Part shown: positions 1 through 47,727 of the stretch, piece by piece
How positions within the stretch are numbered: position 1 is the stretch's first letter
Layout: every line of letters begins with the position of its first letter
Source: an uncultured Eubacterium sp.
GTDB lineage: Bacteria; Bacillota; Clostridia; Lachnospirales; Lachnospiraceae
DNA: 47,727 nt
Assembly: GCA_947384955.1 (NCBI GenBank)
Contig: CANDJC010000023.1
Location: 1 to 47,727 of the forward strand
Reading direction: 5' to 3'
Notes under the pieces: generated by a model
Seen by the model: the letters and a program-made list of their open reading frames with translations, nothing else
Databases searched by the model: none
What the model was told of the DNA's origin: nothing
Translations under genes and position numbers: made by a program

Positions 1-182
1 GAAGTTCTTAGTTTTCTGCTCAATACCCAGGATTTGGGGACACACAGACTGTATCCAGCCAATACGCTGAAGTCCCCAAAAGGCGCCTGCCTGTGCCACT
101 GCTTACCGCTGCCAGTAACGCCAGGGCATCAGGCGCCGGTCCGTCCGCAGCCACAATCCCCGCGCAGAAAACTTAGAACTTC
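1..182. repeat. Nested inverted-repeat (structured) element, cut by the window edge
   Basis: Positions 1-19 and 164-182 are inverted copies matching at 18 of 19 bases. Between them lie two further stems: 34-41 pairs with 72-79 (TTGGGGAC/GTCCCCAA) and 82-89 pairs with 130-137 (GGCGCCTG/CAGGCGCC). The layout is a closed outer stem with two inner arms, as in a structured RNA, a palindromic mobile repeat or an invertible segment. The outer arm may continue left of the window. No long ORF here resembles a known protein, and the rest of 183-265 shows only the G tract described separately. The nature of the element is unknown. Confidence 0.6.
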
Positions 183-253
183 CTGCTTTTTGGAAGCGGA
201 GTATCCGAAGGAAAAACTTTCTCCATCCAGCGTCCGTCCCCAATAACCCTCCT

Positions 254-261
254 CCCCCCCC
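254..261 (-). repeat. Poly-G tract (G8 on the minus strand) just past the MBOAT stop
   Basis: Eight consecutive C on the plus strand. On the minus strand the tract starts five bases after the TGA of the MBOAT gene and runs straight into an AGGAGG-like sequence. It therefore cannot change the MBOAT protein, but it could alter the distance or frame of something downstream. It is the third long G tract in the window, and the other two split genes. Confidence 0.7.
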
Positions 262-265
262 TTTT

Positions 266-1771
266 TCAAAACTGAAAATAAATAAACTGCCCCGCATCAT
301 ACCCCGGCCCATAAATCCCAAACAGAAAAATACAGCAAAACATCCCCGCTGCAATCCCCCACCGGAACCACGCGCACTGCTTTTGCAAAAATACATCCAG
401 CGTCTCTTTCCCCAGATACTTCACAAGACTAACCAAAAACAGCACAGCCAGTGAAAAAATAAGAATATTCATCTCCATGCGCTTAAGCCCCAGCCTGTAA
501 ATCGTCCCGTCTGTGAGCACCCACCAGTCCGGTTTTGTAAATATCCTTCCAACATAACCAAGCGCCTGAGACATAGATTCTGCCCGGAAAAATATCCAGG
601 CAAACGTCGTCAGAAGAAACACAGACACCCTCTGCCCGAACCGGAAGCTGAAAGAATCCCGTTTTGTATGAGTCCTTTCATAAATCCGGTCCCGGATTTC
701 CCTTGTCTGCGCCGCAATAATCTGAAACATCCCGTGCATGCCGCCCCAGATTACATAATGCCAGCTGGCCCCGTGCCAAAGGCCGCTTACAAGAAACGTA
801 ATCAGGATATTGATATGCCTTCTCATCCTGCCGCACCGGTTTCCGCCCAGCGGAATATACAGATAATCCTTAAACCATGTGCTTAACGAAATATGCCACC
901 GTCTCCAGAACTCCTGAATGCTTCTGGAAAAATACGGCGTATCAAAGTTTTCCATTAAATCAAATCCCATAACCTTTGCCGCACCGAGCGCAATCGTCGA
1001 ATAACTGGCAAAATCGCAGTAAATCTGAATGGAAAACGCTGCCGCACCCAGAATCAGCACAGCCGTTCCATAAAAATACCACGAATCAAATACCGTATTT
1101 ACCAGAATCGCAATCCGGTCTGCAATAACCATTTTCTGAAAATAACCCCACAACATCATCCGAAGACCGCTGGCAATCCGGTCATAGTCAAACAGCTCCC
1201 TTCGCCGCGGCCTGTCCATCCGTTCAATCTGTACAAGCAGATTTTTAGACCGCTCTATCGGCCCTGCAACCAGCTGCGGGAAAAATGACACGAATAGTGC
1301 GTATTTAATGATATTTTTTTCAGGCCTGATATCTTTTCTGTATACATCCACCGTGTAACTGAGCGCCTGAAATGTATAAAAAGAAATGCCTGCAGGCAGC
1401 ATAACATCAAACGGCTTTTCCACCATCTGTAATCCGAACCGGTGCAAAAGCGCATTCACATTGCCCAGCAGGAAATCAAAGTATTTAAAAAATACAAGAA
1501 TGCTCAGATTTACCGTAAAGCTGACTGCCACAATCCACTTTTTTACAGCCAGACTGCTCCCCTTCTCTTCACACATGCCAAGCAGCAGCCCGCTGAGCCA
1601 GGTCACAAATGTAGAACCCGCGATTAACAGCGCATATTTTGCATTCCAGCTCATATAAAAATAATAGCTTGCCGCAAGCAGCCACAGACAGCGCAGCTTT
1701 CGCGGAATCAAAAAATAGACAGTCACCACTGCCGGAAAAAAAATCAAAAAACTGAACGAATTAAACAGCAT
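266..1771 (-). CDS. MBOAT family membrane O-acyltransferase (AlgI/DltB-like)
   Basis: About 501 residues, multi-pass membrane protein of the MBOAT family, whose members move acyl groups (often acetyl) across the membrane onto cell-surface polysaccharides. Visible family features are FYTFQALSYTVDVYR, FPQLVAGPI, the region around QEFWRRWHISLSTWFKDY, and the catalytic-histidine segment SGLWHGASWHYVIWG. The open frame extends 17 codons upstream, but the ATG at 1771 is preceded by AAAGAGGAATGG and starts the hydrophobic N-terminus typical of the family. The usual AlgJ/AlgX/DHHW or SGNH partner is not seen downstream within the window. The acceptor glycan is unknown; the nearby polysaccharide locus is a candidate. 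Confidence 0.9.
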   Translation of the reverse strand: MLFNSFSFLIFFPAVVTVYFLIPRKLRCLWLLAASYYFYMSWNAKYALLIAGSTFVTWLSGLLLGMCEEKGSSLAVKKWIVAVSFTVNLSILVFFKYFDFLLGNVNALLHRFGLQMVEKPFDVMLPAGISFYTFQALSYTVDVYRKDIRPEKNIIKYALFVSFFPQLVAGPIERSKNLLVQIERMDRPRRRELFDYDRIASGLRMMLWGYFQKMVIADRIAILVNTVFDSWYFYGTAVLILGAAAFSIQIYCDFASYSTIALGAAKVMGFDLMENFDTPYFSRSIQEFWRRWHISLSTWFKDYLYIPLGGNRCGRMRRHINILITFLVSGLWHGASWHYVIWGGMHGMFQIIAAQTREIRDRIYERTHTKRDSFSFRFGQRVSVFLLTTFAWIFFRAESMSQALGYVGRIFTKPDWWVLTDGTIYRLGLKRMEMNILIFSLAVLFLVSLVKYLGKETLDVFLQKQCAWFRWGIAAGMFCCIFLFGIYGPGYDAGQFIYFQF

Positions 1772-1791
1772 GCTCCATTCCTCTTTATTAT

Positions 1792-1873
1792 CTGCAATTT
1801 CTTCTATCCATAACTCTTTCATCTGCAGTTTCTTCTATACTGCAGTTTCTTCTATACTGCAATTTTTTCCATC
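1792..1873. repeat. 17-bp tandem repeats
   Basis: Three abutting 17-bp units (1823-1839, 1840-1856, 1857-1873) of the form CTGCAGTTTCTTCTATA. A fourth copy at 1792-1808 lies inside the extended 5' part of the MBOAT reading frame. The array sits between the MBOAT start and the terminator of the chemotaxis receptor gene. Confidence 0.7.
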
Positions 1874-1897
1874 CGGCTGAAATTTATACACAAATAG

Positions 1898-1957
1898 AAA
1901 AAAACCACCGGCAGTAGCGAAGCTGCTCACACAGCCGCATACTGCCAATGGTTTTCT
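1898..1957 (-). terminator. Rho-independent terminator of the chemotaxis receptor gene
   Basis: Positions 1901-1916 pair with 1940-1955 in a stem of about 16 bp with two mismatches, ending on the minus strand in a run of seven T. It lies 51 bases past the receptor stop codon. The plus-strand reading also ends in TTTTC, so weak bidirectional activity is possible. Confidence 0.8.
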
Positions 1958-2006
1958 TACGTCAGTATCAAATTAAAATCCAAAAATCCAGCTGTCAAAG
2001 CTGATT

Positions 2007-3707
2007 TTAAACCTCATCCAGCACAAACTGTCCGACCAGCTCATCCAGTGTAGCCGCCTGAGCCGAGAGCTCTTCGCTTGTAGCGGAGGATTCCTGTGCC
2101 GTTGCAGAGTTGTTCTGTACAACCTCTGATATCTGGCTGATGCCCTGCTCTGCCTGGCGCATGGTCTGTGCCTGTGTAATCACCATCGTACTTAAGCTCT
2201 TAGAAGACTCTGCAATCTGCTTGATTCCGCCTACTACATTATCAATCGAGCTGGAAGCCCGCTCTACTGCACGGCTGCCTTCTGCGATTTCCTTCATGGA
2301 GCTTTCGATCAGGTTTCTCGTATCCACAGCCGCCTGCGCGCTCTGCTCGGCAAGCTGTCTGATTTCTTCTGCAACGACAGAAAAGCCCCTTCCGGCCTCC
2401 CCTGCTCTTGCCGCTTCAATCGAAGCATTTAAGGACAGCAGGTTGGTCTGTGATGCAATCGATTCAATTTCGGAAATAATATTCCCAATCCGTGCCGAAG
2501 AATCGCTGATTTTTTCCATAGCCGTTACCATGGTATGCATTTCTTCCCTGGTATGGTCTGCTTCGTCTGCATAAGTTTTGGCCTGCTTATAAGACTCTTC
2601 TGCACTCTGGGCGCTCTTTTCCATTGTTTCTGTAATATCCATAATCGTAGCCTGAAGCTCTTCAACCGCTCCGGCCTGTTCGGTAGCACCCTCTGCAAGG
2701 CTCTGTGCCGCATCCGCGAGATTCTGTGAGCCTCCTGATACCTGGCTGGAAGCCTCTCCGATAGAACGCAGTGTCTTTGTCATCTGCTCGCGCAGTCCGG
2801 CCATGGATTTAATTACCTTTTTAAAGTCATTTGTATATCTTTCAGCCACATCCGAGCGAACCGCATAATTTCCGTTTTCCATCTCGCCAAGGCATACGCC
2901 GATATCATTGACAATGACATTCAAAACGCCTGCCATCTCCGAAGCATCCTGAATCATTTCAGCCACTTCGTCATGCGATTTTACCTCCGGGAACGGCGAA
3001 CTAAGGTCACCGGAAGCAAAACTCTTTAAACGCTCTCCCAGTTCATTGAGCGGGTCTGCGATGTCTTTTGAAATCTTCTTCCCAACCCGCATCGAGCTCA
3101 GGATAGAAACAGCTACTACCGCCACAATGAGCACAGACAAAATAGCGCTCATAATCGTAAGCGTTCCTGACAGCTTCTGCCCTTCCGTAACTTTTACATC
3201 CAAAAGGCTTGACAGTTTCTCATATATACTGTTATAAACATCTGCAAGCTCGCTGAGCGCAATATCCTGCGCCACCTTGCACTGTTCTCTGTCTGTAGTT
3301 GCGCCGATTTCCATAATTCTTGCGTCTATCGACCAGTAATTTTCCAGTTCCGCTTCAATCTGATCGTATGTCTCCCTGCCTGATTTCGATACGATCGTGT
3401 TTTCAATCAGTGCGAAATTCTCCTTAAACGCAGCAGATGCGTCTTCGTGCTGTTTTACAACAGTAGCAATGGCGTCTTCGTCATCATAACCGATTGCTGC
3501 ACGCAGCGACGAGCGGACATCGGCAAATTCAAACATTGCCTTCCCGATATCACCCTGTGCAAATCCGAAATTTGTCAGGGCATAAGAATACCTGTTCGCA
3601 GCAACAATCAGTGCAATCAGCCCAAGCAGCGCTGAAATTGCTGTGATTAATGATACTAGAAGAAAAGACCGGGTAAGTTTTTTTTCTATCTTTTCATCTC
3701 TAAACAT
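2007..3707 (-). CDS. Methyl-accepting chemotaxis protein
   Basis: 566 residues. Membrane helix at about 14-36, an extracytoplasmic helical ligand domain (4HB type) at about 37-182, a second membrane helix at about 184-207, HAMP at about 208-262 with a second HAMP-like stretch after it, then the cytoplasmic signalling coiled coil. The conserved tip is at about 413-456 ([20 protein letters not shown], then [18 protein letters not shown]). No C-terminal CheR-tethering pentapeptide is seen. The start has GAGGAGGAGAAGTATTT before ATG. It would signal to CheA/CheW, which are not in this window. It is transcribed alone and has its own terminator downstream. The ligand is unknown. Confidence 0.95.
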
Positions 3708-3893
3708 AAATACTTCTCCTCCTCATTGGCTAATGCTTCATTTGGCCGCAGTTTTCCTAACCATAGACCAGCCGGCAGTGCAAAATCGGACAGGCATGGG
3801 AATATGCAGATGTATCCTGCAGTATCATCTCGGATTATGTACGGGCTTCCACGATTATAAAATTGTCGGCATTTTCATTATAGCGGTTTTTCC

Positions 3894-6122
3894 TCAGATT
3901 GACAATAGCTTTTTCGGAAGATTTCTGCATATCTTCTCCTCCCCCAAAAACCGCAGCAGCACCCTGGCTGTTTCTTTCATCTCAATCGGCTTAGACACAA
4001 AATCATCCATCCCCGCCGCAAGCAGTTCTTCCCGTACTCCCTGTACCGCATCCGCCGTCAGCGCGATAACAGGCAGATTCTGAAAATACGCTTCTTTTCG
4101 TGCACGGATTTTCCTCACAGCCTCCACGCCGTCCATCACAGGCATAAAATGGTCCATAAACACCAGGTCATAATGCTTTTTGCACACAAGCTCGTATGCT
4201 TCCTTTCCATTTGACGCTGCATCCATCTGCATCCCAAACGGCTCCATCAGTGCCTTTGCAACCTCCCTGTTAATCTCGTTATCATCCGCAATCAGTATCA
4301 CCGCCTCGGGCGCCGTAAATGTAAACACATTCTCTTCCTCTGTATCCGGCTGGTCTTTTGCCTGTTCAAAGCTGCCGATTTCATCCCCGCTCTCTGCGCC
4401 CTGCCACAGCGTAAAATAAAATTCGCTCCCTTTTGTGTATTCGCTCCTTACCGAAAGCTCGCCGCCCATTAACTCCACGAGCTGGCGGCATATCGCAAGC
4501 CCGAGCCCGGTGCCCTCCTTGCCCTGGTTTTTCTTAATATCCACCTGGGTAAACGCATCAAACAGCCTGCCTAAATCCTCTCTGCGGATTCCCTGCCCGG
4601 TATCTGCCACAGACACATACAGCTTTATCCTGTCCCCTTCCCGTTTCTCCTGCTTTACCTGCAGCGTCACGGAGCCTTTTTCCGTAAATTTAATGGCATT
4701 GTTCATAATATTAATAATCACCTGGCGGATACGCAGTCCGTCCCCGTACAAAAGCCTTGGAATCTGCCCGTCAATATCCATCACAAGCCTTATGCCCCGC
4801 TCGCCAATCCGGGTTAAGCCAATCACCTGAATATCCCGCAGCATCTGCACAATATCATACGTATCCTGCGCAATTTCAAATTTGCCCGCCTCGATTTTCG
4901 AAAAATCAAGCAGGTCGTTAATCAGCTTTAACAGCGCATTGCCGGAGCTTCTTATATTCAGAAGATATTTTTTGACATCCCCCTCCCATTCCCTTCGAAG
5001 CAGCACCTCCGTAAGCCCTACAATGGCGTTCATCGGCGTACGGATTTCATGGGACATATTCGATACAAAAGCTGACTTGGCATGGTTTGCAGACTCCGCC
5101 TGCTCCTTTAGCTCCTTCATAATCTGCGCCTGTTCCTGCACACGGAGCGTATAATGATAGCTGTCCGTGATATCACTTAACACATACATCCTGCCGTAAT
5201 ACACATTCTCCCGCTCGAGCAGATAGCTGCTGGCTTCGTAAACATTTCTGTCCCTCTGGATTTTCTTTTCTTCAAGGATGCAGTCATCTAAATCCTCTAA
5301 AACCGCCTCTGCCTTCCCGGGTGCCATATCCTCATAAATCTGTCCGGCCTTCTGATTAAAATAAATAATATTTTCATCATTATCCACGACGACAAGCCCA
5401 GCGCACAGCTCATCCACCGCTAATTCCTTAGCCAGTGTCAGCGTATCCAGAATCCCGCCTTTAAAAATCAGCACTGACAGCAAAAGCGTGTCAATCAGGT
5501 ACGCTACCAGCATCACGTCATAGCCTTTTGTAATATCGCTTAGATATATAAAATATCCGGCTACGGCTACAAGATTCATCAGTATCAGATAGCCGAACTG
5601 TTTCTTTTCAGCCGCCTTTTTCGCTTTCCGAAACTGCCTGTAACAGACCGCCACCATAATCACGACATAAAAAATCATCATCAGGCTGTTCAGCTTATAC
5701 AGCACGCCGTGTTCTAACACCAGATGCGGAAAAAACCCGCTCCTGACATAGCGGATGCTGCTGTAAAACAGCGTATGCTGCTCACAGGTAAACACCGCAA
5801 TGACAACCGCCGCATGAAATCCCGCCAAAGCCCGCACCAGCCCTGGCGGAATCTGCACCTTGCACGCCTCCATGACAAATAAAAACTGGCACAGCGGAAT
5901 AAACGGCTTGCCCAGATACGAGCATTTCAATGCCGTCAGCGCTTCTTTTACAGTCGCCGACTGCAGCTCCAAAAGGCATCCGGCAAAATTAATCCCCAAA
6001 GACAGTATGAGCAGCAAAAGCACCTGCTGCTGTCTGGCCGGTTTATGGCTTATCACATAAGATGCTTCCAGCACCAGTATGATGATGCCGATATACTGAA
6101 TAAAAATAAAACATGCATGCAT
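3894..6122 (-). CDS. Hybrid histidine kinase with N-terminal 7TM, PAS, HisKA, HATPase and receiver domains
   Basis: 742 residues. About 1-225: seven hydrophobic segments of the HisKA_7TM type. About 232-325: PAS-like domain. HisKA with phospho-acceptor His358 ([13 protein letters not shown]). HATPase with N box [11 protein letters not shown]1 box DTGQGI and G2 box [13 protein letters not shown]-terminal receiver at about 608-730 with Asp657 ([11 protein letters not shown]), the [10 protein letters not shown] acidic pair and the K of SKPI. All phosphotransfer residues are present, so it should be active. No separate output regulator is next to it. Together with the EAL protein upstream and the chemoreceptor downstream it forms a block of membrane signalling genes. 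The 186 bases between this stop and the chemoreceptor start show only the receptor RBS. Confidence 0.93.
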
Positions 6123-6171
6123 AAATTATCCTCCCGCTTCCCTGCCGTGCACTGACTGCCGCCAGCTTTTT

Positions 6172-8199
6172 TCAGGCTTCCTGCTGCAGCATCTTTTCAA
6201 ACTCGCCGACAGGCACAGGCTTTGCAAAATAATATCCCTGAATCATATCACAGCCCTGTGCAGCCAGAAATTCCACCTGCTCTTTTTTCTCGATTCCCTC
6301 TGCCACGATTTTCATATTCAGCTTCTTAGCCAGGCGGATTGTTTCCGTCACCACAATCTCTCCCCGCCCGTTCGTATCCCCGCCCCGGAAAAAGTCCGTA
6401 TCCAGCTTCAATACGTCAATCGGAAGATCCTTTAAAGAATTCAAAGACGAATATCCCGTCCCGAAATCATCCATCGCAATACAAAAGCCATACATTTTTA
6501 ATTCCTTTAAAATCTGCTGCAGAATATTTTTATCGCCGAAAAAAGCACTCTCCGTCAGTTCCAGCTCAATCAAATCGTGGTCTGCCCCGTAGCTGTCCGC
6601 AAGGCGGCAGATATGCTGCGCTAAATCCGTCCTTGTAAAATTAGCCCTGGAAACATTCACAGAAACAGGCACCTGCTTTTTCCCCTGGATTTTCCATTCC
6701 GACTGCAGCTTAGCCACAGCAGAAATCATATAATCATCCAGCTTTGTAATAAATCCGTTCTCCTCAAAAATCGGGATAAAGCGGTTCGGGCTTATCATGC
6801 CCTCCTTTGGCGATATCCAGCGCACCAGCGCCTCCGCGCCCGCAATCTTTTCTGTCACCGGGTCATATTTCGCCTGCAGATACAGCTGAAACTCCCGGTT
6901 AAAAAGCGCGTCGTCCATCTGCTCTTCCACCTTCAGCTTCCACAGCTGCTGCTCTAAAATCTGCTGGTCAAAGAATTTAATATGTTCCCCTTTCCTCTCA
7001 CCGACCGTCCCGCTGGCCGCTTCGGCATAGTGATACATCTGATCAATATCCAGCTGCCTGCGCCTTCGCACCTCATGCCGGATTTTGCCCGTGCGTGCCT
7101 CAATCAGATACAGCCCCGCGCAAAAAGCGATTCCCTTATCATTCTGCATCCCTGTCAGCTCCGCCAAAAGCTTTTTCAGCCGTTTTTCAAGCAGTTTTAT
7201 GCCGTCATAGCGCAGCAGAATTCCAAAATCCGCCTTTTCAGACCGGGCAAAAGTCTCCCCGCATTCCATATTTACCCTCAGATAACTGCTGATTTTTTCA
7301 AGCAGCGCTTCCCCCTGCCTGCTCCCATGGCATGCGCAGTAATCCCCGTAACGGTACATGTGAAGATTCATCATAGCATATGTACTGGAAGCATTGCGAA
7401 ACCGGCCCAGAATCTTTTTGCACCTCTGCTGAAAATAAGTCCAGTTATTATCTCCTGTAGCCGCATCCAGATACAGCAGATTCACCATGCGCTTCTGCAT
7501 TCCAATCGAAGATACTACATTGGCAAACAAAAGAATACTCGGCACCGTCAAAAGCACCGCTTCTGCCACAAGCGCCACCGACATAAAATAAATATGCTTT
7601 TGAATCAGAACCACATCGCTCCTGTAATACAGATGAATCCCTTTCGCCCCCACAGGAATTTCTGCCCAGTAATACCCTTTGAATATCACATTGTTCAGCC
7701 ATTTTCTGTCCTTATCATAGCTTTTCGGCAGCGTCTCCATGCACCTTGCCAGAAATTCCCAGGAAGACATCGCAAAAGCGTCCGAAGAATCCGCCCTCGT
7801 GATATCCAGATTCAGCGCGGACAGATATTCCTCAAAAAGCGTCACCTTCTCCATCTGCTTAAAATCCGGCACCGTTTCTCCTGTCTGCCTCAGTATCCGC
7901 CCGCTGTCATCCGTAATGCAAAGCTCATTACCCCTGCCCAGATACCGCTCCAGAAAAGCCGCCGCCTCCAGAATGCTTTCCCCTTCCTTCTCCATGCGGG
8001 ATGTTAAAAAATCCCCTGCTTTCTGCGCATCATCTTCTATCGCAGCTATCTGGGAATCTAACAGATATTCTTTAAAAATACCGGCAAACATGACCGGCAT
8101 GGCCGCACAGCTTATAATGAAAAATAAAAACAACGCAATCGAAGGCCAGATGCTTTTTTTATATAATCTTTTTATTTTTTGTTTTTTGCACTTTTTCAT
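6172..8199 (-). CDS. Membrane EAL-domain cyclic-di-GMP phosphodiesterase with degenerate GGDEF
   Basis: About 675 residues from the ATG at 8199, preceded by GGAAGGAGATTAGG; an in-frame start 11 codons earlier has no such site. A membrane helix near the N-terminus, an extracytoplasmic domain of about 150 residues, and a second helix (FMSVALVAEAVLLTVPSILL) precede a GGDEF-like domain in which the signature is lost (SEKADFGILL where GGDEFG is expected). The EAL domain keeps its catalytic signatures: AEALVRW, VNVS, ELELTES, DDFGTGYSS, DVLKLD, AEGIE and IQGYYFAKP. Inference: an active phosphodiesterase that lowers cyclic-di-GMP, with the GGDEF part regulatory. Confidence 0.92.
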   Translation of the reverse strand: MKKCKKQKIKRLYKKSIWPSIALFLFFIISCAAMPVMFAGIFKEYLLDSQIAAIEDDAQKAGDFLTSRMEKEGESILEAAAFLERYLGRGNELCITDDSGRILRQTGETVPDFKQMEKVTLFEEYLSALNLDITRADSSDAFAMSSWEFLARCMETLPKSYDKDRKWLNNVIFKGYYWAEIPVGAKGIHLYYRSDVVLIQKHIYFMSVALVAEAVLLTVPSILLFANVVSSIGMQKRMVNLLYLDAATGDNNWTYFQQRCKKILGRFRNASSTYAMMNLHMYRYGDYCACHGSRQGEALLEKISSYLRVNMECGETFARSEKADFGILLRYDGIKLLEKRLKKLLAELTGMQNDKGIAFCAGLYLIEARTGKIRHEVRRRRQLDIDQMYHYAEAASGTVGERKGEHIKFFDQQILEQQLWKLKVEEQMDDALFNREFQLYLQAKYDPVTEKIAGAEALVRWISPKEGMISPNRFIPIFEENGFITKLDDYMISAVAKLQSEWKIQGKKQVPVSVNVSRANFTRTDLAQHICRLADSYGADHDLIELELTESAFFGDKNILQQILKELKMYGFCIAMDDFGTGYSSLNSLKDLPIDVLKLDTDFFRGGDTNGRGEIVVTETIRLAKKLNMKIVAEGIEKKEQVEFLAAQGCDMIQGYYFAKPVPVGEFEKMLQQEA

Positions 8200-8292
8200 C
8201 CTAATCTCCTTCCAGGGAGGCGTGTTCTGCAAAAACGGTTATTCTTCTTTGCATGATTATAGCATACCCTTTGCAAAAAACAATACGGGAAA

Positions 8293-8331
8293 CGAAAAAA
8301 TGCGGCCTGTGCTGAAAACACAGACCTTTTT
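8293..8331 (-). terminator. Terminator at the end of the glycan locus
   Basis: Stem 8304-8311 with 8319-8326 (one mismatch, seven-base loop), followed on the minus strand by CGCATTTTTT and on the plus strand by TTTTT. It lies about 60-90 bases past the stop of the membrane acyltransferase, the last gene of the glycan locus. Confidence 0.6.
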
Positions 8332-8392
8332 AAACTGTTATGAAAAGCTGCCTGAAACAGACATTTATATAATAGATATGTATAATAGAAAA

Positions 8393-8912
8393 TTACTGCC
8401 GGTATTCATTTGTCACCAGAAAAATCCGTCTGCATTTCGCAGACAGTTTCATCAAAGCTATATAGAGTGTATATACCGCCACCCCGCATACAAATACCGC
8501 CAATGCCCAGACAAAGATTTTGCAAAGAAATTTATCCGGATGATAATACAAGAGTGTAATCCAGTCCTGTGTATCCCAGATACTGTAAAAAAATCCGTTA
8601 TCGTGAATCAGATAGCACATAAAGGTTGCCTTCCCCATATAATTTAACAGTTTCATCTGAGGAATTCTGATTCGCCGGAAGATTTCAAACATACATACGC
8701 CAATGATAATGACTACAATACTATAATTCGAAAAACCCGGAATACTTTGAAGAAATTCACCTTCCGAATTGTTCCTGATATAGTTTTGTATGTTATTCTG
8801 CGTCTGGTTATAGGCTGATAAAATTACAAAAAAATATGTGACAGCTATTGCCAGAAACAGCACATACAGCCTTACCCGGCGCAGCAGCCCGTATCTGTTC
8901 AGCCCCCCCCCC
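8393..8912 (-). CDS. Membrane acyltransferase, C-terminal part (out of frame with its N-terminus)
   Basis: Second part of the acyltransferase 3 family protein whose N-terminus is encoded at 8899-9534. The open frame runs up to 8989, but only the part below the G tract continues the protein (LNRYGLLRRVRLYVLFLAI and several further membrane helices). The stretch upstream of the tract in this frame is an out-of-frame shadow. The C-terminal part cannot start on its own with a good RBS. If the tract had 9 or 12 G, the two parts would join as one protein of about 380 residues, the usual length for the family. Confidence 0.8.
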
Positions 8913-9534
8913 CTAGCGCATACAGGAAAATTCCGTTCAGCAGCGTACGCAGACTCGGAATCAGGCCGTCTGCCAGAGCGCCTGTCCATCCGAGCTGGAC
9001 AAAGGCAAAGAGGACAATTAAAAATGCAGTATAGTGCCTGTCATCGAGTTTTGCAAGAAAATCATTCAAGAAAAGAACCGCTGTCAGTATGACTGCAAAA
9101 TAATATCCTGCAAACCATGACATGGAATTAAAAGCCTGAATATTAGCTAAATTCAAAAATGTGCCGCGTTTCATGCAAAAACAGGCTGTTGAAGCAATGG
9201 TTAAAACTGCCGCCGCAAATCCCAGCTGGCCTAATAGTTTTTTAGATATTTTAACAAGATTAATATGTTTCCCTTTCGGAACCATAAAATAACCGGAAAT
9301 CAGGATGAAAATCACATTCCCGATAATGCCGAAGGTGTTCATCACATCCAGAATCAGGAGTTTTTTATAAAACAGCGGATGGTTAAATAAGCCGTTGTTC
9401 ATTCTATGAATCGAGTTCATGTCTGTAAGCTGTACATTTACACAGTGGCATACGATGTGGTAGAGTATAATCATGAACATTGCCACGCAGCGTAAAAGCT
9501 CGATATTTGAGTTTCTTTCTGTCTTTTGGGGCAT
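8899..9534 (-). CDS. Membrane acyltransferase (acyltransferase 3 / OafA-like), N-terminal part, phase-OFF
   Basis: Begins NSNIELLRCVAMFMIILYHI, with the R and H of the acyltransferase 3 family near the start of a multi-pass membrane protein. Such proteins O-acetylate or O-succinylate sugars of surface glycans. The ATG at 9534 has AAGGAACCTCCA before it. The frame is closed right after an 11-base G run (8903-8913): ...LYALGGGG then stop. The remaining helices follow in another frame at once. Position at the end of the glycan operon fits a tailoring role. I read this as a phase-variable gene in the OFF state; a fixed pseudogene or a homopolymer sequencing error is the alternative. Confidence 0.85.
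   Translation of the reverse strand: MPQKTERNSNIELLRCVAMFMIILYHIVCHCVNVQLTDMNSIHRMNNGLFNHPLFYKKLLILDVMNTFGIIGNVIFILISGYFMVPKGKHINLVKISKKLLGQLGFAAAVLTIASTACFCMKRGTFLNLANIQAFNSMSWFAGYYFAVILTAVLFLNDFLAKLDDRHYTAFLIVLFAFVQLGWTGALADGLIPSLRTLLNGIFLYALGGGG
8903..8913 (-). repeat. Poly-G11 tract inside the acyltransferase gene (putative phase-variation site)
   Basis: Eleven consecutive C on the plus strand. The minus-strand coding frame reads GCG CTA, then G11, then CTGAAC. With 11 G the frame ends at TGA immediately; with 12 or 9 G it reads through into CTG AAC AGA (Leu-Asn-Arg) and the rest of the protein. A run of this length is expected to slip during replication. Confidence 0.8.
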
Positions 9535-9687
9535 TGGAGGTTCCTTCTTTCCAGACCATTACGTCCTGTTGTTTTCTGAACGTATTTTACACCAGTTTCT
9601 GTTTTTTGACAATTCCTGATATTTTGTGTTCGAAGTCATACCTGCCCAGTACCTCTTTCGTATCCTGGAAAATCTGCAAATTTGATT

Positions 9688-10563
9688 TTACTGAATTAAC
9701 ATTTCCCCAGGTTTAAATCTGCAAGAACCATTTACCTGAAACTGAATCAGTCTGCCGTCAAATTCCGCCAGAACAAACCGGCCGCCATACACAGCCTTTA
9801 TCGTGTTATGTGAACCTGACTGAAACAAACACTGTGCCATTTCATTTTTGATTTCAATAGCTGAAACTGCCTCCGTTCTTTCTTTATTGTTTCTTATAAA
9901 ATACGCATACTGATTTTCAGACCCAAATGCCCTCACTTTTCGAAGAATCACCTGCACAGAATCATCCGGCATAATCCTCCTGTCTGTTTCTTTCCTGGTA
10001 TAATAGACAGACTCCCAGCTGTGTTCCTGTACAGTACCTGTCCTGAAATTATTTTCATAGGCCTTTTGAAACACAATCCCCTCAGCCCGGAAACTCAGCT
10101 GATAAAGCAGATCCAGGTTTACATCATCCGTTACCGGGATTTCAAGCTGTTCAATAACTGCTCCTGTATCAATACCGTCATCCATATAATGACATGTAAC
10201 CCCGTGTTTTCTTTCAAAAAGCAGTGCCCCATTAACCGGATTCCTGCCTTTCAGATCCGGGAGCATAGACGGATGAACATTCACAAACTTCTTCCCGCTG
10301 CCTGACAGTCTGCTTACGGGTATAATATATGGGCAGCCGTTTGATACAAAAATGTCAAAATCAATGCGCTCGAGCTCCTTTAAGAATATGCTCTTTTCCG
10401 GCAGCACTGCATAACTGATTTTCCGGCTTTCCAGTTCTTTTTCGAGAAAAGAATTCTTTACTGCATAAATTTTTATATTAGAAATGCCCGCTTTCAGCAT
10501 TTCATTTAAAACATAAAAACGGTTTCCTGCAAATACAAATTTTCTGGTTTCTATAACAGCCAT
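9688..10563 (-). CDS. Formyltransferase family protein (sugar or amine N-formyltransferase-like)
   Basis: 291 residues related to the formyl-transferase fold of methionyl-tRNA and sugar N-formyltransferases, which use 10-formyl-tetrahydrofolate. The catalytic Asn-His-Asp triad can be placed at SNGCP, VNVHPSMLPDLKGRNP and DDGIDTGAVIEQ. It is much more divergent than Fmt, and its place after two aminotransferase-like genes and an ATP-grasp gene suggests formylation of an amino group on a sugar or sugar-linked residue. Odd start: the AGGAG sequence directly abuts the ATG with no spacer, and no better start codon is visible nearby. The substrate is not identifiable. Confidence 0.8.
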   Translation of the reverse strand: MAVIETRKFVFAGNRFYVLNEMLKAGISNIKIYAVKNSFLEKELESRKISYAVLPEKSIFLKELERIDFDIFVSNGCPYIIPVSRLSGSGKKFVNVHPSMLPDLKGRNPVNGALLFERKHGVTCHYMDDGIDTGAVIEQLEIPVTDDVNLDLLYQLSFRAEGIVFQKAYENNFRTGTVQEHSWESVYYTRKETDRRIMPDDSVQVILRKVRAFGSENQYAYFIRNNKERTEAVSAIEIKNEMAQCLFQSGSHNTIKAVYGGRFVLAEFDGRLIQFQVNGSCRFKPGEMLIQ

Positions 10564-10580
10564 CTCCTTTCAGACTCATT

Positions 10581-11558
10581 CTAATCCATGCCATACTTAA
10601 GCAGGGCAGACACAGTTTCATACAGGTACTCCATTTCCTTGAAACCATACCTCTGGTCTATGGGAAGCGGCAGTATATTCTGTGCCATATCGTATGCCAC
10701 GCTTCCTTTACGGCACCGCCGAAAGACATCCGGCCACAGAAGCGGAATGTAAATTCTTTTTTCTGCCAGAATTTTTCTGAAAATTTCCCCGTTCCTTATA
10801 TACAGCGGGTACATAAATGCTCCGTCATAAGGAACCAGTTCCATTCTGTTTATATCCCTGAGTCTTTCATGCAGATATATAAAATTTGCTGTTCTTTTTT
10901 CTTTTACTCCTTCATAATCCACAGCACTGAGCAGATTCTTAGTCAGCCTGGACATCAGCATCAGCGGTTCATGCTCAAACCTTTCATTGTTTTCCCTGTA
11001 TTCACCATAAAACTCCGGCGCTGATTTTTCATATCTTCCAAGAAGGAATTGCATATGCTTAAAGGAAACGCTTTCCTTTAATGTCTCTTTTAACGGAACC
11101 GCTGAATACAGAAATGCTCCGTCAGGAACCCCGAAGTATTTCCGGCAGCTGTATAATGTATGAGTCCCTTTTACAGGCATCTGAAAATATGCATGTGTAT
11201 TGTCTACAATGAGATTTTCATATTTTTCCCTGATTTTTTCTATCTCCTGACTGCCTAGCTGTCCATAATAATTGATAACATAAACCCATTCCCCGTGTGC
11301 CTGTCTGCTGATAACAGGACGCAGCTGCCTGTTCACCGGATAAAAACGAATCTGCACACATTCTCTTCTGCATGCACTGATTACAGAATCGCATACAAAT
11401 TCCGGCAGAAAAATCCGTTTTATTTTCATGCTCCGTATCAGATATGTCAGACAATGTCTGCCACAGTTAAGCGCCGCCGCATCCTCGTGAAACATTTTTC
11501 CATTATATGTATCTAATTCAATATAACCGCCAATTTCTCTCATAAACCGCTCCGTCAT
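10581..11558 (-). CDS. DegT/DnrJ/EryC1-like PLP-dependent protein
   Basis: About 325 residues with a divergent fold-type I aminotransferase pattern: a cofactor-binding Asp in LIVDNTHAYFQ and a candidate Schiff-base lysine in YSCRKYFGVPDGAFLY. The ATG at 11558 overlaps the stop of the ATP-grasp gene as ATGA, so I prefer it to the start eight codons upstream. It lacks many of the usual conserved blocks of sugar aminotransferases and is shorter than the DegT protein at 12971, so its substrate probably differs. Its place between the ATP-grasp and formyltransferase genes suggests one tailoring module. Confidence 0.75.
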   Translation of the reverse strand: MTERFMREIGGYIELDTYNGKMFHEDAAALNCGRHCLTYLIRSMKIKRIFLPEFVCDSVISACRRECVQIRFYPVNRQLRPVISRQAHGEWVYVINYYGQLGSQEIEKIREKYENLIVDNTHAYFQMPVKGTHTLYSCRKYFGVPDGAFLYSAVPLKETLKESVSFKHMQFLLGRYEKSAPEFYGEYRENNERFEHEPLMLMSRLTKNLLSAVDYEGVKEKRTANFIYLHERLRDINRMELVPYDGAFMYPLYIRNGEIFRKILAEKRIYIPLLWPDVFRRCRKGSVAYDMAQNILPLPIDQRYGFKEMEYLYETVSALLKYGMD

Positions 11559-12769
11559 GAAAGCATGCGTATTTTCAGCCATTCTGAAGAATGCGCCATG
11601 ATCCTGTCTAATTCGTCCCTGCTTTCAAATCTTAAAAACATATCTCCCAAAGACATGCCAGCCCCGGTAAACGGATGCACGGCATCCCCTTTCTCTGCTG
11701 ACACATGCAGCGCTTTGACATACCTCTGCCTGACTTTTGCATCAATTTCCAGTTCTTTAAACAGGCCGCTCTGTCCGCCTGCCGCGTGAATCACCATTTC
11801 ACACCAGTGTCCGTCCGGCTCATGTGAACAAAGCCGCAGAAGCGGCATTCCGGCACAGCTGCGCACCTCATTTTCAATCAGTTCCACGCCCATAGACAGC
11901 TGTTCTATCTCTGCTATTCTGCATCCTCCGCCCCTCGGCGATACTTCCATTAAATATGGAATGCCCCGGACATCTATGCAGGTTTCTATATTATAGATTC
12001 CGTCAGACAGATGCAGCAGTTTCGTCAGCCGCTGTATTTCCCGGCTCAGATACTGCTGATACTCCCTCTCCATTGTCGCAGGCCAGATAATCATAGACGG
12101 CACATAACCATTTTCTGCATCAGTGTCAAACATCTGGTCTGAAAATGTTATAAACTGCATCTTTCCTTCTGCACAGAATACATCCGCGCTGGAATGATAT
12201 CCCTGGAACTCCAAAAAATCTTCTATAATATATGAACCGCTGGCAGAATACGGGAGTGCTCTTTCTATGGCTTCTTTTAAGCCTGACGGCTCTGTTACCT
12301 TTGATACCCCTTTACTTCCTGCAGAATCCGAAGGTTTTACAATAACCGGCCAGTTAAAATAATCCAAATCCCTGTACGGCACGTCTGCTCCATAATATTT
12401 TCCGGCATTCGGCGTATTGAAATGATTTTCTTTTAAAAACTGGCGGAAAAGGCCTTTATCCTGCAAAATACACGCCGATTCATAAGAACACTGAAACGGA
12501 AGTCCCATTTTTTCTGCCACGTATGCTGCTGTCACTACCCCGGGATCACAGGCAAAAGACATCACTCCGTCAATTTTTCTCCTTCTGGCTGCCTGCAGTA
12601 CGGCATCCCTGTCTGCAACGCTGATATTTTCATATCCGTCAGAATATTGATGAGCTGTATTATCAGGCAGGTAATCACAGGTAATCACCTCGCAGCCAAG
12701 CTTATGTGCCATATTTATAACCGGAACCGCATACCCGGAACCGCCCAGTAAAAGTATCTTCTTACTCAT
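11555..12769 (-). CDS. ATP-grasp family ligase
   Basis: About 404 residues. N-terminal Rossmann-like domain (ILLLGGSGYAVPVINMAH), central ATP-grasp domain with the phosphate-binding stretch VIVKPSDSAGSKGVSKV, ENFL-like segment IIEDFLEFQG, and metal-binding NIETCIDVRGIPYLMEVSPR followed by GGG. Such enzymes join a carboxylate to an amine through an acyl phosphate. ATG at 12769 has GAAGGCGGCATT before it; an in-frame start 15 codons upstream is less supported. In this locus a role in linking an amino acid or other acid to an amino sugar is plausible but inferred. Confidence 0.85.
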   Translation of the reverse strand: MSKKILLLGGSGYAVPVINMAHKLGCEVITCDYLPDNTAHQYSDGYENISVADRDAVLQAARRRKIDGVMSFACDPGVVTAAYVAEKMGLPFQCSYESACILQDKGLFRQFLKENHFNTPNAGKYYGADVPYRDLDYFNWPVIVKPSDSAGSKGVSKVTEPSGLKEAIERALPYSASGSYIIEDFLEFQGYHSSADVFCAEGKMQFITFSDQMFDTDAENGYVPSMIIWPATMEREYQQYLSREIQRLTKLLHLSDGIYNIETCIDVRGIPYLMEVSPRGGGCRIAEIEQLSMGVELIENEVRSCAGMPLLRLCSHEPDGHWCEMVIHAAGGQSGLFKELEIDAKVRQRYVKALHVSAEKGDAVHPFTGAGMSLGDMFLRFESRDELDRIMAHSSEWLKIRMLS

Positions 12770-12974
12770 AATGCCGCCTTCTCTGCAGACAAAATGAACG
12801 GAGGCAGAAAACAATTATATAAACTGCGGCTAATTCCCCCGCACAAAATTCATTAAGCAATCTATAGTTATTCAGCATATTTTGAATCTCCTTTACAGAA
12901 TTAAACATCATAACATCTATCACTGACAGATTTTCATAAAAAATACTGCCCGGCTGCATAATTCCGACTTTCAT
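12762..12974 (-). pseudogene. WbqC-like protein remnant with internal deletion
   Basis: Open frame of 70 codons. The first eight residues MKVGIMQP match the start of WbqC-family proteins, which are about 230 residues long. The next part (NLSVIDVMMFNSVKEIQNML) resembles the family's C-terminal end. The roughly 180 residues expected between them are missing, so the gene looks like an in-frame internal deletion. WbqC-type genes usually sit beside DegT aminotransferases, as here, where it overlaps both neighbours by a few bases. The last 25 codons are unlike the family. The assignment is from motif memory only. Confidence 0.55.
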
Positions 12975-14110
12975 GTTCCATCCCTCCCGGTAAAAATAAG
13001 CAGGCGTTTCCTACAGCTTAAAATAACATCACAAATCCGGTCCGTTTCTTCCAGACTCAGTCCGGCATACATAGGCAGAGTCAGTACCTGTCTGCTGATT
13101 CGCAGAGCTTCCGGTGTCTCTGACGGATCATATTTTCCATGAAATGCCGAAAATGCACTGGTCAGAGGATAAAAATATTTTCTGGCCAGAATACCGTTTT
13201 CTGCCAGAGTGGCAGACACTTCTGACCTGTCTGCGCCGAATATTTTTTCATCAATCAGAATAGGGAAATAAGAATAGTTAGACCTGACACCCTTTTGTAT
13301 CACATTCAGTCTGATTCCTTTTATATCTGACAGTCTCTGACGGTATCTCTCCGCTGCCTTTTTGCGCTTTGCTATCTCTTCTTCCACATGGCGCAGATTG
13401 CAGATTCCCATTGCGGCACAAAATTCATTCATTTTAGCATTCGCTCCCACCGCACATACCTCTTCCGGCCCGTGTATTCCAAAATTTTTCAAATCACTTA
13501 AGCTGTCGCCAAGCCTTTTGTCTGCAAAACATGCCGCACCGCCTTCAATACTGTTAAATACCTTTGTAGCATGAAAGCTGAAAATAGAAACATCTCCAAA
13601 TGAGCCGGCTCCTTTTTCATAATATGTTTCGCCAAATGCATGAGCAGCATCGTAAACTACCTTAAGGTCATGCCTGCGGGCAATCCGGGCAATTTCTTCT
13701 ACATCACAGATATTTCCATAAACATGTACCGGAAGAATTGCACAGGTACGTTCTGTAACAAGTGTTTCCAGTTTTCCGGCATCCATCGTATAAGTCAGCG
13801 GATCTATATCGCAAAACACCGGCGTAAGCCCGTTGCGAACAGCAGCATGCGTCGTGGATGCGAACGTAAACGGAGTCGTAATCACCTCTCCTTTCAGATT
13901 CAGTGCCTGCAAAGCAAGCTCCAAAGCCATATGGCCGTTTGTAAAAAGTTCTAAATCAGAAACTCCCAGATACTTTATCAGCTGCTGCCGAAACTCATGA
14001 TGCTTCGGTCCCATATTGGTCATCCAGCGGCTGTCCCATATCGGTGCAATCTCATTCACATATTCATCCAGATTTGGCATTGACGAACGTGTAACCAGTA
14101 TTTTATCCAT
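12971..14110 (-). CDS. DegT/DnrJ/EryC1/StrS family nucleotide-sugar aminotransferase
   Basis: About 379 residues with the full family pattern: FTNGHMALELALQAL, TTPFTFASTTHA, VVYDAAHAFGE (cofactor Asp) and the Schiff-base lysine in IFSFHATKVFNSIEGG. It would transfer an amino group from glutamate to a keto-sugar nucleotide, giving an amino sugar for the glycan. The ATG at 14110 follows TTTAAGGAAAGTACA; a GTG seven codons upstream overlaps the ABC transporter stop and is the alternative start. Similar to dTDP-3- or 4-keto-6-deoxyhexose aminotransferases; which keto sugar it uses cannot be told. No nucleotide-sugar dehydratase lies in the window. Confidence 0.9.
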   Translation of the reverse strand: MDKILVTRSSMPNLDEYVNEIAPIWDSRWMTNMGPKHHEFRQQLIKYLGVSDLELFTNGHMALELALQALNLKGEVITTPFTFASTTHAAVRNGLTPVFCDIDPLTYTMDAGKLETLVTERTCAILPVHVYGNICDVEEIARIARRHDLKVVYDAAHAFGETYYEKGAGSFGDVSIFSFHATKVFNSIEGGAACFADKRLGDSLSDLKNFGIHGPEEVCAVGANAKMNEFCAAMGICNLRHVEEEIAKRKKAAERYRQRLSDIKGIRLNVIQKGVRSNYSYFPILIDEKIFGADRSEVSATLAENGILARKYFYPLTSAFSAFHGKYDPSETPEALRISRQVLTLPMYAGLSLEETDRICDVILSCRKRLLIFTGRDGT

Positions 14111-14127
14111 TGTACTTTCCTTAAAAT

Positions 14128-15867
14128 TCACCTTTCTCTCACAATCTTTCCTCCCTCTACCCTGTAAATTTCATCACAGCCTTCTATTGTTGTCAGCCTG
14201 TGCGCAATAATAATCATCGTTTTTTTCCCATGCAGCCGGTTTACCGATTCCATAATGGCTGACTCTGTCTCATTATCCAGAGCTGAGGTTGCCTCATCAA
14301 AAATCAGAATATCAGGACTGCGGTATAATGCCCGCGCAATTCCTATCCGCTGTCTCTGTCCGCCGGAAAGCCTTACACCGCGTTCTCCCATCTGCGTGTC
14401 CAGCTTGTTAGGAAGCGCACGCACAAAATCTGCTAAAGATGCCTCTTCCAGAGCCTTCCAGACTTGTTCATCTGATATTTCCTGTTCCGGTATTCCAAAA
14501 GCTACATTTGCCCTGACCGTGTCATCCAGCATAAATATTGACTGCGGTATGTATCCTGTCTGAGCATGCCAGCCTCTGATATCTTCAAAAATATCCTTTC
14601 CATCCGCAAGCACGGTCCCTGACTGAGGCTTTAACAGACCCAGCATGATATCCGCAGCGGTTGTTTTTCCAGCCCCTGAAGGACCGGCAATACCGACAGA
14701 CGTTCCACGCCTGATTATCATATCCGCACAATTCAATACCGGCGACTCTGATTTCGGATACTGATATGTAACATGGCTGAATTCAATTGATTTTTCAAAT
14801 TTATCAAAACCGCTGCATACCGCACTGTTTATTTCGCCAGCCTGTGCAGTAATATCTTCCAGATTCTCAGCCAGCTTGTCCAGCATAGGTTCTGTATAGG
14901 CAATTGCAGCAAGTGCACCAGATATCCTGTTCACAGAAGGCAGCAGACGAATCGCTGCTAATGCCACTGCAGACAGCATCGGAATAATGCTTTCAGGTTC
15001 TCTGCCATGATAGATGAAGGCGGCTATCGCCAGGAACATTGTTCCAATACTTGCAGCTTCAATAAAAAATCTTGGCATTAGATTTAATATCTGGCTAATG
15101 CGGAGTGATTTTATATAAATATTTCCATTCACATGATACTTTTCCTGAAAAAACTGCTCCGTTCCCATTACCTTTACTTCTTTAATTCCCTGTATCGACT
15201 GCATCAGCCACTTATTCATCCCCGCATAAGAATCCTGGGCTGCAATACCGGATTTCATCAGCACCGGCTTTATGGTCATATCAATAACAAATACCATAAC
15301 TAACAGCACTGCAGCTATGAGCAGTGTTTCTGCCGGAGCAATCACGAATATTGCAGCAGTCAGCATTCCCGAAACAACAAGTTCTGTAAACAGATTTAAA
15401 ACCGTTACAAGCAGCGAAAACGTACTGGATGTATCATTATGAATAATCCGCATAATTTCACCGGAATTTATTTTCAAAAAATATTCATACGGTCTGCTGA
15501 TATAAGAAGCAAGCAGTTTCTTTTGCACAGCAAGCATATTTCCATACACAAACTGATACTGTATGTGATATTCCAACAGCAAATATATATTTTTAAGAAT
15601 ATATACCGCCGCTAAAGCAATTGCCGCAGCAAGCAAAAATTCTCTGGATGACTGCAGATTCAAAAAACTGCATACCAGCTTTACATACTTTTGATTCATC
15701 GTTTCTGGTGCATTCATCACGGCATTCATAAAAGGCAGCATAAGTGAAACGGAACATGTTTCCAGCAGACCGCCGATTACCATTAACACAGCCAGTTCCA
15801 GTATTCTTTTTTTCTGATGTGCAGATAGTATCTGTCCAAATTTTCGAACCACACGGATCACTGACAT
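14128..15867 (-). CDS. ABC transporter, fused membrane and ATPase domains (PglK/MsbA-like flippase)
   Basis: 579 residues. Six membrane helices in about the first 330 residues, then a nucleotide-binding domain with Walker A GPSGAGKTTA, signature LSGGQRQRIGIARAL, Walker B ILIFDEATSALD and switch histidine IIAHRL. The single-chain half-transporter layout next to glycosyltransferases matches lipid-linked oligosaccharide flippases (PglK/WlaB type). It would carry the lipid-linked glycan across the membrane. No Wzx-type flippase is seen in this locus, which supports that role. ATG at 15867 follows GAAAGGAAATTAGAGT and overlaps the end of the frameshifted upstream glycosyltransferase. Confidence 0.93.
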   Translation of the reverse strand: MSVIRVVRKFGQILSAHQKKRILELAVLMVIGGLLETCSVSLMLPFMNAVMNAPETMNQKYVKLVCSFLNLQSSREFLLAAAIALAAVYILKNIYLLLEYHIQYQFVYGNMLAVQKKLLASYISRPYEYFLKINSGEIMRIIHNDTSSTFSLLVTVLNLFTELVVSGMLTAAIFVIAPAETLLIAAVLLVMVFVIDMTIKPVLMKSGIAAQDSYAGMNKWLMQSIQGIKEVKVMGTEQFFQEKYHVNGNIYIKSLRISQILNLMPRFFIEAASIGTMFLAIAAFIYHGREPESIIPMLSAVALAAIRLLPSVNRISGALAAIAYTEPMLDKLAENLEDITAQAGEINSAVCSGFDKFEKSIEFSHVTYQYPKSESPVLNCADMIIRRGTSVGIAGPSGAGKTTAADIMLGLLKPQSGTVLADGKDIFEDIRGWHAQTGYIPQSIFMLDDTVRANVAFGIPEQEISDEQVWKALEEASLADFVRALPNKLDTQMGERGVRLSGGQRQRIGIARALYRSPDILIFDEATSALDNETESAIMESVNRLHGKKTMIIIAHRLTTIEGCDEIYRVEGGKIVRER

Positions 15868-15870
15868 ACT

Positions 15871-16844
15871 CTAATTTCCTTTCAAATGTTCCAATAATTT
15901 TGCAATTTGCGGAAAATAAGCCCTGATAAACAAAATTAAAACAGATCTTTTACGATATCTCTTCCAGACATCCTGATAATTCCATAAAATTTCCTTATAT
16001 CTGCCTTCTGCTGACAGAATATTTGTTTCGCCTCTTCGCTTGACCGCTAGATATAATCCGAATATTTTCTGTCAGTTAAATCATCATAAAAATCCAGCAT
16101 ACGGTTAACATCTTTCACAAATGCCTTCTTTATTTCAGCCTGATTCATGGTGCTTCTCATTCTAGACCAGGAACCGGCTGCCATTTCCCTGTATACTGAC
16201 ATAACATCCTTCATGTAATAAATACCCCCGCCCGAATGCAGCAGCCAGAGCGCTAACGGATAATCGCCCATCTCTTTTACATTCAGCTGTCTGGGCCTTT
16301 TTCCATATTTATTTCTATACATAAGGCTCGAAGTCTGATAACGATTCTGATCCCATAAAATAATATCTTCTGCTGTCAGTGTATAACTGTGTTTTACCGG
16401 ATGATAGATTCTCTCCCTTCCATTCATACAGTTCACTATTTTTGTACTGCATGCACAGGCAGCATATTTCTTATGTTTATCCAGAAAATCAGCCTGTTTT
16501 TGCAGTTTGTTATCATCTATCCAGTAATCATCTCCTTCACACAGAGCAATATACTGCCCTTTTGCTGAAACAGCAGTATCTTCAAAAAAGTTTCTGTTTT
16601 TGGAATACTGATTTTCTTTCTCATAGACAGGTTTTATTCTGTCTGGAAACCTGTTTTCGTAATCCTTTATTATTTCAGCGGTTCCATCTGTAGAACCATC
16701 GTCATGCACAATGATTTCATATGGAAAATCCGTTTTCTGACTGATAAAACTATCCAGTGCATCTTTAATATATGTTTTTTGATTATAAGCAAAACAAAGA
16801 ACACTCACCTTGATACTGTCACCCATCATGCTCTTATTTTCCAT
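15871..16844 (-). pseudogene. Family 2 glycosyltransferase with a one-base frameshift near the C-terminus
   Basis: The open frame 16047-16844 encodes 265 residues of a GT2 enzyme: VSVLCFAYNQKTYIKDALDS, IIVHDDGSTDGT, and the metal-binding ALCEGDDYW. It stops after ...DRKYSDYI. In another frame, without a gap, the sequence continues as IFGLYLAVKRRGETNILSAE and RYKEILWNYQDVWKRYRKR to a stop at 15871-15873, four bases before the ABC transporter start. Adding one A to the AAAA run near 16064-16067 would join both parts into about 323 residues. So the gene is either recently broken or the base was lost in sequencing. Start ATG 16844 has GGAGG eleven bases upstream. Confidence 0.8.
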
Positions 16845-16898
16845 CGTTATCCCATCCTCCCAAATGCCGCTTTACCATGCACACAAAACTGCAGTTCA

Positions 16899-17846
16899 TC
16901 AAATATTTACACTTACTTCTCTTCTTAAAATAAATCTGTTATAATCCCGTTTCAGCATAAGAAGCGCCGACGCTTTCCTGTTTCTGAGATGCCTCGTATA
17001 TTTTATAAACTGACGCAGGGAAATCATGCGTTTTTGCAGTGCGATTCTTAAAGCACGAATATATTTAATTTCTGCTGCCTTCACTGCTCTTTCATTATTT
17101 ATCTTATATGCATAATTTAATATAACGGCACAAAAGCGTACAGCATGCAGTTCATCTTCTGTATTAAAAGCACTGTAAGAACTTCCTTCGTCTGTTATAT
17201 GGCGATATGCACTCATAACCTCCTGGATACAGAAGATTTTTCCATTGCAAAGCAGTGAAAATGCCATTTTCCTGTCGCCAGGAGACAGCTTAAAACGGGC
17301 CAGACGCGAGTCATAATCAGGATTGCGGAAAATATTTCGAAACATCACAGACGCAGTCTGCCCTGGAAATATGTCACTGGCATAGTGTCCAAATGTATAC
17401 TCATGCTCTTTGCATTCCGGATAGGATTCCTCTACCGGAGCTGAGTTTTTATCAACTACTACGCAGTTATGAGCAACAGCCGCATACTCCGGATGTCTTT
17501 CCAAAAATGAAATCTGCTTTTCAATTTTTCTCTTGTCTGTCCAAAAATCATCTCCTTCCAGAATAATCAGATACTTTCCTTTTCCTCTCATCAATAAGTC
17601 TGTTATATTATCAATGCGCTCTTTAAATAAATTTTTTTCCCGATACAAAACACGGATTTTGCCGGGATGTTCCATCTCGTACTTTTTTAGAATTTCCCTC
17701 GAACTGTCCTCTGACTTGTCCTCGCCAGCCAGCACTTCATATTCATATTTTGTTTCCTGCATCAGAATGCTGTCCAAGGCTTCTTCTATATAATCTTCAT
17801 GATTGTATACCGGAACAAGAATGCTTAGTATGACCTCATTCTCCAT
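16899..17846 (-). CDS. Family 2 glycosyltransferase
   Basis: About 315 residues from the ATG at 17846 (GGAAGGAGACAGACCCTAT before it); the open frame reaches 59 codons further up into the preceding gene with no family similarity. GT-A fold: ILVPVYNHEDYIEEALDS, the nucleotide-binding LAGEDKSEDSS, and the metal-binding IILEGDDFWTD. Closely resembles the GT2 encoded just downstream (both have the EGDD(Y/F)W block and the same layout), so the two may be tandem paralogues acting on successive sugars. Cytoplasmic, at the membrane; donor and linkage unknown. Confidence 0.9.
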   Translation of the reverse strand: MENEVILSILVPVYNHEDYIEEALDSILMQETKYEYEVLAGEDKSEDSSREILKKYEMEHPGKIRVLYREKNLFKERIDNITDLLMRGKGKYLIILEGDDFWTDKRKIEKQISFLERHPEYAAVAHNCVVVDKNSAPVEESYPECKEHEYTFGHYASDIFPGQTASVMFRNIFRNPDYDSRLARFKLSPGDRKMAFSLLCNGKIFCIQEVMSAYRHITDEGSSYSAFNTEDELHAVRFCAVILNYAYKINNERAVKAAEIKYIRALRIALQKRMISLRQFIKYTRHLRNRKASALLMLKRDYNRFILRREVSVNI

Positions 17847-17880
17847 ATAGGGTCTGTCTCCTTCCTGTATTCTTAAACAC

Positions 17881-18717
17881 TTACAGGCACTGTGCATATA
17901 ATACCGTTTCCCATTCATTTGAAGAATAATGCCGTATCCAGAATCTGTACTCAGGTACAAGAGAAAGCAGGTATTCCGGTATCTCACAAATGTCTTCCGG
18001 TTTATGATAAATACAGATTGCAAGACGCGGCTTATTTTTCAAAATTGTTTTTCTGGCACCCTTTAAAGCCTTTAACTCTGCTCCTTCAATGTCCATCTTT
18101 ATAAAAGTAACTTTATCATCCCCCACTTCATTATCAATCGTTGTAAGTTCAATCTGCACATCGCCTTCTTCACAAACTGAGCTTCCCGCTTTCCACTGGG
18201 CGTTTTTTACCCACATAGATGTCTGTTTCTCCCATGTTCCCTTTTCCACAAGCTGTACGATATCGTTCCATCCGTTTTCTTCAAAATACGCTCTGCACTT
18301 TTTACAGTTTTCCGGATCTGATTCAAATGCATAGATTTTCTTTATTTTTCCTCCTCCCCATTTCAGGATTTCACCTTCTGTCTTTCCGTCAAAGCTTCCC
18401 GCATCTGCCACAATTTCATTTTCAGCCGGCTCAAACATATCAAAATACTGCCACCCGGCTGCTGCTGTGAGAATATTGTAGTGCGGAATAACGAGTGCGT
18501 TCCAGTCACCTTTCTTTCTCACTGCAAATACAAATTCATTCATGCTTTCTTTTCCCATTGCCGGAAACAGAATCTCATTGTCTTTCAATATATTTTCAGA
18601 ACTGCTGGTGTATTCAGCTTCACTCATAAACCGGCATTTTTTGCGAAGACCGCTCATTTCAAGAACCTGTCTTGTATACTTAAAGATGATGTCTTTTTTA
18701 TCTCTGTAAACAATCAA
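17881..18717 (-). CDS. FkbM family methyltransferase, catalytic part (split from its N-terminus)
   Basis: 278 residues if translation starts at the TTG at 18717. S-adenosylmethionine-binding block VADAGSFDGKTEGEILKWGG, AFESDPENCKKC and the FkbM motif TFIKMDIEGAELKALKGA are all present. FkbM proteins O-methylate sugars or polyketides. The TTG has no RBS of its own, and the frame runs on upstream into an eight-base G tract. Adding one G joins it to the 18714-18980 ORF as one protein of about 366 residues. In the present state it can be made only by restart at the ATGA-like junction or by slippage. Confidence 0.85.
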   Translation of the reverse strand: MIVYRDKKDIIFKYTRQVLEMSGLRKKCRFMSEAEYTSSSENILKDNEILFPAMGKESMNEFVFAVRKKGDWNALVIPHYNILTAAAGWQYFDMFEPAENEIVADAGSFDGKTEGEILKWGGGKIKKIYAFESDPENCKKCRAYFEENGWNDIVQLVEKGTWEKQTSMWVKNAQWKAGSSVCEEGDVQIELTTIDNEVGDDKVTFIKMDIEGAELKALKGARKTILKNKPRLAICIYHKPEDICEIPEYLLSLVPEYRFWIRHYSSNEWETVLYAQCL

Positions 18718-18980
18718 AATACCCCCCCCGCGTCAAATTCTTCTATACGGTATTTTCTGTGATTCCCCAGACTTTTTTCCGTTTTTGCAAAAACGCATGG
18801 ATTTCCGGTTTTGTAATAACTTATTCTTGCCCGCAGCCACTTTACGGATGTTTCATCCTCATAATATGGAATCAGTTTTTCCGCACGTTTCGCATAACGA
18901 TTCAATTTATGTCTGTTATAGCAGTTCCATGCCTCTCTTAAAAAACGATAAATTTTTTTAGCATTACTGTATAAATCCAT
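18714..18980 (-). CDS. N-terminal part of the FkbM-type methyltransferase, phase-OFF
   Basis: 88 residues from the ATG at 18980, preceded by AAGGAAAAAGACGGGA. The segment YYEDETSVKWLRARISYYKT resembles the N-terminal helical part of longer FkbM proteins from Clostridia. The frame closes straight after the G8 tract (FDAGGVF then stop), and the methyltransferase domain follows in the next frame. I treat both ORFs as one gene interrupted at a slippery tract. Confidence 0.75.
   Translation of the reverse strand: MDLYSNAKKIYRFLREAWNCYNRHKLNRYAKRAEKLIPYYEDETSVKWLRARISYYKTGNPCVFAKTEKSLGNHRKYRIEEFDAGGVF
18722..18729 (-). repeat. Poly-G8 tract inside the FkbM gene (putative phase-variation site)
   Basis: Eight consecutive C on the plus strand. 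Minus frame: GAC GC, then G8, then TATTTTGATTG. With 8 G the upstream frame ends at TGA. With 9 G it reads GGG GGG GGT ATT TTG ATT and enters the methyltransferase frame. Confidence 0.75.
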
Positions 18981-19026
18981 TCCCGTCTTTTTCCTTTCTT
19001 TTTCCTTTCTTTTTTCAGGCACAGAC

Positions 19027-20157
19027 TTAAGTACCCAGCATCTTATTCATATTTTCAAATACTTCCTGCGGGCTGACAGCTTTCAGACATTTGTAATCTG
19101 TCCCATATTCACAGCGAAAATAAGAACACGGCTTACACGGCATGTCTTTTGATATCAGACATATTGTGCAGTTTCCGCGCGGTGTACCCATAACAGGCAG
19201 ATATGGTCCGTAAAGGACAATCACATCGATTCCCTGGGCTGCACATAAATGTCCGCAGCTGCTGTCATTGCAGATAACCATATCACACAGCCTTAAACTG
19301 TCTATATATTCCCGCAGACCTGTTTTTAATACCAGATAATTATTTTTCATTCCCCCGTATAAAACTATCTTATCGATACTGTCCGTACTACAGCCGTCGT
19401 CATACAAAACAAAAAAGACATCGTTCCTTCTTTCATTGCACAGCCTGACCAGTTTATGAAAATACGGCCATCGTTTCTGTGCTGTACTTGCACCACAGTG
19501 GATACCAATCACCCTGTACAAATCCAGATGATTTGCATGAATTATGCCGTTTTTGTGCTTTTCCCATGACTCCATTGGTTTAATACAGGGATAAATCAGT
19601 GTATGGTCAATTGTGCCTCCCAGCGTTTGGTACAGATACAGCATATTGTCTGTGATATGCCTGTCATCATTATAATGTGATGAAATGCTGTGCAGCCTGT
19701 AAAGATTGCCTATTCCAATACCTGCATAGGATTCTGCTCTGCATAATCTCATAAATACGGATGCAAAACACTCTCCAAACGGTTCTATTGCAATATCATA
19801 CTTTATCCTGTTAATTTTTTTCCTGGCTGCCGCTATCTCTTTCCTGTGCCGAAACCATTCCTTTCCGCTTACAGGACCGGCACATGTTCCAAAATCAACA
19901 AACTCATCGTATAATTCCTGGCCATTTAAAAAATCCCGGAAATAAGCCGGCCCGCAAACCGTTACGCGGACTTTAAACTGTGCCTTAAGATGCATAAGAA
20001 ACGGTATCGCCATCACACAGTCCCCGATACGCCGCGGATAAATAATCAGTATATTCTGGCCATCCTGAATACGGACTTTTTTCTTTTTACGGACAGGCAT
20101 GAGTATACCTGCTATATAAACAATTCGTTTATGTCTTTTACGCAGTATTCGATTCAT
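19027..20157 (-). CDS. Family 9 glycosyltransferase (heptosyltransferase-like)
   Basis: About 376 residues of GT-B fold. N-terminal NILIIYPRRIGDCVMAIPFL and C-terminal CDMVICNDSSCGHLCAAQG, the latter matching the donor-binding block of the ADP-heptose:LPS heptosyltransferase family, plus IGIHCGASTAQKRWP in the middle. The C-terminus is cysteine-rich (CKPCSYFRCEYGTDYKC), as in related clostridial proteins. It directly follows gmhA and hldE, which supply activated heptose, so heptose transfer is the natural inference. The ATG at 20157 lies six bases after the gmhA stop; a start 12 codons upstream lacks an RBS. Confidence 0.87.
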   Translation of the reverse strand: MNRILRKRHKRIVYIAGILMPVRKKKKVRIQDGQNILIIYPRRIGDCVMAIPFLMHLKAQFKVRVTVCGPAYFRDFLNGQELYDEFVDFGTCAGPVSGKEWFRHRKEIAAARKKINRIKYDIAIEPFGECFASVFMRLCRAESYAGIGIGNLYRLHSISSHYNDDRHITDNMLYLYQTLGGTIDHTLIYPCIKPMESWEKHKNGIIHANHLDLYRVIGIHCGASTAQKRWPYFHKLVRLCNERRNDVFFVLYDDGCSTDSIDKIVLYGGMKNNYLVLKTGLREYIDSLRLCDMVICNDSSCGHLCAAQGIDVIVLYGPYLPVMGTPRGNCTICLISKDMPCKPCSYFRCEYGTDYKCLKAVSPQEVFENMNKMLGT

Positions 20158-20162
20158 TTTAT

Positions 20163-20732
20163 CTATCCCATAGCTTCCTCTGTTAATTCGCATATAATAT
20201 GTATCATTGTGATATGGCTTTCCTGAATCCTGGCTGTAACATTGGAAGGCACAATCAAAGACTGGCTTACCATAGATTTGACTGCTCCCCCATCCTTTCC
20301 AAGCAGCGCTATGGTTTTACAGTTCGTATGTCCGACAGCAGAAATCGCTTTTATGAGGTTACGGCTGTTTCCGCTTGTGCTGATTCCTATAAAAACATCT
20401 CCGTCTCTGACAAACGCCTTTGCCTGCCTTGCATAAGCTTCTTCATAACCATAGTCATTCGAAATCGCCGTCAGTGTCGCCGGGTCTGCACCCAGTACAA
20501 CTGCCGGCCACGGTTCACGCTCTTTTTGGAACCTTCCTGTAATTTCTCCTGCAAAATGAAGGGAATCTGATTCAGAGCCTCCGTTCCCAGCCAGAACCAG
20601 TTTGCCTCCGTTTTTCAGACAGGCTGCAATCATATCCGCTGCTTTATGTATGCCCCTGATAAGCTCCCCGTCATCCATAATTCTTTTCTTCACTTCTATA
20701 CTGTCCTGCAGTCTCTGCTGAATGATATCCAT
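20163..20732 (-). CDS. gmhA: Phosphoheptose isomerase (sedoheptulose-7-phosphate isomerase)
   Basis: 189 residues from the ATG at 20732, which has GGGAGGAATGGG before it and overlaps the end of hldE; the open frame further upstream is read-through of hldE. SIS domain with AGNGGSESDSLHFAGEITGR, GADPATLTAISNDYGYE, GISTSGNSRN and the C-terminal ESHITMIHIICELTE, all typical of GmhA. It converts sedoheptulose 7-phosphate to D-glycero-D-manno-heptose 7-phosphate, the first committed step of nucleotide-activated heptose synthesis. Note AGNGGSESDS where AGNGGSAADA-type sequences are usual. Confidence 0.93.
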   Translation of the reverse strand: MDIIQQRLQDSIEVKKRIMDDGELIRGIHKAADMIAACLKNGGKLVLAGNGGSESDSLHFAGEITGRFQKEREPWPAVVLGADPATLTAISNDYGYEEAYARQAKAFVRDGDVFIGISTSGNSRNLIKAISAVGHTNCKTIALLGKDGGAVKSMVSQSLIVPSNVTARIQESHITMIHIICELTEEAMG

Positions 20733-20743
20733 CCCATTCCTCC

Positions 20744-22216
20744 CTACGGCAGCAGCTGGGACGATTCGTCCTGTAACCTGCCTTTTTCTATTTTTGCTAT
20801 CATCTGCGACGTGGATTTTCCATCCACATAAGGAATAATCTTTACGCACCCTCCTTTTTTTAATACAATATCTCTTCCAGCAACTTCATCAGGCGTGTAA
20901 TCTCCGCCTTTTACCAGAATGTCCGGCTCACAGGCTGCAACCGCTCTATATGGCGTATCCTCCTCAAAAATCACAATATAATCAATAAAATCATAGCAGG
21001 AAAGCATTTCAGCCCTTTCTTCCTCCTGATTAACAGGCCGTCCGGCTCCCTTAAGCCTTTGTACAGATGCATCACTATTTAAACCGACAATAAAAATATC
21101 ACCCATTTCCGATGCCTGTTTCAGATACCTTAAATGTCCGATATGAAGAATATCAAAACAGCCGTTTGTAAATACAATCTTTTTATCCTTATTTGCTTTT
21201 CGGTAATCCGAAAGCTCCTCTATACTGAGCAGTTTGCTATGCCCCCGTCTTTCAGATTTTCTGCTCAAAAAGTTTTCAACTTCACCGATTTGTACAGAAG
21301 AAGTCCCCGCTTTCGAAACCTGAATTCCCGCAGCAATATTCGCAGCTTCCATAGAATGCAGGATACTCATATCAGACGCAAGACACATTGCCATATATGC
21401 AATAACCGTATCCCCGGCTCCCGTTACGTCGTAAACTTCACGAGCCGTTGTTCCCAGTTTTCGATACACTCCATTCCCGTCTGTAAGAATCATACCCTGT
21501 GCGCCGCATGTAGCAAGAACATAACTGCTTTCACATCTCTTACACAAAGATACAGCTGCCGCTTTTATTTCATCCTCCGTTCTTACCGGCATCTTTGTAA
21601 GCCGTGCCAGTTCTCCCCGGTTTGGTTTAATCAGAAATGCCCCAAAATATTTACTGCTTCTTGAATCTTTCACATCAGCAAGTGTTTTTACCCCTTTTTT
21701 TCTGCAAATATCGAACAGTTTTCGGGATAAGTCATGCGACAGCACTCCCTTCTTATAATCTGAAACAACCACAATATCAAATTCAGATACATGTTTTTTG
21801 GCTGTTTCCAGCAGCCTGTCCTGGATGGCCGATTCCATATCAGCAGTTTCTTCTGTATCAATCCGGAGAACCTGCTGATTATTTCCGGCTAAAAGCCTTG
21901 TCTTGACAGATGTGGGCCTTTTTGCGCTAATCAGATAATTCACAGCAATATGGCTTTCCTGCAAAAGTGCCTTCAAAACGGCTCCGTTTTCATCTTCGCC
22001 GATAACTGACAAAACATTTACATTCTGTCCATTCACCGCCAGATTCAGGGCAACATTTGCCGCGCCGCCCAGCCTGTACTTTATTTCTTTTTTCAAAAAA
22101 ACAGGAACCGGGGCTTCCGGAGAAATTCTTTCGACTGTTCCCAGATAATACTGATCCAGCATAATATCTCCGACAACCAGTATTTTCTTTTCCTGTACTG
22201 CTCCCATCAAACTCAT
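20744..22216 (-). CDS. hldE: Bifunctional heptose-7-phosphate kinase / heptose-1-phosphate adenylyltransferase
   Basis: 490 residues. N-terminal ribokinase-type domain: KILVVGDIMLDQYYLG, SPEAPVPV, LGGAANVALNLA and the active-site DVTGAGDTV. C-terminal nucleotidyltransferase domain: IVFTNGCFDILHIGHLRYLK (HxGH motif) and VGLNSDASVQRLKG. Length and order match HldE (RfaE1 plus RfaE2). It makes ADP-heptose from heptose 7-phosphate, apart from the GmhB phosphatase step, which is not encoded here; no HldD epimerase is seen either. ADP-heptose is the activated sugar for the GT9 enzyme two genes downstream. Confidence 0.95.
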   Translation of the reverse strand: MSLMGAVQEKKILVVGDIMLDQYYLGTVERISPEAPVPVFLKKEIKYRLGGAANVALNLAVNGQNVNVLSVIGEDENGAVLKALLQESHIAVNYLISAKRPTSVKTRLLAGNNQQVLRIDTEETADMESAIQDRLLETAKKHVSEFDIVVVSDYKKGVLSHDLSRKLFDICRKKGVKTLADVKDSRSSKYFGAFLIKPNRGELARLTKMPVRTEDEIKAAAVSLCKRCESSYVLATCGAQGMILTDGNGVYRKLGTTAREVYDVTGAGDTVIAYMAMCLASDMSILHSMEAANIAAGIQVSKAGTSSVQIGEVENFLSRKSERRGHSKLLSIEELSDYRKANKDKKIVFTNGCFDILHIGHLRYLKQASEMGDIFIVGLNSDASVQRLKGAGRPVNQEEERAEMLSCYDFIDYIVIFEEDTPYRAVAACEPDILVKGGDYTPDEVAGRDIVLKKGGCVKIIPYVDGKSTSQMIAKIEKGRLQDESSQLLP

Positions 22217-22246
22217 ATTCTCATTTCCCCTGCTGATTATGACAGT

Positions 22247-23164
22247 TTACTGTTTCTGATTTTGCTGCCTTCGCATTTGTGCTAATAATATTTTTGCAGA
22301 CTCTGTATTATACCGTATCCCAGATTCTATCCTTTCTTTTATACTTTTACTGCCAGCCTTAAAAGACGCACCCTGTTCATGCCAGACCTGTAATCTGGGT
22401 GAATATAATATTTTCCATCCGTTCTGCCTGCATCTTAAATATAGTAAATCCTCTTCACAGTAAAACCTGGTTTCCGGCCAGAAAAGATGCTCCTCACTTT
22501 TGAGAAACGTTTTGGAAAATACAAGACATCCTCCCTGAAGCACTCTGTCATCTGCATACTGCATAGAAAGCTCCTTCTGCTTTCTGACATCCGGCCTTTT
22601 GTTCCTGATAAATTTCACATAAACCGGATATGCTGCTGACTGCTGAAACCGATACATCATTTTACGGCGCAGATTTCTCTTTGTTTTTAAGTTTTCTAAC
22701 TGCACAAGCCACTCTCTGATTTCTTCTTCTGATTTCGGTTTATATTTTGGATTCAGATGAGAACCGCTGCGGGTATCTATCATATCCATACCCATAATTA
22801 CAAATCTGTATTTTCGATATTCTCCTTCGATAAGCCTGATAAAATCTTTCTGTCCAAATACGATATCATTGTTTGCCACAACAAGAAAATCCAGACCGTG
22901 ACAGTGCTTTCTTACATACTGATAACCAATATTATTACCGCGTGAAAATCCATATCCCTGATCCAGTACAAGAATATCAATCATTTGATTATCTTTATAT
23001 TTATCCTGCAGCTGCTCTGCAGATTCATTACAGGAGCCGTTATCTACAATGATAATTTTTGCCTGATTTCCTTCCTTTAGGGAGAGAATCGAAGCTATAC
23101 ACCTGTCTGTTATTTTGAAATCTTTATAATGTAAAATCAGAAAACCAGTCTTCCTATTTTCCAT
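22247..23164 (-). CDS. Family 2 glycosyltransferase (rhamnosyltransferase-like)
   Basis: About 305 residues. FLILHYKDFKITDRCIASIL, IIIVDNGSCNES, GYGFSRGNNIGY and VVANNDIVF are the nucleotide-sugar-binding blocks of the WbbL/rhamnosyltransferase branch. LQGGCLVFSKTFL, FYCEEDLLYLRCRQNGW and VWHEQGAS are the acceptor and catalytic blocks. ATG 23164 has GGGAG nine bases upstream; an ATG three codons earlier overlaps the preceding gene but stands too close to that site. The donor sugar is only suggested by similarity. Confidence 0.9.
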   Translation of the reverse strand: MENRKTGFLILHYKDFKITDRCIASILSLKEGNQAKIIIVDNGSCNESAEQLQDKYKDNQMIDILVLDQGYGFSRGNNIGYQYVRKHCHGLDFLVVANNDIVFGQKDFIRLIEGEYRKYRFVIMGMDMIDTRSGSHLNPKYKPKSEEEIREWLVQLENLKTKRNLRRKMMYRFQQSAAYPVYVKFIRNKRPDVRKQKELSMQYADDRVLQGGCLVFSKTFLKSEEHLFWPETRFYCEEDLLYLRCRQNGWKILYSPRLQVWHEQGASFKAGSKSIKERIESGIRYNTESAKILLAQMRRQQNQKQ

Positions 23165-23169
23165 AACCA

Positions 23170-24087
23170 TCATCTCCCGGCAAATTCTTTTATAAGGTAT
23201 CCGTAATTTGTAAGTCTTCCATCTGGCGTTTTCTCATGCAGACTGCCTTTATACGACAGTTTATTTATCACATTATCTCCATTCATTTGAAAAAGATTTT
23301 GATCATATACTTCATTCATTTTTTTCTGCATTTCCAGTAAACTGCAATTGCTTATTTCTGCCGAATCAATCTCAGAACGAATTGCCCTTACTTCATCATA
23401 TCCCAGAGAAAGAATACAGTCTGTCAGCAGATAGTACATGCAGTATTCTTCATTTAAAAAAATCTGATAAAGCATATCTGAAACAAAACCCATAACACAG
23501 TCTCCTGCATTACTTGCAAAATACCCGTTATGCCATTTTCCACGGGACACATGCCAGCTGCTGAACTTTCCATGATGCACTGTAAAAAATGATTTATTTT
23601 TAATCAGAACATCAATACTGTCATTCATCCAGGTAGTGATATCAAGCCATATACCCCCATATTGATACAAAAGAGACGTTCGAATCCAGTCTGTAAAAAC
23701 TGCAACCGGATATTTTCCGTTTTCTGCTTTTTCTATAAATAAATCAGGAATTTCCATATGATTATATATGCTGTTTTTATCAATAAATCTTACCGGATGG
23801 CTGCCGCTGCAAGCCTGTATTGACTTTATGCATGCTTTAGCCAGCAAAGGCGCATCTTCTATTCCCTGCCACCAGCATATCCAGATCGGGGCATTTTCAG
23901 AAATAACATCCTTGTTTTTCTCAGCCGAATCATATACATTCAAAAACTCCCCATAAACTCTTTTTAAATATCTTTTTACCATTTTTGTTCTCCAGGGCAT
24001 AACTGCCCGTTCAAAACTTTTAAAACAGCTAAAAGATATTTTATCGATTACTGAAATACAAAAATATCTGATTCCATATTTTCTCAT
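23170..24087 (-). CDS. Capsular polysaccharide synthesis protein (GT32-like glycosyltransferase)
   Basis: About 305 residues. PIWICWWQGIEDAPLLAKAC, then FTDWIRTSLLYQYGGIWLDI with the DxT/DxD-type metal site, and the downstream NAGDCVMGFVSDMLY block place it in the capsular-polysaccharide-synthesis/GT32 group of sugar transferases. The ATG at 24087 overlaps the polymerase stop as ATGA; a GTG seven codons upstream is possible. Probably transfers a hexose to the growing repeat unit. Confidence 0.83.
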   Translation of the reverse strand: MRKYGIRYFCISVIDKISFSCFKSFERAVMPWRTKMVKRYLKRVYGEFLNVYDSAEKNKDVISENAPIWICWWQGIEDAPLLAKACIKSIQACSGSHPVRFIDKNSIYNHMEIPDLFIEKAENGKYPVAVFTDWIRTSLLYQYGGIWLDITTWMNDSIDVLIKNKSFFTVHHGKFSSWHVSRGKWHNGYFASNAGDCVMGFVSDMLYQIFLNEEYCMYYLLTDCILSLGYDEVRAIRSEIDSAEISNCSLLEMQKKMNEVYDQNLFQMNGDNVINKLSYKGSLHEKTPDGRLTNYGYLIKEFAGR

Positions 24088-25343
24088 AAAATATATTTCT
24101 TTTCCCACTGCATGCCTCCGTCATTTTCAGATTTAAACGGTTCCGGCTGATTTGCGAACATATAAGACATATAGGAATAAATGATAATCCAGCCCATCAT
24201 CCTTGATTCGTCGGTAAGAATAAACGTAAACGCAGTAAAAAATGCAAACACTGTAAAACCTTTGAAAGCTGCTATCTCAGCAGAATCCTTCTTTCTTACT
24301 GATACCCGGATCACCCGAATGACTGCCTTTAATTCCGGTATAAAAAACAGAAAGAACCCGAATATCCCAATATTCGCCAAAAGCCCTGTAAATCCCGCAT
24401 CACAATAGGAAACCGGCCAGTGCAGCCGAAATCCTGCCCCAAGCAGCGGATGTTCTTTAAAATAATTCCAGCATTCTAAAACAGCCGCGATATGCGCATT
24501 ATTAGAGGACGCAAATTCACCGCCGGAAATACTAAATAATGCATGCACATATCCTGCAAAAAAAGCATATGCTGCCACACCTGTTCCAGCTGCCGTCAGT
24601 AACCAGTTACGCAGAATCTTATTACGTCTGTCCGCCCGGCCTGTTAAAATCATGACTGCTGCAGCTGCAAAAAAAGCAAGAAATCCAGATCTGTTTTTTG
24701 AAATAAAAACTCCAAAATGTATGCCCAAAGCTAAAAAGATAACGTGAAACACACTGTTTTTTGTCCGCTTATTCAATAAATCGCTCAATGCTTTTATCAT
24801 AGGAAGATAAACCAGCGGAACAACAATCAGAATTCCCAGCCTGCCGCCTCTCCAGCTGGTTGCACTGTTCAAAACATTGATTCCAAAATAATGCAGTATA
24901 AAATCAGAAATCTCCCCGATTAAAATCTGTACAAATGCAATCATCTGAAATCCGTTCCAGAACATTCTGTTTAATTTTTCATTTTCAAATATATACACAA
25001 GCGGAATCAGAGCGATAAAATAAGTAAAGCGTCCTGAATCAGCCAGATATTCATATATGGAAACTCCTGTGCTAAAAAGAGCAAAATAATAAAACTGAAC
25101 AAAAAAAGCAAATATCAAAATAGAAATCATATATCTGACAGCGGATTTATATTTATGAAATACCATTCTGTTCGCCTGATTATTTCTCAGACAGAGAACT
25201 GCTGCAGACAAAACAGCTGTTATCATTACTAATTTTTTATAAATGCCGTCAGCAGTCCATAATCCCCAGAAATGAAATTCTCCTAAAACTGCTGTCAGAA
25301 TCAGGCAGACAATTAATTCATTTATGCTTACTGTCGTTTTCAT
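24084..25343 (-). CDS. O-antigen polymerase/ligase-like membrane protein (Wzy/WaaL family)
   Basis: 419 residues with about ten hydrophobic segments and a large loop before the last helices, containing GGEFASSNNAHIAAVLECWN and HPLLGAGFRLHWP, a layout found in Wzy polymerases and WaaL-type ligases (HPxxGxG motif). It should either polymerise lipid-linked repeat units or join the glycan to an acceptor on the outer face of the membrane. A Wzz-like protein in the same operon favours polymerase. The sequence is too divergent to decide. ATG at 25343 follows GAGGGATTC. Confidence 0.8.
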   Translation of the reverse strand: MKTTVSINELIVCLILTAVLGEFHFWGLWTADGIYKKLVMITAVLSAAVLCLRNNQANRMVFHKYKSAVRYMISILIFAFFVQFYYFALFSTGVSIYEYLADSGRFTYFIALIPLVYIFENEKLNRMFWNGFQMIAFVQILIGEISDFILHYFGINVLNSATSWRGGRLGILIVVPLVYLPMIKALSDLLNKRTKNSVFHVIFLALGIHFGVFISKNRSGFLAFFAAAAVMILTGRADRRNKILRNWLLTAAGTGVAAYAFFAGYVHALFSISGGEFASSNNAHIAAVLECWNYFKEHPLLGAGFRLHWPVSYCDAGFTGLLANIGIFGFFLFFIPELKAVIRVIRVSVRKKDSAEIAAFKGFTVFAFFTAFTFILTDESRMMGWIIIYSYMSYMFANQPEPFKSENDGGMQWEKKYIL

Positions 25344-26170
25344 GAATCCCTCTGTTTTCTATCTGGCAGCCTCCATTTTACAAAATACCTGACAGCCAAA
25401 ACCGCATGTGCCGCAAATGGTTTTAGCACAAATGGAAATGCCCATGGCATCAGGCCTAACTCATAAAATCCTTTTTTTCTGATTTTATATTCACCAATCC
25501 TGGCCCTGAATGTCCTTCGTTTTATATTTTCCCTGTCAAGCCTGTAGAGATACAGTGGATTACTGATATTTCTTCCTTTAAAGCCTTTTGCATATAAGCG
25601 CATAAACATATCATAATCCTGTCCTCTCTGGGTTTCCTCTGCATCCCTGTAACCGGAAACAGCCAGAATGCATTCCCTTGTAAATATTGATGAGGGATGA
25701 AAAAACGGAAGATTCCACAAGAAATCTTTTTTTGATGGATATTTTTTTCTCTTTTTCATAAGCTTAGTAGGCTTTTGGGGATTATCCTCAAATGCTTCCA
25801 TGGCACTGCTTATAAAATCAGACGGTTCCTTTTCAAATGCCTTTACCAGACATGCTATTCTCTCCGGTCTGCTAATGTCATCAATGTCCTGAATCAAAAG
25901 CAGTTCTCCCCTGCTTGCGGCAATACACCTGTTTCTTGTTTCTGCAGCATACAGATGTTCTTTATTATACAGTATGGTAACTCTGTTATCTCTTTGTTCC
26001 CATTTCCTGAGTTTTTCCAGACTGTTATCACTTGAACAGTCATCACACACGATGATTTCAATATTCCTATATGTCTGTACAGTCAGCGATTCCATACAGG
26101 CATCCAGATAATTGCCGGCGTTATAACAGGCTATAATAACTGATACAAGATACTTTTCTTTTCTTCTCAT
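25340..26170 (-). CDS. Family 2 glycosyltransferase
   Basis: 276 residues. VSVIIACYNAGNYLDACMES, IIVCDDCSSDNSLEKL, LLLIQDIDDISRPER (metal-binding DID) and QRGQDYDMFMRLYAKG are typical GT2 blocks. Overlaps the polymerase gene by four bases (ATGA), so the two are translationally coupled. Weak C-terminal hydrophobic stretch (MPWAFPFVLKPFAAHAVLAV) may hold it at the membrane. Confidence 0.9.
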   Translation of the reverse strand: MRRKEKYLVSVIIACYNAGNYLDACMESLTVQTYRNIEIIVCDDCSSDNSLEKLRKWEQRDNRVTILYNKEHLYAAETRNRCIAASRGELLLIQDIDDISRPERIACLVKAFEKEPSDFISSAMEAFEDNPQKPTKLMKKRKKYPSKKDFLWNLPFFHPSSIFTRECILAVSGYRDAEETQRGQDYDMFMRLYAKGFKGRNISNPLYLYRLDRENIKRRTFRARIGEYKIRKKGFYELGLMPWAFPFVLKPFAAHAVLAVRYFVKWRLPDRKQRDS

Positions 26171-26202
26171 AATTTTTCCATTATCTCAGCTGTATTTTAC
26201 TT

Positions 26203-26964
26203 TCATGACTGCTTATCCATAACTACAAACCAGTGATAAGGATGAAGCGGAGGATGTTCCGTTTTTGTTACGCGGAAGAATTCACTGCAGACCATGATAA
26301 TATCTTTTTTACTATGATTTCTAATTCCTGCTTCCCAATAATGCTGTCCATCAAATAAAAATTCTCTCTTCCAGAATCTTTGTATCACTATGTTCCAGTA
26401 TTTATTATGTATTTTAGGAAGATCTATCCAAAAAGAAACTGATATTTTACTCACAGGCAGTGAAAGGACAAATCTTTTTTTGCAAATCCTGCTAATCTGC
26501 TTTATAATCCGCCTGAAATATTTATACTCAAGATGCTCAAGTACCTGACAGGCTAAAACACAGTCATATCTTCTATTGCCGATTAGCCTGCAAATATCTT
26601 TCACATCACCTGTAATATCAGGGTTCAGTTCCTCGTCACAGTCAAATGTATGCACCAGCACGTCACCATTCCTATACTTTTCTTCCATGATATGCTTTAT
26701 CACACATGGAACAATACCGTCTCCTGCGCCTATTACTAAAAAACTCCTGCAGTCATTACTTACAGCTTCTTTAATCTGTATGTAATAGGAAATCCATCTT
26801 CGCAAATCAGCATAATCTGCGAAATGATATCCCTGGGACATTCCCCGCCCAGACTGTTTTCTATATTTTGTATCAGCCATATCTGACCTGTACCCCCTGT
26901 ATTTTACTATTTCCTTTTCTTGAATACTGCTGCTTACAGCAAAACCGTTATCATATAGAAGCAA
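26203..26964 (-). CDS. Class I SAM-dependent methyltransferase
   Basis: 253 residues if it starts at the TTG at 26964, which overlaps the GT4 gene by 14 bases; an ATG at 26880 would shorten it by 28 residues. SAM-binding FLVIGAGDGIVPCVI and the following acidic loop HTFDCDEELNPDI, then YDCVLACQVLEHLEY, match Methyltransf_11/25-type enzymes. In this locus it may methylate the glycan or a lipid-linked intermediate. The substrate is unknown. Confidence 0.82.
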   Translation of the reverse strand: MLLYDNGFAVSSSIQEKEIVKYRGYRSDMADTKYRKQSGRGMSQGYHFADYADLRRWISYYIQIKEAVSNDCRSFLVIGAGDGIVPCVIKHIMEEKYRNGDVLVHTFDCDEELNPDITGDVKDICRLIGNRRYDCVLACQVLEHLEYKYFRRIIKQISRICKKRFVLSLPVSKISVSFWIDLPKIHNKYWNIVIQRFWKREFLFDGQHYWEAGIRNHSKKDIIMVCSEFFRVTKTEHPPLHPYHWFVVMDKQS

Positions 26965-28786
26965 ACACCTCTGCCATCTTTTTTTCCACTTCTTTTATTT
27001 CAAAATTCAAAACTCTGCTCATAGCATTTTGGGAATAAAAAATCCAGTTCTGTTTCTTTTTGATACTTTTCACAGCATGTACATAATCTTTTATCTTTCC
27101 ATCCTTAGGAATCACATATCCGGTTACGCCGTTTTTGGAATAGTCCGTAATTCCTCCGGCATCAGACGTAATAAGCGGCAGACCTTCTGACATTGCTTCC
27201 AGTGCAGCCATGCCAAGACCTTCCCGCTTTGACGGCAGGATAAATGCATCAGCTGCATGGTAATATGTTATTATCTGTCTCTGAAATCCAGTCAGAATCA
27301 CCCTGCCTTCCAGTCCTTCTTTTTGAATAAGCTTCTCATATTTCTTTTTATACTTACCCCGCCCGCAGACTATGCAGTATACTTTATCATCCTGTATTTC
27401 AGCCATCATTTCAATTATGATTTTATGATTCTTGTTTCTATTTAACTCACCTGCAGAAATCAGCACAAAAGCATCCAGCGGTATCTGGTATTGCTTTCTG
27501 ATATTCCATCTGTCTAAAAGCGCTGCCAGTCTGCAATACCCCTCCCCGATGCTCTTTCCATAGATATCATTCATAAAACCATTTAGCCGGGATAAGTCAA
27601 ATCTTCGGACACTCATGCTGGCAGCTGCCCCCATCTTTCTGCGCAGACTCCTGCTGCAGGCAAGCTTCTTGATCAGACAGGCGGCTTCCTTTTCATCCCC
27701 GCTGCATATAAAACCTGTTTTATGATGTTTAACAAGATCTGTATTTCCCCGGATATCAGAACATATAACAGGAAGTCCAGACGCCATCGCTTCCATCAGT
27801 GATGCAGGCAGACCTTCACGTTTCGATAAAAAAATGAAAATATCAGCACAGGCATAAATATCCGATATATCTGGCCGAAAACCCAGAAACCGGACATGGT
27901 TCCCTATGCCAAGATTTTCAGAAAGTTCCTTTAATCCATATTCCATGCTTCCTGTACCGCATACCATATACTGTATGTGCTCAAAAAAAGGTTCTTCCTT
28001 CAGCAAGGCCATCGCCCTGATAACAGCTGCATGATTCTTATTTTCATTCAGCTCCCCGACGGACAGTATCATCATGTCATCCGCGCGCATACCAAGCTGT
28101 GTACGTTTCGCCTGCGGTTTTGTCTTAATCATTCCGAACTTTGCCGTATCTACACCAACACCTGGAATATAAACCACTTTTTTAGCATGCAGTTTTCTTT
28201 GCGCTCTGCGATAATCCTGTCTGTTAATGGTAATCAGTATGTCTGTCATATAGCTAAGCAGCCATTCAGCCGGATAATAAAACAGCCAGTTTCTGACAGG
28301 TGCCCCGTCATAAAAATGAAATCCGTGCGCTGTATAAATGCACTTCACATGATTATGTTTCGCTGCAATTCTCCCGACGGCTCCTCCTATCGGACTATGC
28401 GCATGCACAAACGTATATCTGCTTCTGTTTTTATGGAATCGCTCATTTAACGGCTCTGCATTTCCTTTCATTACATCATCCAGCTGTCTGAACGCTCTGA
28501 AAGCCGCCTTAAAGTCAGCAGCGTTCCGCTCAAAATCTATCTGATAGCAGTCCGCATGCAGCTGTTTTAGTAAATCCAGCAGTTCTTTTATTTTTTCATC
28601 TGTACATGTACTTCCCTTATAAAAATTACATGCAACATCTGTTTCATAGCCCATCGAAATCAAAAGCCTGATATTCGGAATATTGAACTGGTCTATCATA
28701 GAAGCCACAGACGCAACTACCAAAACTTTCCCTTTGCTTTTTTTCTCCTTCCTGCCTTTCAGTCTGTTTTTTTCATATTTGTACAT
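26951..28786 (-). CDS. Family 4 glycosyltransferase with a duplicated C-terminal donor-binding domain (fusion)
   Basis: 611 residues, much longer than a GT4 enzyme (about 370-400). Residues about 20-395 form a complete GT-B enzyme: VASVASMIDQFNIPNIRLL, AHSPIGGAVGRIAA, YTAHGFHFYDG, ILSVGELNENKNHAAVIRAM, SKREGLPASLMEAMASGLP. Residues about 410-611 repeat only the C-terminal half: ISAGELNRNKNHKIII, SKREGLGMAALEAMSEGLP. The joint is near RWNIRKQYQIPLDAF, where the N-terminal Rossmann half of a second enzyme is missing. It looks like a fusion of two tandem GT4 genes by deletion. Start: GGAGG is 17 bases from the ATG at 28786, unusually far. Confidence 0.88.
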   Translation of the reverse strand: MYKYEKNRLKGRKEKKSKGKVLVVASVASMIDQFNIPNIRLLISMGYETDVACNFYKGSTCTDEKIKELLDLLKQLHADCYQIDFERNAADFKAAFRAFRQLDDVMKGNAEPLNERFHKNRSRYTFVHAHSPIGGAVGRIAAKHNHVKCIYTAHGFHFYDGAPVRNWLFYYPAEWLLSYMTDILITINRQDYRRAQRKLHAKKVVYIPGVGVDTAKFGMIKTKPQAKRTQLGMRADDMMILSVGELNENKNHAAVIRAMALLKEEPFFEHIQYMVCGTGSMEYGLKELSENLGIGNHVRFLGFRPDISDIYACADIFIFLSKREGLPASLMEAMASGLPVICSDIRGNTDLVKHHKTGFICSGDEKEAACLIKKLACSRSLRRKMGAAASMSVRRFDLSRLNGFMNDIYGKSIGEGYCRLAALLDRWNIRKQYQIPLDAFVLISAGELNRNKNHKIIIEMMAEIQDDKVYCIVCGRGKYKKKYEKLIQKEGLEGRVILTGFQRQIITYYHAADAFILPSKREGLGMAALEAMSEGLPLITSDAGGITDYSKNGVTGYVIPKDGKIKDYVHAVKSIKKKQNWIFYSQNAMSRVLNFEIKEVEKKMAEVFASI

Positions 28787-28798
28787 GATACTGCAGTC

Positions 28799-30307
28799 CT
28801 ATACCTCCTTTCCTGTCTGTACAGCCTTTCTTCTCTTACAGGCAGTCTGGATTTTCCATTCATCATTTATAAATAACATTGCACCAATAACAGTCACTCC
28901 ATTTTCCAAATAAAACCTCATGGCTTCATCAATCATCCGGCGTGTCGTTGTTCCTGTCCTGTACACTGCCAGGACTTTTCCCGTTCCTGTGAGTTCATCC
29001 CATACCGCTGCATTTTGCATAGCATTTTCAGCTATTAAAATCTCAATTCCGCATTTTTTGAGCTGTTCCATGATTTCTTCCAGACATTTCTTTTCCTGAT
29101 CACTGAACAAAAAATCTGATACTGCGCAAAACTTTGTTATTTTCTGTTTTTTACATGCAAGTCTTATACGGTATAGAAGCTGCAGCTTTTCCTTCTCCAG
29201 AACACATTCCCGGCCGGAAGGCTTTCTTTTTCCACACCATCTTTCTTTTCTTTTGAAAGAAATACTTCCATATAACGGAAACAGATAGCGCTCTCTTAGT
29301 TCCGTATCACTTTTAACTGTATCCTGATACAGATACCATCCCATAAAAGCACAGCTGTATAGAAAAGCACCGGCAGCCAGTCCTAAAATCAGATATTTTA
29401 TATTTAATCCAGCTCTTCCTTCTATTAAAACTGCATCCTCTTCCAGTTCTTCATTCCCAGCCTGTATTCCTGTTTCATTCTGATATACTGCCAGCTGCTC
29501 CTGGCTGAAAGCATCCGTGGCTGCGTTTAAATTTCCTTTATAAGCAGACAAAAGAGTTCTCTTATTTTGCTGCTGTTCCAGCAGCCCGAAATCTGTATAT
29601 TCACTCTCTTCAATACTTATCAGTGAAAGCCTGTGATTTCCCGTTTCATTCTTTATAGTGCTGTATTGCGCCCTTATCACATTCTGTATATCCTCTGCCA
29701 GCTGCTTTGTCATTTCCGCATCCCTGCCTGTCACTTCGACGCAAAAAAGCGCTTCTTCCTGCAAATTGCCTTCCTCTCTGCTGTTGACTGTAATCTGCCA
29801 CGGAGAATTAAAGTTTTTCTGATAAGCGGTTATTAATTCTGCAAGAAAGTTTTTCTCCATGTCCCAGTTTTTGTAATAGGACTCTTTTAGTTTATCTGCC
29901 GCACCGCCATTTACCACAAAGTTTAAATAATTTTCTGTTATTTTCCAGATATTCTGCCTGCTGGCATTCTCAATGCTATAAAGAATCACTGCTTTATTTC
30001 TATGATAAGGGTCTGTCTGCATCAGCATTGAATGTTCCAAATACTCCTGAAGTTCTCTTGTATCTTTTTCTACTTCCAGCGCATATGCAATATCCTCCTG
30101 TTCTTTTTCTGTCAGCTCTTCAGACTTTGTCTCTTCTGATTTTGCTGCATTCGCTCTGTCCCTGATTATACCTAATCCGCTAAAAATCACGGCTGCTGCA
30201 ATTGCACAGATAAAAATCTGTTTCCACTGCATGCAGAGCTTTCGTATCAAATCCGCCAAATCTATTTCAATATCTTCTGTCCTTTTCCAAGAATCCTGCC
30301 CATCCAT
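28799..30307 (-). CDS. Wzz/CpsC-like polysaccharide chain-length protein with a kinase-like C-terminal domain lacking Walker A
   Basis: About 502 residues from the ATG at 30307 (AAAGGAAATATGCTGGA upstream); the frame is open 35 codons further. IEIDLADLIRKLCMQWKQIF then a membrane helix, a long external helical region (about 80-330), a second helix (LNIKYLILGLAAGAFLYSCA), and a cytoplasmic tail of about 150 residues arranged like the ATPase domain of CpsD-type tyrosine kinases. No GxxGxGKT is present, so the tail should not bind ATP in the usual way. First gene of the glycan operon after the XRE regulator; it would set chain length with the Wzy-like protein. Confidence 0.8.
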   Translation of the reverse strand: MDGQDSWKRTEDIEIDLADLIRKLCMQWKQIFICAIAAAVIFSGLGIIRDRANAAKSEETKSEELTEKEQEDIAYALEVEKDTRELQEYLEHSMLMQTDPYHRNKAVILYSIENASRQNIWKITENYLNFVVNGGAADKLKESYYKNWDMEKNFLAELITAYQKNFNSPWQITVNSREEGNLQEEALFCVEVTGRDAEMTKQLAEDIQNVIRAQYSTIKNETGNHRLSLISIEESEYTDFGLLEQQQNKRTLLSAYKGNLNAATDAFSQEQLAVYQNETGIQAGNEELEEDAVLIEGRAGLNIKYLILGLAAGAFLYSCAFMGWYLYQDTVKSDTELRERYLFPLYGSISFKRKERWCGKRKPSGRECVLEKEKLQLLYRIRLACKKQKITKFCAVSDFLFSDQEKKCLEEIMEQLKKCGIEILIAENAMQNAAVWDELTGTGKVLAVYRTGTTTRRMIDEAMRFYLENGVTVIGAMLFINDEWKIQTACKRRKAVQTGKEV

Positions 30308-30439
30308 TCCAGCATATTTCCTTTCATCCAGCCCTTTTCTTACTAAAAATTCATTTCTCACATTTCCACAAGCCTTGCTGCACCTGACAGTATCAGTAAA
30401 TTTTAAAAGCACTCAGCAGAAAATCTGCCCTGCATCATT

Positions 30440-30503
30440 TCATTCAGGCCGCTCATTCAAATCCCTTCATTCAAGTCTCTTCATTCAAGCCTCATTCATA
30501 ATC
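30440..30503. repeat. 14-bp tandem repeats over the XRE gene end
   Basis: Five units beginning TCATTCA (30440, 30453, 30467, 30481, 30492), most 13-14 bp long, for example TCATTCAAGTCTCT. The last two cover the stop codon of the XRE regulator gene. The array separates it from the Wzz-like gene. Confidence 0.7.
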
Positions 30504-30883
30504 TCAGCCACCGACTTCATAATCTTCACATACATCGCATAGCTGTCTGCTTTCACCCCGTCCGCATCACGCCCCGCTTTCTCATCTTCCCGCTTCTTTC
30601 CGCCTCTGTCTTTTTCCTTTTTTCCATCCGGCAGATTCCACATAGCAAGCACCGCATCCGACGGATTCGCCACGCCCCAGAGCAGCTCGTCCGCCCCGGC
30701 ATCTAACGCCGTGCAGATATTTGCAAATGTTTCCATGCTCATAATCCGCGTCCCGCGCTCGATATGTCCTAAAAATGACATGCTGATGCCGCACCGCTTT
30801 GCCAGCTCATCCTGGGACCAGCCTTTTGCTTTCCTGACCTGGCGGATTCTCATTCCCATTTTTCCGTAATCCAGTTCCCGCAT
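30485..30883 (-). CDS. XRE family helix-turn-helix transcriptional regulator
   Basis: 132 residues. HTH at about 10-65: RIRQVRKAKGWSQDELAKRC then GISMSFLGHIERGTRIMSME. The rest is a charged, probably disordered linker (KKEKDRGGKKREDEKAGRD) and a C-terminal helix. ATG at 30883 has AGGAGGAGAGT before it. It lies directly upstream of, and on the same strand as, the glycan operon, and downstream of a 565-base region with palindromes, so control of the locus is plausible but not shown. Confidence 0.9.
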   Translation of the reverse strand: MRELDYGKMGMRIRQVRKAKGWSQDELAKRCGISMSFLGHIERGTRIMSMETFANICTALDAGADELLWGVANPSDAVLAMWNLPDGKKEKDRGGKKREDEKAGRDADGVKADSYAMYVKIMKSVAEIMNEA

Positions 30884-31012
30884 ACTCTCCTCCTGTTTAC
30901 TCCCTGACCCGTACAGCAGCAGACTGCCTTCCAGTCACATTCGCTGTCTGCAGACCGAAAGTCTTATCTAAACCAGATTCATTTTAATCTCTGTTTGAAT
31001 CACATTTGTTTT

Positions 31013-31041
31013 GCATAACATTTTATAGTAAATTGTTATGC
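31013..31041. promoter_or_regulatory. Palindromic site, copy A of a repeated motif
   Basis: GCATAACA at 31013-31020 pairs with TGTTATGC at 31034-31041. The inner 21 bases (31017-31037), read on the minus strand, match 20 of 21 bases of the site at 31312-31332. It is 130 bases upstream of the XRE start. A protein-binding site is more likely than a terminator. Confidence 0.5.
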
Positions 31042-31298
31042 TTTTATCCCTGTCCGAAAACTGGAAATCCCTTTATTTATGCATGTTTTGGGAAATACAA
31101 ATGAAAAATGTGCAGCCCCGCTTTCCCTGCAGACTGCACACATAAATTCTTTTTCATATATTTGAAATTTCATGCGAATTTAAAGATTTTTATGAAATAT
31201 AGACAAAAAACGACACTAAAAAGATAGAAAAAAAGAATAAAACTGGAAATATAAACAATTTTTTCTTTAGGCTTGCAAAAATATAAAAGTTGATATAG

Positions 31299-31345
31299 AA
31301 TACTTAAAGACAACATTTTACTATAAAATGTTGTCTTTAAGTATT
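31299..31345. promoter_or_regulatory. Perfect 22-bp hairpin, copy B of the repeated motif
   Basis: 31299-31320 and 31324-31345 are perfect inverted copies around a three-base loop, core ACATTTTA/TAAAATGT. It lies 104 bases past the TPR gene stop on the minus strand and is followed by an AT-rich but not purely T stretch, so it could be that operon's terminator. The near-identical core at 31017-31037 argues for an operator. The remaining sequence of the 30884-31448 gap is AT-rich and shows no gene. Confidence 0.6.
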
Positions 31346-31448
31346 AAAACTTCGGTTTACTAATTTTTGATTCTATGCTATACAGCTTATACTTCCATAA
31401 CCAAATTACAATATATAGTTCTGATTTTCACAAAAATATGTTAGAATC

Positions 31449-33269
31449 TTAAAAGTTGTAATTTTGTTTCAATTTCTCTGCTTCCTTTTTCTTTCCCTGC
31501 TTTTGATATAAATTCAGCAGTGCATCAAAATCGGCCTGGGTTACCGGATGTTTTTTCCCCAGCACCTTTGCTCTTATGGCAAGCGCTTTATCAAACAAAG
31601 CTTCTGCCTCGGCATAATCTCCCCAATTCCTGTACAGATACGCCAGATTACTATAGCAGCGTGCTGTATCAGGATGATTTCTTCCAAACGCCTTTTTATA
31701 AATATCGATTGCTTTTCGATACAATTCTTCTGCTTCCTGATAATTTTTCTGAAGTTCATTTAAATGCGCAAGATTATTATAAATAGCTGCCAGATCAGGA
31801 TGTTTTTCTCCCAGCACTCTTTTTTTTATATTTAACGCTTTCTGATACAGCTTCTTCGCATCTTCCCTCTTTCCCTGAGCCATATATAAAACAGCAAGAC
31901 TATGATAACTGTCTGCCACCCTTGCATGCCCGTCACCCAGTATCCGTTCTTCTATCAGCAGTGTCTTTTGCAGCAGTTTTTCTGCTTCCTGAAATCTCCC
32001 CTGCAAATCATATAAATTCGCCAGATTACGGTAAGCAGCCGCTGTATCCAGATGGTTTTGACCCAGAATCCTTTCCCTGACAGCAATCGCTTTTTGAAAG
32101 AATGCTTCCGCCTTCCGATACTCTCCCCGGGCTTCATAGGTACATGCTAAATTATTATAGCAGTCTGCTGTATTTAAATGATTTTCACTCAGAGTCTTCC
32201 GATTAACTGCCAGAGCTTTTTGGTACATTTCCTCTGCCTTTTGATATCTGCCCTGTACATGATAAAAATTACCAAGTCCTTTATAACATTCTGCCGTATC
32301 CGGATGATTTTCTCCCTGTACCCTTTTTTGAATATCCAAAGCCTTCCGATACAGTTTTTCCGCTTTATCATACTTTCCCTGTATCCGGTATATTACAGCA
32401 AGATGATAATAATTATCCGCCGTCACAGGATGCTCTTTCCCGTTAACTTTTTCCCGGACATCCAGTGCTTTTTGAAAAAATCCTTCTGCTTCACGGTATC
32501 TCCCCAGTTCCTGACAGGTCTGTGCCAGCTTACCATGTATTTCTGCCAGCTCAGGGTGCTGCGGCCCTAGTATTTTCTCCCGTATTTTCCCTGCTTTTAG
32601 CAGCAGCCTCTCACTCTCATGAAACTGCATCCTCCCGTACGCATCTTCAGCCCGTTCCTCCAGTTTATAAGATTCCTCCAGTTTCAGACGGGCCTCCTGT
32701 TCCAGACATGACCCCTGTTCCAGACGGGCCTCTCGTTCCAGACATGCCTCCTGTTCTGGTTCTTCGGTCTGTTCCGGTTCTTCGGTCTGTCCTGGTTCTT
32801 CGGTCTGCCCTGTACCATCCTGCGGCTCCCGTTTCCTGTCTTCCAGCACTTCATCATTTTGAAACAAAATCCGGATTTTGATAAAGGAATAAAAATCATA
32901 CGCCCCGGATGCCAGCATATCATCCCCATAAGGCGTAGTCATAAAAATCATATTCTTTTCCAGCCCCGCTATCATGTCCCTGCTGAAATTCAGCCGCTTC
33001 AAGTCTTCATCCGTCTGTATGGCAAACTGAAAATTTGCTACAAAAAAAGTCTGAATCTGAGGCAGGGAGGCTGTCCATAACTCCAGTTCACGGAAGGAAT
33101 AAGCTCCCGGATGAAATTTATAGTCATATATCCCCGCATTTCCTTTCCGGTAAACTTCCATAATTTCCTTTTGCACGGTTTCATCAGCTACCGCTAAATA
33201 CAGGCCCTGTTCTGATTTATTGATAATCCATCCTAATGTCTGATACCCGTCCTGATGATACCCGCTCAT
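31449..33269 (-). CDS. TPR protein (kinesin-light-chain-type repeats) partnered with an NTPase
   Basis: 606 residues. N-terminal domain of about 140 residues with no family I can name firmly; its segment LKRLNFSRDMIAGLEKNMIF recalls a domain that precedes TPRs in other NTPase/TPR conflict proteins. Then a low-complexity linker at about 152-190 (EQTEEP units), followed by about eight TPRs with a 42-residue period (YQKALAVNRKTLSENHLNTA type). Such repeats bind peptides or proteins. ATGA overlap with the NTPase gene indicates coupled translation and probably a joint complex, with the TPR array as sensor or scaffold. Confidence 0.88.
   Translation of the reverse strand: MSGYHQDGYQTLGWIINKSEQGLYLAVADETVQKEIMEVYRKGNAGIYDYKFHPGAYSFRELELWTASLPQIQTFFVANFQFAIQTDEDLKRLNFSRDMIAGLEKNMIFMTTPYGDDMLASGAYDFYSFIKIRILFQNDEVLEDRKREPQDGTGQTEEPGQTEEPEQTEEPEQEACLEREARLEQGSCLEQEARLKLEESYKLEERAEDAYGRMQFHESERLLLKAGKIREKILGPQHPELAEIHGKLAQTCQELGRYREAEGFFQKALDVREKVNGKEHPVTADNYYHLAVIYRIQGKYDKAEKLYRKALDIQKRVQGENHPDTAECYKGLGNFYHVQGRYQKAEEMYQKALAVNRKTLSENHLNTADCYNNLACTYEARGEYRKAEAFFQKAIAVRERILGQNHLDTAAAYRNLANLYDLQGRFQEAEKLLQKTLLIEERILGDGHARVADSYHSLAVLYMAQGKREDAKKLYQKALNIKKRVLGEKHPDLAAIYNNLAHLNELQKNYQEAEELYRKAIDIYKKAFGRNHPDTARCYSNLAYLYRNWGDYAEAEALFDKALAIRAKVLGKKHPVTQADFDALLNLYQKQGKKKEAEKLKQNYNF
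32680..32811. repeat. 18-bp in-frame minisatellites in the TPR gene linker
   Basis: Two neighbouring arrays of 18-bp units: three units starting GGTTCTTCGGTCTG at 32758, 32776 and 32794, and about three to four units of the form CCTGTTCCAGACATGACC between 32680 and 32749. Unit length is a multiple of three, so gain or loss changes linker length without shifting frame. Confidence 0.75.
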
Positions 33270-34561
33270 ACTAATCCGGCTCCCGTCAGAAATTCCGCCA
33301 CCAGCGGATGCACATTATGCCACCGCTTTCCGTTGTACTCTAATACGACGGAAGCCTGCAGCATTTTCAGCAGTGTCTGTTTATCTTCTATCATTTCTTT
33401 GTTTCCGCGGAAAATATGGATTAAAAAATCATAATCCTTTCTCTCAATCCGCCTTGTTAAGGAAGTCTTCAATTCTTCTAATGCCCGCTTCGCATCCTCC
33501 ATAGATACGGAATTGCTTTCTCTGCGTTCTGCACGCTTTGCAGCCGCATTCACCGCACAAAATAAATCTCTTAAGGAGCCTCCGGTATACTGAATCAGCC
33601 TTTCCAGTACATCTGCTTCAAACAGCTGCAAATCTGCCCGTTTTTTTACAATTTCCTTAATTACACGGATACCGTCCGCAAACGGCTGCCCGTCGATTGT
33701 TTCGATTTTAATCATCGGCAGCGTCTTTGTAATAAAATAACCTTCCATGGCTGAAAATCTTGCGTCGTAAGAAAGCCCTATCGGAAACGTATAAATAACC
33801 GGAAAAGGCATGCCCGAAAGAACCGCCGCATAATTATAAAAAACTTTCCATGCATCTTCCGGGTTCAGTTTATCTAAATCTTCAAAAATCAGAATCGGCT
33901 GCTTCCCCGTCTTCCAGCGTATTTCTCCCGATATCCGGACCAGCATGCCAATCCATTCACTGGAATGCTGGCTGATTTTTTTGCGGTATTCTTTTCTCGT
34001 TTCTTCGTTATATTTTAAATCTGTTTTTAATTTTACAAACAGTTTTAACAGATTTGCGAATATCCCAGGTGTATCTGCAGACATTCCCGCTTCCATGGAC
34101 AGAGCCTTCAGCTCCTTTGATTCGACTGTCTGTGTACCTTCGCACCAGAAATCTGCAATATCCGTTATCACCGTCTGATTCAGCTCACACCCCGCCTGTT
34201 TTGCTGTTTCCAGCAGTGCTTCTCCCATCAGGATAAACAAATCGGAATACACAATATTAAATAAATCCAGGTCTTTGCTGCAGGAAACCGTCTTTACCTG
34301 ATATCCGTCAGCCAGAAACTTTTCACTCAGCCGGTTCAGCTCTGTACTCTTTCCGCATCCCCTGTGGCCCAGCAGCAGAAACGCGCAGCCCTCCTCCGCT
34401 TCCCTGCACATATCATAAATATCTTCCATCGGAGAACTGTATTTATCTCCCACACGGTACTCCATCGTATCGCTGCAGTAAAATTCCTGCATCTGTTCTA
34501 TTTTCAAAGGCGCCGGCGAGAATGCATTCATCATTTCGGATACCCGGTCCGCATATTTCAT
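33266..34561 (-). CDS. P-loop NTPase (AAA/STAND-like)
   Basis: 431 residues. Walker A LLLGHRGCGKSTELNRL, Walker B PILIFEDLDKLNPED, and a winged-helix-like C-terminal part (LQASVVLEYNGKRWHNVHPL). The insertion after Walker A is helical. It resembles NTPases that pair with separate TPR proteins; whether AAA or STAND is not decidable by eye. It overlaps the GntR gene upstream and the TPR gene downstream by four bases each. RBS GGAGGAATGATTT. Likely a nucleotide-driven switch in a two-protein sensing system, possibly defence. Confidence 0.87.
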   Translation of the reverse strand: MKYADRVSEMMNAFSPAPLKIEQMQEFYCSDTMEYRVGDKYSSPMEDIYDMCREAEEGCAFLLLGHRGCGKSTELNRLSEKFLADGYQVKTVSCSKDLDLFNIVYSDLFILMGEALLETAKQAGCELNQTVITDIADFWCEGTQTVESKELKALSMEAGMSADTPGIFANLLKLFVKLKTDLKYNEETRKEYRKKISQHSSEWIGMLVRISGEIRWKTGKQPILIFEDLDKLNPEDAWKVFYNYAAVLSGMPFPVIYTFPIGLSYDARFSAMEGYFITKTLPMIKIETIDGQPFADGIRVIKEIVKKRADLQLFEADVLERLIQYTGGSLRDLFCAVNAAAKRAERRESNSVSMEDAKRALEELKTSLTRRIERKDYDFLIHIFRGNKEMIEDKQTLLKMLQASVVLEYNGKRWHNVHPLVAEFLTGAGLV

Positions 34562-35343
34562 AAATCATTCCTCCTGTCGGGATTACTCTTTTCACTATTC
34601 TGCTCTTTCTGCATCTTTTCCTGGCCCCTCTCCGGGTCTTTCTGCATCATTTTATCCAGCTGGTCCTGCACAATCCGAAAATGCTTGTCAAACGCCTTCA
34701 TCGCCGCCTGCAAATCTTTTTCCATCAGCGCATTGTATATCGCCCAGTGAGAACGCCGCAGCAGTTCCGCACGCATCCGGTTCATCAGTATTTTTGTACG
34801 GAAATTTTCAATAAACTGATCCATCAGGCTGTAAAGCATGGAATTATACAAAATCAGCATCCGGTTATGAGAAGCGCTTACCAGCATGTGATGAAATTCC
34901 ACGTCCAGCTTTGCACTCTCCTTTGAGCTCATCGGCTGGTCCATTTTCAGCAGAATCTGACGCATTTTTTCCAGTTCCTCCGGGCATGCCTCCTCAATAG
35001 CCAGACGGACTGCCGCATATTCGTAGCCTATGCGGATATGAAAGATTTCCGAATAGTCAATTTCCATCAGCGCCATAACCATATTTACAGATTTCAGCAT
35101 ATATTCCATCGGGTCGCACCGGACGTAATTGCCGCTCCCCTGCATACATTCAATCAGTCCTGTAATCTCCAGCATATGCATCACTTCCCGGATAGAATTG
35201 CGGCTGACACCGAGCTTTTCTGCAATCTCTCTTTCCGTCGGTATTTTATCGTTTAACTTTAACTGCCTGGACATAATCTGTTCGGAGAAATAGTCGAATA
35301 CATATTCATAAGTTTTTTTTCCATTTAATTTCGAATTATCCAT
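34558..35343 (-). CDS. GntR family transcriptional regulator, FadR/FCD subfamily
   Basis: About 261 residues from the ATG at 35343. N-terminal winged helix (IPTEREIAEKLGVSRNSIRE, VMHMLEITGLIECMQGSGNY), then an all-helical FCD ligand domain with metal-site-type histidines (EFHHMLVSASHN and later H residues). The charged C-terminal tail of about 30 residues is not part of the family core. The family senses small organic acids. Stop overlaps the NTPase start (ATGA), so the regulator heads that operon. It could also regulate the lactate operon 5 kb away, whose operators have a FadR-type core, but that is a guess. Confidence 0.9.
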   Translation of the reverse strand: MDNSKLNGKKTYEYVFDYFSEQIMSRQLKLNDKIPTEREIAEKLGVSRNSIREVMHMLEITGLIECMQGSGNYVRCDPMEYMLKSVNMVMALMEIDYSEIFHIRIGYEYAAVRLAIEEACPEELEKMRQILLKMDQPMSSKESAKLDVEFHHMLVSASHNRMLILYNSMLYSLMDQFIENFRTKILMNRMRAELLRRSHWAIYNALMEKDLQAAMKAFDKHFRIVQDQLDKMMQKDPERGQEKMQKEQNSEKSNPDRRNDL

Positions 35344-35455
35344 GTTTTTATCACTTTCTGCTGCCTGAAACAGCCGCAATATGCTGTAAGGGCTGTCTGT
35401 TATGCAATGACGCATATGTACAGCAGAAAAGCAGCTTCCGCTGGACAATATAGTT

Positions 35456-35484
35456 ATTTTAGTACAATGCGGGAGGTTTTGCAA
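35456..35484 (-). promoter_or_regulatory. Promoter of the GntR-NTPase-TPR operon
   Basis: Minus strand TTGCAA (35479-35484), 17 bases, TAAAAT (35456-35461). The -10 overlaps TTGTACTAA, a GT/AC core of the kind FadR-type GntR proteins bind, so self-repression is possible. The leader to the ATG at 35343 is about 105 bases. The rest of 35485-35666 holds no gene I can support. Confidence 0.55.
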
Positions 35485-35666
35485 GAATTAATGGGGATAA
35501 TTGCTGAAGGAGGGGATATGGATGGTTCTGCCAGAAATGCTTTTGCGGGAACTTTCTCCCTTGTCATCGCAGGTTTGCCGCAATTTCGAATGATGAAACA
35601 ATTTCTCTCATAAATCACAATGTTTCTAACCTTTTATCCAAACCTGCATACAGCAAATGGAGCATG

Positions 35667-35861
35667 TCATCTCAAATTAGGCGATGCCTGAGCCCGGCTA
35701 TCATGTTCTCCAATATTATATAACGGCGTTGTAACCAGCCACTGCATAGGAGCTTCTGTCAGTAAATTCTCTTTTTTTATCTGATGTCCCTCAATATATT
35801 CATGTAATTTCACTGCATAGTCATATATCTTTTGAATACGCTGCTGATCTGAATATTTCAT
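35667..35861 (-). pseudogene. HepT-like toxin remnant (DUF86)
   Basis: The first 51 residues (SDQQRIQKIYDYAVKLHEYI, QWLVTTPLYNIGEH) match the start of HepT-type HEPN RNases. After YNIGEH the frame is lost, and in the next frame the family's IAGLRHRL block follows almost at once at about 35681-35701, ending in a stop. About 15-20 residues between them are missing. A small out-of-frame deletion has therefore removed the RNase core, so the toxin is dead. Confidence 0.75.
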
Positions 35862-35983
35862 GCAACAAACAGCCTCTCTTTCATAATTGTATGATAAAAA
35901 TCACTGTCTTTGTTAATTTCGCTGATTTCAAAGACATCCACATTTTTTTTCAATACACTGCGCAGATCTTCAGCAAAGTCCTG
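35858..35983 (-). pseudogene. MntA-type nucleotidyltransferase antitoxin remnant (C-terminus only)
   Basis: 41 codons (AEDLRSVLKKNVDVFEISEI, YHTIMKERLFVA) matching the C-terminal end of MNT antitoxins. The in-frame codon just upstream is TGA, and no nucleotidyltransferase active-site motif (GSxxxG) is seen further up. Its stop overlaps the HepT start (GCATGA), the normal arrangement of mntA-hepT pairs, so this is a decayed toxin-antitoxin locus. Confidence 0.65.
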
Positions 35984-36041
35984 TCATCCGCCTCTATATC
36001 GCATATTTTCAGTTCCTATAACTCATTATAACTTCCCTATT

Positions 36042-36662
36042 TCATTTTATGCCACGTTTCCTGACTGCACCCACAGGGCAGTTTTCATAACAGTTTCCGC
36101 AGTGCAGGCAATGTTCCTTCTGGATAAAATAAGGCTTTCCCTGCATAATGCACTGCTGCGGACAGACGCGCTGACATTTTCCGCACCCGATACAGCTATC
36201 GGTTATAACATAACCTTTTTCAGAAATCGTTCTTGCGCCAAGCGTATAGCTTTCACGGAAAACAGGCTTTACACCAAGGTTAAAATATTCTATCTCTGCG
36301 TTCTTTATTTCGAAAATAATCCCGATTTTTCGGGTATCGCCCGGATAAACATTTGAGAGACTGGGCTGCTCTGCAAAAATCGTGTTGATTTTTTCTTCCT
36401 GTTCCGATTCGCGGGCAGGCTCAGCCTTTGCGGACAGCCGTATCATTTCTTTGAAACGGGTATAAGCGAGTATCTGCACTCTGCCGTCGGAAAGCAGTTC
36501 TTCGCAGAAGTTTTTTCCTCTCGCCGTGAAGAAATAAAAGCTGTCGCTGTCATAGTGAATTGCACTGATACAGCGAATCTGCGGATTCCCTTCGCTGTCA
36601 GCCGTTGCGAAGGACAAAACACCGACGAGTTTCAATTTTTCCATACAGGTTTTTGCGTCCAT
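36042..36662 (-). CDS. PPOX-fold flavin protein fused to a 2[4Fe-4S] ferredoxin domain
   Basis: About 206 residues. N-terminal pyridoxamine-phosphate-oxidase-like split barrel (KLVGVLSFATADSEGNPQIR, FYFFTARGKNFCEELL), which usually binds FMN. C-terminal ferredoxin domain with two CxxCxxCxxxC sites (CIGCGKCQRVCP, CLHCGNCYENCP). Such fusions shuttle electrons or reduce small molecules. ATG at 36662 follows AGAAAGGATGATGTAT. Last gene of the ACGX peptide locus; it could feed electrons to the radical SAM enzyme or act on the modified peptide, but no function is proven. Confidence 0.87.
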   Translation of the reverse strand: MDAKTCMEKLKLVGVLSFATADSEGNPQIRCISAIHYDSDSFYFFTARGKNFCEELLSDGRVQILAYTRFKEMIRLSAKAEPARESEQEEKINTIFAEQPSLSNVYPGDTRKIGIIFEIKNAEIEYFNLGVKPVFRESYTLGARTISEKGYVITDSCIGCGKCQRVCPQQCIMQGKPYFIQKEHCLHCGNCYENCPVGAVRKRGIK

Positions 36663-36682
36663 ATACATCATCCTTTCTGCTT

Positions 36683-37642
36683 TCAAATAGTGACAACAAT
36701 TTTTCCGTTTACGCATCCGCTGTCAAGAGCCGCACAGGCTTCCTTCATCCTGTCAAAGGTAAAAACTGCTCCGATGGCGGGTTTCAGGCTGTGATTGTCT
36801 AAAAACTCAAAAATATCCCGCATTATTTTTTCGGTCGGATAGTTGGAGAAAAATCCGGTGAGATATACCCCATTCGGAATATCCTTAATAGGATCAAAGC
36901 CGTTTAGTGTGTATACACCGCCTAAAATACCCGTGCTGCAGACGATTCCGCCTTTTTCCACACAGCAAAGCGTATCAGGCAGGGTTTTAGGGCCGACCAG
37001 TTCCAGCGCTTTTGTTATGCCGTTTAGCATATCAGACAGCTTTCCCGTATCAAGAACTGCTTTATCCGCCTGTGCGAGCAAAGGCAGCCTGCTTTGTTTA
37101 TGCGTTGTCGCAGTAACGGTGCAGCCAGCCGCTTTCGCAATCTGAATGGCTGCGCAGCCTAACGCACAGGTAGCGCCACGGATTAGTAATGTATCGTCTG
37201 GTTTCAGGCAGAGGCATTCAAAGAGCGAACCCCATGCCGTAAAGTATGTTTCCGGAACTGCTGCCATCTCCGTCCACGAAAGTTCGGATTCTACGGCAAA
37301 TACATGGTGAACGGGCAAAAGTGCATACTCTGCATAGCTTCCATGAAAGCTGCGTCCCATGCCTCCCATAAGAGCCACTACCCTTTGCCCGGCTGTAAAC
37401 CTGCTGTCCGAGGGGTCGGCTATCTCTCCAGCGCATTCAATACCGGGGATAATCGGTTTTTTGATATAATCTGCCCGGATTTCATTTAACCGCAAAATCT
37501 TCTCAGAGTGATTCATTCCGAATGCTTTTATTCTCACAAGTACCCAGCCGGGCTTTACTTTTGGAATGGGAATCCTGCAAAGCTCAGCATTTCCGGCTTC
37601 TGTCGGCCTGTCAAGCAAAACCGCTTTCATTGTCGTATTCAT
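36683..37642 (-). CDS. MDR-family NAD(P)-dependent oxidoreductase (quinone-reductase-like)
   Basis: 319 residues. GroES-like N-terminal domain (GWVLVRIKAFGMNHSEKILR, IIPGIECAGEI) and Rossmann domain (LLIRGATCALGCAAIQIAKA). The ligands of the catalytic and structural zinc sites are absent, as in quinone-reductase/enoyl-reductase members. It would use NAD(P)H to reduce a C=C or carbonyl. It lies nine bases after the radical SAM gene, RBS GAGGATACGCT, so it probably belongs to the same transcript; reduction of the modified peptide is one possibility. Confidence 0.88.
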   Translation of the reverse strand: MNTTMKAVLLDRPTEAGNAELCRIPIPKVKPGWVLVRIKAFGMNHSEKILRLNEIRADYIKKPIIPGIECAGEIADPSDSRFTAGQRVVALMGGMGRSFHGSYAEYALLPVHHVFAVESELSWTEMAAVPETYFTAWGSLFECLCLKPDDTLLIRGATCALGCAAIQIAKAAGCTVTATTHKQSRLPLLAQADKAVLDTGKLSDMLNGITKALELVGPKTLPDTLCCVEKGGIVCSTGILGGVYTLNGFDPIKDIPNGVYLTGFFSNYPTEKIMRDIFEFLDNHSLKPAIGAVFTFDRMKEACAALDSGCVNGKIVVTI

Positions 37643-37651
37643 AGCGTATCC

Positions 37652-38704
37652 TCACTTTCTGAACAAATCGCTGTTTTCATCTGCCCAGCACTGCGGATCG
37701 GCAGCATAAAAATCTCCGTTTGTGCCTTTTGCAACTGCGGGACAGCCGCGGCAATAGCCGAGCAGCCTGCATTTTGCGCATTTACGGAATTTTGTGTATT
37801 CCCGGTAGCGCTCCATTTTTGTTACCCATATATCGGCAAGGCGGCCGGTAAAGACATTTCCCACACAGCTTCCGGCTGCCCGGCGGCAGGCATAAACTTC
37901 TCCCGTGGGAAGAATGGTAATATGACAGTTTCCGCAGTTGCAGCCGCCATATATCATGCCGTCCTCTGCCGATGCCGGAATTTTGAATGCTCCGGTCTCA
38001 TATTCGTACAGCGTCCAAAGGTGGTCCTTTTTGTTAAAGCAGGTATCACAGCCCGCTGCTTCGTACTCTTTGAATTTCTTATCGCATACCGCAAGCAGGT
38101 CACGATATTCCTGCGGCGTCATGCCTGCATCAAGCTCGCCGCCGCCTGGAACATAACGGGAAAACGCATATATATTCACGCCTGCTTTTACAACTGCGTC
38201 TATAATACCGGGAACTTCCATACGATTTGTCCTGGAAACCGTCGTCATCGAGACGCTGCGGATTCCGGCACGGTTTATACAGCCGATTTTCTCAAGCGTA
38301 CAGTCATAAGAGCCGGGTTTTCGGAACCAGTCGTGTGTTTCACGCAGACCGTCGACTGACAGCTGATATTTCTCACAGCCGTATGCTTTCAGTTCACGGC
38401 ATACCTGATCGTTCAGATGAAAAGGATTTCCGAGAATGGTAAAAGGTACGCTGTGTTTCTGAAGCAGTTCCAGCAGCCTCCAAAAATCGGGGTGCAGAAT
38501 CGGGTCGCCGCCCGTAATATAAAAATAAGGCAGACGGTCATATACCTTGCAAAAATCAAGACAATTATAAAAAGTGTCCTGCATTTGCTGCCAGTTCATC
38601 GAATCTATTTTTTTGCAGGTGTCTCCTGAAAAAATGTAACAGTGCCTGCACCGCTGGTCGCATTCGTCTGTAATGTGCCATTGAAAAGAAAAATACTGCT
38701 TCAT
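37652..38704 (-). CDS. Radical SAM/SPASM peptide maturase (ACGX system type)
   Basis: 350 residues. Radical SAM cluster CDQRCRHC (Cys15, Cys19, Cys22), GGDP block (YFYITGGDPILHPDFW) and a C-terminal SPASM region rich in cysteines (GGCNCGNCH, CRRAAGSC, CAKCRLLGYCRGCP) able to bind extra 4Fe-4S clusters. SPASM enzymes install thioether or C-C crosslinks in ribosomal peptides. It follows the ACGX-repeat precursor by 108 bases. The pairing matches the named bioinformatic ACGX system (radical SAM plus ACGX-repeat target peptide). Sactionine-like Cys-to-alpha-carbon links are a guess from the cysteine-rich substrate. Confidence 0.92.
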   Translation of the reverse strand: MKQYFSFQWHITDECDQRCRHCYIFSGDTCKKIDSMNWQQMQDTFYNCLDFCKVYDRLPYFYITGGDPILHPDFWRLLELLQKHSVPFTILGNPFHLNDQVCRELKAYGCEKYQLSVDGLRETHDWFRKPGSYDCTLEKIGCINRAGIRSVSMTTVSRTNRMEVPGIIDAVVKAGVNIYAFSRYVPGGGELDAGMTPQEYRDLLAVCDKKFKEYEAAGCDTCFNKKDHLWTLYEYETGAFKIPASAEDGMIYGGCNCGNCHITILPTGEVYACRRAAGSCVGNVFTGRLADIWVTKMERYREYTKFRKCAKCRLLGYCRGCPAVAKGTNGDFYAADPQCWADENSDLFRK

Positions 38705-38763
38705 TCTGCATACCTCACTTTATATAAAAATCGGTTATACCGAGTCACAATCGAAATGTTCCC

Positions 38764-38781
38764 GGCGGGAGTGTTCCCGCC
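38764..38781 (-). promoter_or_regulatory. GC-rich hairpin between the precursor and maturase genes
   Basis: GGCGGGA (38764-38770) pairs with TCCCGCC (38775-38781) around a four-base loop. No T run follows on the minus strand, so it is not a classical terminator. It may partly stop transcription or stabilise the precursor mRNA, giving more peptide than enzyme. Confidence 0.5.
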
Positions 38782-38812
38782 AGAAACTGCTTTTTAACAG
38801 GGATGGAACGCT

Positions 38813-39046
38813 TTACCTGCCGCCAGCGCCACATGCAGAGCCGCATGCAGCAGGCTTTTCTTCCGGCTTGTCAGCCGCCCCGCATGCAGCAGGAGCTTCA
38901 GCAGGTTCTCCGCCAGCCCCGCATGCAGAACCGCACGCAGCAGGTTTTTCCTCCGGTCTGCCGCCAGCACCGCATGCAGAACCACACGCAGATGCAGGCG
39001 CATCCTCCATTTTCCTGTTCCATCCATACAGATTAGAAAGTGCCAT
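38813..39046 (-). CDS. ACGX-repeat RiPP precursor peptide
   Basis: 77 residues with an ideal RBS (GGAGGTCAAAATA). A short leader (MALSNLYGWNRKMEDAPAS) is followed by repeats of ACGS-ACGA-GG separated by charged spacers (RPEEKPA, EPAEAPA, DKPEEKPA). Seven cysteines at 21, 25, 38, 42, 55, 68 and 72, each in an Ala-Cys-Gly-X motif; the third unit has lost one copy. Composition (Ala, Gly, Cys, Pro, Glu) is wholly unlike the neighbours, and the coding DNA is repetitive. It is the predicted substrate of the radical SAM enzyme encoded next. No obvious protease cleavage site or exporter gene is seen nearby. Confidence 0.9.
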   Translation of the reverse strand: MALSNLYGWNRKMEDAPASACGSACGAGGRPEEKPAACGSACGAGGEPAEAPAACGAADKPEEKPAACGSACGAGGR

Positions 39047-39099
39047 TATTTTGACCTCCGTTTAAGTATTCAGTGGGTTTCTTTCCCTCTGTATCTATC

Positions 39100-39127
39100 A
39101 TTTTACTGGTTTTATTCCGCTCCACAA
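39100..39127 (-). promoter_or_regulatory. Candidate promoter of the ACGX peptide operon
   Basis: Minus strand TTGTGG (39122-39127), 16 bases, TAAAAT (39100-39105), about 50 bases before the precursor start. Immediately upstream lie three copies of a T-run/GTRAC motif listed separately. Confidence 0.5.
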
Positions 39128-39134
39128 GTACGCA

Positions 39135-39221
39135 CTTTTTTGTAACCCAGTTACCTTTTTGTGACCTTTGCGCAGTTACAGGGCTTGCGAGGCAAATAAA
39201 TTTTCTAATTTTTTTGTGACT
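39135..39221. promoter_or_regulatory. Repeated TTTTTGTRACC elements upstream of the ACGX promoter
   Basis: CTTTTTTGTAACC (39135-39147), CTTTTTGTGACC (39155-39166) and TTTTTTTGTGACT (39209-39221) on the plus strand, plus two direct CAGTTAC heptamers (39148 and 39173). Placement just upstream of a weak -35 suggests activator sites. The rest of the 39047-39552 gap shows no gene. Confidence 0.4.
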
Positions 39222-39377
39222 TGTACAAAACCTATTGAAAAGCAGAAAATGCTGCAATATAATAAGAGTGCAGCATTCAAATATGATGTAATATATTTTG
39301 AGGGAGGTTTTCTGAAACAATCGCAGATACATAGCACATCTCCATTTTTCGATATTTTAGTCATTTTACACATAAAA

Positions 39378-39410
39378 CAGCAGGCCTGCCATTTTCGGCT
39401 GCCCGCTGCT
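39378..39410 (-). terminator. Possible terminator of the lactate operon
   Basis: Imperfect stem with AGCAG/CTGCT ends and an inner GCC/GGC pairing, followed on the minus strand by GTTTTATG. It lies about 150 bases past the racemase stop. Pairing is weak in the middle, so this is tentative. Confidence 0.35.
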
Positions 39411-39552
39411 TTAGGAGTAAATATGCTGGTTGTATGTATATACAGATAAACTGCCACCCAGAAGTATAATGGAAGCCTATCGTATACGCCTCATTCATTT
39501 GCGCCGTAATCCCCGGCCCTTTATCCAGCCGCCTGCAAAGCGCCTCGTCCGC

Positions 39553-40845
39553 CTATTCCCCCTGCGGCCTTTTCACCATCACAGACACACCGTCCGGGAT
39601 TACTGCGATATGGGCATCCCTGCCCTTTTCTTTCAGAGCCGTCTGCAGCGCCTCGTTTACATCCGCTGCTGTTTCAAATCCCATTTCCCGCGCCATGCTG
39701 CGGTATTTTTCACACATGACATAAATGACTTTGTGATGTATCAGAATCCGGCTCTGAATCTGATATTCCCACTGGTCGGGTTTTGTTTCGTCCTGCGGAA
39801 CCTTTAGAATTTCTTCCATCAGCGCTTTCGGGCTTTCGCAGTCTTTTAAGGCATTGTAAAATCCCTCTCCGCCATGTCCGTCTCCGCAGTCTGATACCAT
39901 GATTAAAATTCCGCCTTCTTTCGACGCCGCTTCCGCAGCTGTCATGCCTTTGACAGACTGGTACATATTCTGGTCCAAAGGATAGCCGCCGTTTGTGGAA
40001 ATGGCAATGTCGGCCAGCTTTTTCGGCACTGCCTGGCAGTATTGTCGTAAGAACCGGCATCCGGCTTCATGTGCGGCTTCGGCATCTCCGGCTACTGCGT
40101 GAACGGCCTTTTTTTCGGAATCAATCACTACATTTACAATATATTTTAATTTTGCCATTCGGCCCGCGGCAGTCATATCCGTATGAATCGGATTGTTTTC
40201 AAGAATGCCCGTGCGGCTGTATGGCGAATCAATAAAAGCAGAACAGTGATTTCCAAGCACAGTCACCTTACTGGATACGCCTGGCAGCACGCTTTTGCGC
40301 CCGCCGGAAAATCCGGCAAAAAAATGTGTCTCGATAAATCCCTCGCTGACTAATAAATCTGCTTCGGCAGCCGTTTTATTGATTAATAGCGGGGCTCCGG
40401 AAGGAAGGATTCCAAGGTTTGCCATGGCGTCCATATCGCGGCTGTCATGTATCTGTATTTTTTCATTTTCAGCTATTTCTTCGCCGAATTTGCTGATTAG
40501 CTCTTCTTTCGTTGTCTGCCTGTGAAATCCGGTTGCAATCAAAAGCGTAATATCCGCGTCCGGACTGCCCTGTCTGATTTCTTTGAGCATAAACGGAATG
40601 ATATGCCTGCTTGGCACAGGTCTTGTATGGTCCGAACAGATAATGACTACACGCTTTTTCCCCTTAGAAAGTTCCGAAAGCCTTGGAGAATGAATCGGGT
40701 GCGCCATCGCATCCAGCACAATTTCATCCTCGCTCTTTCCGCTTTTGGGCATTGACTCAATCGCGGATTCCAGAATTTCGTAATCCAGCGAATCATCTAA
40801 ATGCAGCGTCATTCCATCTTTGGAATAGGGCAGCCTGATATCCAT
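39553..40845 (-). CDS. larA: LarA-family nickel-dependent lactate racemase (DUF2088)
   Basis: About 430 residues. Family blocks visible: VVIICSDHTRPVPSRHIIPF, LLIATGFHR, and SEGFIETHFFAGFSGGRKSV followed by LPGV...NH, which carry the histidines and the lysine that bind the nickel-pincer cofactor in LarA. It would interconvert L- and D-lactate so that both reach the FAD dehydrogenase. Cofactor genes larB, larC and larE are not in the window. ATG at 40845 follows GAGGTGAATTTT. Other LarA homologues racemise different 2-hydroxy acids; the operon points to lactate. Confidence 0.87.
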   Translation of the reverse strand: MDIRLPYSKDGMTLHLDDSLDYEILESAIESMPKSGKSEDEIVLDAMAHPIHSPRLSELSKGKKRVVIICSDHTRPVPSRHIIPFMLKEIRQGSPDADITLLIATGFHRQTTKEELISKFGEEIAENEKIQIHDSRDMDAMANLGILPSGAPLLINKTAAEADLLVSEGFIETHFFAGFSGGRKSVLPGVSSKVTVLGNHCSAFIDSPYSRTGILENNPIHTDMTAAGRMAKLKYIVNVVIDSEKKAVHAVAGDAEAAHEAGCRFLRQYCQAVPKKLADIAISTNGGYPLDQNMYQSVKGMTAAEAASKEGGILIMVSDCGDGHGGEGFYNALKDCESPKALMEEILKVPQDETKPDQWEYQIQSRILIHHKVIYVMCEKYRSMAREMGFETAADVNEALQTALKEKGRDAHIAVIPDGVSVMVKRPQGE

Positions 40846-40899
40846 AAAATTCACCTCGATTCAAACAGTGTGATTCAGCACTCATCGATTCAGACAGTA

Positions 40900-42042
40900 T
40901 TATTTCACGCCCATCCATCCGGCAATGACCATCATCTGTACTTCGGATGTGCCTTCATAAATTTCTGTAATCTTTGCATCACGCATCATGCGCTCGATTG
41001 GATAATCTTTGGTATATCCGTATCCGCCGTATAACTGCAGACAGCGGCGTGTCACATCCGATGCATTCCTGGAAGCCACTAATTTAGCCATTGCTGCTTT
41101 ATGCGAAAATGCCTCATGGTCGTCTTTTGCACATGCAGCCTGATATACGAGAAGCTTTGCTGCTTCGGTATTTGCACGCATCTGCGCCAGCTCAAACTGT
41201 GTATTCTGGAACTGGGAAAGGCGGCGTCCGAACTGCTTTCTTTCCTGAACGTATTTTACAGTTTCTTCAATCGCGCCTTCCGCAATGCCGGCCGCCTGGG
41301 CTGCAATGCCGACGCGTCCGCCATCCAGAGTCATCATTGCATACTTAAAGCCTTTTCCAGGCTCGCCGACCAGATTTTCCTTCGGCACGATGCAGTCTTC
41401 AAAAATCAGTTCGCAGGTGGAAGAAGCGCGGATGCCCATTTTATCCTCCAGTTTTCCGATTTTAAATCCCTCAAACCCTTTTTCGATAATAAATGCTGAA
41501 ATTCCTTTTGTGCCCTGAGACTTATCGGTCATAGCAAGTACGAAAAATACATCTGCCACACCCGCATTCGTAATAAAGATTTTCGAGCCGTTTAATACCC
41601 AGTGGTCCCCGGCGTCCACTGCGACTGTCTGCTGGCCGGAAGCGTCTGTGCCCGCATTTGCCTCTGTCAGTGCAAATGCGCCAATCCATTCGCCGGAGCA
41701 TAATTTCGGCAGATACTTCTGCTTCTGTTCTTCGGAGCCGAACTGGTAAATCGGCGTGCAGCATAACGATGTATGAGCCGAAACGATAACGCCTGTTGTC
41801 GCGCAGTATTTGCTTAATTCCTCTACGGTCTGGATATAAGCCAGCGTATCCATGCCGGAACCGCCGTATTCTTCCGGGAACGGAATTCCAAGCAGCCCCA
41901 TCTCCGCCATCTGCTTTACATTTTTCATAGGGAATTCTTCTGTCCTGTCAATTTCTGCTGCAAGCGGTTTAACCTCGTTTACGGCAAATTCATGTACCAT
42001 GTCTAAGATATCCTGATGAAATTCATCCTGCTTAAAATCCAT
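40900..42042 (-). CDS. Acyl-CoA dehydrogenase (short-chain/butyryl-CoA type)
   Basis: 380 residues with the full family pattern: FPEEYGGSGMDTLAYIQTVE, FALTEANAGTDASGQQT, SKIFITNAG, QLYGGYGYTKDYPIERMMRD and the catalytic glutamate in ITEIYEGTSEVQ. FAD enzyme that desaturates acyl-CoA or, with Etf, reduces crotonyl-CoA or acrylyl-CoA. Its place inside a lactate-Etf operon is noteworthy, because the core lactate operon of acetogens lacks it. RBS CAGGAGGAAATAAAGC. Could provide the electron outlet of lactate oxidation in a butyrate or propionate producer. Confidence 0.93.
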   Translation of the reverse strand: MDFKQDEFHQDILDMVHEFAVNEVKPLAAEIDRTEEFPMKNVKQMAEMGLLGIPFPEEYGGSGMDTLAYIQTVEELSKYCATTGVIVSAHTSLCCTPIYQFGSEEQKQKYLPKLCSGEWIGAFALTEANAGTDASGQQTVAVDAGDHWVLNGSKIFITNAGVADVFFVLAMTDKSQGTKGISAFIIEKGFEGFKIGKLEDKMGIRASSTCELIFEDCIVPKENLVGEPGKGFKYAMMTLDGGRVGIAAQAAGIAEGAIEETVKYVQERKQFGRRLSQFQNTQFELAQMRANTEAAKLLVYQAACAKDDHEAFSHKAAMAKLVASRNASDVTRRCLQLYGGYGYTKDYPIERMMRDAKITEIYEGTSEVQMMVIAGWMGVK

Positions 42043-42099
42043 GCTTTATTTCCTCCTGTTTAAAATCTGTTATCTTTGCTGCCTGTTATGAAAACCGTA

Positions 42100-42157
42100 T
42101 TCTCTGCAGAATAAGCTGCCACAGCTGAGTCTTTTTTAGTCTTAATTCCGCAGAGAA
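42100..42157 (-). promoter_or_regulatory. Hairpin in the EtfA-acyl-CoA dehydrogenase intergenic gap
   Basis: 42100-42112 pairs with 42145-42157 (12 of 13 bases, TTCTCTGC/GCAGAGAA) around a 32-base loop that contains an A-rich stretch. No T run follows. In a 144-base gap where the other operon gaps are 13-72 bases, it may be a processing or stability element. Confidence 0.4.
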
Positions 42158-42186
42158 ACGGCTGTTCACATCTGTAATTCTGCCAT

Positions 42187-43194
42187 TTATGCCTTGCGTG
42201 CCCTAAAAGCTGCGGTCAGTGCAGGCACCACTTCATTCAGATTTCCTACAATTCCATAATCTGCCGCCTCAAAAATCGGTGCGTCCGGATCTTTATTGAC
42301 AGCAATCACCGTATCGGAACCGGAGATGCCTGCCAGATGCTGGATAGCGCCTGAGATGCCGATTGCAAAATACAGCTTCGGAGCTACGGTTTTGCCGGAC
42401 TGGCCGACCTGATGCGCGTGCGGCATCCATCCCGCATCGACTACGGCACGGCTGCATCCAACGGTTGCGCCCAGTTCCGCGGCCAGTTCTTCTAACATCC
42501 GAAAGCCTTCTGCCGAACCTACGCCGCGGCCGCCGGAAACAATGATTTCTGCTTCTTCCAGATTCACGGCCTGCGCTACTTCATTCACGCGCTCAGCCAG
42601 CCTTGTATGAATTTCTTCCGGCGCTGTATGGATTTCTTCTCTGATAATCTCACCGCTGCGGCTTTTATCATAAGCGCCTTTTTTAAATACGCCGGGCCTT
42701 ACTGTGCCCATCTGCGGGCGGCTGTCCGGGCACATAATGACTGCCATGAGATTGCCGCCGAATGTCGGACGGGTCCATGCGATGTTTCCGGTTTCCTCAT
42801 CCACGCCAATCGCTGTACAGTCCGCCGTCAGCCCGGTTTTCAGCCTGCAGGATACTCTCGGCCCTAAATCTCTTCCGTTATTGGTAGCTCCGAGCATCAG
42901 TGTTTCCGGTTTGTATTTTTCTACAAGCGCCGTCATGGCCTTTGCAAATGCGTCCGTTGTATAATACTCATATTCCGGCCCGTCTGCGATAATGGCGGAA
43001 TCTGCTCCGTAACAAATCGCATCCTTTGCCACGCCTTCAATATCTTTTCCGATGACAACTGCCACAAGCTGACAGTTTTTTTGCTCTGCGAGCGGTTTTG
43101 CTGCGTGAATCAGCTCGTAGCCGACATTTTTCGCCTTGCCGCACTCCGTTTCAATGAATACCCAGATATTTTTATAATCATTCAGATTGCTCAT
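42187..43194 (-). CDS. etfA: Electron transfer flavoprotein subunit alpha
   Basis: 335 residues. N-terminal half with the adenine-nucleotide fold ([20 protein letters not shown]), C-terminal FAD domain with [40 protein letters not shown] and [20 protein letters not shown] followed by NKDPDAPIF. Forms the Etf heterodimer with the product of the preceding gene and couples the FAD lactate dehydrogenase to other carriers. RBS AAGGAGGGGCAGGTT. Confidence 0.96.
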
Positions 43195-43207
43195 AACCTG
43201 CCCCTCC

Positions 43208-44011
43208 TTATAAAAGCTTTGCTTCTTCCAGCAGTTTTACGACTTCTTCTGCCGCGTCTCTGCCTTCCATGCCTGTTAATTTGACACCGTTTTTCTCACG
43301 GACCGGCGTAAATGTCTTTTTCACTCTTGTCGGAGAGCCTTTCAGCCCGCACAATGCCAGTTCAATTGCCGGAATATCTTCTTCCGTCAGTACCGGTATC
43401 TCTTTTTTCTTGGCAGCCATTTTGCTCTTAATGGTAGGATAGCGCGGCTCGTAAGGCAGCTTTACAACCGTTACAACTGCCGGGAGCTTCGCAGAAATGA
43501 TATCATATCCTGCATCATGCTCCCGCTTTACCTGAATTTCCCCGTCCTTTTCTGTAATGTCCAGGGCATATGTAATCTGCGGCAGGCCCAGATGTTCTGC
43601 AATTTCAGGTCCGACTTGTGCTGTATCTCCGTCTGTAGCCTGTTTGCCGCATAAAATCAGGTCAAACTGAAATCCTTCTTTTTCTTCCACAGCCTTAATT
43701 GCTTCCGAAAGAATATAGCTGGTAGCCAGCGTATCAGAGCCGCCAAAATTTCTGCTTGAAATCAGATATCCGCTGTCCGCGCCGACGGCCAGACATGATT
43801 TGACTGCTTCCTTTGCCTGTTCCGGCCCCATGGATATTACAATCAGCTTTCCGCCCGTTTTTTCTTTCAGCCTTACCCCTGCTTCCTGGGCATAGGTATC
43901 AAACGGGTTTACGATGCTCGGCACGCCCTTTCTGATAAGCGTATGTGTTTCCGGGTCGATTTTAATTTCATTCGTATCAGGCACCTGCTTTATGCAAACA
44001 CAAATATTCAT
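43208..44011 (-). CDS. etfB: Electron transfer flavoprotein subunit beta
   Basis: 267 residues. ICVCIKQVPDTNEIKIDPET, PFDTYAQEAGVRLKEKTGG, LILCGKQATDGDTAQVGPEI and PYEPRYPTIKSKMAAKKKEI are the usual blocks. In lactate operons of anaerobes this EtfB can bind a second FAD and take part in confurcation, driving lactate oxidation with NAD by using reduced ferredoxin. That activity is inferred from the operon type, not from a residue I can single out. RBS TAGGAGGAAATCATT. Confidence 0.95.
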   Translation of the reverse strand: MNICVCIKQVPDTNEIKIDPETHTLIRKGVPSIVNPFDTYAQEAGVRLKEKTGGKLIVISMGPEQAKEAVKSCLAVGADSGYLISSRNFGGSDTLATSYILSEAIKAVEEKEGFQFDLILCGKQATDGDTAQVGPEIAEHLGLPQITYALDITEKDGEIQVKREHDAGYDIISAKLPAVVTVVKLPYEPRYPTIKSKMAAKKKEIPVLTEEDIPAIELALCGLKGSPTRVKKTFTPVREKNGVKLTGMEGRDAAEEVVKLLEEAKLL

Positions 44012-44046
44012 AATGATTTCCTCCTAATTTTTATTCACCATGCTGT

Positions 44047-45459
44047 TTATAAACAATAACATACCTTGCCCGGATTCAGAATCATCTTCGGGTCAAATAC
44101 ACGCTTGATTCCTTCCATAATAGCCATGTTTGTTTTTCCGACAGATTCTGTCAGATATTTTACTTTGCCCATGCCAATGCCATGCTCGCCGGAAACAAGC
44201 CCGCCGCAGTCTGTTGCTTCCTTATATATAATGTCAAAGAATTTATCCACGCGTTTTTTAAATTCCTCTTCTTCTAAGTCATTCGAACACTGGTAAATAT
44301 GCAGGTTTCCGTCTCCGGCATGGCCAAACGACTTGATTTCCAGCCCGCATTCTTTCCCGGCCTTATTGACAAATTCCAGATAATCCGCAATCTTATTCAC
44401 CGGTACAACGACGTCGCATTCATCTAACAGCTTCGTTTCTTCCATAATGGCTTCTAAGAACGAAGACCTTGCCGCCCATGCGTCTTTCATCTTAGACGGC
44501 GTATCCGCGACAAGCACGTCAATCGCGCCTGCTTCTACTACAAGCTCCGCCGCCTGTTCCACCAGCGAATCCACTTCATCTTCCGAATTGCCGTCTAACG
44601 TTACAAGCAGATATGCGCCGATTTGTATGCCTTCGAGTTCCTGAGGGAATACGGACTTTCCGATATAGCGCTCGGATGCGAGTACAATTTCCCGCTCCAT
44701 AAATTCAATCGCCTGAGGCTCCATATGTGCCATTTTAAATTTCGGAACCGCTGCAAGCGCTGTATGGAGGTCTTCAAACGGAATAATCAAAGAAGCCGCA
44801 GCCTTTGGAGCCGGTATGATTTTTAACGTCAGTTCTGTAATAATTCCAAGCGTTCCTTCCGAACCAGTCATCAGATTCAAAAGGGAATAGCCGGACGATG
44901 TTTTCGAAACCGTAGCTCCGAAGCGCGTAATCTCTCCTGTAGGCAGCACGACTGTCATTGCCCGTACATAGTCACGGGTTGCGCCGTATTTGACCGCACG
45001 CATGCCGCCGGCATTTGTCGCCACATTTCCGCCCACACATGCAAACTTTTCACCCGGGTCTGGCGGATAAAGCATTCCTTTTGTCAGACAGTCTTCCGCA
45101 AGGTCATTTAACAGAACGCCCGCTTCAATTTCCACTACAAAATTTTCCAAGTCGTAAGACTTAATTTTGTTCATTTTGGAAATATCGATTAAAACGCCTC
45201 CGCAGACCGGAACCGCGCCGCCTGCAAGCCCTGTCCCGGCTCCTCTCGGCGTGACCGGAATATTGTTGTCATAGCAGATTTTCATAATCTTTGACACTTC
45301 CTGCGTCGAGCGCGGCTGTACGGCTAAATCCGGCATACGCGTTCCATAAATCGGCATCTCGTCTTTTGCATAGTCCGGATTGATGTCTTCTCCCAAAAAG
45401 ACATATTCCGAAGCTGCCTGAATCTGTTCGATAATTTCTGGTGTCAGCTGATTGTACAT
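44047..45459 (-). CDS. lctD: FAD-linked lactate dehydrogenase (GlcD/LctD type)
   Basis: 470 residues. FAD-binding type 4 domain: VTPRGAGTGLAGGAVPVCGG, YPPDPGEKFACVGGNVATNA and GSEGTLGIITELTLKIIP; C-terminal cap with FGHAGDGNLHIY, VSGEHGIGMGKVKYL and FDPKMILNPGKVC. Oxidises D-lactate (or glycolate) to pyruvate and passes electrons to Etf, whose genes follow 35 bases later. In Acetobacterium-type systems the LctD-EtfAB complex confurcates electrons to NAD. The symbol rests on operon context; glcD is the alternative name. Confidence 0.9.
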   Translation of the reverse strand: MYNQLTPEIIEQIQAASEYVFLGEDINPDYAKDEMPIYGTRMPDLAVQPRSTQEVSKIMKICYDNNIPVTPRGAGTGLAGGAVPVCGGVLIDISKMNKIKSYDLENFVVEIEAGVLLNDLAEDCLTKGMLYPPDPGEKFACVGGNVATNAGGMRAVKYGATRDYVRAMTVVLPTGEITRFGATVSKTSSGYSLLNLMTGSEGTLGIITELTLKIIPAPKAAASLIIPFEDLHTALAAVPKFKMAHMEPQAIEFMEREIVLASERYIGKSVFPQELEGIQIGAYLLVTLDGNSEDEVDSLVEQAAELVVEAGAIDVLVADTPSKMKDAWAARSSFLEAIMEETKLLDECDVVVPVNKIADYLEFVNKAGKECGLEIKSFGHAGDGNLHIYQCSNDLEEEEFKKRVDKFFDIIYKEATDCGGLVSGEHGIGMGKVKYLTESVGKTNMAIMEGIKRVFDPKMILNPGKVCYCL

Positions 45460-45531
45460 TTTGTAACCTCCTTAAATCCCAGCCCTGCGGCATCCTGCGC
45501 ATACGGGCATTTTACATATATCTGATATTTG

Positions 45532-47076
45532 TTATAAACCCAGACAGGCCCCTGCATAGCAGATAATGCCTGCCAAAATTACATAGAATAGAAAGAACTT
45601 CAATACTGCACTCAGTATTCTGCTCTCAGACCCGACCGCGCCAATCGCTCCGGCTCCGATTGCAATTCCCTGCGGACAAATCATCTTGCCGATACCGGCC
45701 CCCATTACATTTGCCGCCGCCATCCATGACGCATCCAGGCCAAGCGCCGCGGCTGTCTCACTCTGCAGACCGCCGAACAGCACACAGGTCGATGTACCGG
45801 AGCCTGTGACAAACGCTCCGAGTGCTCCTATCAAAGGCGCAATGAACGGATAAAACGAGCCTGTCACTGCTACAAGAAATTTAGCAATATCTGAAATCAT
45901 TCCGCTGTAGCTCATAATCTTTGCCGCCGCCATAACCGAGCAGATTGTAAGCACGGTTTTCCAGTATTTTTTAACTGTTTCCACAAATACAGATACCATA
46001 TCTGAAACCGCGGCTCCCTGTATGCATCCTCCGATAAGCGCTGCTGCCAGAATCATAACTCCCGGCGTATTAATCCAGCTGAAACTGAGCGCATTCCCGC
46101 CTTCCCCGGCATAGACCGTCACAGTGCTTTTTATCCCTGCAATCGCCTGATGTACCGGCGGGCACAGTGTAGAAGTAAAAATCAGCAGGAGAAATATGAG
46201 CAGAAAAGAACTCCATGCCTTTAAGCCGTCTGCGGCGCTTATCGTTTCATTTCCTCCTTTTTCACCGGATTCAATCGCATATGCTTCATCCGGTTCTTTG
46301 TTAAAAATCTTAGCCGCTGCTATCATGCATCCCATAGAACAAATCGAGCCAATGATATCCGGCAGCTCCGGTCCGATAAAGCGCGCTGTTAAAAACCACG
46401 GTACGGTAAATGAAAGCGACGCTGTAAGTGTCATCGGCAGCATTCCTTTTAAAGCCTTTATCCCTTTCCCGCAGATACAGACCATCAAAAACGGCGAAAG
46501 AAATGTCAGAATAAACTGAATCAGCACCACATCTCCAGACAGCGCAAGCAGCTCTGTACCTGTTACGGATGCCAGCGTAACCGTCGGCACTCCGACCGAG
46601 CCAAATGCAGTCGGCGTGGAATTTACCACAAGACAGCCAAGCACCGCACGCACAGGGTCTAATCCAATCCCCGCTAACATGGATGCCGGAATTGCCACCG
46701 CTGTTCCAAACCCGGCCATTCCTTCCATAAAATTTCCAAATCCCCAGCCAATCATCAGAGCCAGCACTCTTTTATCTCTTGAAACTGTGGCAAGCATTTT
46801 TTTAATCAAATCCATTGCCCCGGTTTTCAGCGTCAGATTGTAAGTAAACAGGGCCGCTATAATGACCAGGCAAATCGGCCACAGCGCATTCAAAACCCCT
46901 TCCAGTGCGGCTGTCACGGTACACAGAGCGCTTAATTTCCAGTAACCGGCCGCTAACACCATCGTAAGCAGCATCGCAGTTACACACGCCTTATGCCCCG
47001 CCATCTTTAAGCCGCTTAATGCTGCAATCAGCCAGATAATCGGCAGCATCGCCAGCAAAAATTTTAAAAACAGCAA
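45532..47076 (-). CDS. lctP: Lactate permease (LctP/LldP family)
   Basis: About 514 residues, 12 or more membrane helices. FMEGMAGFGTAVAIPASMLA, LGCLVVNSTPTAFGSVGVPT, GALGAFVTGSGTSTCVLFGG and the C-terminal NVMGAGIGKMICPQGIAIGA are characteristic of the lactate/proton symporter family. First gene of the lactate operon. Start uncertain: TTG at 47076 has GGGGAGAGTA before it; the longest frame begins at a TTG inside an operator (47109), and an ATG at 47049 lacks an RBS. Confidence 0.93.
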   Translation of the reverse strand: MLFLKFLLAMLPIIWLIAALSGLKMAGHKACVTAMLLTMVLAAGYWKLSALCTVTAALEGVLNALWPICLVIIAALFTYNLTLKTGAMDLIKKMLATVSRDKRVLALMIGWGFGNFMEGMAGFGTAVAIPASMLAGIGLDPVRAVLGCLVVNSTPTAFGSVGVPTVTLASVTGTELLALSGDVVLIQFILTFLSPFLMVCICGKGIKALKGMLPMTLTASLSFTVPWFLTARFIGPELPDIIGSICSMGCMIAAAKIFNKEPDEAYAIESGEKGGNETISAADGLKAWSSFLLIFLLLIFTSTLCPPVHQAIAGIKSTVTVYAGEGGNALSFSWINTPGVMILAAALIGGCIQGAAVSDMVSVFVETVKKYWKTVLTICSVMAAAKIMSYSGMISDIAKFLVAVTGSFYPFIAPLIGALGAFVTGSGTSTCVLFGGLQSETAAALGLDASWMAAANVMGAGIGKMICPQGIAIGAGAIGAVGSESRILSAVLKFFLFYVILAGIICYAGACLGL

Positions 47077-47095
47077 TACTCTCCCCGCCTTTCGA

Positions 47096-47110
47096 ATTGG
47101 ATTACCCAAT
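47096..47110. promoter_or_regulatory. Lactate operon operator O1
   Basis: ATTGGATTACCCAAT, one base off the perfect palindrome of the other two sites. It lies about 90-105 bases into the transcript, just before the permease start. Confidence 0.65.
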
Positions 47111-47178
47111 TTGAGTTTAATTCCATTTTTTCTTTGATTTTTTGTATTTTAATGGCATATTTCTGGTATTAAGTTCTT

Positions 47179-47193
47179 ATTGGGTCACCCAAT
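47179..47193. promoter_or_regulatory. Lactate operon operator O2
   Basis: Perfect palindrome ATTGGGTCACCCAAT. It begins about 13 bases past the -10 hexamer, so a bound protein would block transcription start. The GT-N-AC core fits the FadR branch of GntR regulators, which control lactate genes in many bacteria. Confidence 0.75.
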
Positions 47194-47206
47194 TAAGGTT
47201 AGTTTT

Positions 47207-47234
47207 ATTATAACACTCTCCAATAAAAGCGCAA
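47207..47234 (-). promoter_or_regulatory. Promoter of the lactate utilisation operon
   Basis: Minus strand TTGCGC (47229-47234), 16 bases, consensus TATAAT (47207-47212). Transcription would begin near 47200, with a leader of about 125 bases to the permease start. Confidence 0.65.
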
Positions 47235-47299
47235 GTATTTTTTGAAATTCCAGCATATTTCACGAATTTAGGTGTCGGTTTTTGTAGATTATTTCCAGT

Positions 47300-47314
47300 A
47301 TTGGGTTACCCAAT
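47300..47314. promoter_or_regulatory. Lactate operon operator O3
   Basis: Perfect palindrome ATTGGGTTACCCAAT, about 100 bases upstream of the predicted transcription start and 121 bases from O2. Three sites around one promoter suggest DNA looping, or shared control of the divergent gene at 47583. Confidence 0.7.
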
Positions 47315-47384
47315 ATTTTTTCTGGTGAGTCATATAGGATGATATTTGGATGTTTGGATACTGTGACATCCTGGCCCCTCGGAT

Positions 47385-47508
47385 GCCGTAGAAGGGGATT
47401 TGCCAGGTCTTGCGGCGGCTGTTCCAGAATGTTAAGAATCCCCTTCCACGGCTGGTTTTGGATAACGCTGCAATTTTCCTTCCACGGCTGGTTTTTGGAT
47501 AACGCTGC
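47385..47508. repeat. Repeat cluster upstream of the divergent membrane protein gene
   Basis: Two direct copies of CCTTCCACGGCTGGTTTTGG with the following bases (47442-47471 and 47478-47508, period 36). An inverted copy of the first part lies at 47385-47400, pairing with 47437-47452 at 15 of 16 bases. An open frame across it on the minus strand has no family features, and I do not call it a gene. Confidence 0.65.
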
Positions 47509-47582
47509 GAAACTGCTTTCTTTTTTGAAGAAAAGGATATATAATAAAGCAGCGGAAAATTGGAGATTGAGAGGATAGAACA

Positions 47583-47727
47583 ATGTTCAAAATAAGAAAT
47601 TATAAATTAGGTTTTGATATATGGGGACTGACCTTGTTTTTGGCAGTCATGCTCCCTAATTTTATATGGTTCGCTGTTCCTGCTGTTAATGATGTGCTAA
47701 GGAAGAAATCAGTAACTCCCCTTGTAG
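47583..47727 (+). CDS. Membrane protein, N-terminal fragment (cut by the window edge)
   Basis: First 48 residues, starting MFKIRNYKLGFDIWGLTLFL with a membrane helix continuing AVMLPNFIWFAV. RBS GAGAGGATAGAACA before the ATG. It resembles the start of a conserved, uncharacterised clostridial membrane protein. It is the only well-supported plus-strand gene in the window and is divergent from the lactate operon. Confidence 0.75.
   Translation, partial: MFKIRNYKLGFDIWGLTLFLAVMLPNFIWFAVPAVNDVLRKKSVTPLV

Follow-up and report, generated by a model that had tools for sequence, protein, structure and literature searches.

The four genes at positions 36042-39046 (minus strand) of the window, by which we mean the whole 47,727-nucleotide stretch analyzed here from an uncultured gut Eubacterium sp., are a member of the already named ACGX RiPP system, since both the precursor peptide and its maturase pass the NCBIfam ACGX models. 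Gene context and conservation among relatives suggest that this system acts inside the cell as a component of the response to thiol stress, in some cases tied to protein ADP-ribosylation, and is not an exported antibiotic. More specifically, we would give roughly even chances to the idea that its product is an unexported peptide with multiple thioethers, induced by thiol or electrophile stress.

The ACGX system itself has been known until now from genome surveys alone, and what is new here is its context: an HxlR-family regulator, an operator and a link to SirTM and a Zn-macrodomain. The openly licensed literature yielded no paper on the ACGX system or its TIGR numbers and none joining SirTM with radical SAM enzymes, although these are weak absences. 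For ACGX peptides, the context offers a testable role, that of a RiPP within a thiol-stress regulon instead of an exported weapon, and the repeats themselves could be put to use in producing peptides that carry numerous thioether rings.

The Locus and Its Relatives

All four open reading frames of the layout described in an earlier, sequence-only reading were recovered on one strand in the ORF listing. In the order of transcription, the features are these:

39125..39165, minus strand: putative tandem direct-repeat operator, half-sites 39153-39164 and 39134-39145, 19 bp apart
39122..39127, minus strand: -35 element TTGTGG, overlapping the operator end (read from sequence)
39100..39105, minus strand: -10 element TAAAAT, 16-bp spacer (read from sequence)
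38813..39046, minus strand: ACGX-repeat precursor peptide, 77 aa (TIGR04341), N-terminus conserved in 74 peptides
38759..38786, minus strand: RNA hairpin between peptide and maturase genes, intergenic fold z -3.8
37652..38704, minus strand: radical SAM/SPASM maturase, 350 aa (TIGR04340), seven C-terminal cluster cysteines
36683..37642, minus strand: MDR-family (quinone oxidoreductase-like) reductase, 319 aa (PF08240, PF00107)
36042..36716, minus strand: PNPOx-like domain (PF01243) fused to 4Fe-4S ferredoxin motifs (Fer4, two stretches), 224 aa

The profile search that the earlier reading had called for gives 63.3 bits for the peptide (TIGR04341, cut-off 28) and 576.8 bits for the maturase (TIGR04340, cut-off 400), bearing out the ACGX identity, and peptide and enzyme do co-occur: six genomes are common to both, out of seven with each. 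Pfam likewise confirmed the domains of the MDR reductase and the PPOX-ferredoxin fusion.

Our survey of relatives covers 80 loci, the best 80 of 528 found, and counts over them are not independent because the genomes are related. Upstream fractions are taken over loci with more than 1.3 kb of flank (64 of the 80) and downstream fractions over loci with more than 7 kb (46 of the 80, here called full-flank). Next to these relatives, the window carries a reduced form of the locus, without a local HxlR, SirTM or macrodomain and with Gly at three of its four acidic sites.

Promoter, Operator, and Hairpin

The peptide had been placed next to a promoter, and its gene is indeed closely preceded by a promoter and a conserved operator, along with a GGAGG at 39055-39059. 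The window has the repeat pair overlapping the -35 box, and so do 60 of the 72 upstream regions that extend for at least 210 bp, where shuffles average 0.15, a count made in the same sequences from which the motif was derived. The spacer between the -35 and -10 elements is mostly 16 or 17 bp across the family, and loci with SirTM only carry weak copies of the operator, with two to three mismatches per half-site. As a mark of a genome-wide regulon, the operator was rejected: at up to three mismatches, the window genome has one site, and the reversed control also has one.

In 58 of the 64 ACGX loci with enough flank, an HxlR regulator is encoded divergently upstream (the HxlR sets being 49 proteins from neighbor clusters and 70 tblastn matches in the 80-locus survey). 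The window retains the putative operator at its promoter, whereas no HxlR adjoins the locus there; the nearest in the genome, 54% identical, is on another contig. The tandem repeat is probably bound by a regulator of the HxlR family. Operator, regulator and SirTM/Zn-macrodomain link had all escaped the sequence-only reading because they lie upstream or in relatives.

The maturase gene starts 108 bp downstream of the peptide gene, and in 63 of 74 loci the fold between the two genes reaches a z below -2. The hairpin possibly sets an excess of peptide over enzyme.

A Proposed Mechanism

How might these parts work together? A repressor of the HxlR/YodB type, with a conserved N-terminal cysteine, probably sits on the tandem repeat that overlaps the -35 box, and would be released under thiol or electrophile stress. 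The operon would then yield more ACGX peptide than maturase, the hairpin possibly contributing. The maturase may recognize the MALSNLxGW leader and, to judge by conservation, join the cysteine of CGxx(D/E) to the acid at +4 as PapB does, while in each CGSACG pair the leading cysteine may remain a free thiol. The product would stay within the cell as a thiol- or redox-active peptide, and, if gene order is any guide, its working partners would be the enzymes encoded alongside it (PNPOx-ferredoxin, nitroreductase or MDR), joined in many relatives by the ADP-ribosylation pair of SirTM and Zn-macrodomain.

The Redox Neighbors

The PNPOx-ferredoxin protein is the commonest downstream neighbor, present in 38 of 46 full-flank ACGX loci; MDR is present in 16 of the 46. 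Are these proteins dedicated electron donors to the radical SAM enzyme, or reducers of its product? We regard this as a tentative and rather doubtful reading, compatible with the mechanism above. In its favor, besides that frequency, are the 4Fe-4S motifs of the PNPOx-ferredoxin and the identities to a reference protein (matches of at least 150 aa; for HxlR, at least 80 aa), which are 53-100% on the ACGX side (median 70, n = 56) and 27-44% at SirTM-only loci (median 38, n = 21). Such a difference weakens the idea that the redox neighbors are mere cargo, and the closer set would suit a partner dedicated to ACGX, but the reference itself comes from an ACGX locus, so that closeness may mirror kinship alone. 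The scarcity of MDR also tells against dedicated donors, as do the more distant PNPOx-ferredoxins that flank SirTM without ACGX in 14 of 35 loci. HxlR relatives do so in 13 of the 35, and the presence of both beside ACGX-free SirTM genes suggests stress cargo.

Peptide, Maturase, and the Chemistry Between Them

Counting confirmed the seven Ala-Cys-Gly motifs and the 17-residue units reported for the 77-residue peptide, each unit combining a 4-residue with a 13-residue spacing between cysteines, which are the most frequent spacings across 74 peptides. (From this set L001 and L062 were lost for want of a MAL start and L002 and L003 were dropped as duplicates; five peptides with odd ends, L048, L063, L068, L073 and L074, were kept.) The N-terminus, MALSNLYGW in the window, is conserved among family members. 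Gly directly follows Cys in 482 of 488 cases; Cys and not an acid stands at +4 for 164 of the 488 (about one-third, in Cys-X3-Cys), and 297 of the 324 cysteines without Cys at +4 have Asp or Glu there. An enzyme at 49% identity is paired with a peptide of the same Cys-X3-Asp/Glu motif, and one locus (L142) has a maturase over the TIGR04340 cut-off with no recognizable ACGX peptide.

The window peptide keeps the +4 acid (D) at only one of four sites, with Gly at the other three, while its maturase is under purifying selection, and the same CGAGG peptide end is found in L160 and L161; the acid may therefore be dispensable. Thus, of the earlier proposal that each ACGX cysteine is crosslinked, a thioether-type modification stays plausible, but “each” is doubtful, given the cysteines with Cys at +4 and the lone acid kept in the window.

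As for the enzyme, an alignment of 28 sequences, that of the window among them, shows no variation at the CX3CX2C motif (C15, C19, C22) or at seven cysteines of the C-terminal part (C255, C273, C309, C312, C318, C321, C339), and the SPASM domain PF13186 scores 32.5 bits (cut-off 21.5), in keeping with the radical SAM enzyme with a Cys-rich SPASM tail first described. The maturase falls below the cut-offs of both the PapB model (NF047865; 60.3 vs. 340 bits) and the SbtM model (TIGR04082; 145.7 vs. 350 bits), scoring higher on the latter. Its fold matches CteB (PDB 5wgg/5why) at 18% identity, but this match cannot separate thioether makers from anSME; anSME, SuiB, ChlB and SkfB all lie within about 2 Z.

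It is unlikely, in our judgment, that the enzyme instead does other chemistry (for instance the thio(seleno)oxazole formation named in the SbtM annotation, or an alpha-carbon thioether) and that the product is a Cys-Gly ladder binding metals or electrophiles. Among NCBIfam models, SbtM comes second for the window enzyme and likewise for five distant relatives scanned, Gly after Cys is nearly universal and three acid sites are gone from the window; however, the SbtM scores are far under the cut-off, and the +4 acid, which Cys-Gly chemistry does not need, is otherwise kept, including in the L154 peptide.

The SirTM/Zn-Macrodomain Link

SirTM is encoded in 32 and the Zn-macrodomain in 31 of the 46 full-flank loci, on the same strand as the ACGX genes; the relatives' SirTM matches PDB 5a3a (E 2.2e-71) and their Zn-Macro 8rsi (E 2.4e-82). 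In the window, neither has a tblastn match, and the genome's pair sits on another contig (C58). Across 295 genomes, SirTM occurs in 11 of the 21 with ACGX and in 61 of the 274 without it (Fisher p 0.006), and among the 11, six have both on one contig within 5 kb and a seventh has them across a contig end. Two papers describe GcvH-L as the sole target known for SirTM, and of 14 ACGX genomes searched for GcvH, eight have no match, two a long one (G009, G186) and four a partial one; five of the eight have SirTM (G000, G008, G010, G130, G301).

Might the mature ACGX peptide, then, stand in for lipoyl-GcvH-L, ADP-ribosylated by SirTM and restored by the Zn-macrodomain, so that ADP-ribose would switch it as a redox carrier? 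The frequencies, the enrichment and the missing GcvH all point that way, but many SirTM/macro pairs have no ACGX gene near them, some ACGX genomes (e.g., G053) have no SirTM match and the window genome's own SirTM is on a different contig; we find the reading distinctly unlikely. Nor is the +4 acid kept for SirTM, an idea rejected because seven ACGX genomes that lack a SirTM match retain D at +4 for 19 of 21 non-CX3C cysteines. Nor did a single origin of the link emerge: ACGX-linked genes form no single group in the SirTM tree (built from stop-free sequences longer than 200 aa), which has 13 label changes, at least 4 of them forced. The fullest form of the claim, that ACGX peptides are stress-induced, thioether-bridged intracellular SirTM/Zn-macrodomain substrates in gut Clostridia that replace lipoyl-GcvH-L, strikes us as quite improbable. 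If true, it would place a RiPP under reversible ADP-ribose control.

Export

Many radical SAM RiPPs are exported. That the ACGX peptide is an exported bacteriocin or signaling ranthipeptide is nevertheless very improbable, for although nine ABC ATPase genes lie near 8 of 86 loci, inspection by eye of the 40 largest neighbor clusters showed no exporter or protease cluster in more than 8 of the 86, and both the regulator and the cargo are typical of stress responses. As the sequence-only reading had observed, no exporter or protease ORF is seen close to the locus, here within about 6 kb (translations read). An ABC-transporter-like ORF (14128-15867) belongs to a glycan cluster some 20 kb off.

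Comparison with Known Systems

The window shares with the ACGX system (TIGR04340/TIGR04341) both models, the peptide gene before the maturase gene, and the repeat and leader; it differs from most full-flank relatives in lacking HxlR, Zn-macro and SirTM beside it, partners that go unnamed in the lines shown of the NCBIfam ACGX entries. The ranthipeptide pair PapA/PapB also combines Cys-X3-Asp/Glu repeats with a radical SAM maturase, which crosslinks that motif (PMC9413430, as excerpted), but the ACGX maturase is far below the PapB cut-off, about one-third of ACGX cysteines are in Cys-X3-Cys and the context is one of HxlR and stress. From CteB, the thioether maturase whose substrate is SCIFF, the ACGX enzyme differs in sequence, and the scores of anSME, SuiB, ChlB and SkfB are close to that of CteB.

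The DUF24 regulators of B. subtilis (YodB, CatR, HypR, HxlR) are likewise a Cys-dependent family with nitroreductase and flavoenzyme targets, controlling the nitroreductase YodC among others; by contrast, the excerpts of that account mention no RiPP and tie HxlR itself to aldehydes more specifically than to thiol stress (PMC6943732). The extended SirTM operon of Lactobacillales and Staphylococcaceae comprises GcvH-L, LplA, Zn-Macro, SirTM, OYE and LLM. ACGX loci have instead a Cys-repeat RiPP with nitroreductase, MDR or PNPOx-ferredoxin; by eye, no GcvH-L or LplA appears among their 40 largest neighbor clusters, and the SirTM/Zn-Macro pair is absent at the window. Common to both is that, in ACGX relatives too, SirTM and Zn-Macro adjoin redox enzymes, and as the targets of such pairs outside the GcvH-L operon are described as elusive in the excerpts of PMC11490716, the ACGX peptide offers a concrete candidate.

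The ACGX locus and its relatives

A peptide, a radical SAM/SPASM maturase and two redox partners had been described in the sequence-only reading, and both its coordinates and its description prove correct in gene order and in NCBIfam and Pfam matches.

36042-39046, minus strand: ACGX locus, transcribed in the order Cys-rich ACG-repeat peptide, maturase, MDR, PNPOx-ferredoxin
39125-39165: operator; the family's promoter features are likewise present

Both NCBIfam models for the system are passed, TIGR04341 (target_ACGX) by the peptide with 63.3 bits (cut-off 28) and TIGR04340 (rSAM_ACGX) by the enzyme with 576.8 bits (cut-off 400), and Pfam recognized radical SAM and SPASM, MDR domains, and PNPOx with Fer4. 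We regard it as virtually certain that this is a genuine member of the named ACGX family.

A scan of genome contigs gave 528 enzyme relatives, the best 80 of which were retained (77-91% identical to the window enzyme; as titled, mostly Clostridia-type MAGs, many animal-gut, with locus L031 titled a strain). Of these best 80 of 528, 73 have a peptide ORF carrying three or more ACG motifs; among the seven loci without one, less than 340 bp precedes the maturase in six, and L045 is the exception. The expectation that peptide and enzyme travel together was borne out among 61 genomes (the window genome and 60 relatives), where the peptide model matches in seven, the maturase exceeds its cut-off in seven, and six are common to both. 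Genome G027 has an above-cut-off enzyme without a peptide match, and in G001 a short peptide match adjoins an enzyme remnant containing a stop. At the G027 locus (L142, 8210-9223), no ACGX peptide was seen beside the maturase, and downstream there is a 69-residue ORF whose tail is rich in Ser and Cys; the G001 remnant (L146, contig C90, about 7174-7469) retains roughly the last fifth of the enzyme. Across 295 genomes of the order, the maturase exceeds its cut-off in 18.

Neighboring genes

When reference proteins were compared by tblastn with the best 80 of 528 loci, a divergent HxlR regulator gene lay at most 1.4 kb upstream in 58 of the 64 with enough flank.

Same-strand neighbors within 7 kb downstream, at the 46 ACGX loci with enough flank (tblastn)
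PNPOx-ferredoxin: 38/46
SirTM: 32/46
Zn-macrodomain: 31/46
Nitroreductase: 22/46
MDR: 16/46
Ferredoxin-nitroreductase: 5/46

Matches elsewhere in the 80 loci were sparse (5 HxlR, 2 SirTM, 2 macrodomain, 2 nitroreductase). Of the two redox partners, PNPOx-ferredoxin is thus the commonest neighbor downstream, and MDR occurs in a minority. Pfam identifies the neighbors as PF01638 (HxlR), PF01661 (macrodomain), PF00881 (nitroreductase) and PF08902 (DUF1848); SirTM has no match in Pfam, and its top PDB match is 5a3a (E 2.2e-71). The macrodomain has 8rsi as its top PDB match (E 2.4e-82) and passes NF003163, protein-ADP-ribose hydrolase, at 370.2 bits (cut-off 272). Most nitroreductase matches are just ~26% identical to the reference, which points to several kinds.

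How particular is this company to ACGX? Among 35 control SirTM loci that lack ACGX and have 4 kb or more of upstream sequence, 13 have HxlR nearby, 14 PNPOx-ferredoxin and 31 the macrodomain, so that these genes and SirTM form a recurrent redox-stress toolkit. PNPOx-ferredoxin is 27-44% identical to the reference at SirTM loci without ACGX (n=21) vs. 53-100% in the 80 ACGX loci (n=56), and median HxlR identity is 57% vs. 80%; the toolkit at ACGX loci is thus a branch of its own. L182 (G270) has an HxlR that shares 85% identity with the ACGX-side protein and is followed by ferredoxin-nitroreductase, PNPOx-ferredoxin, nitroreductase and SirTM; the stretch fetched there gives no match to ACGX. 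At SirTM loci L199, L201 and L204, HxlR and PNPOx-ferredoxin directly precede SirTM and the macrodomain follows it, whereas the macrodomain usually comes before SirTM.

Across 295 genomes at E 1e-60, the maturase is found in 21, SirTM in 72 and both in 11 (Fisher odds ratio 3.8, p 0.006, a p weakened by genome kinship). Six of the 11 carry the two on one contig less than 5 kb apart, and G316 is a seventh linked genome, its stretch split across a contig end. On a SirTM tree of 100 rows, the ACGX label changes 13 times (4 forced by starred branches) vs. a shuffled mean of 33, so the link was gained or lost several times. In the window genome, listed as 95.88% complete, contig C58 carries a SirTM/macrodomain pair, C223 a broken SirTM and C82 an HxlR (54% identical), and GcvH has no match. 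That the ACGX peptide is itself the SirTM substrate seems unlikely.

Promoter and regulator

Among 72 upstream regions, two TTAYAAAAARGT half-sites 16-26 bp apart (at most two mismatches each) occur in 60, vs. a mean of 0.15 over 20 shuffle rounds, the motif having been derived from these very regions, a circularity that shuffling leaves uncorrected. Spacing is 19 or 20 in 58 of the 60; the second half-site continues into GTGCGTACTTG and the -35 TTG, and 16 or 17 nucleotides separate the -35 from a -10-like hexamer in 62 of 65 counted regions. The window genome has one operator site. A hairpin between the peptide and maturase genes folds with z < -2 in 63 of 74 loci (window, -3.8).

Judged by its position, HxlR would bind the predicted operator. 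All 49 HxlR proteins examined have Cys-Pro or Cys-Ser ahead of a GxKW motif, and in a subset of 14, 12 carry that single cysteine only. According to PMC6943732, N-terminal cysteines let HypR, YodB and CatR detect HOCl, quinones and diamide, HxlR is more specific to aldehydes, and the YodC nitroreductase is listed as a detoxifying enzyme. The ACGX locus is probably part of a stress regulon.

Other genes in the window

19027-22216: ORFs that we take to resemble an HldE-type kinase/nucleotidyltransferase, a GmhA-type isomerase and a heptosyltransferase, within a presumed glycan cluster
31449-34561: by eye, a P-loop ATPase-like ORF then a TPR-repeat-like ORF, adjoined by a GntR/FCD regulator (Pfam)
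39553-47109: an ORF run upstream of the ACGX promoter, including LarA (NCBIfam NF033504)

The last run reads like a lactate-use cluster; its other ORFs presumably resemble acyl-CoA dehydrogenase, EtfBA, D-lactate dehydrogenase and lactate permease.

Cysteine motifs and maturase chemistry

The modeled enzyme (pLDDT 91) has CteB, anSME, SuiB, ChlB and SkfB as its nearest folds, and its dN/dS is 0.077-0.091 against four relatives. Among 488 cysteines in 74 ACGX peptides, 164 have Cys four residues on (+4), and the other 324 have Asp there in 257 and Glu in 40, an acid in 297. Seven of the ACGX genomes give no match to SirTM (G053, G089, G207, G210, G250, G266 and G274), and in their peptides a manual count finds Asp at +4 for 19 of 21 cysteines outside Cys-X3-Cys pairs. 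Of the four such sites in the window peptide, three hold Gly, whereas L031, its closest fetched relative, has Asp at all of them, which together with the dN/dS of the window enzyme speaks against acid-linked thioethers; the window copy may have lost acceptor sites recently, or the acid may be dispensable.

A divergent maturase (L154 in G066, 7321-8343, 49% identical, with MDR adjoining) lies beside a 59-residue ORF (about 7063-7242) that has three CGTxD motifs (CGTAD, CGTKD, CGTKD) and no CGSACG; this is a second, simpler ACGX-like precursor. According to PMC9413430, PapB links Cys to Asp or Glu within Cys-X3-Asp/Glu motifs, and we lean slightly toward an ACGX maturase that likewise makes Cys-X3-acid thioethers.
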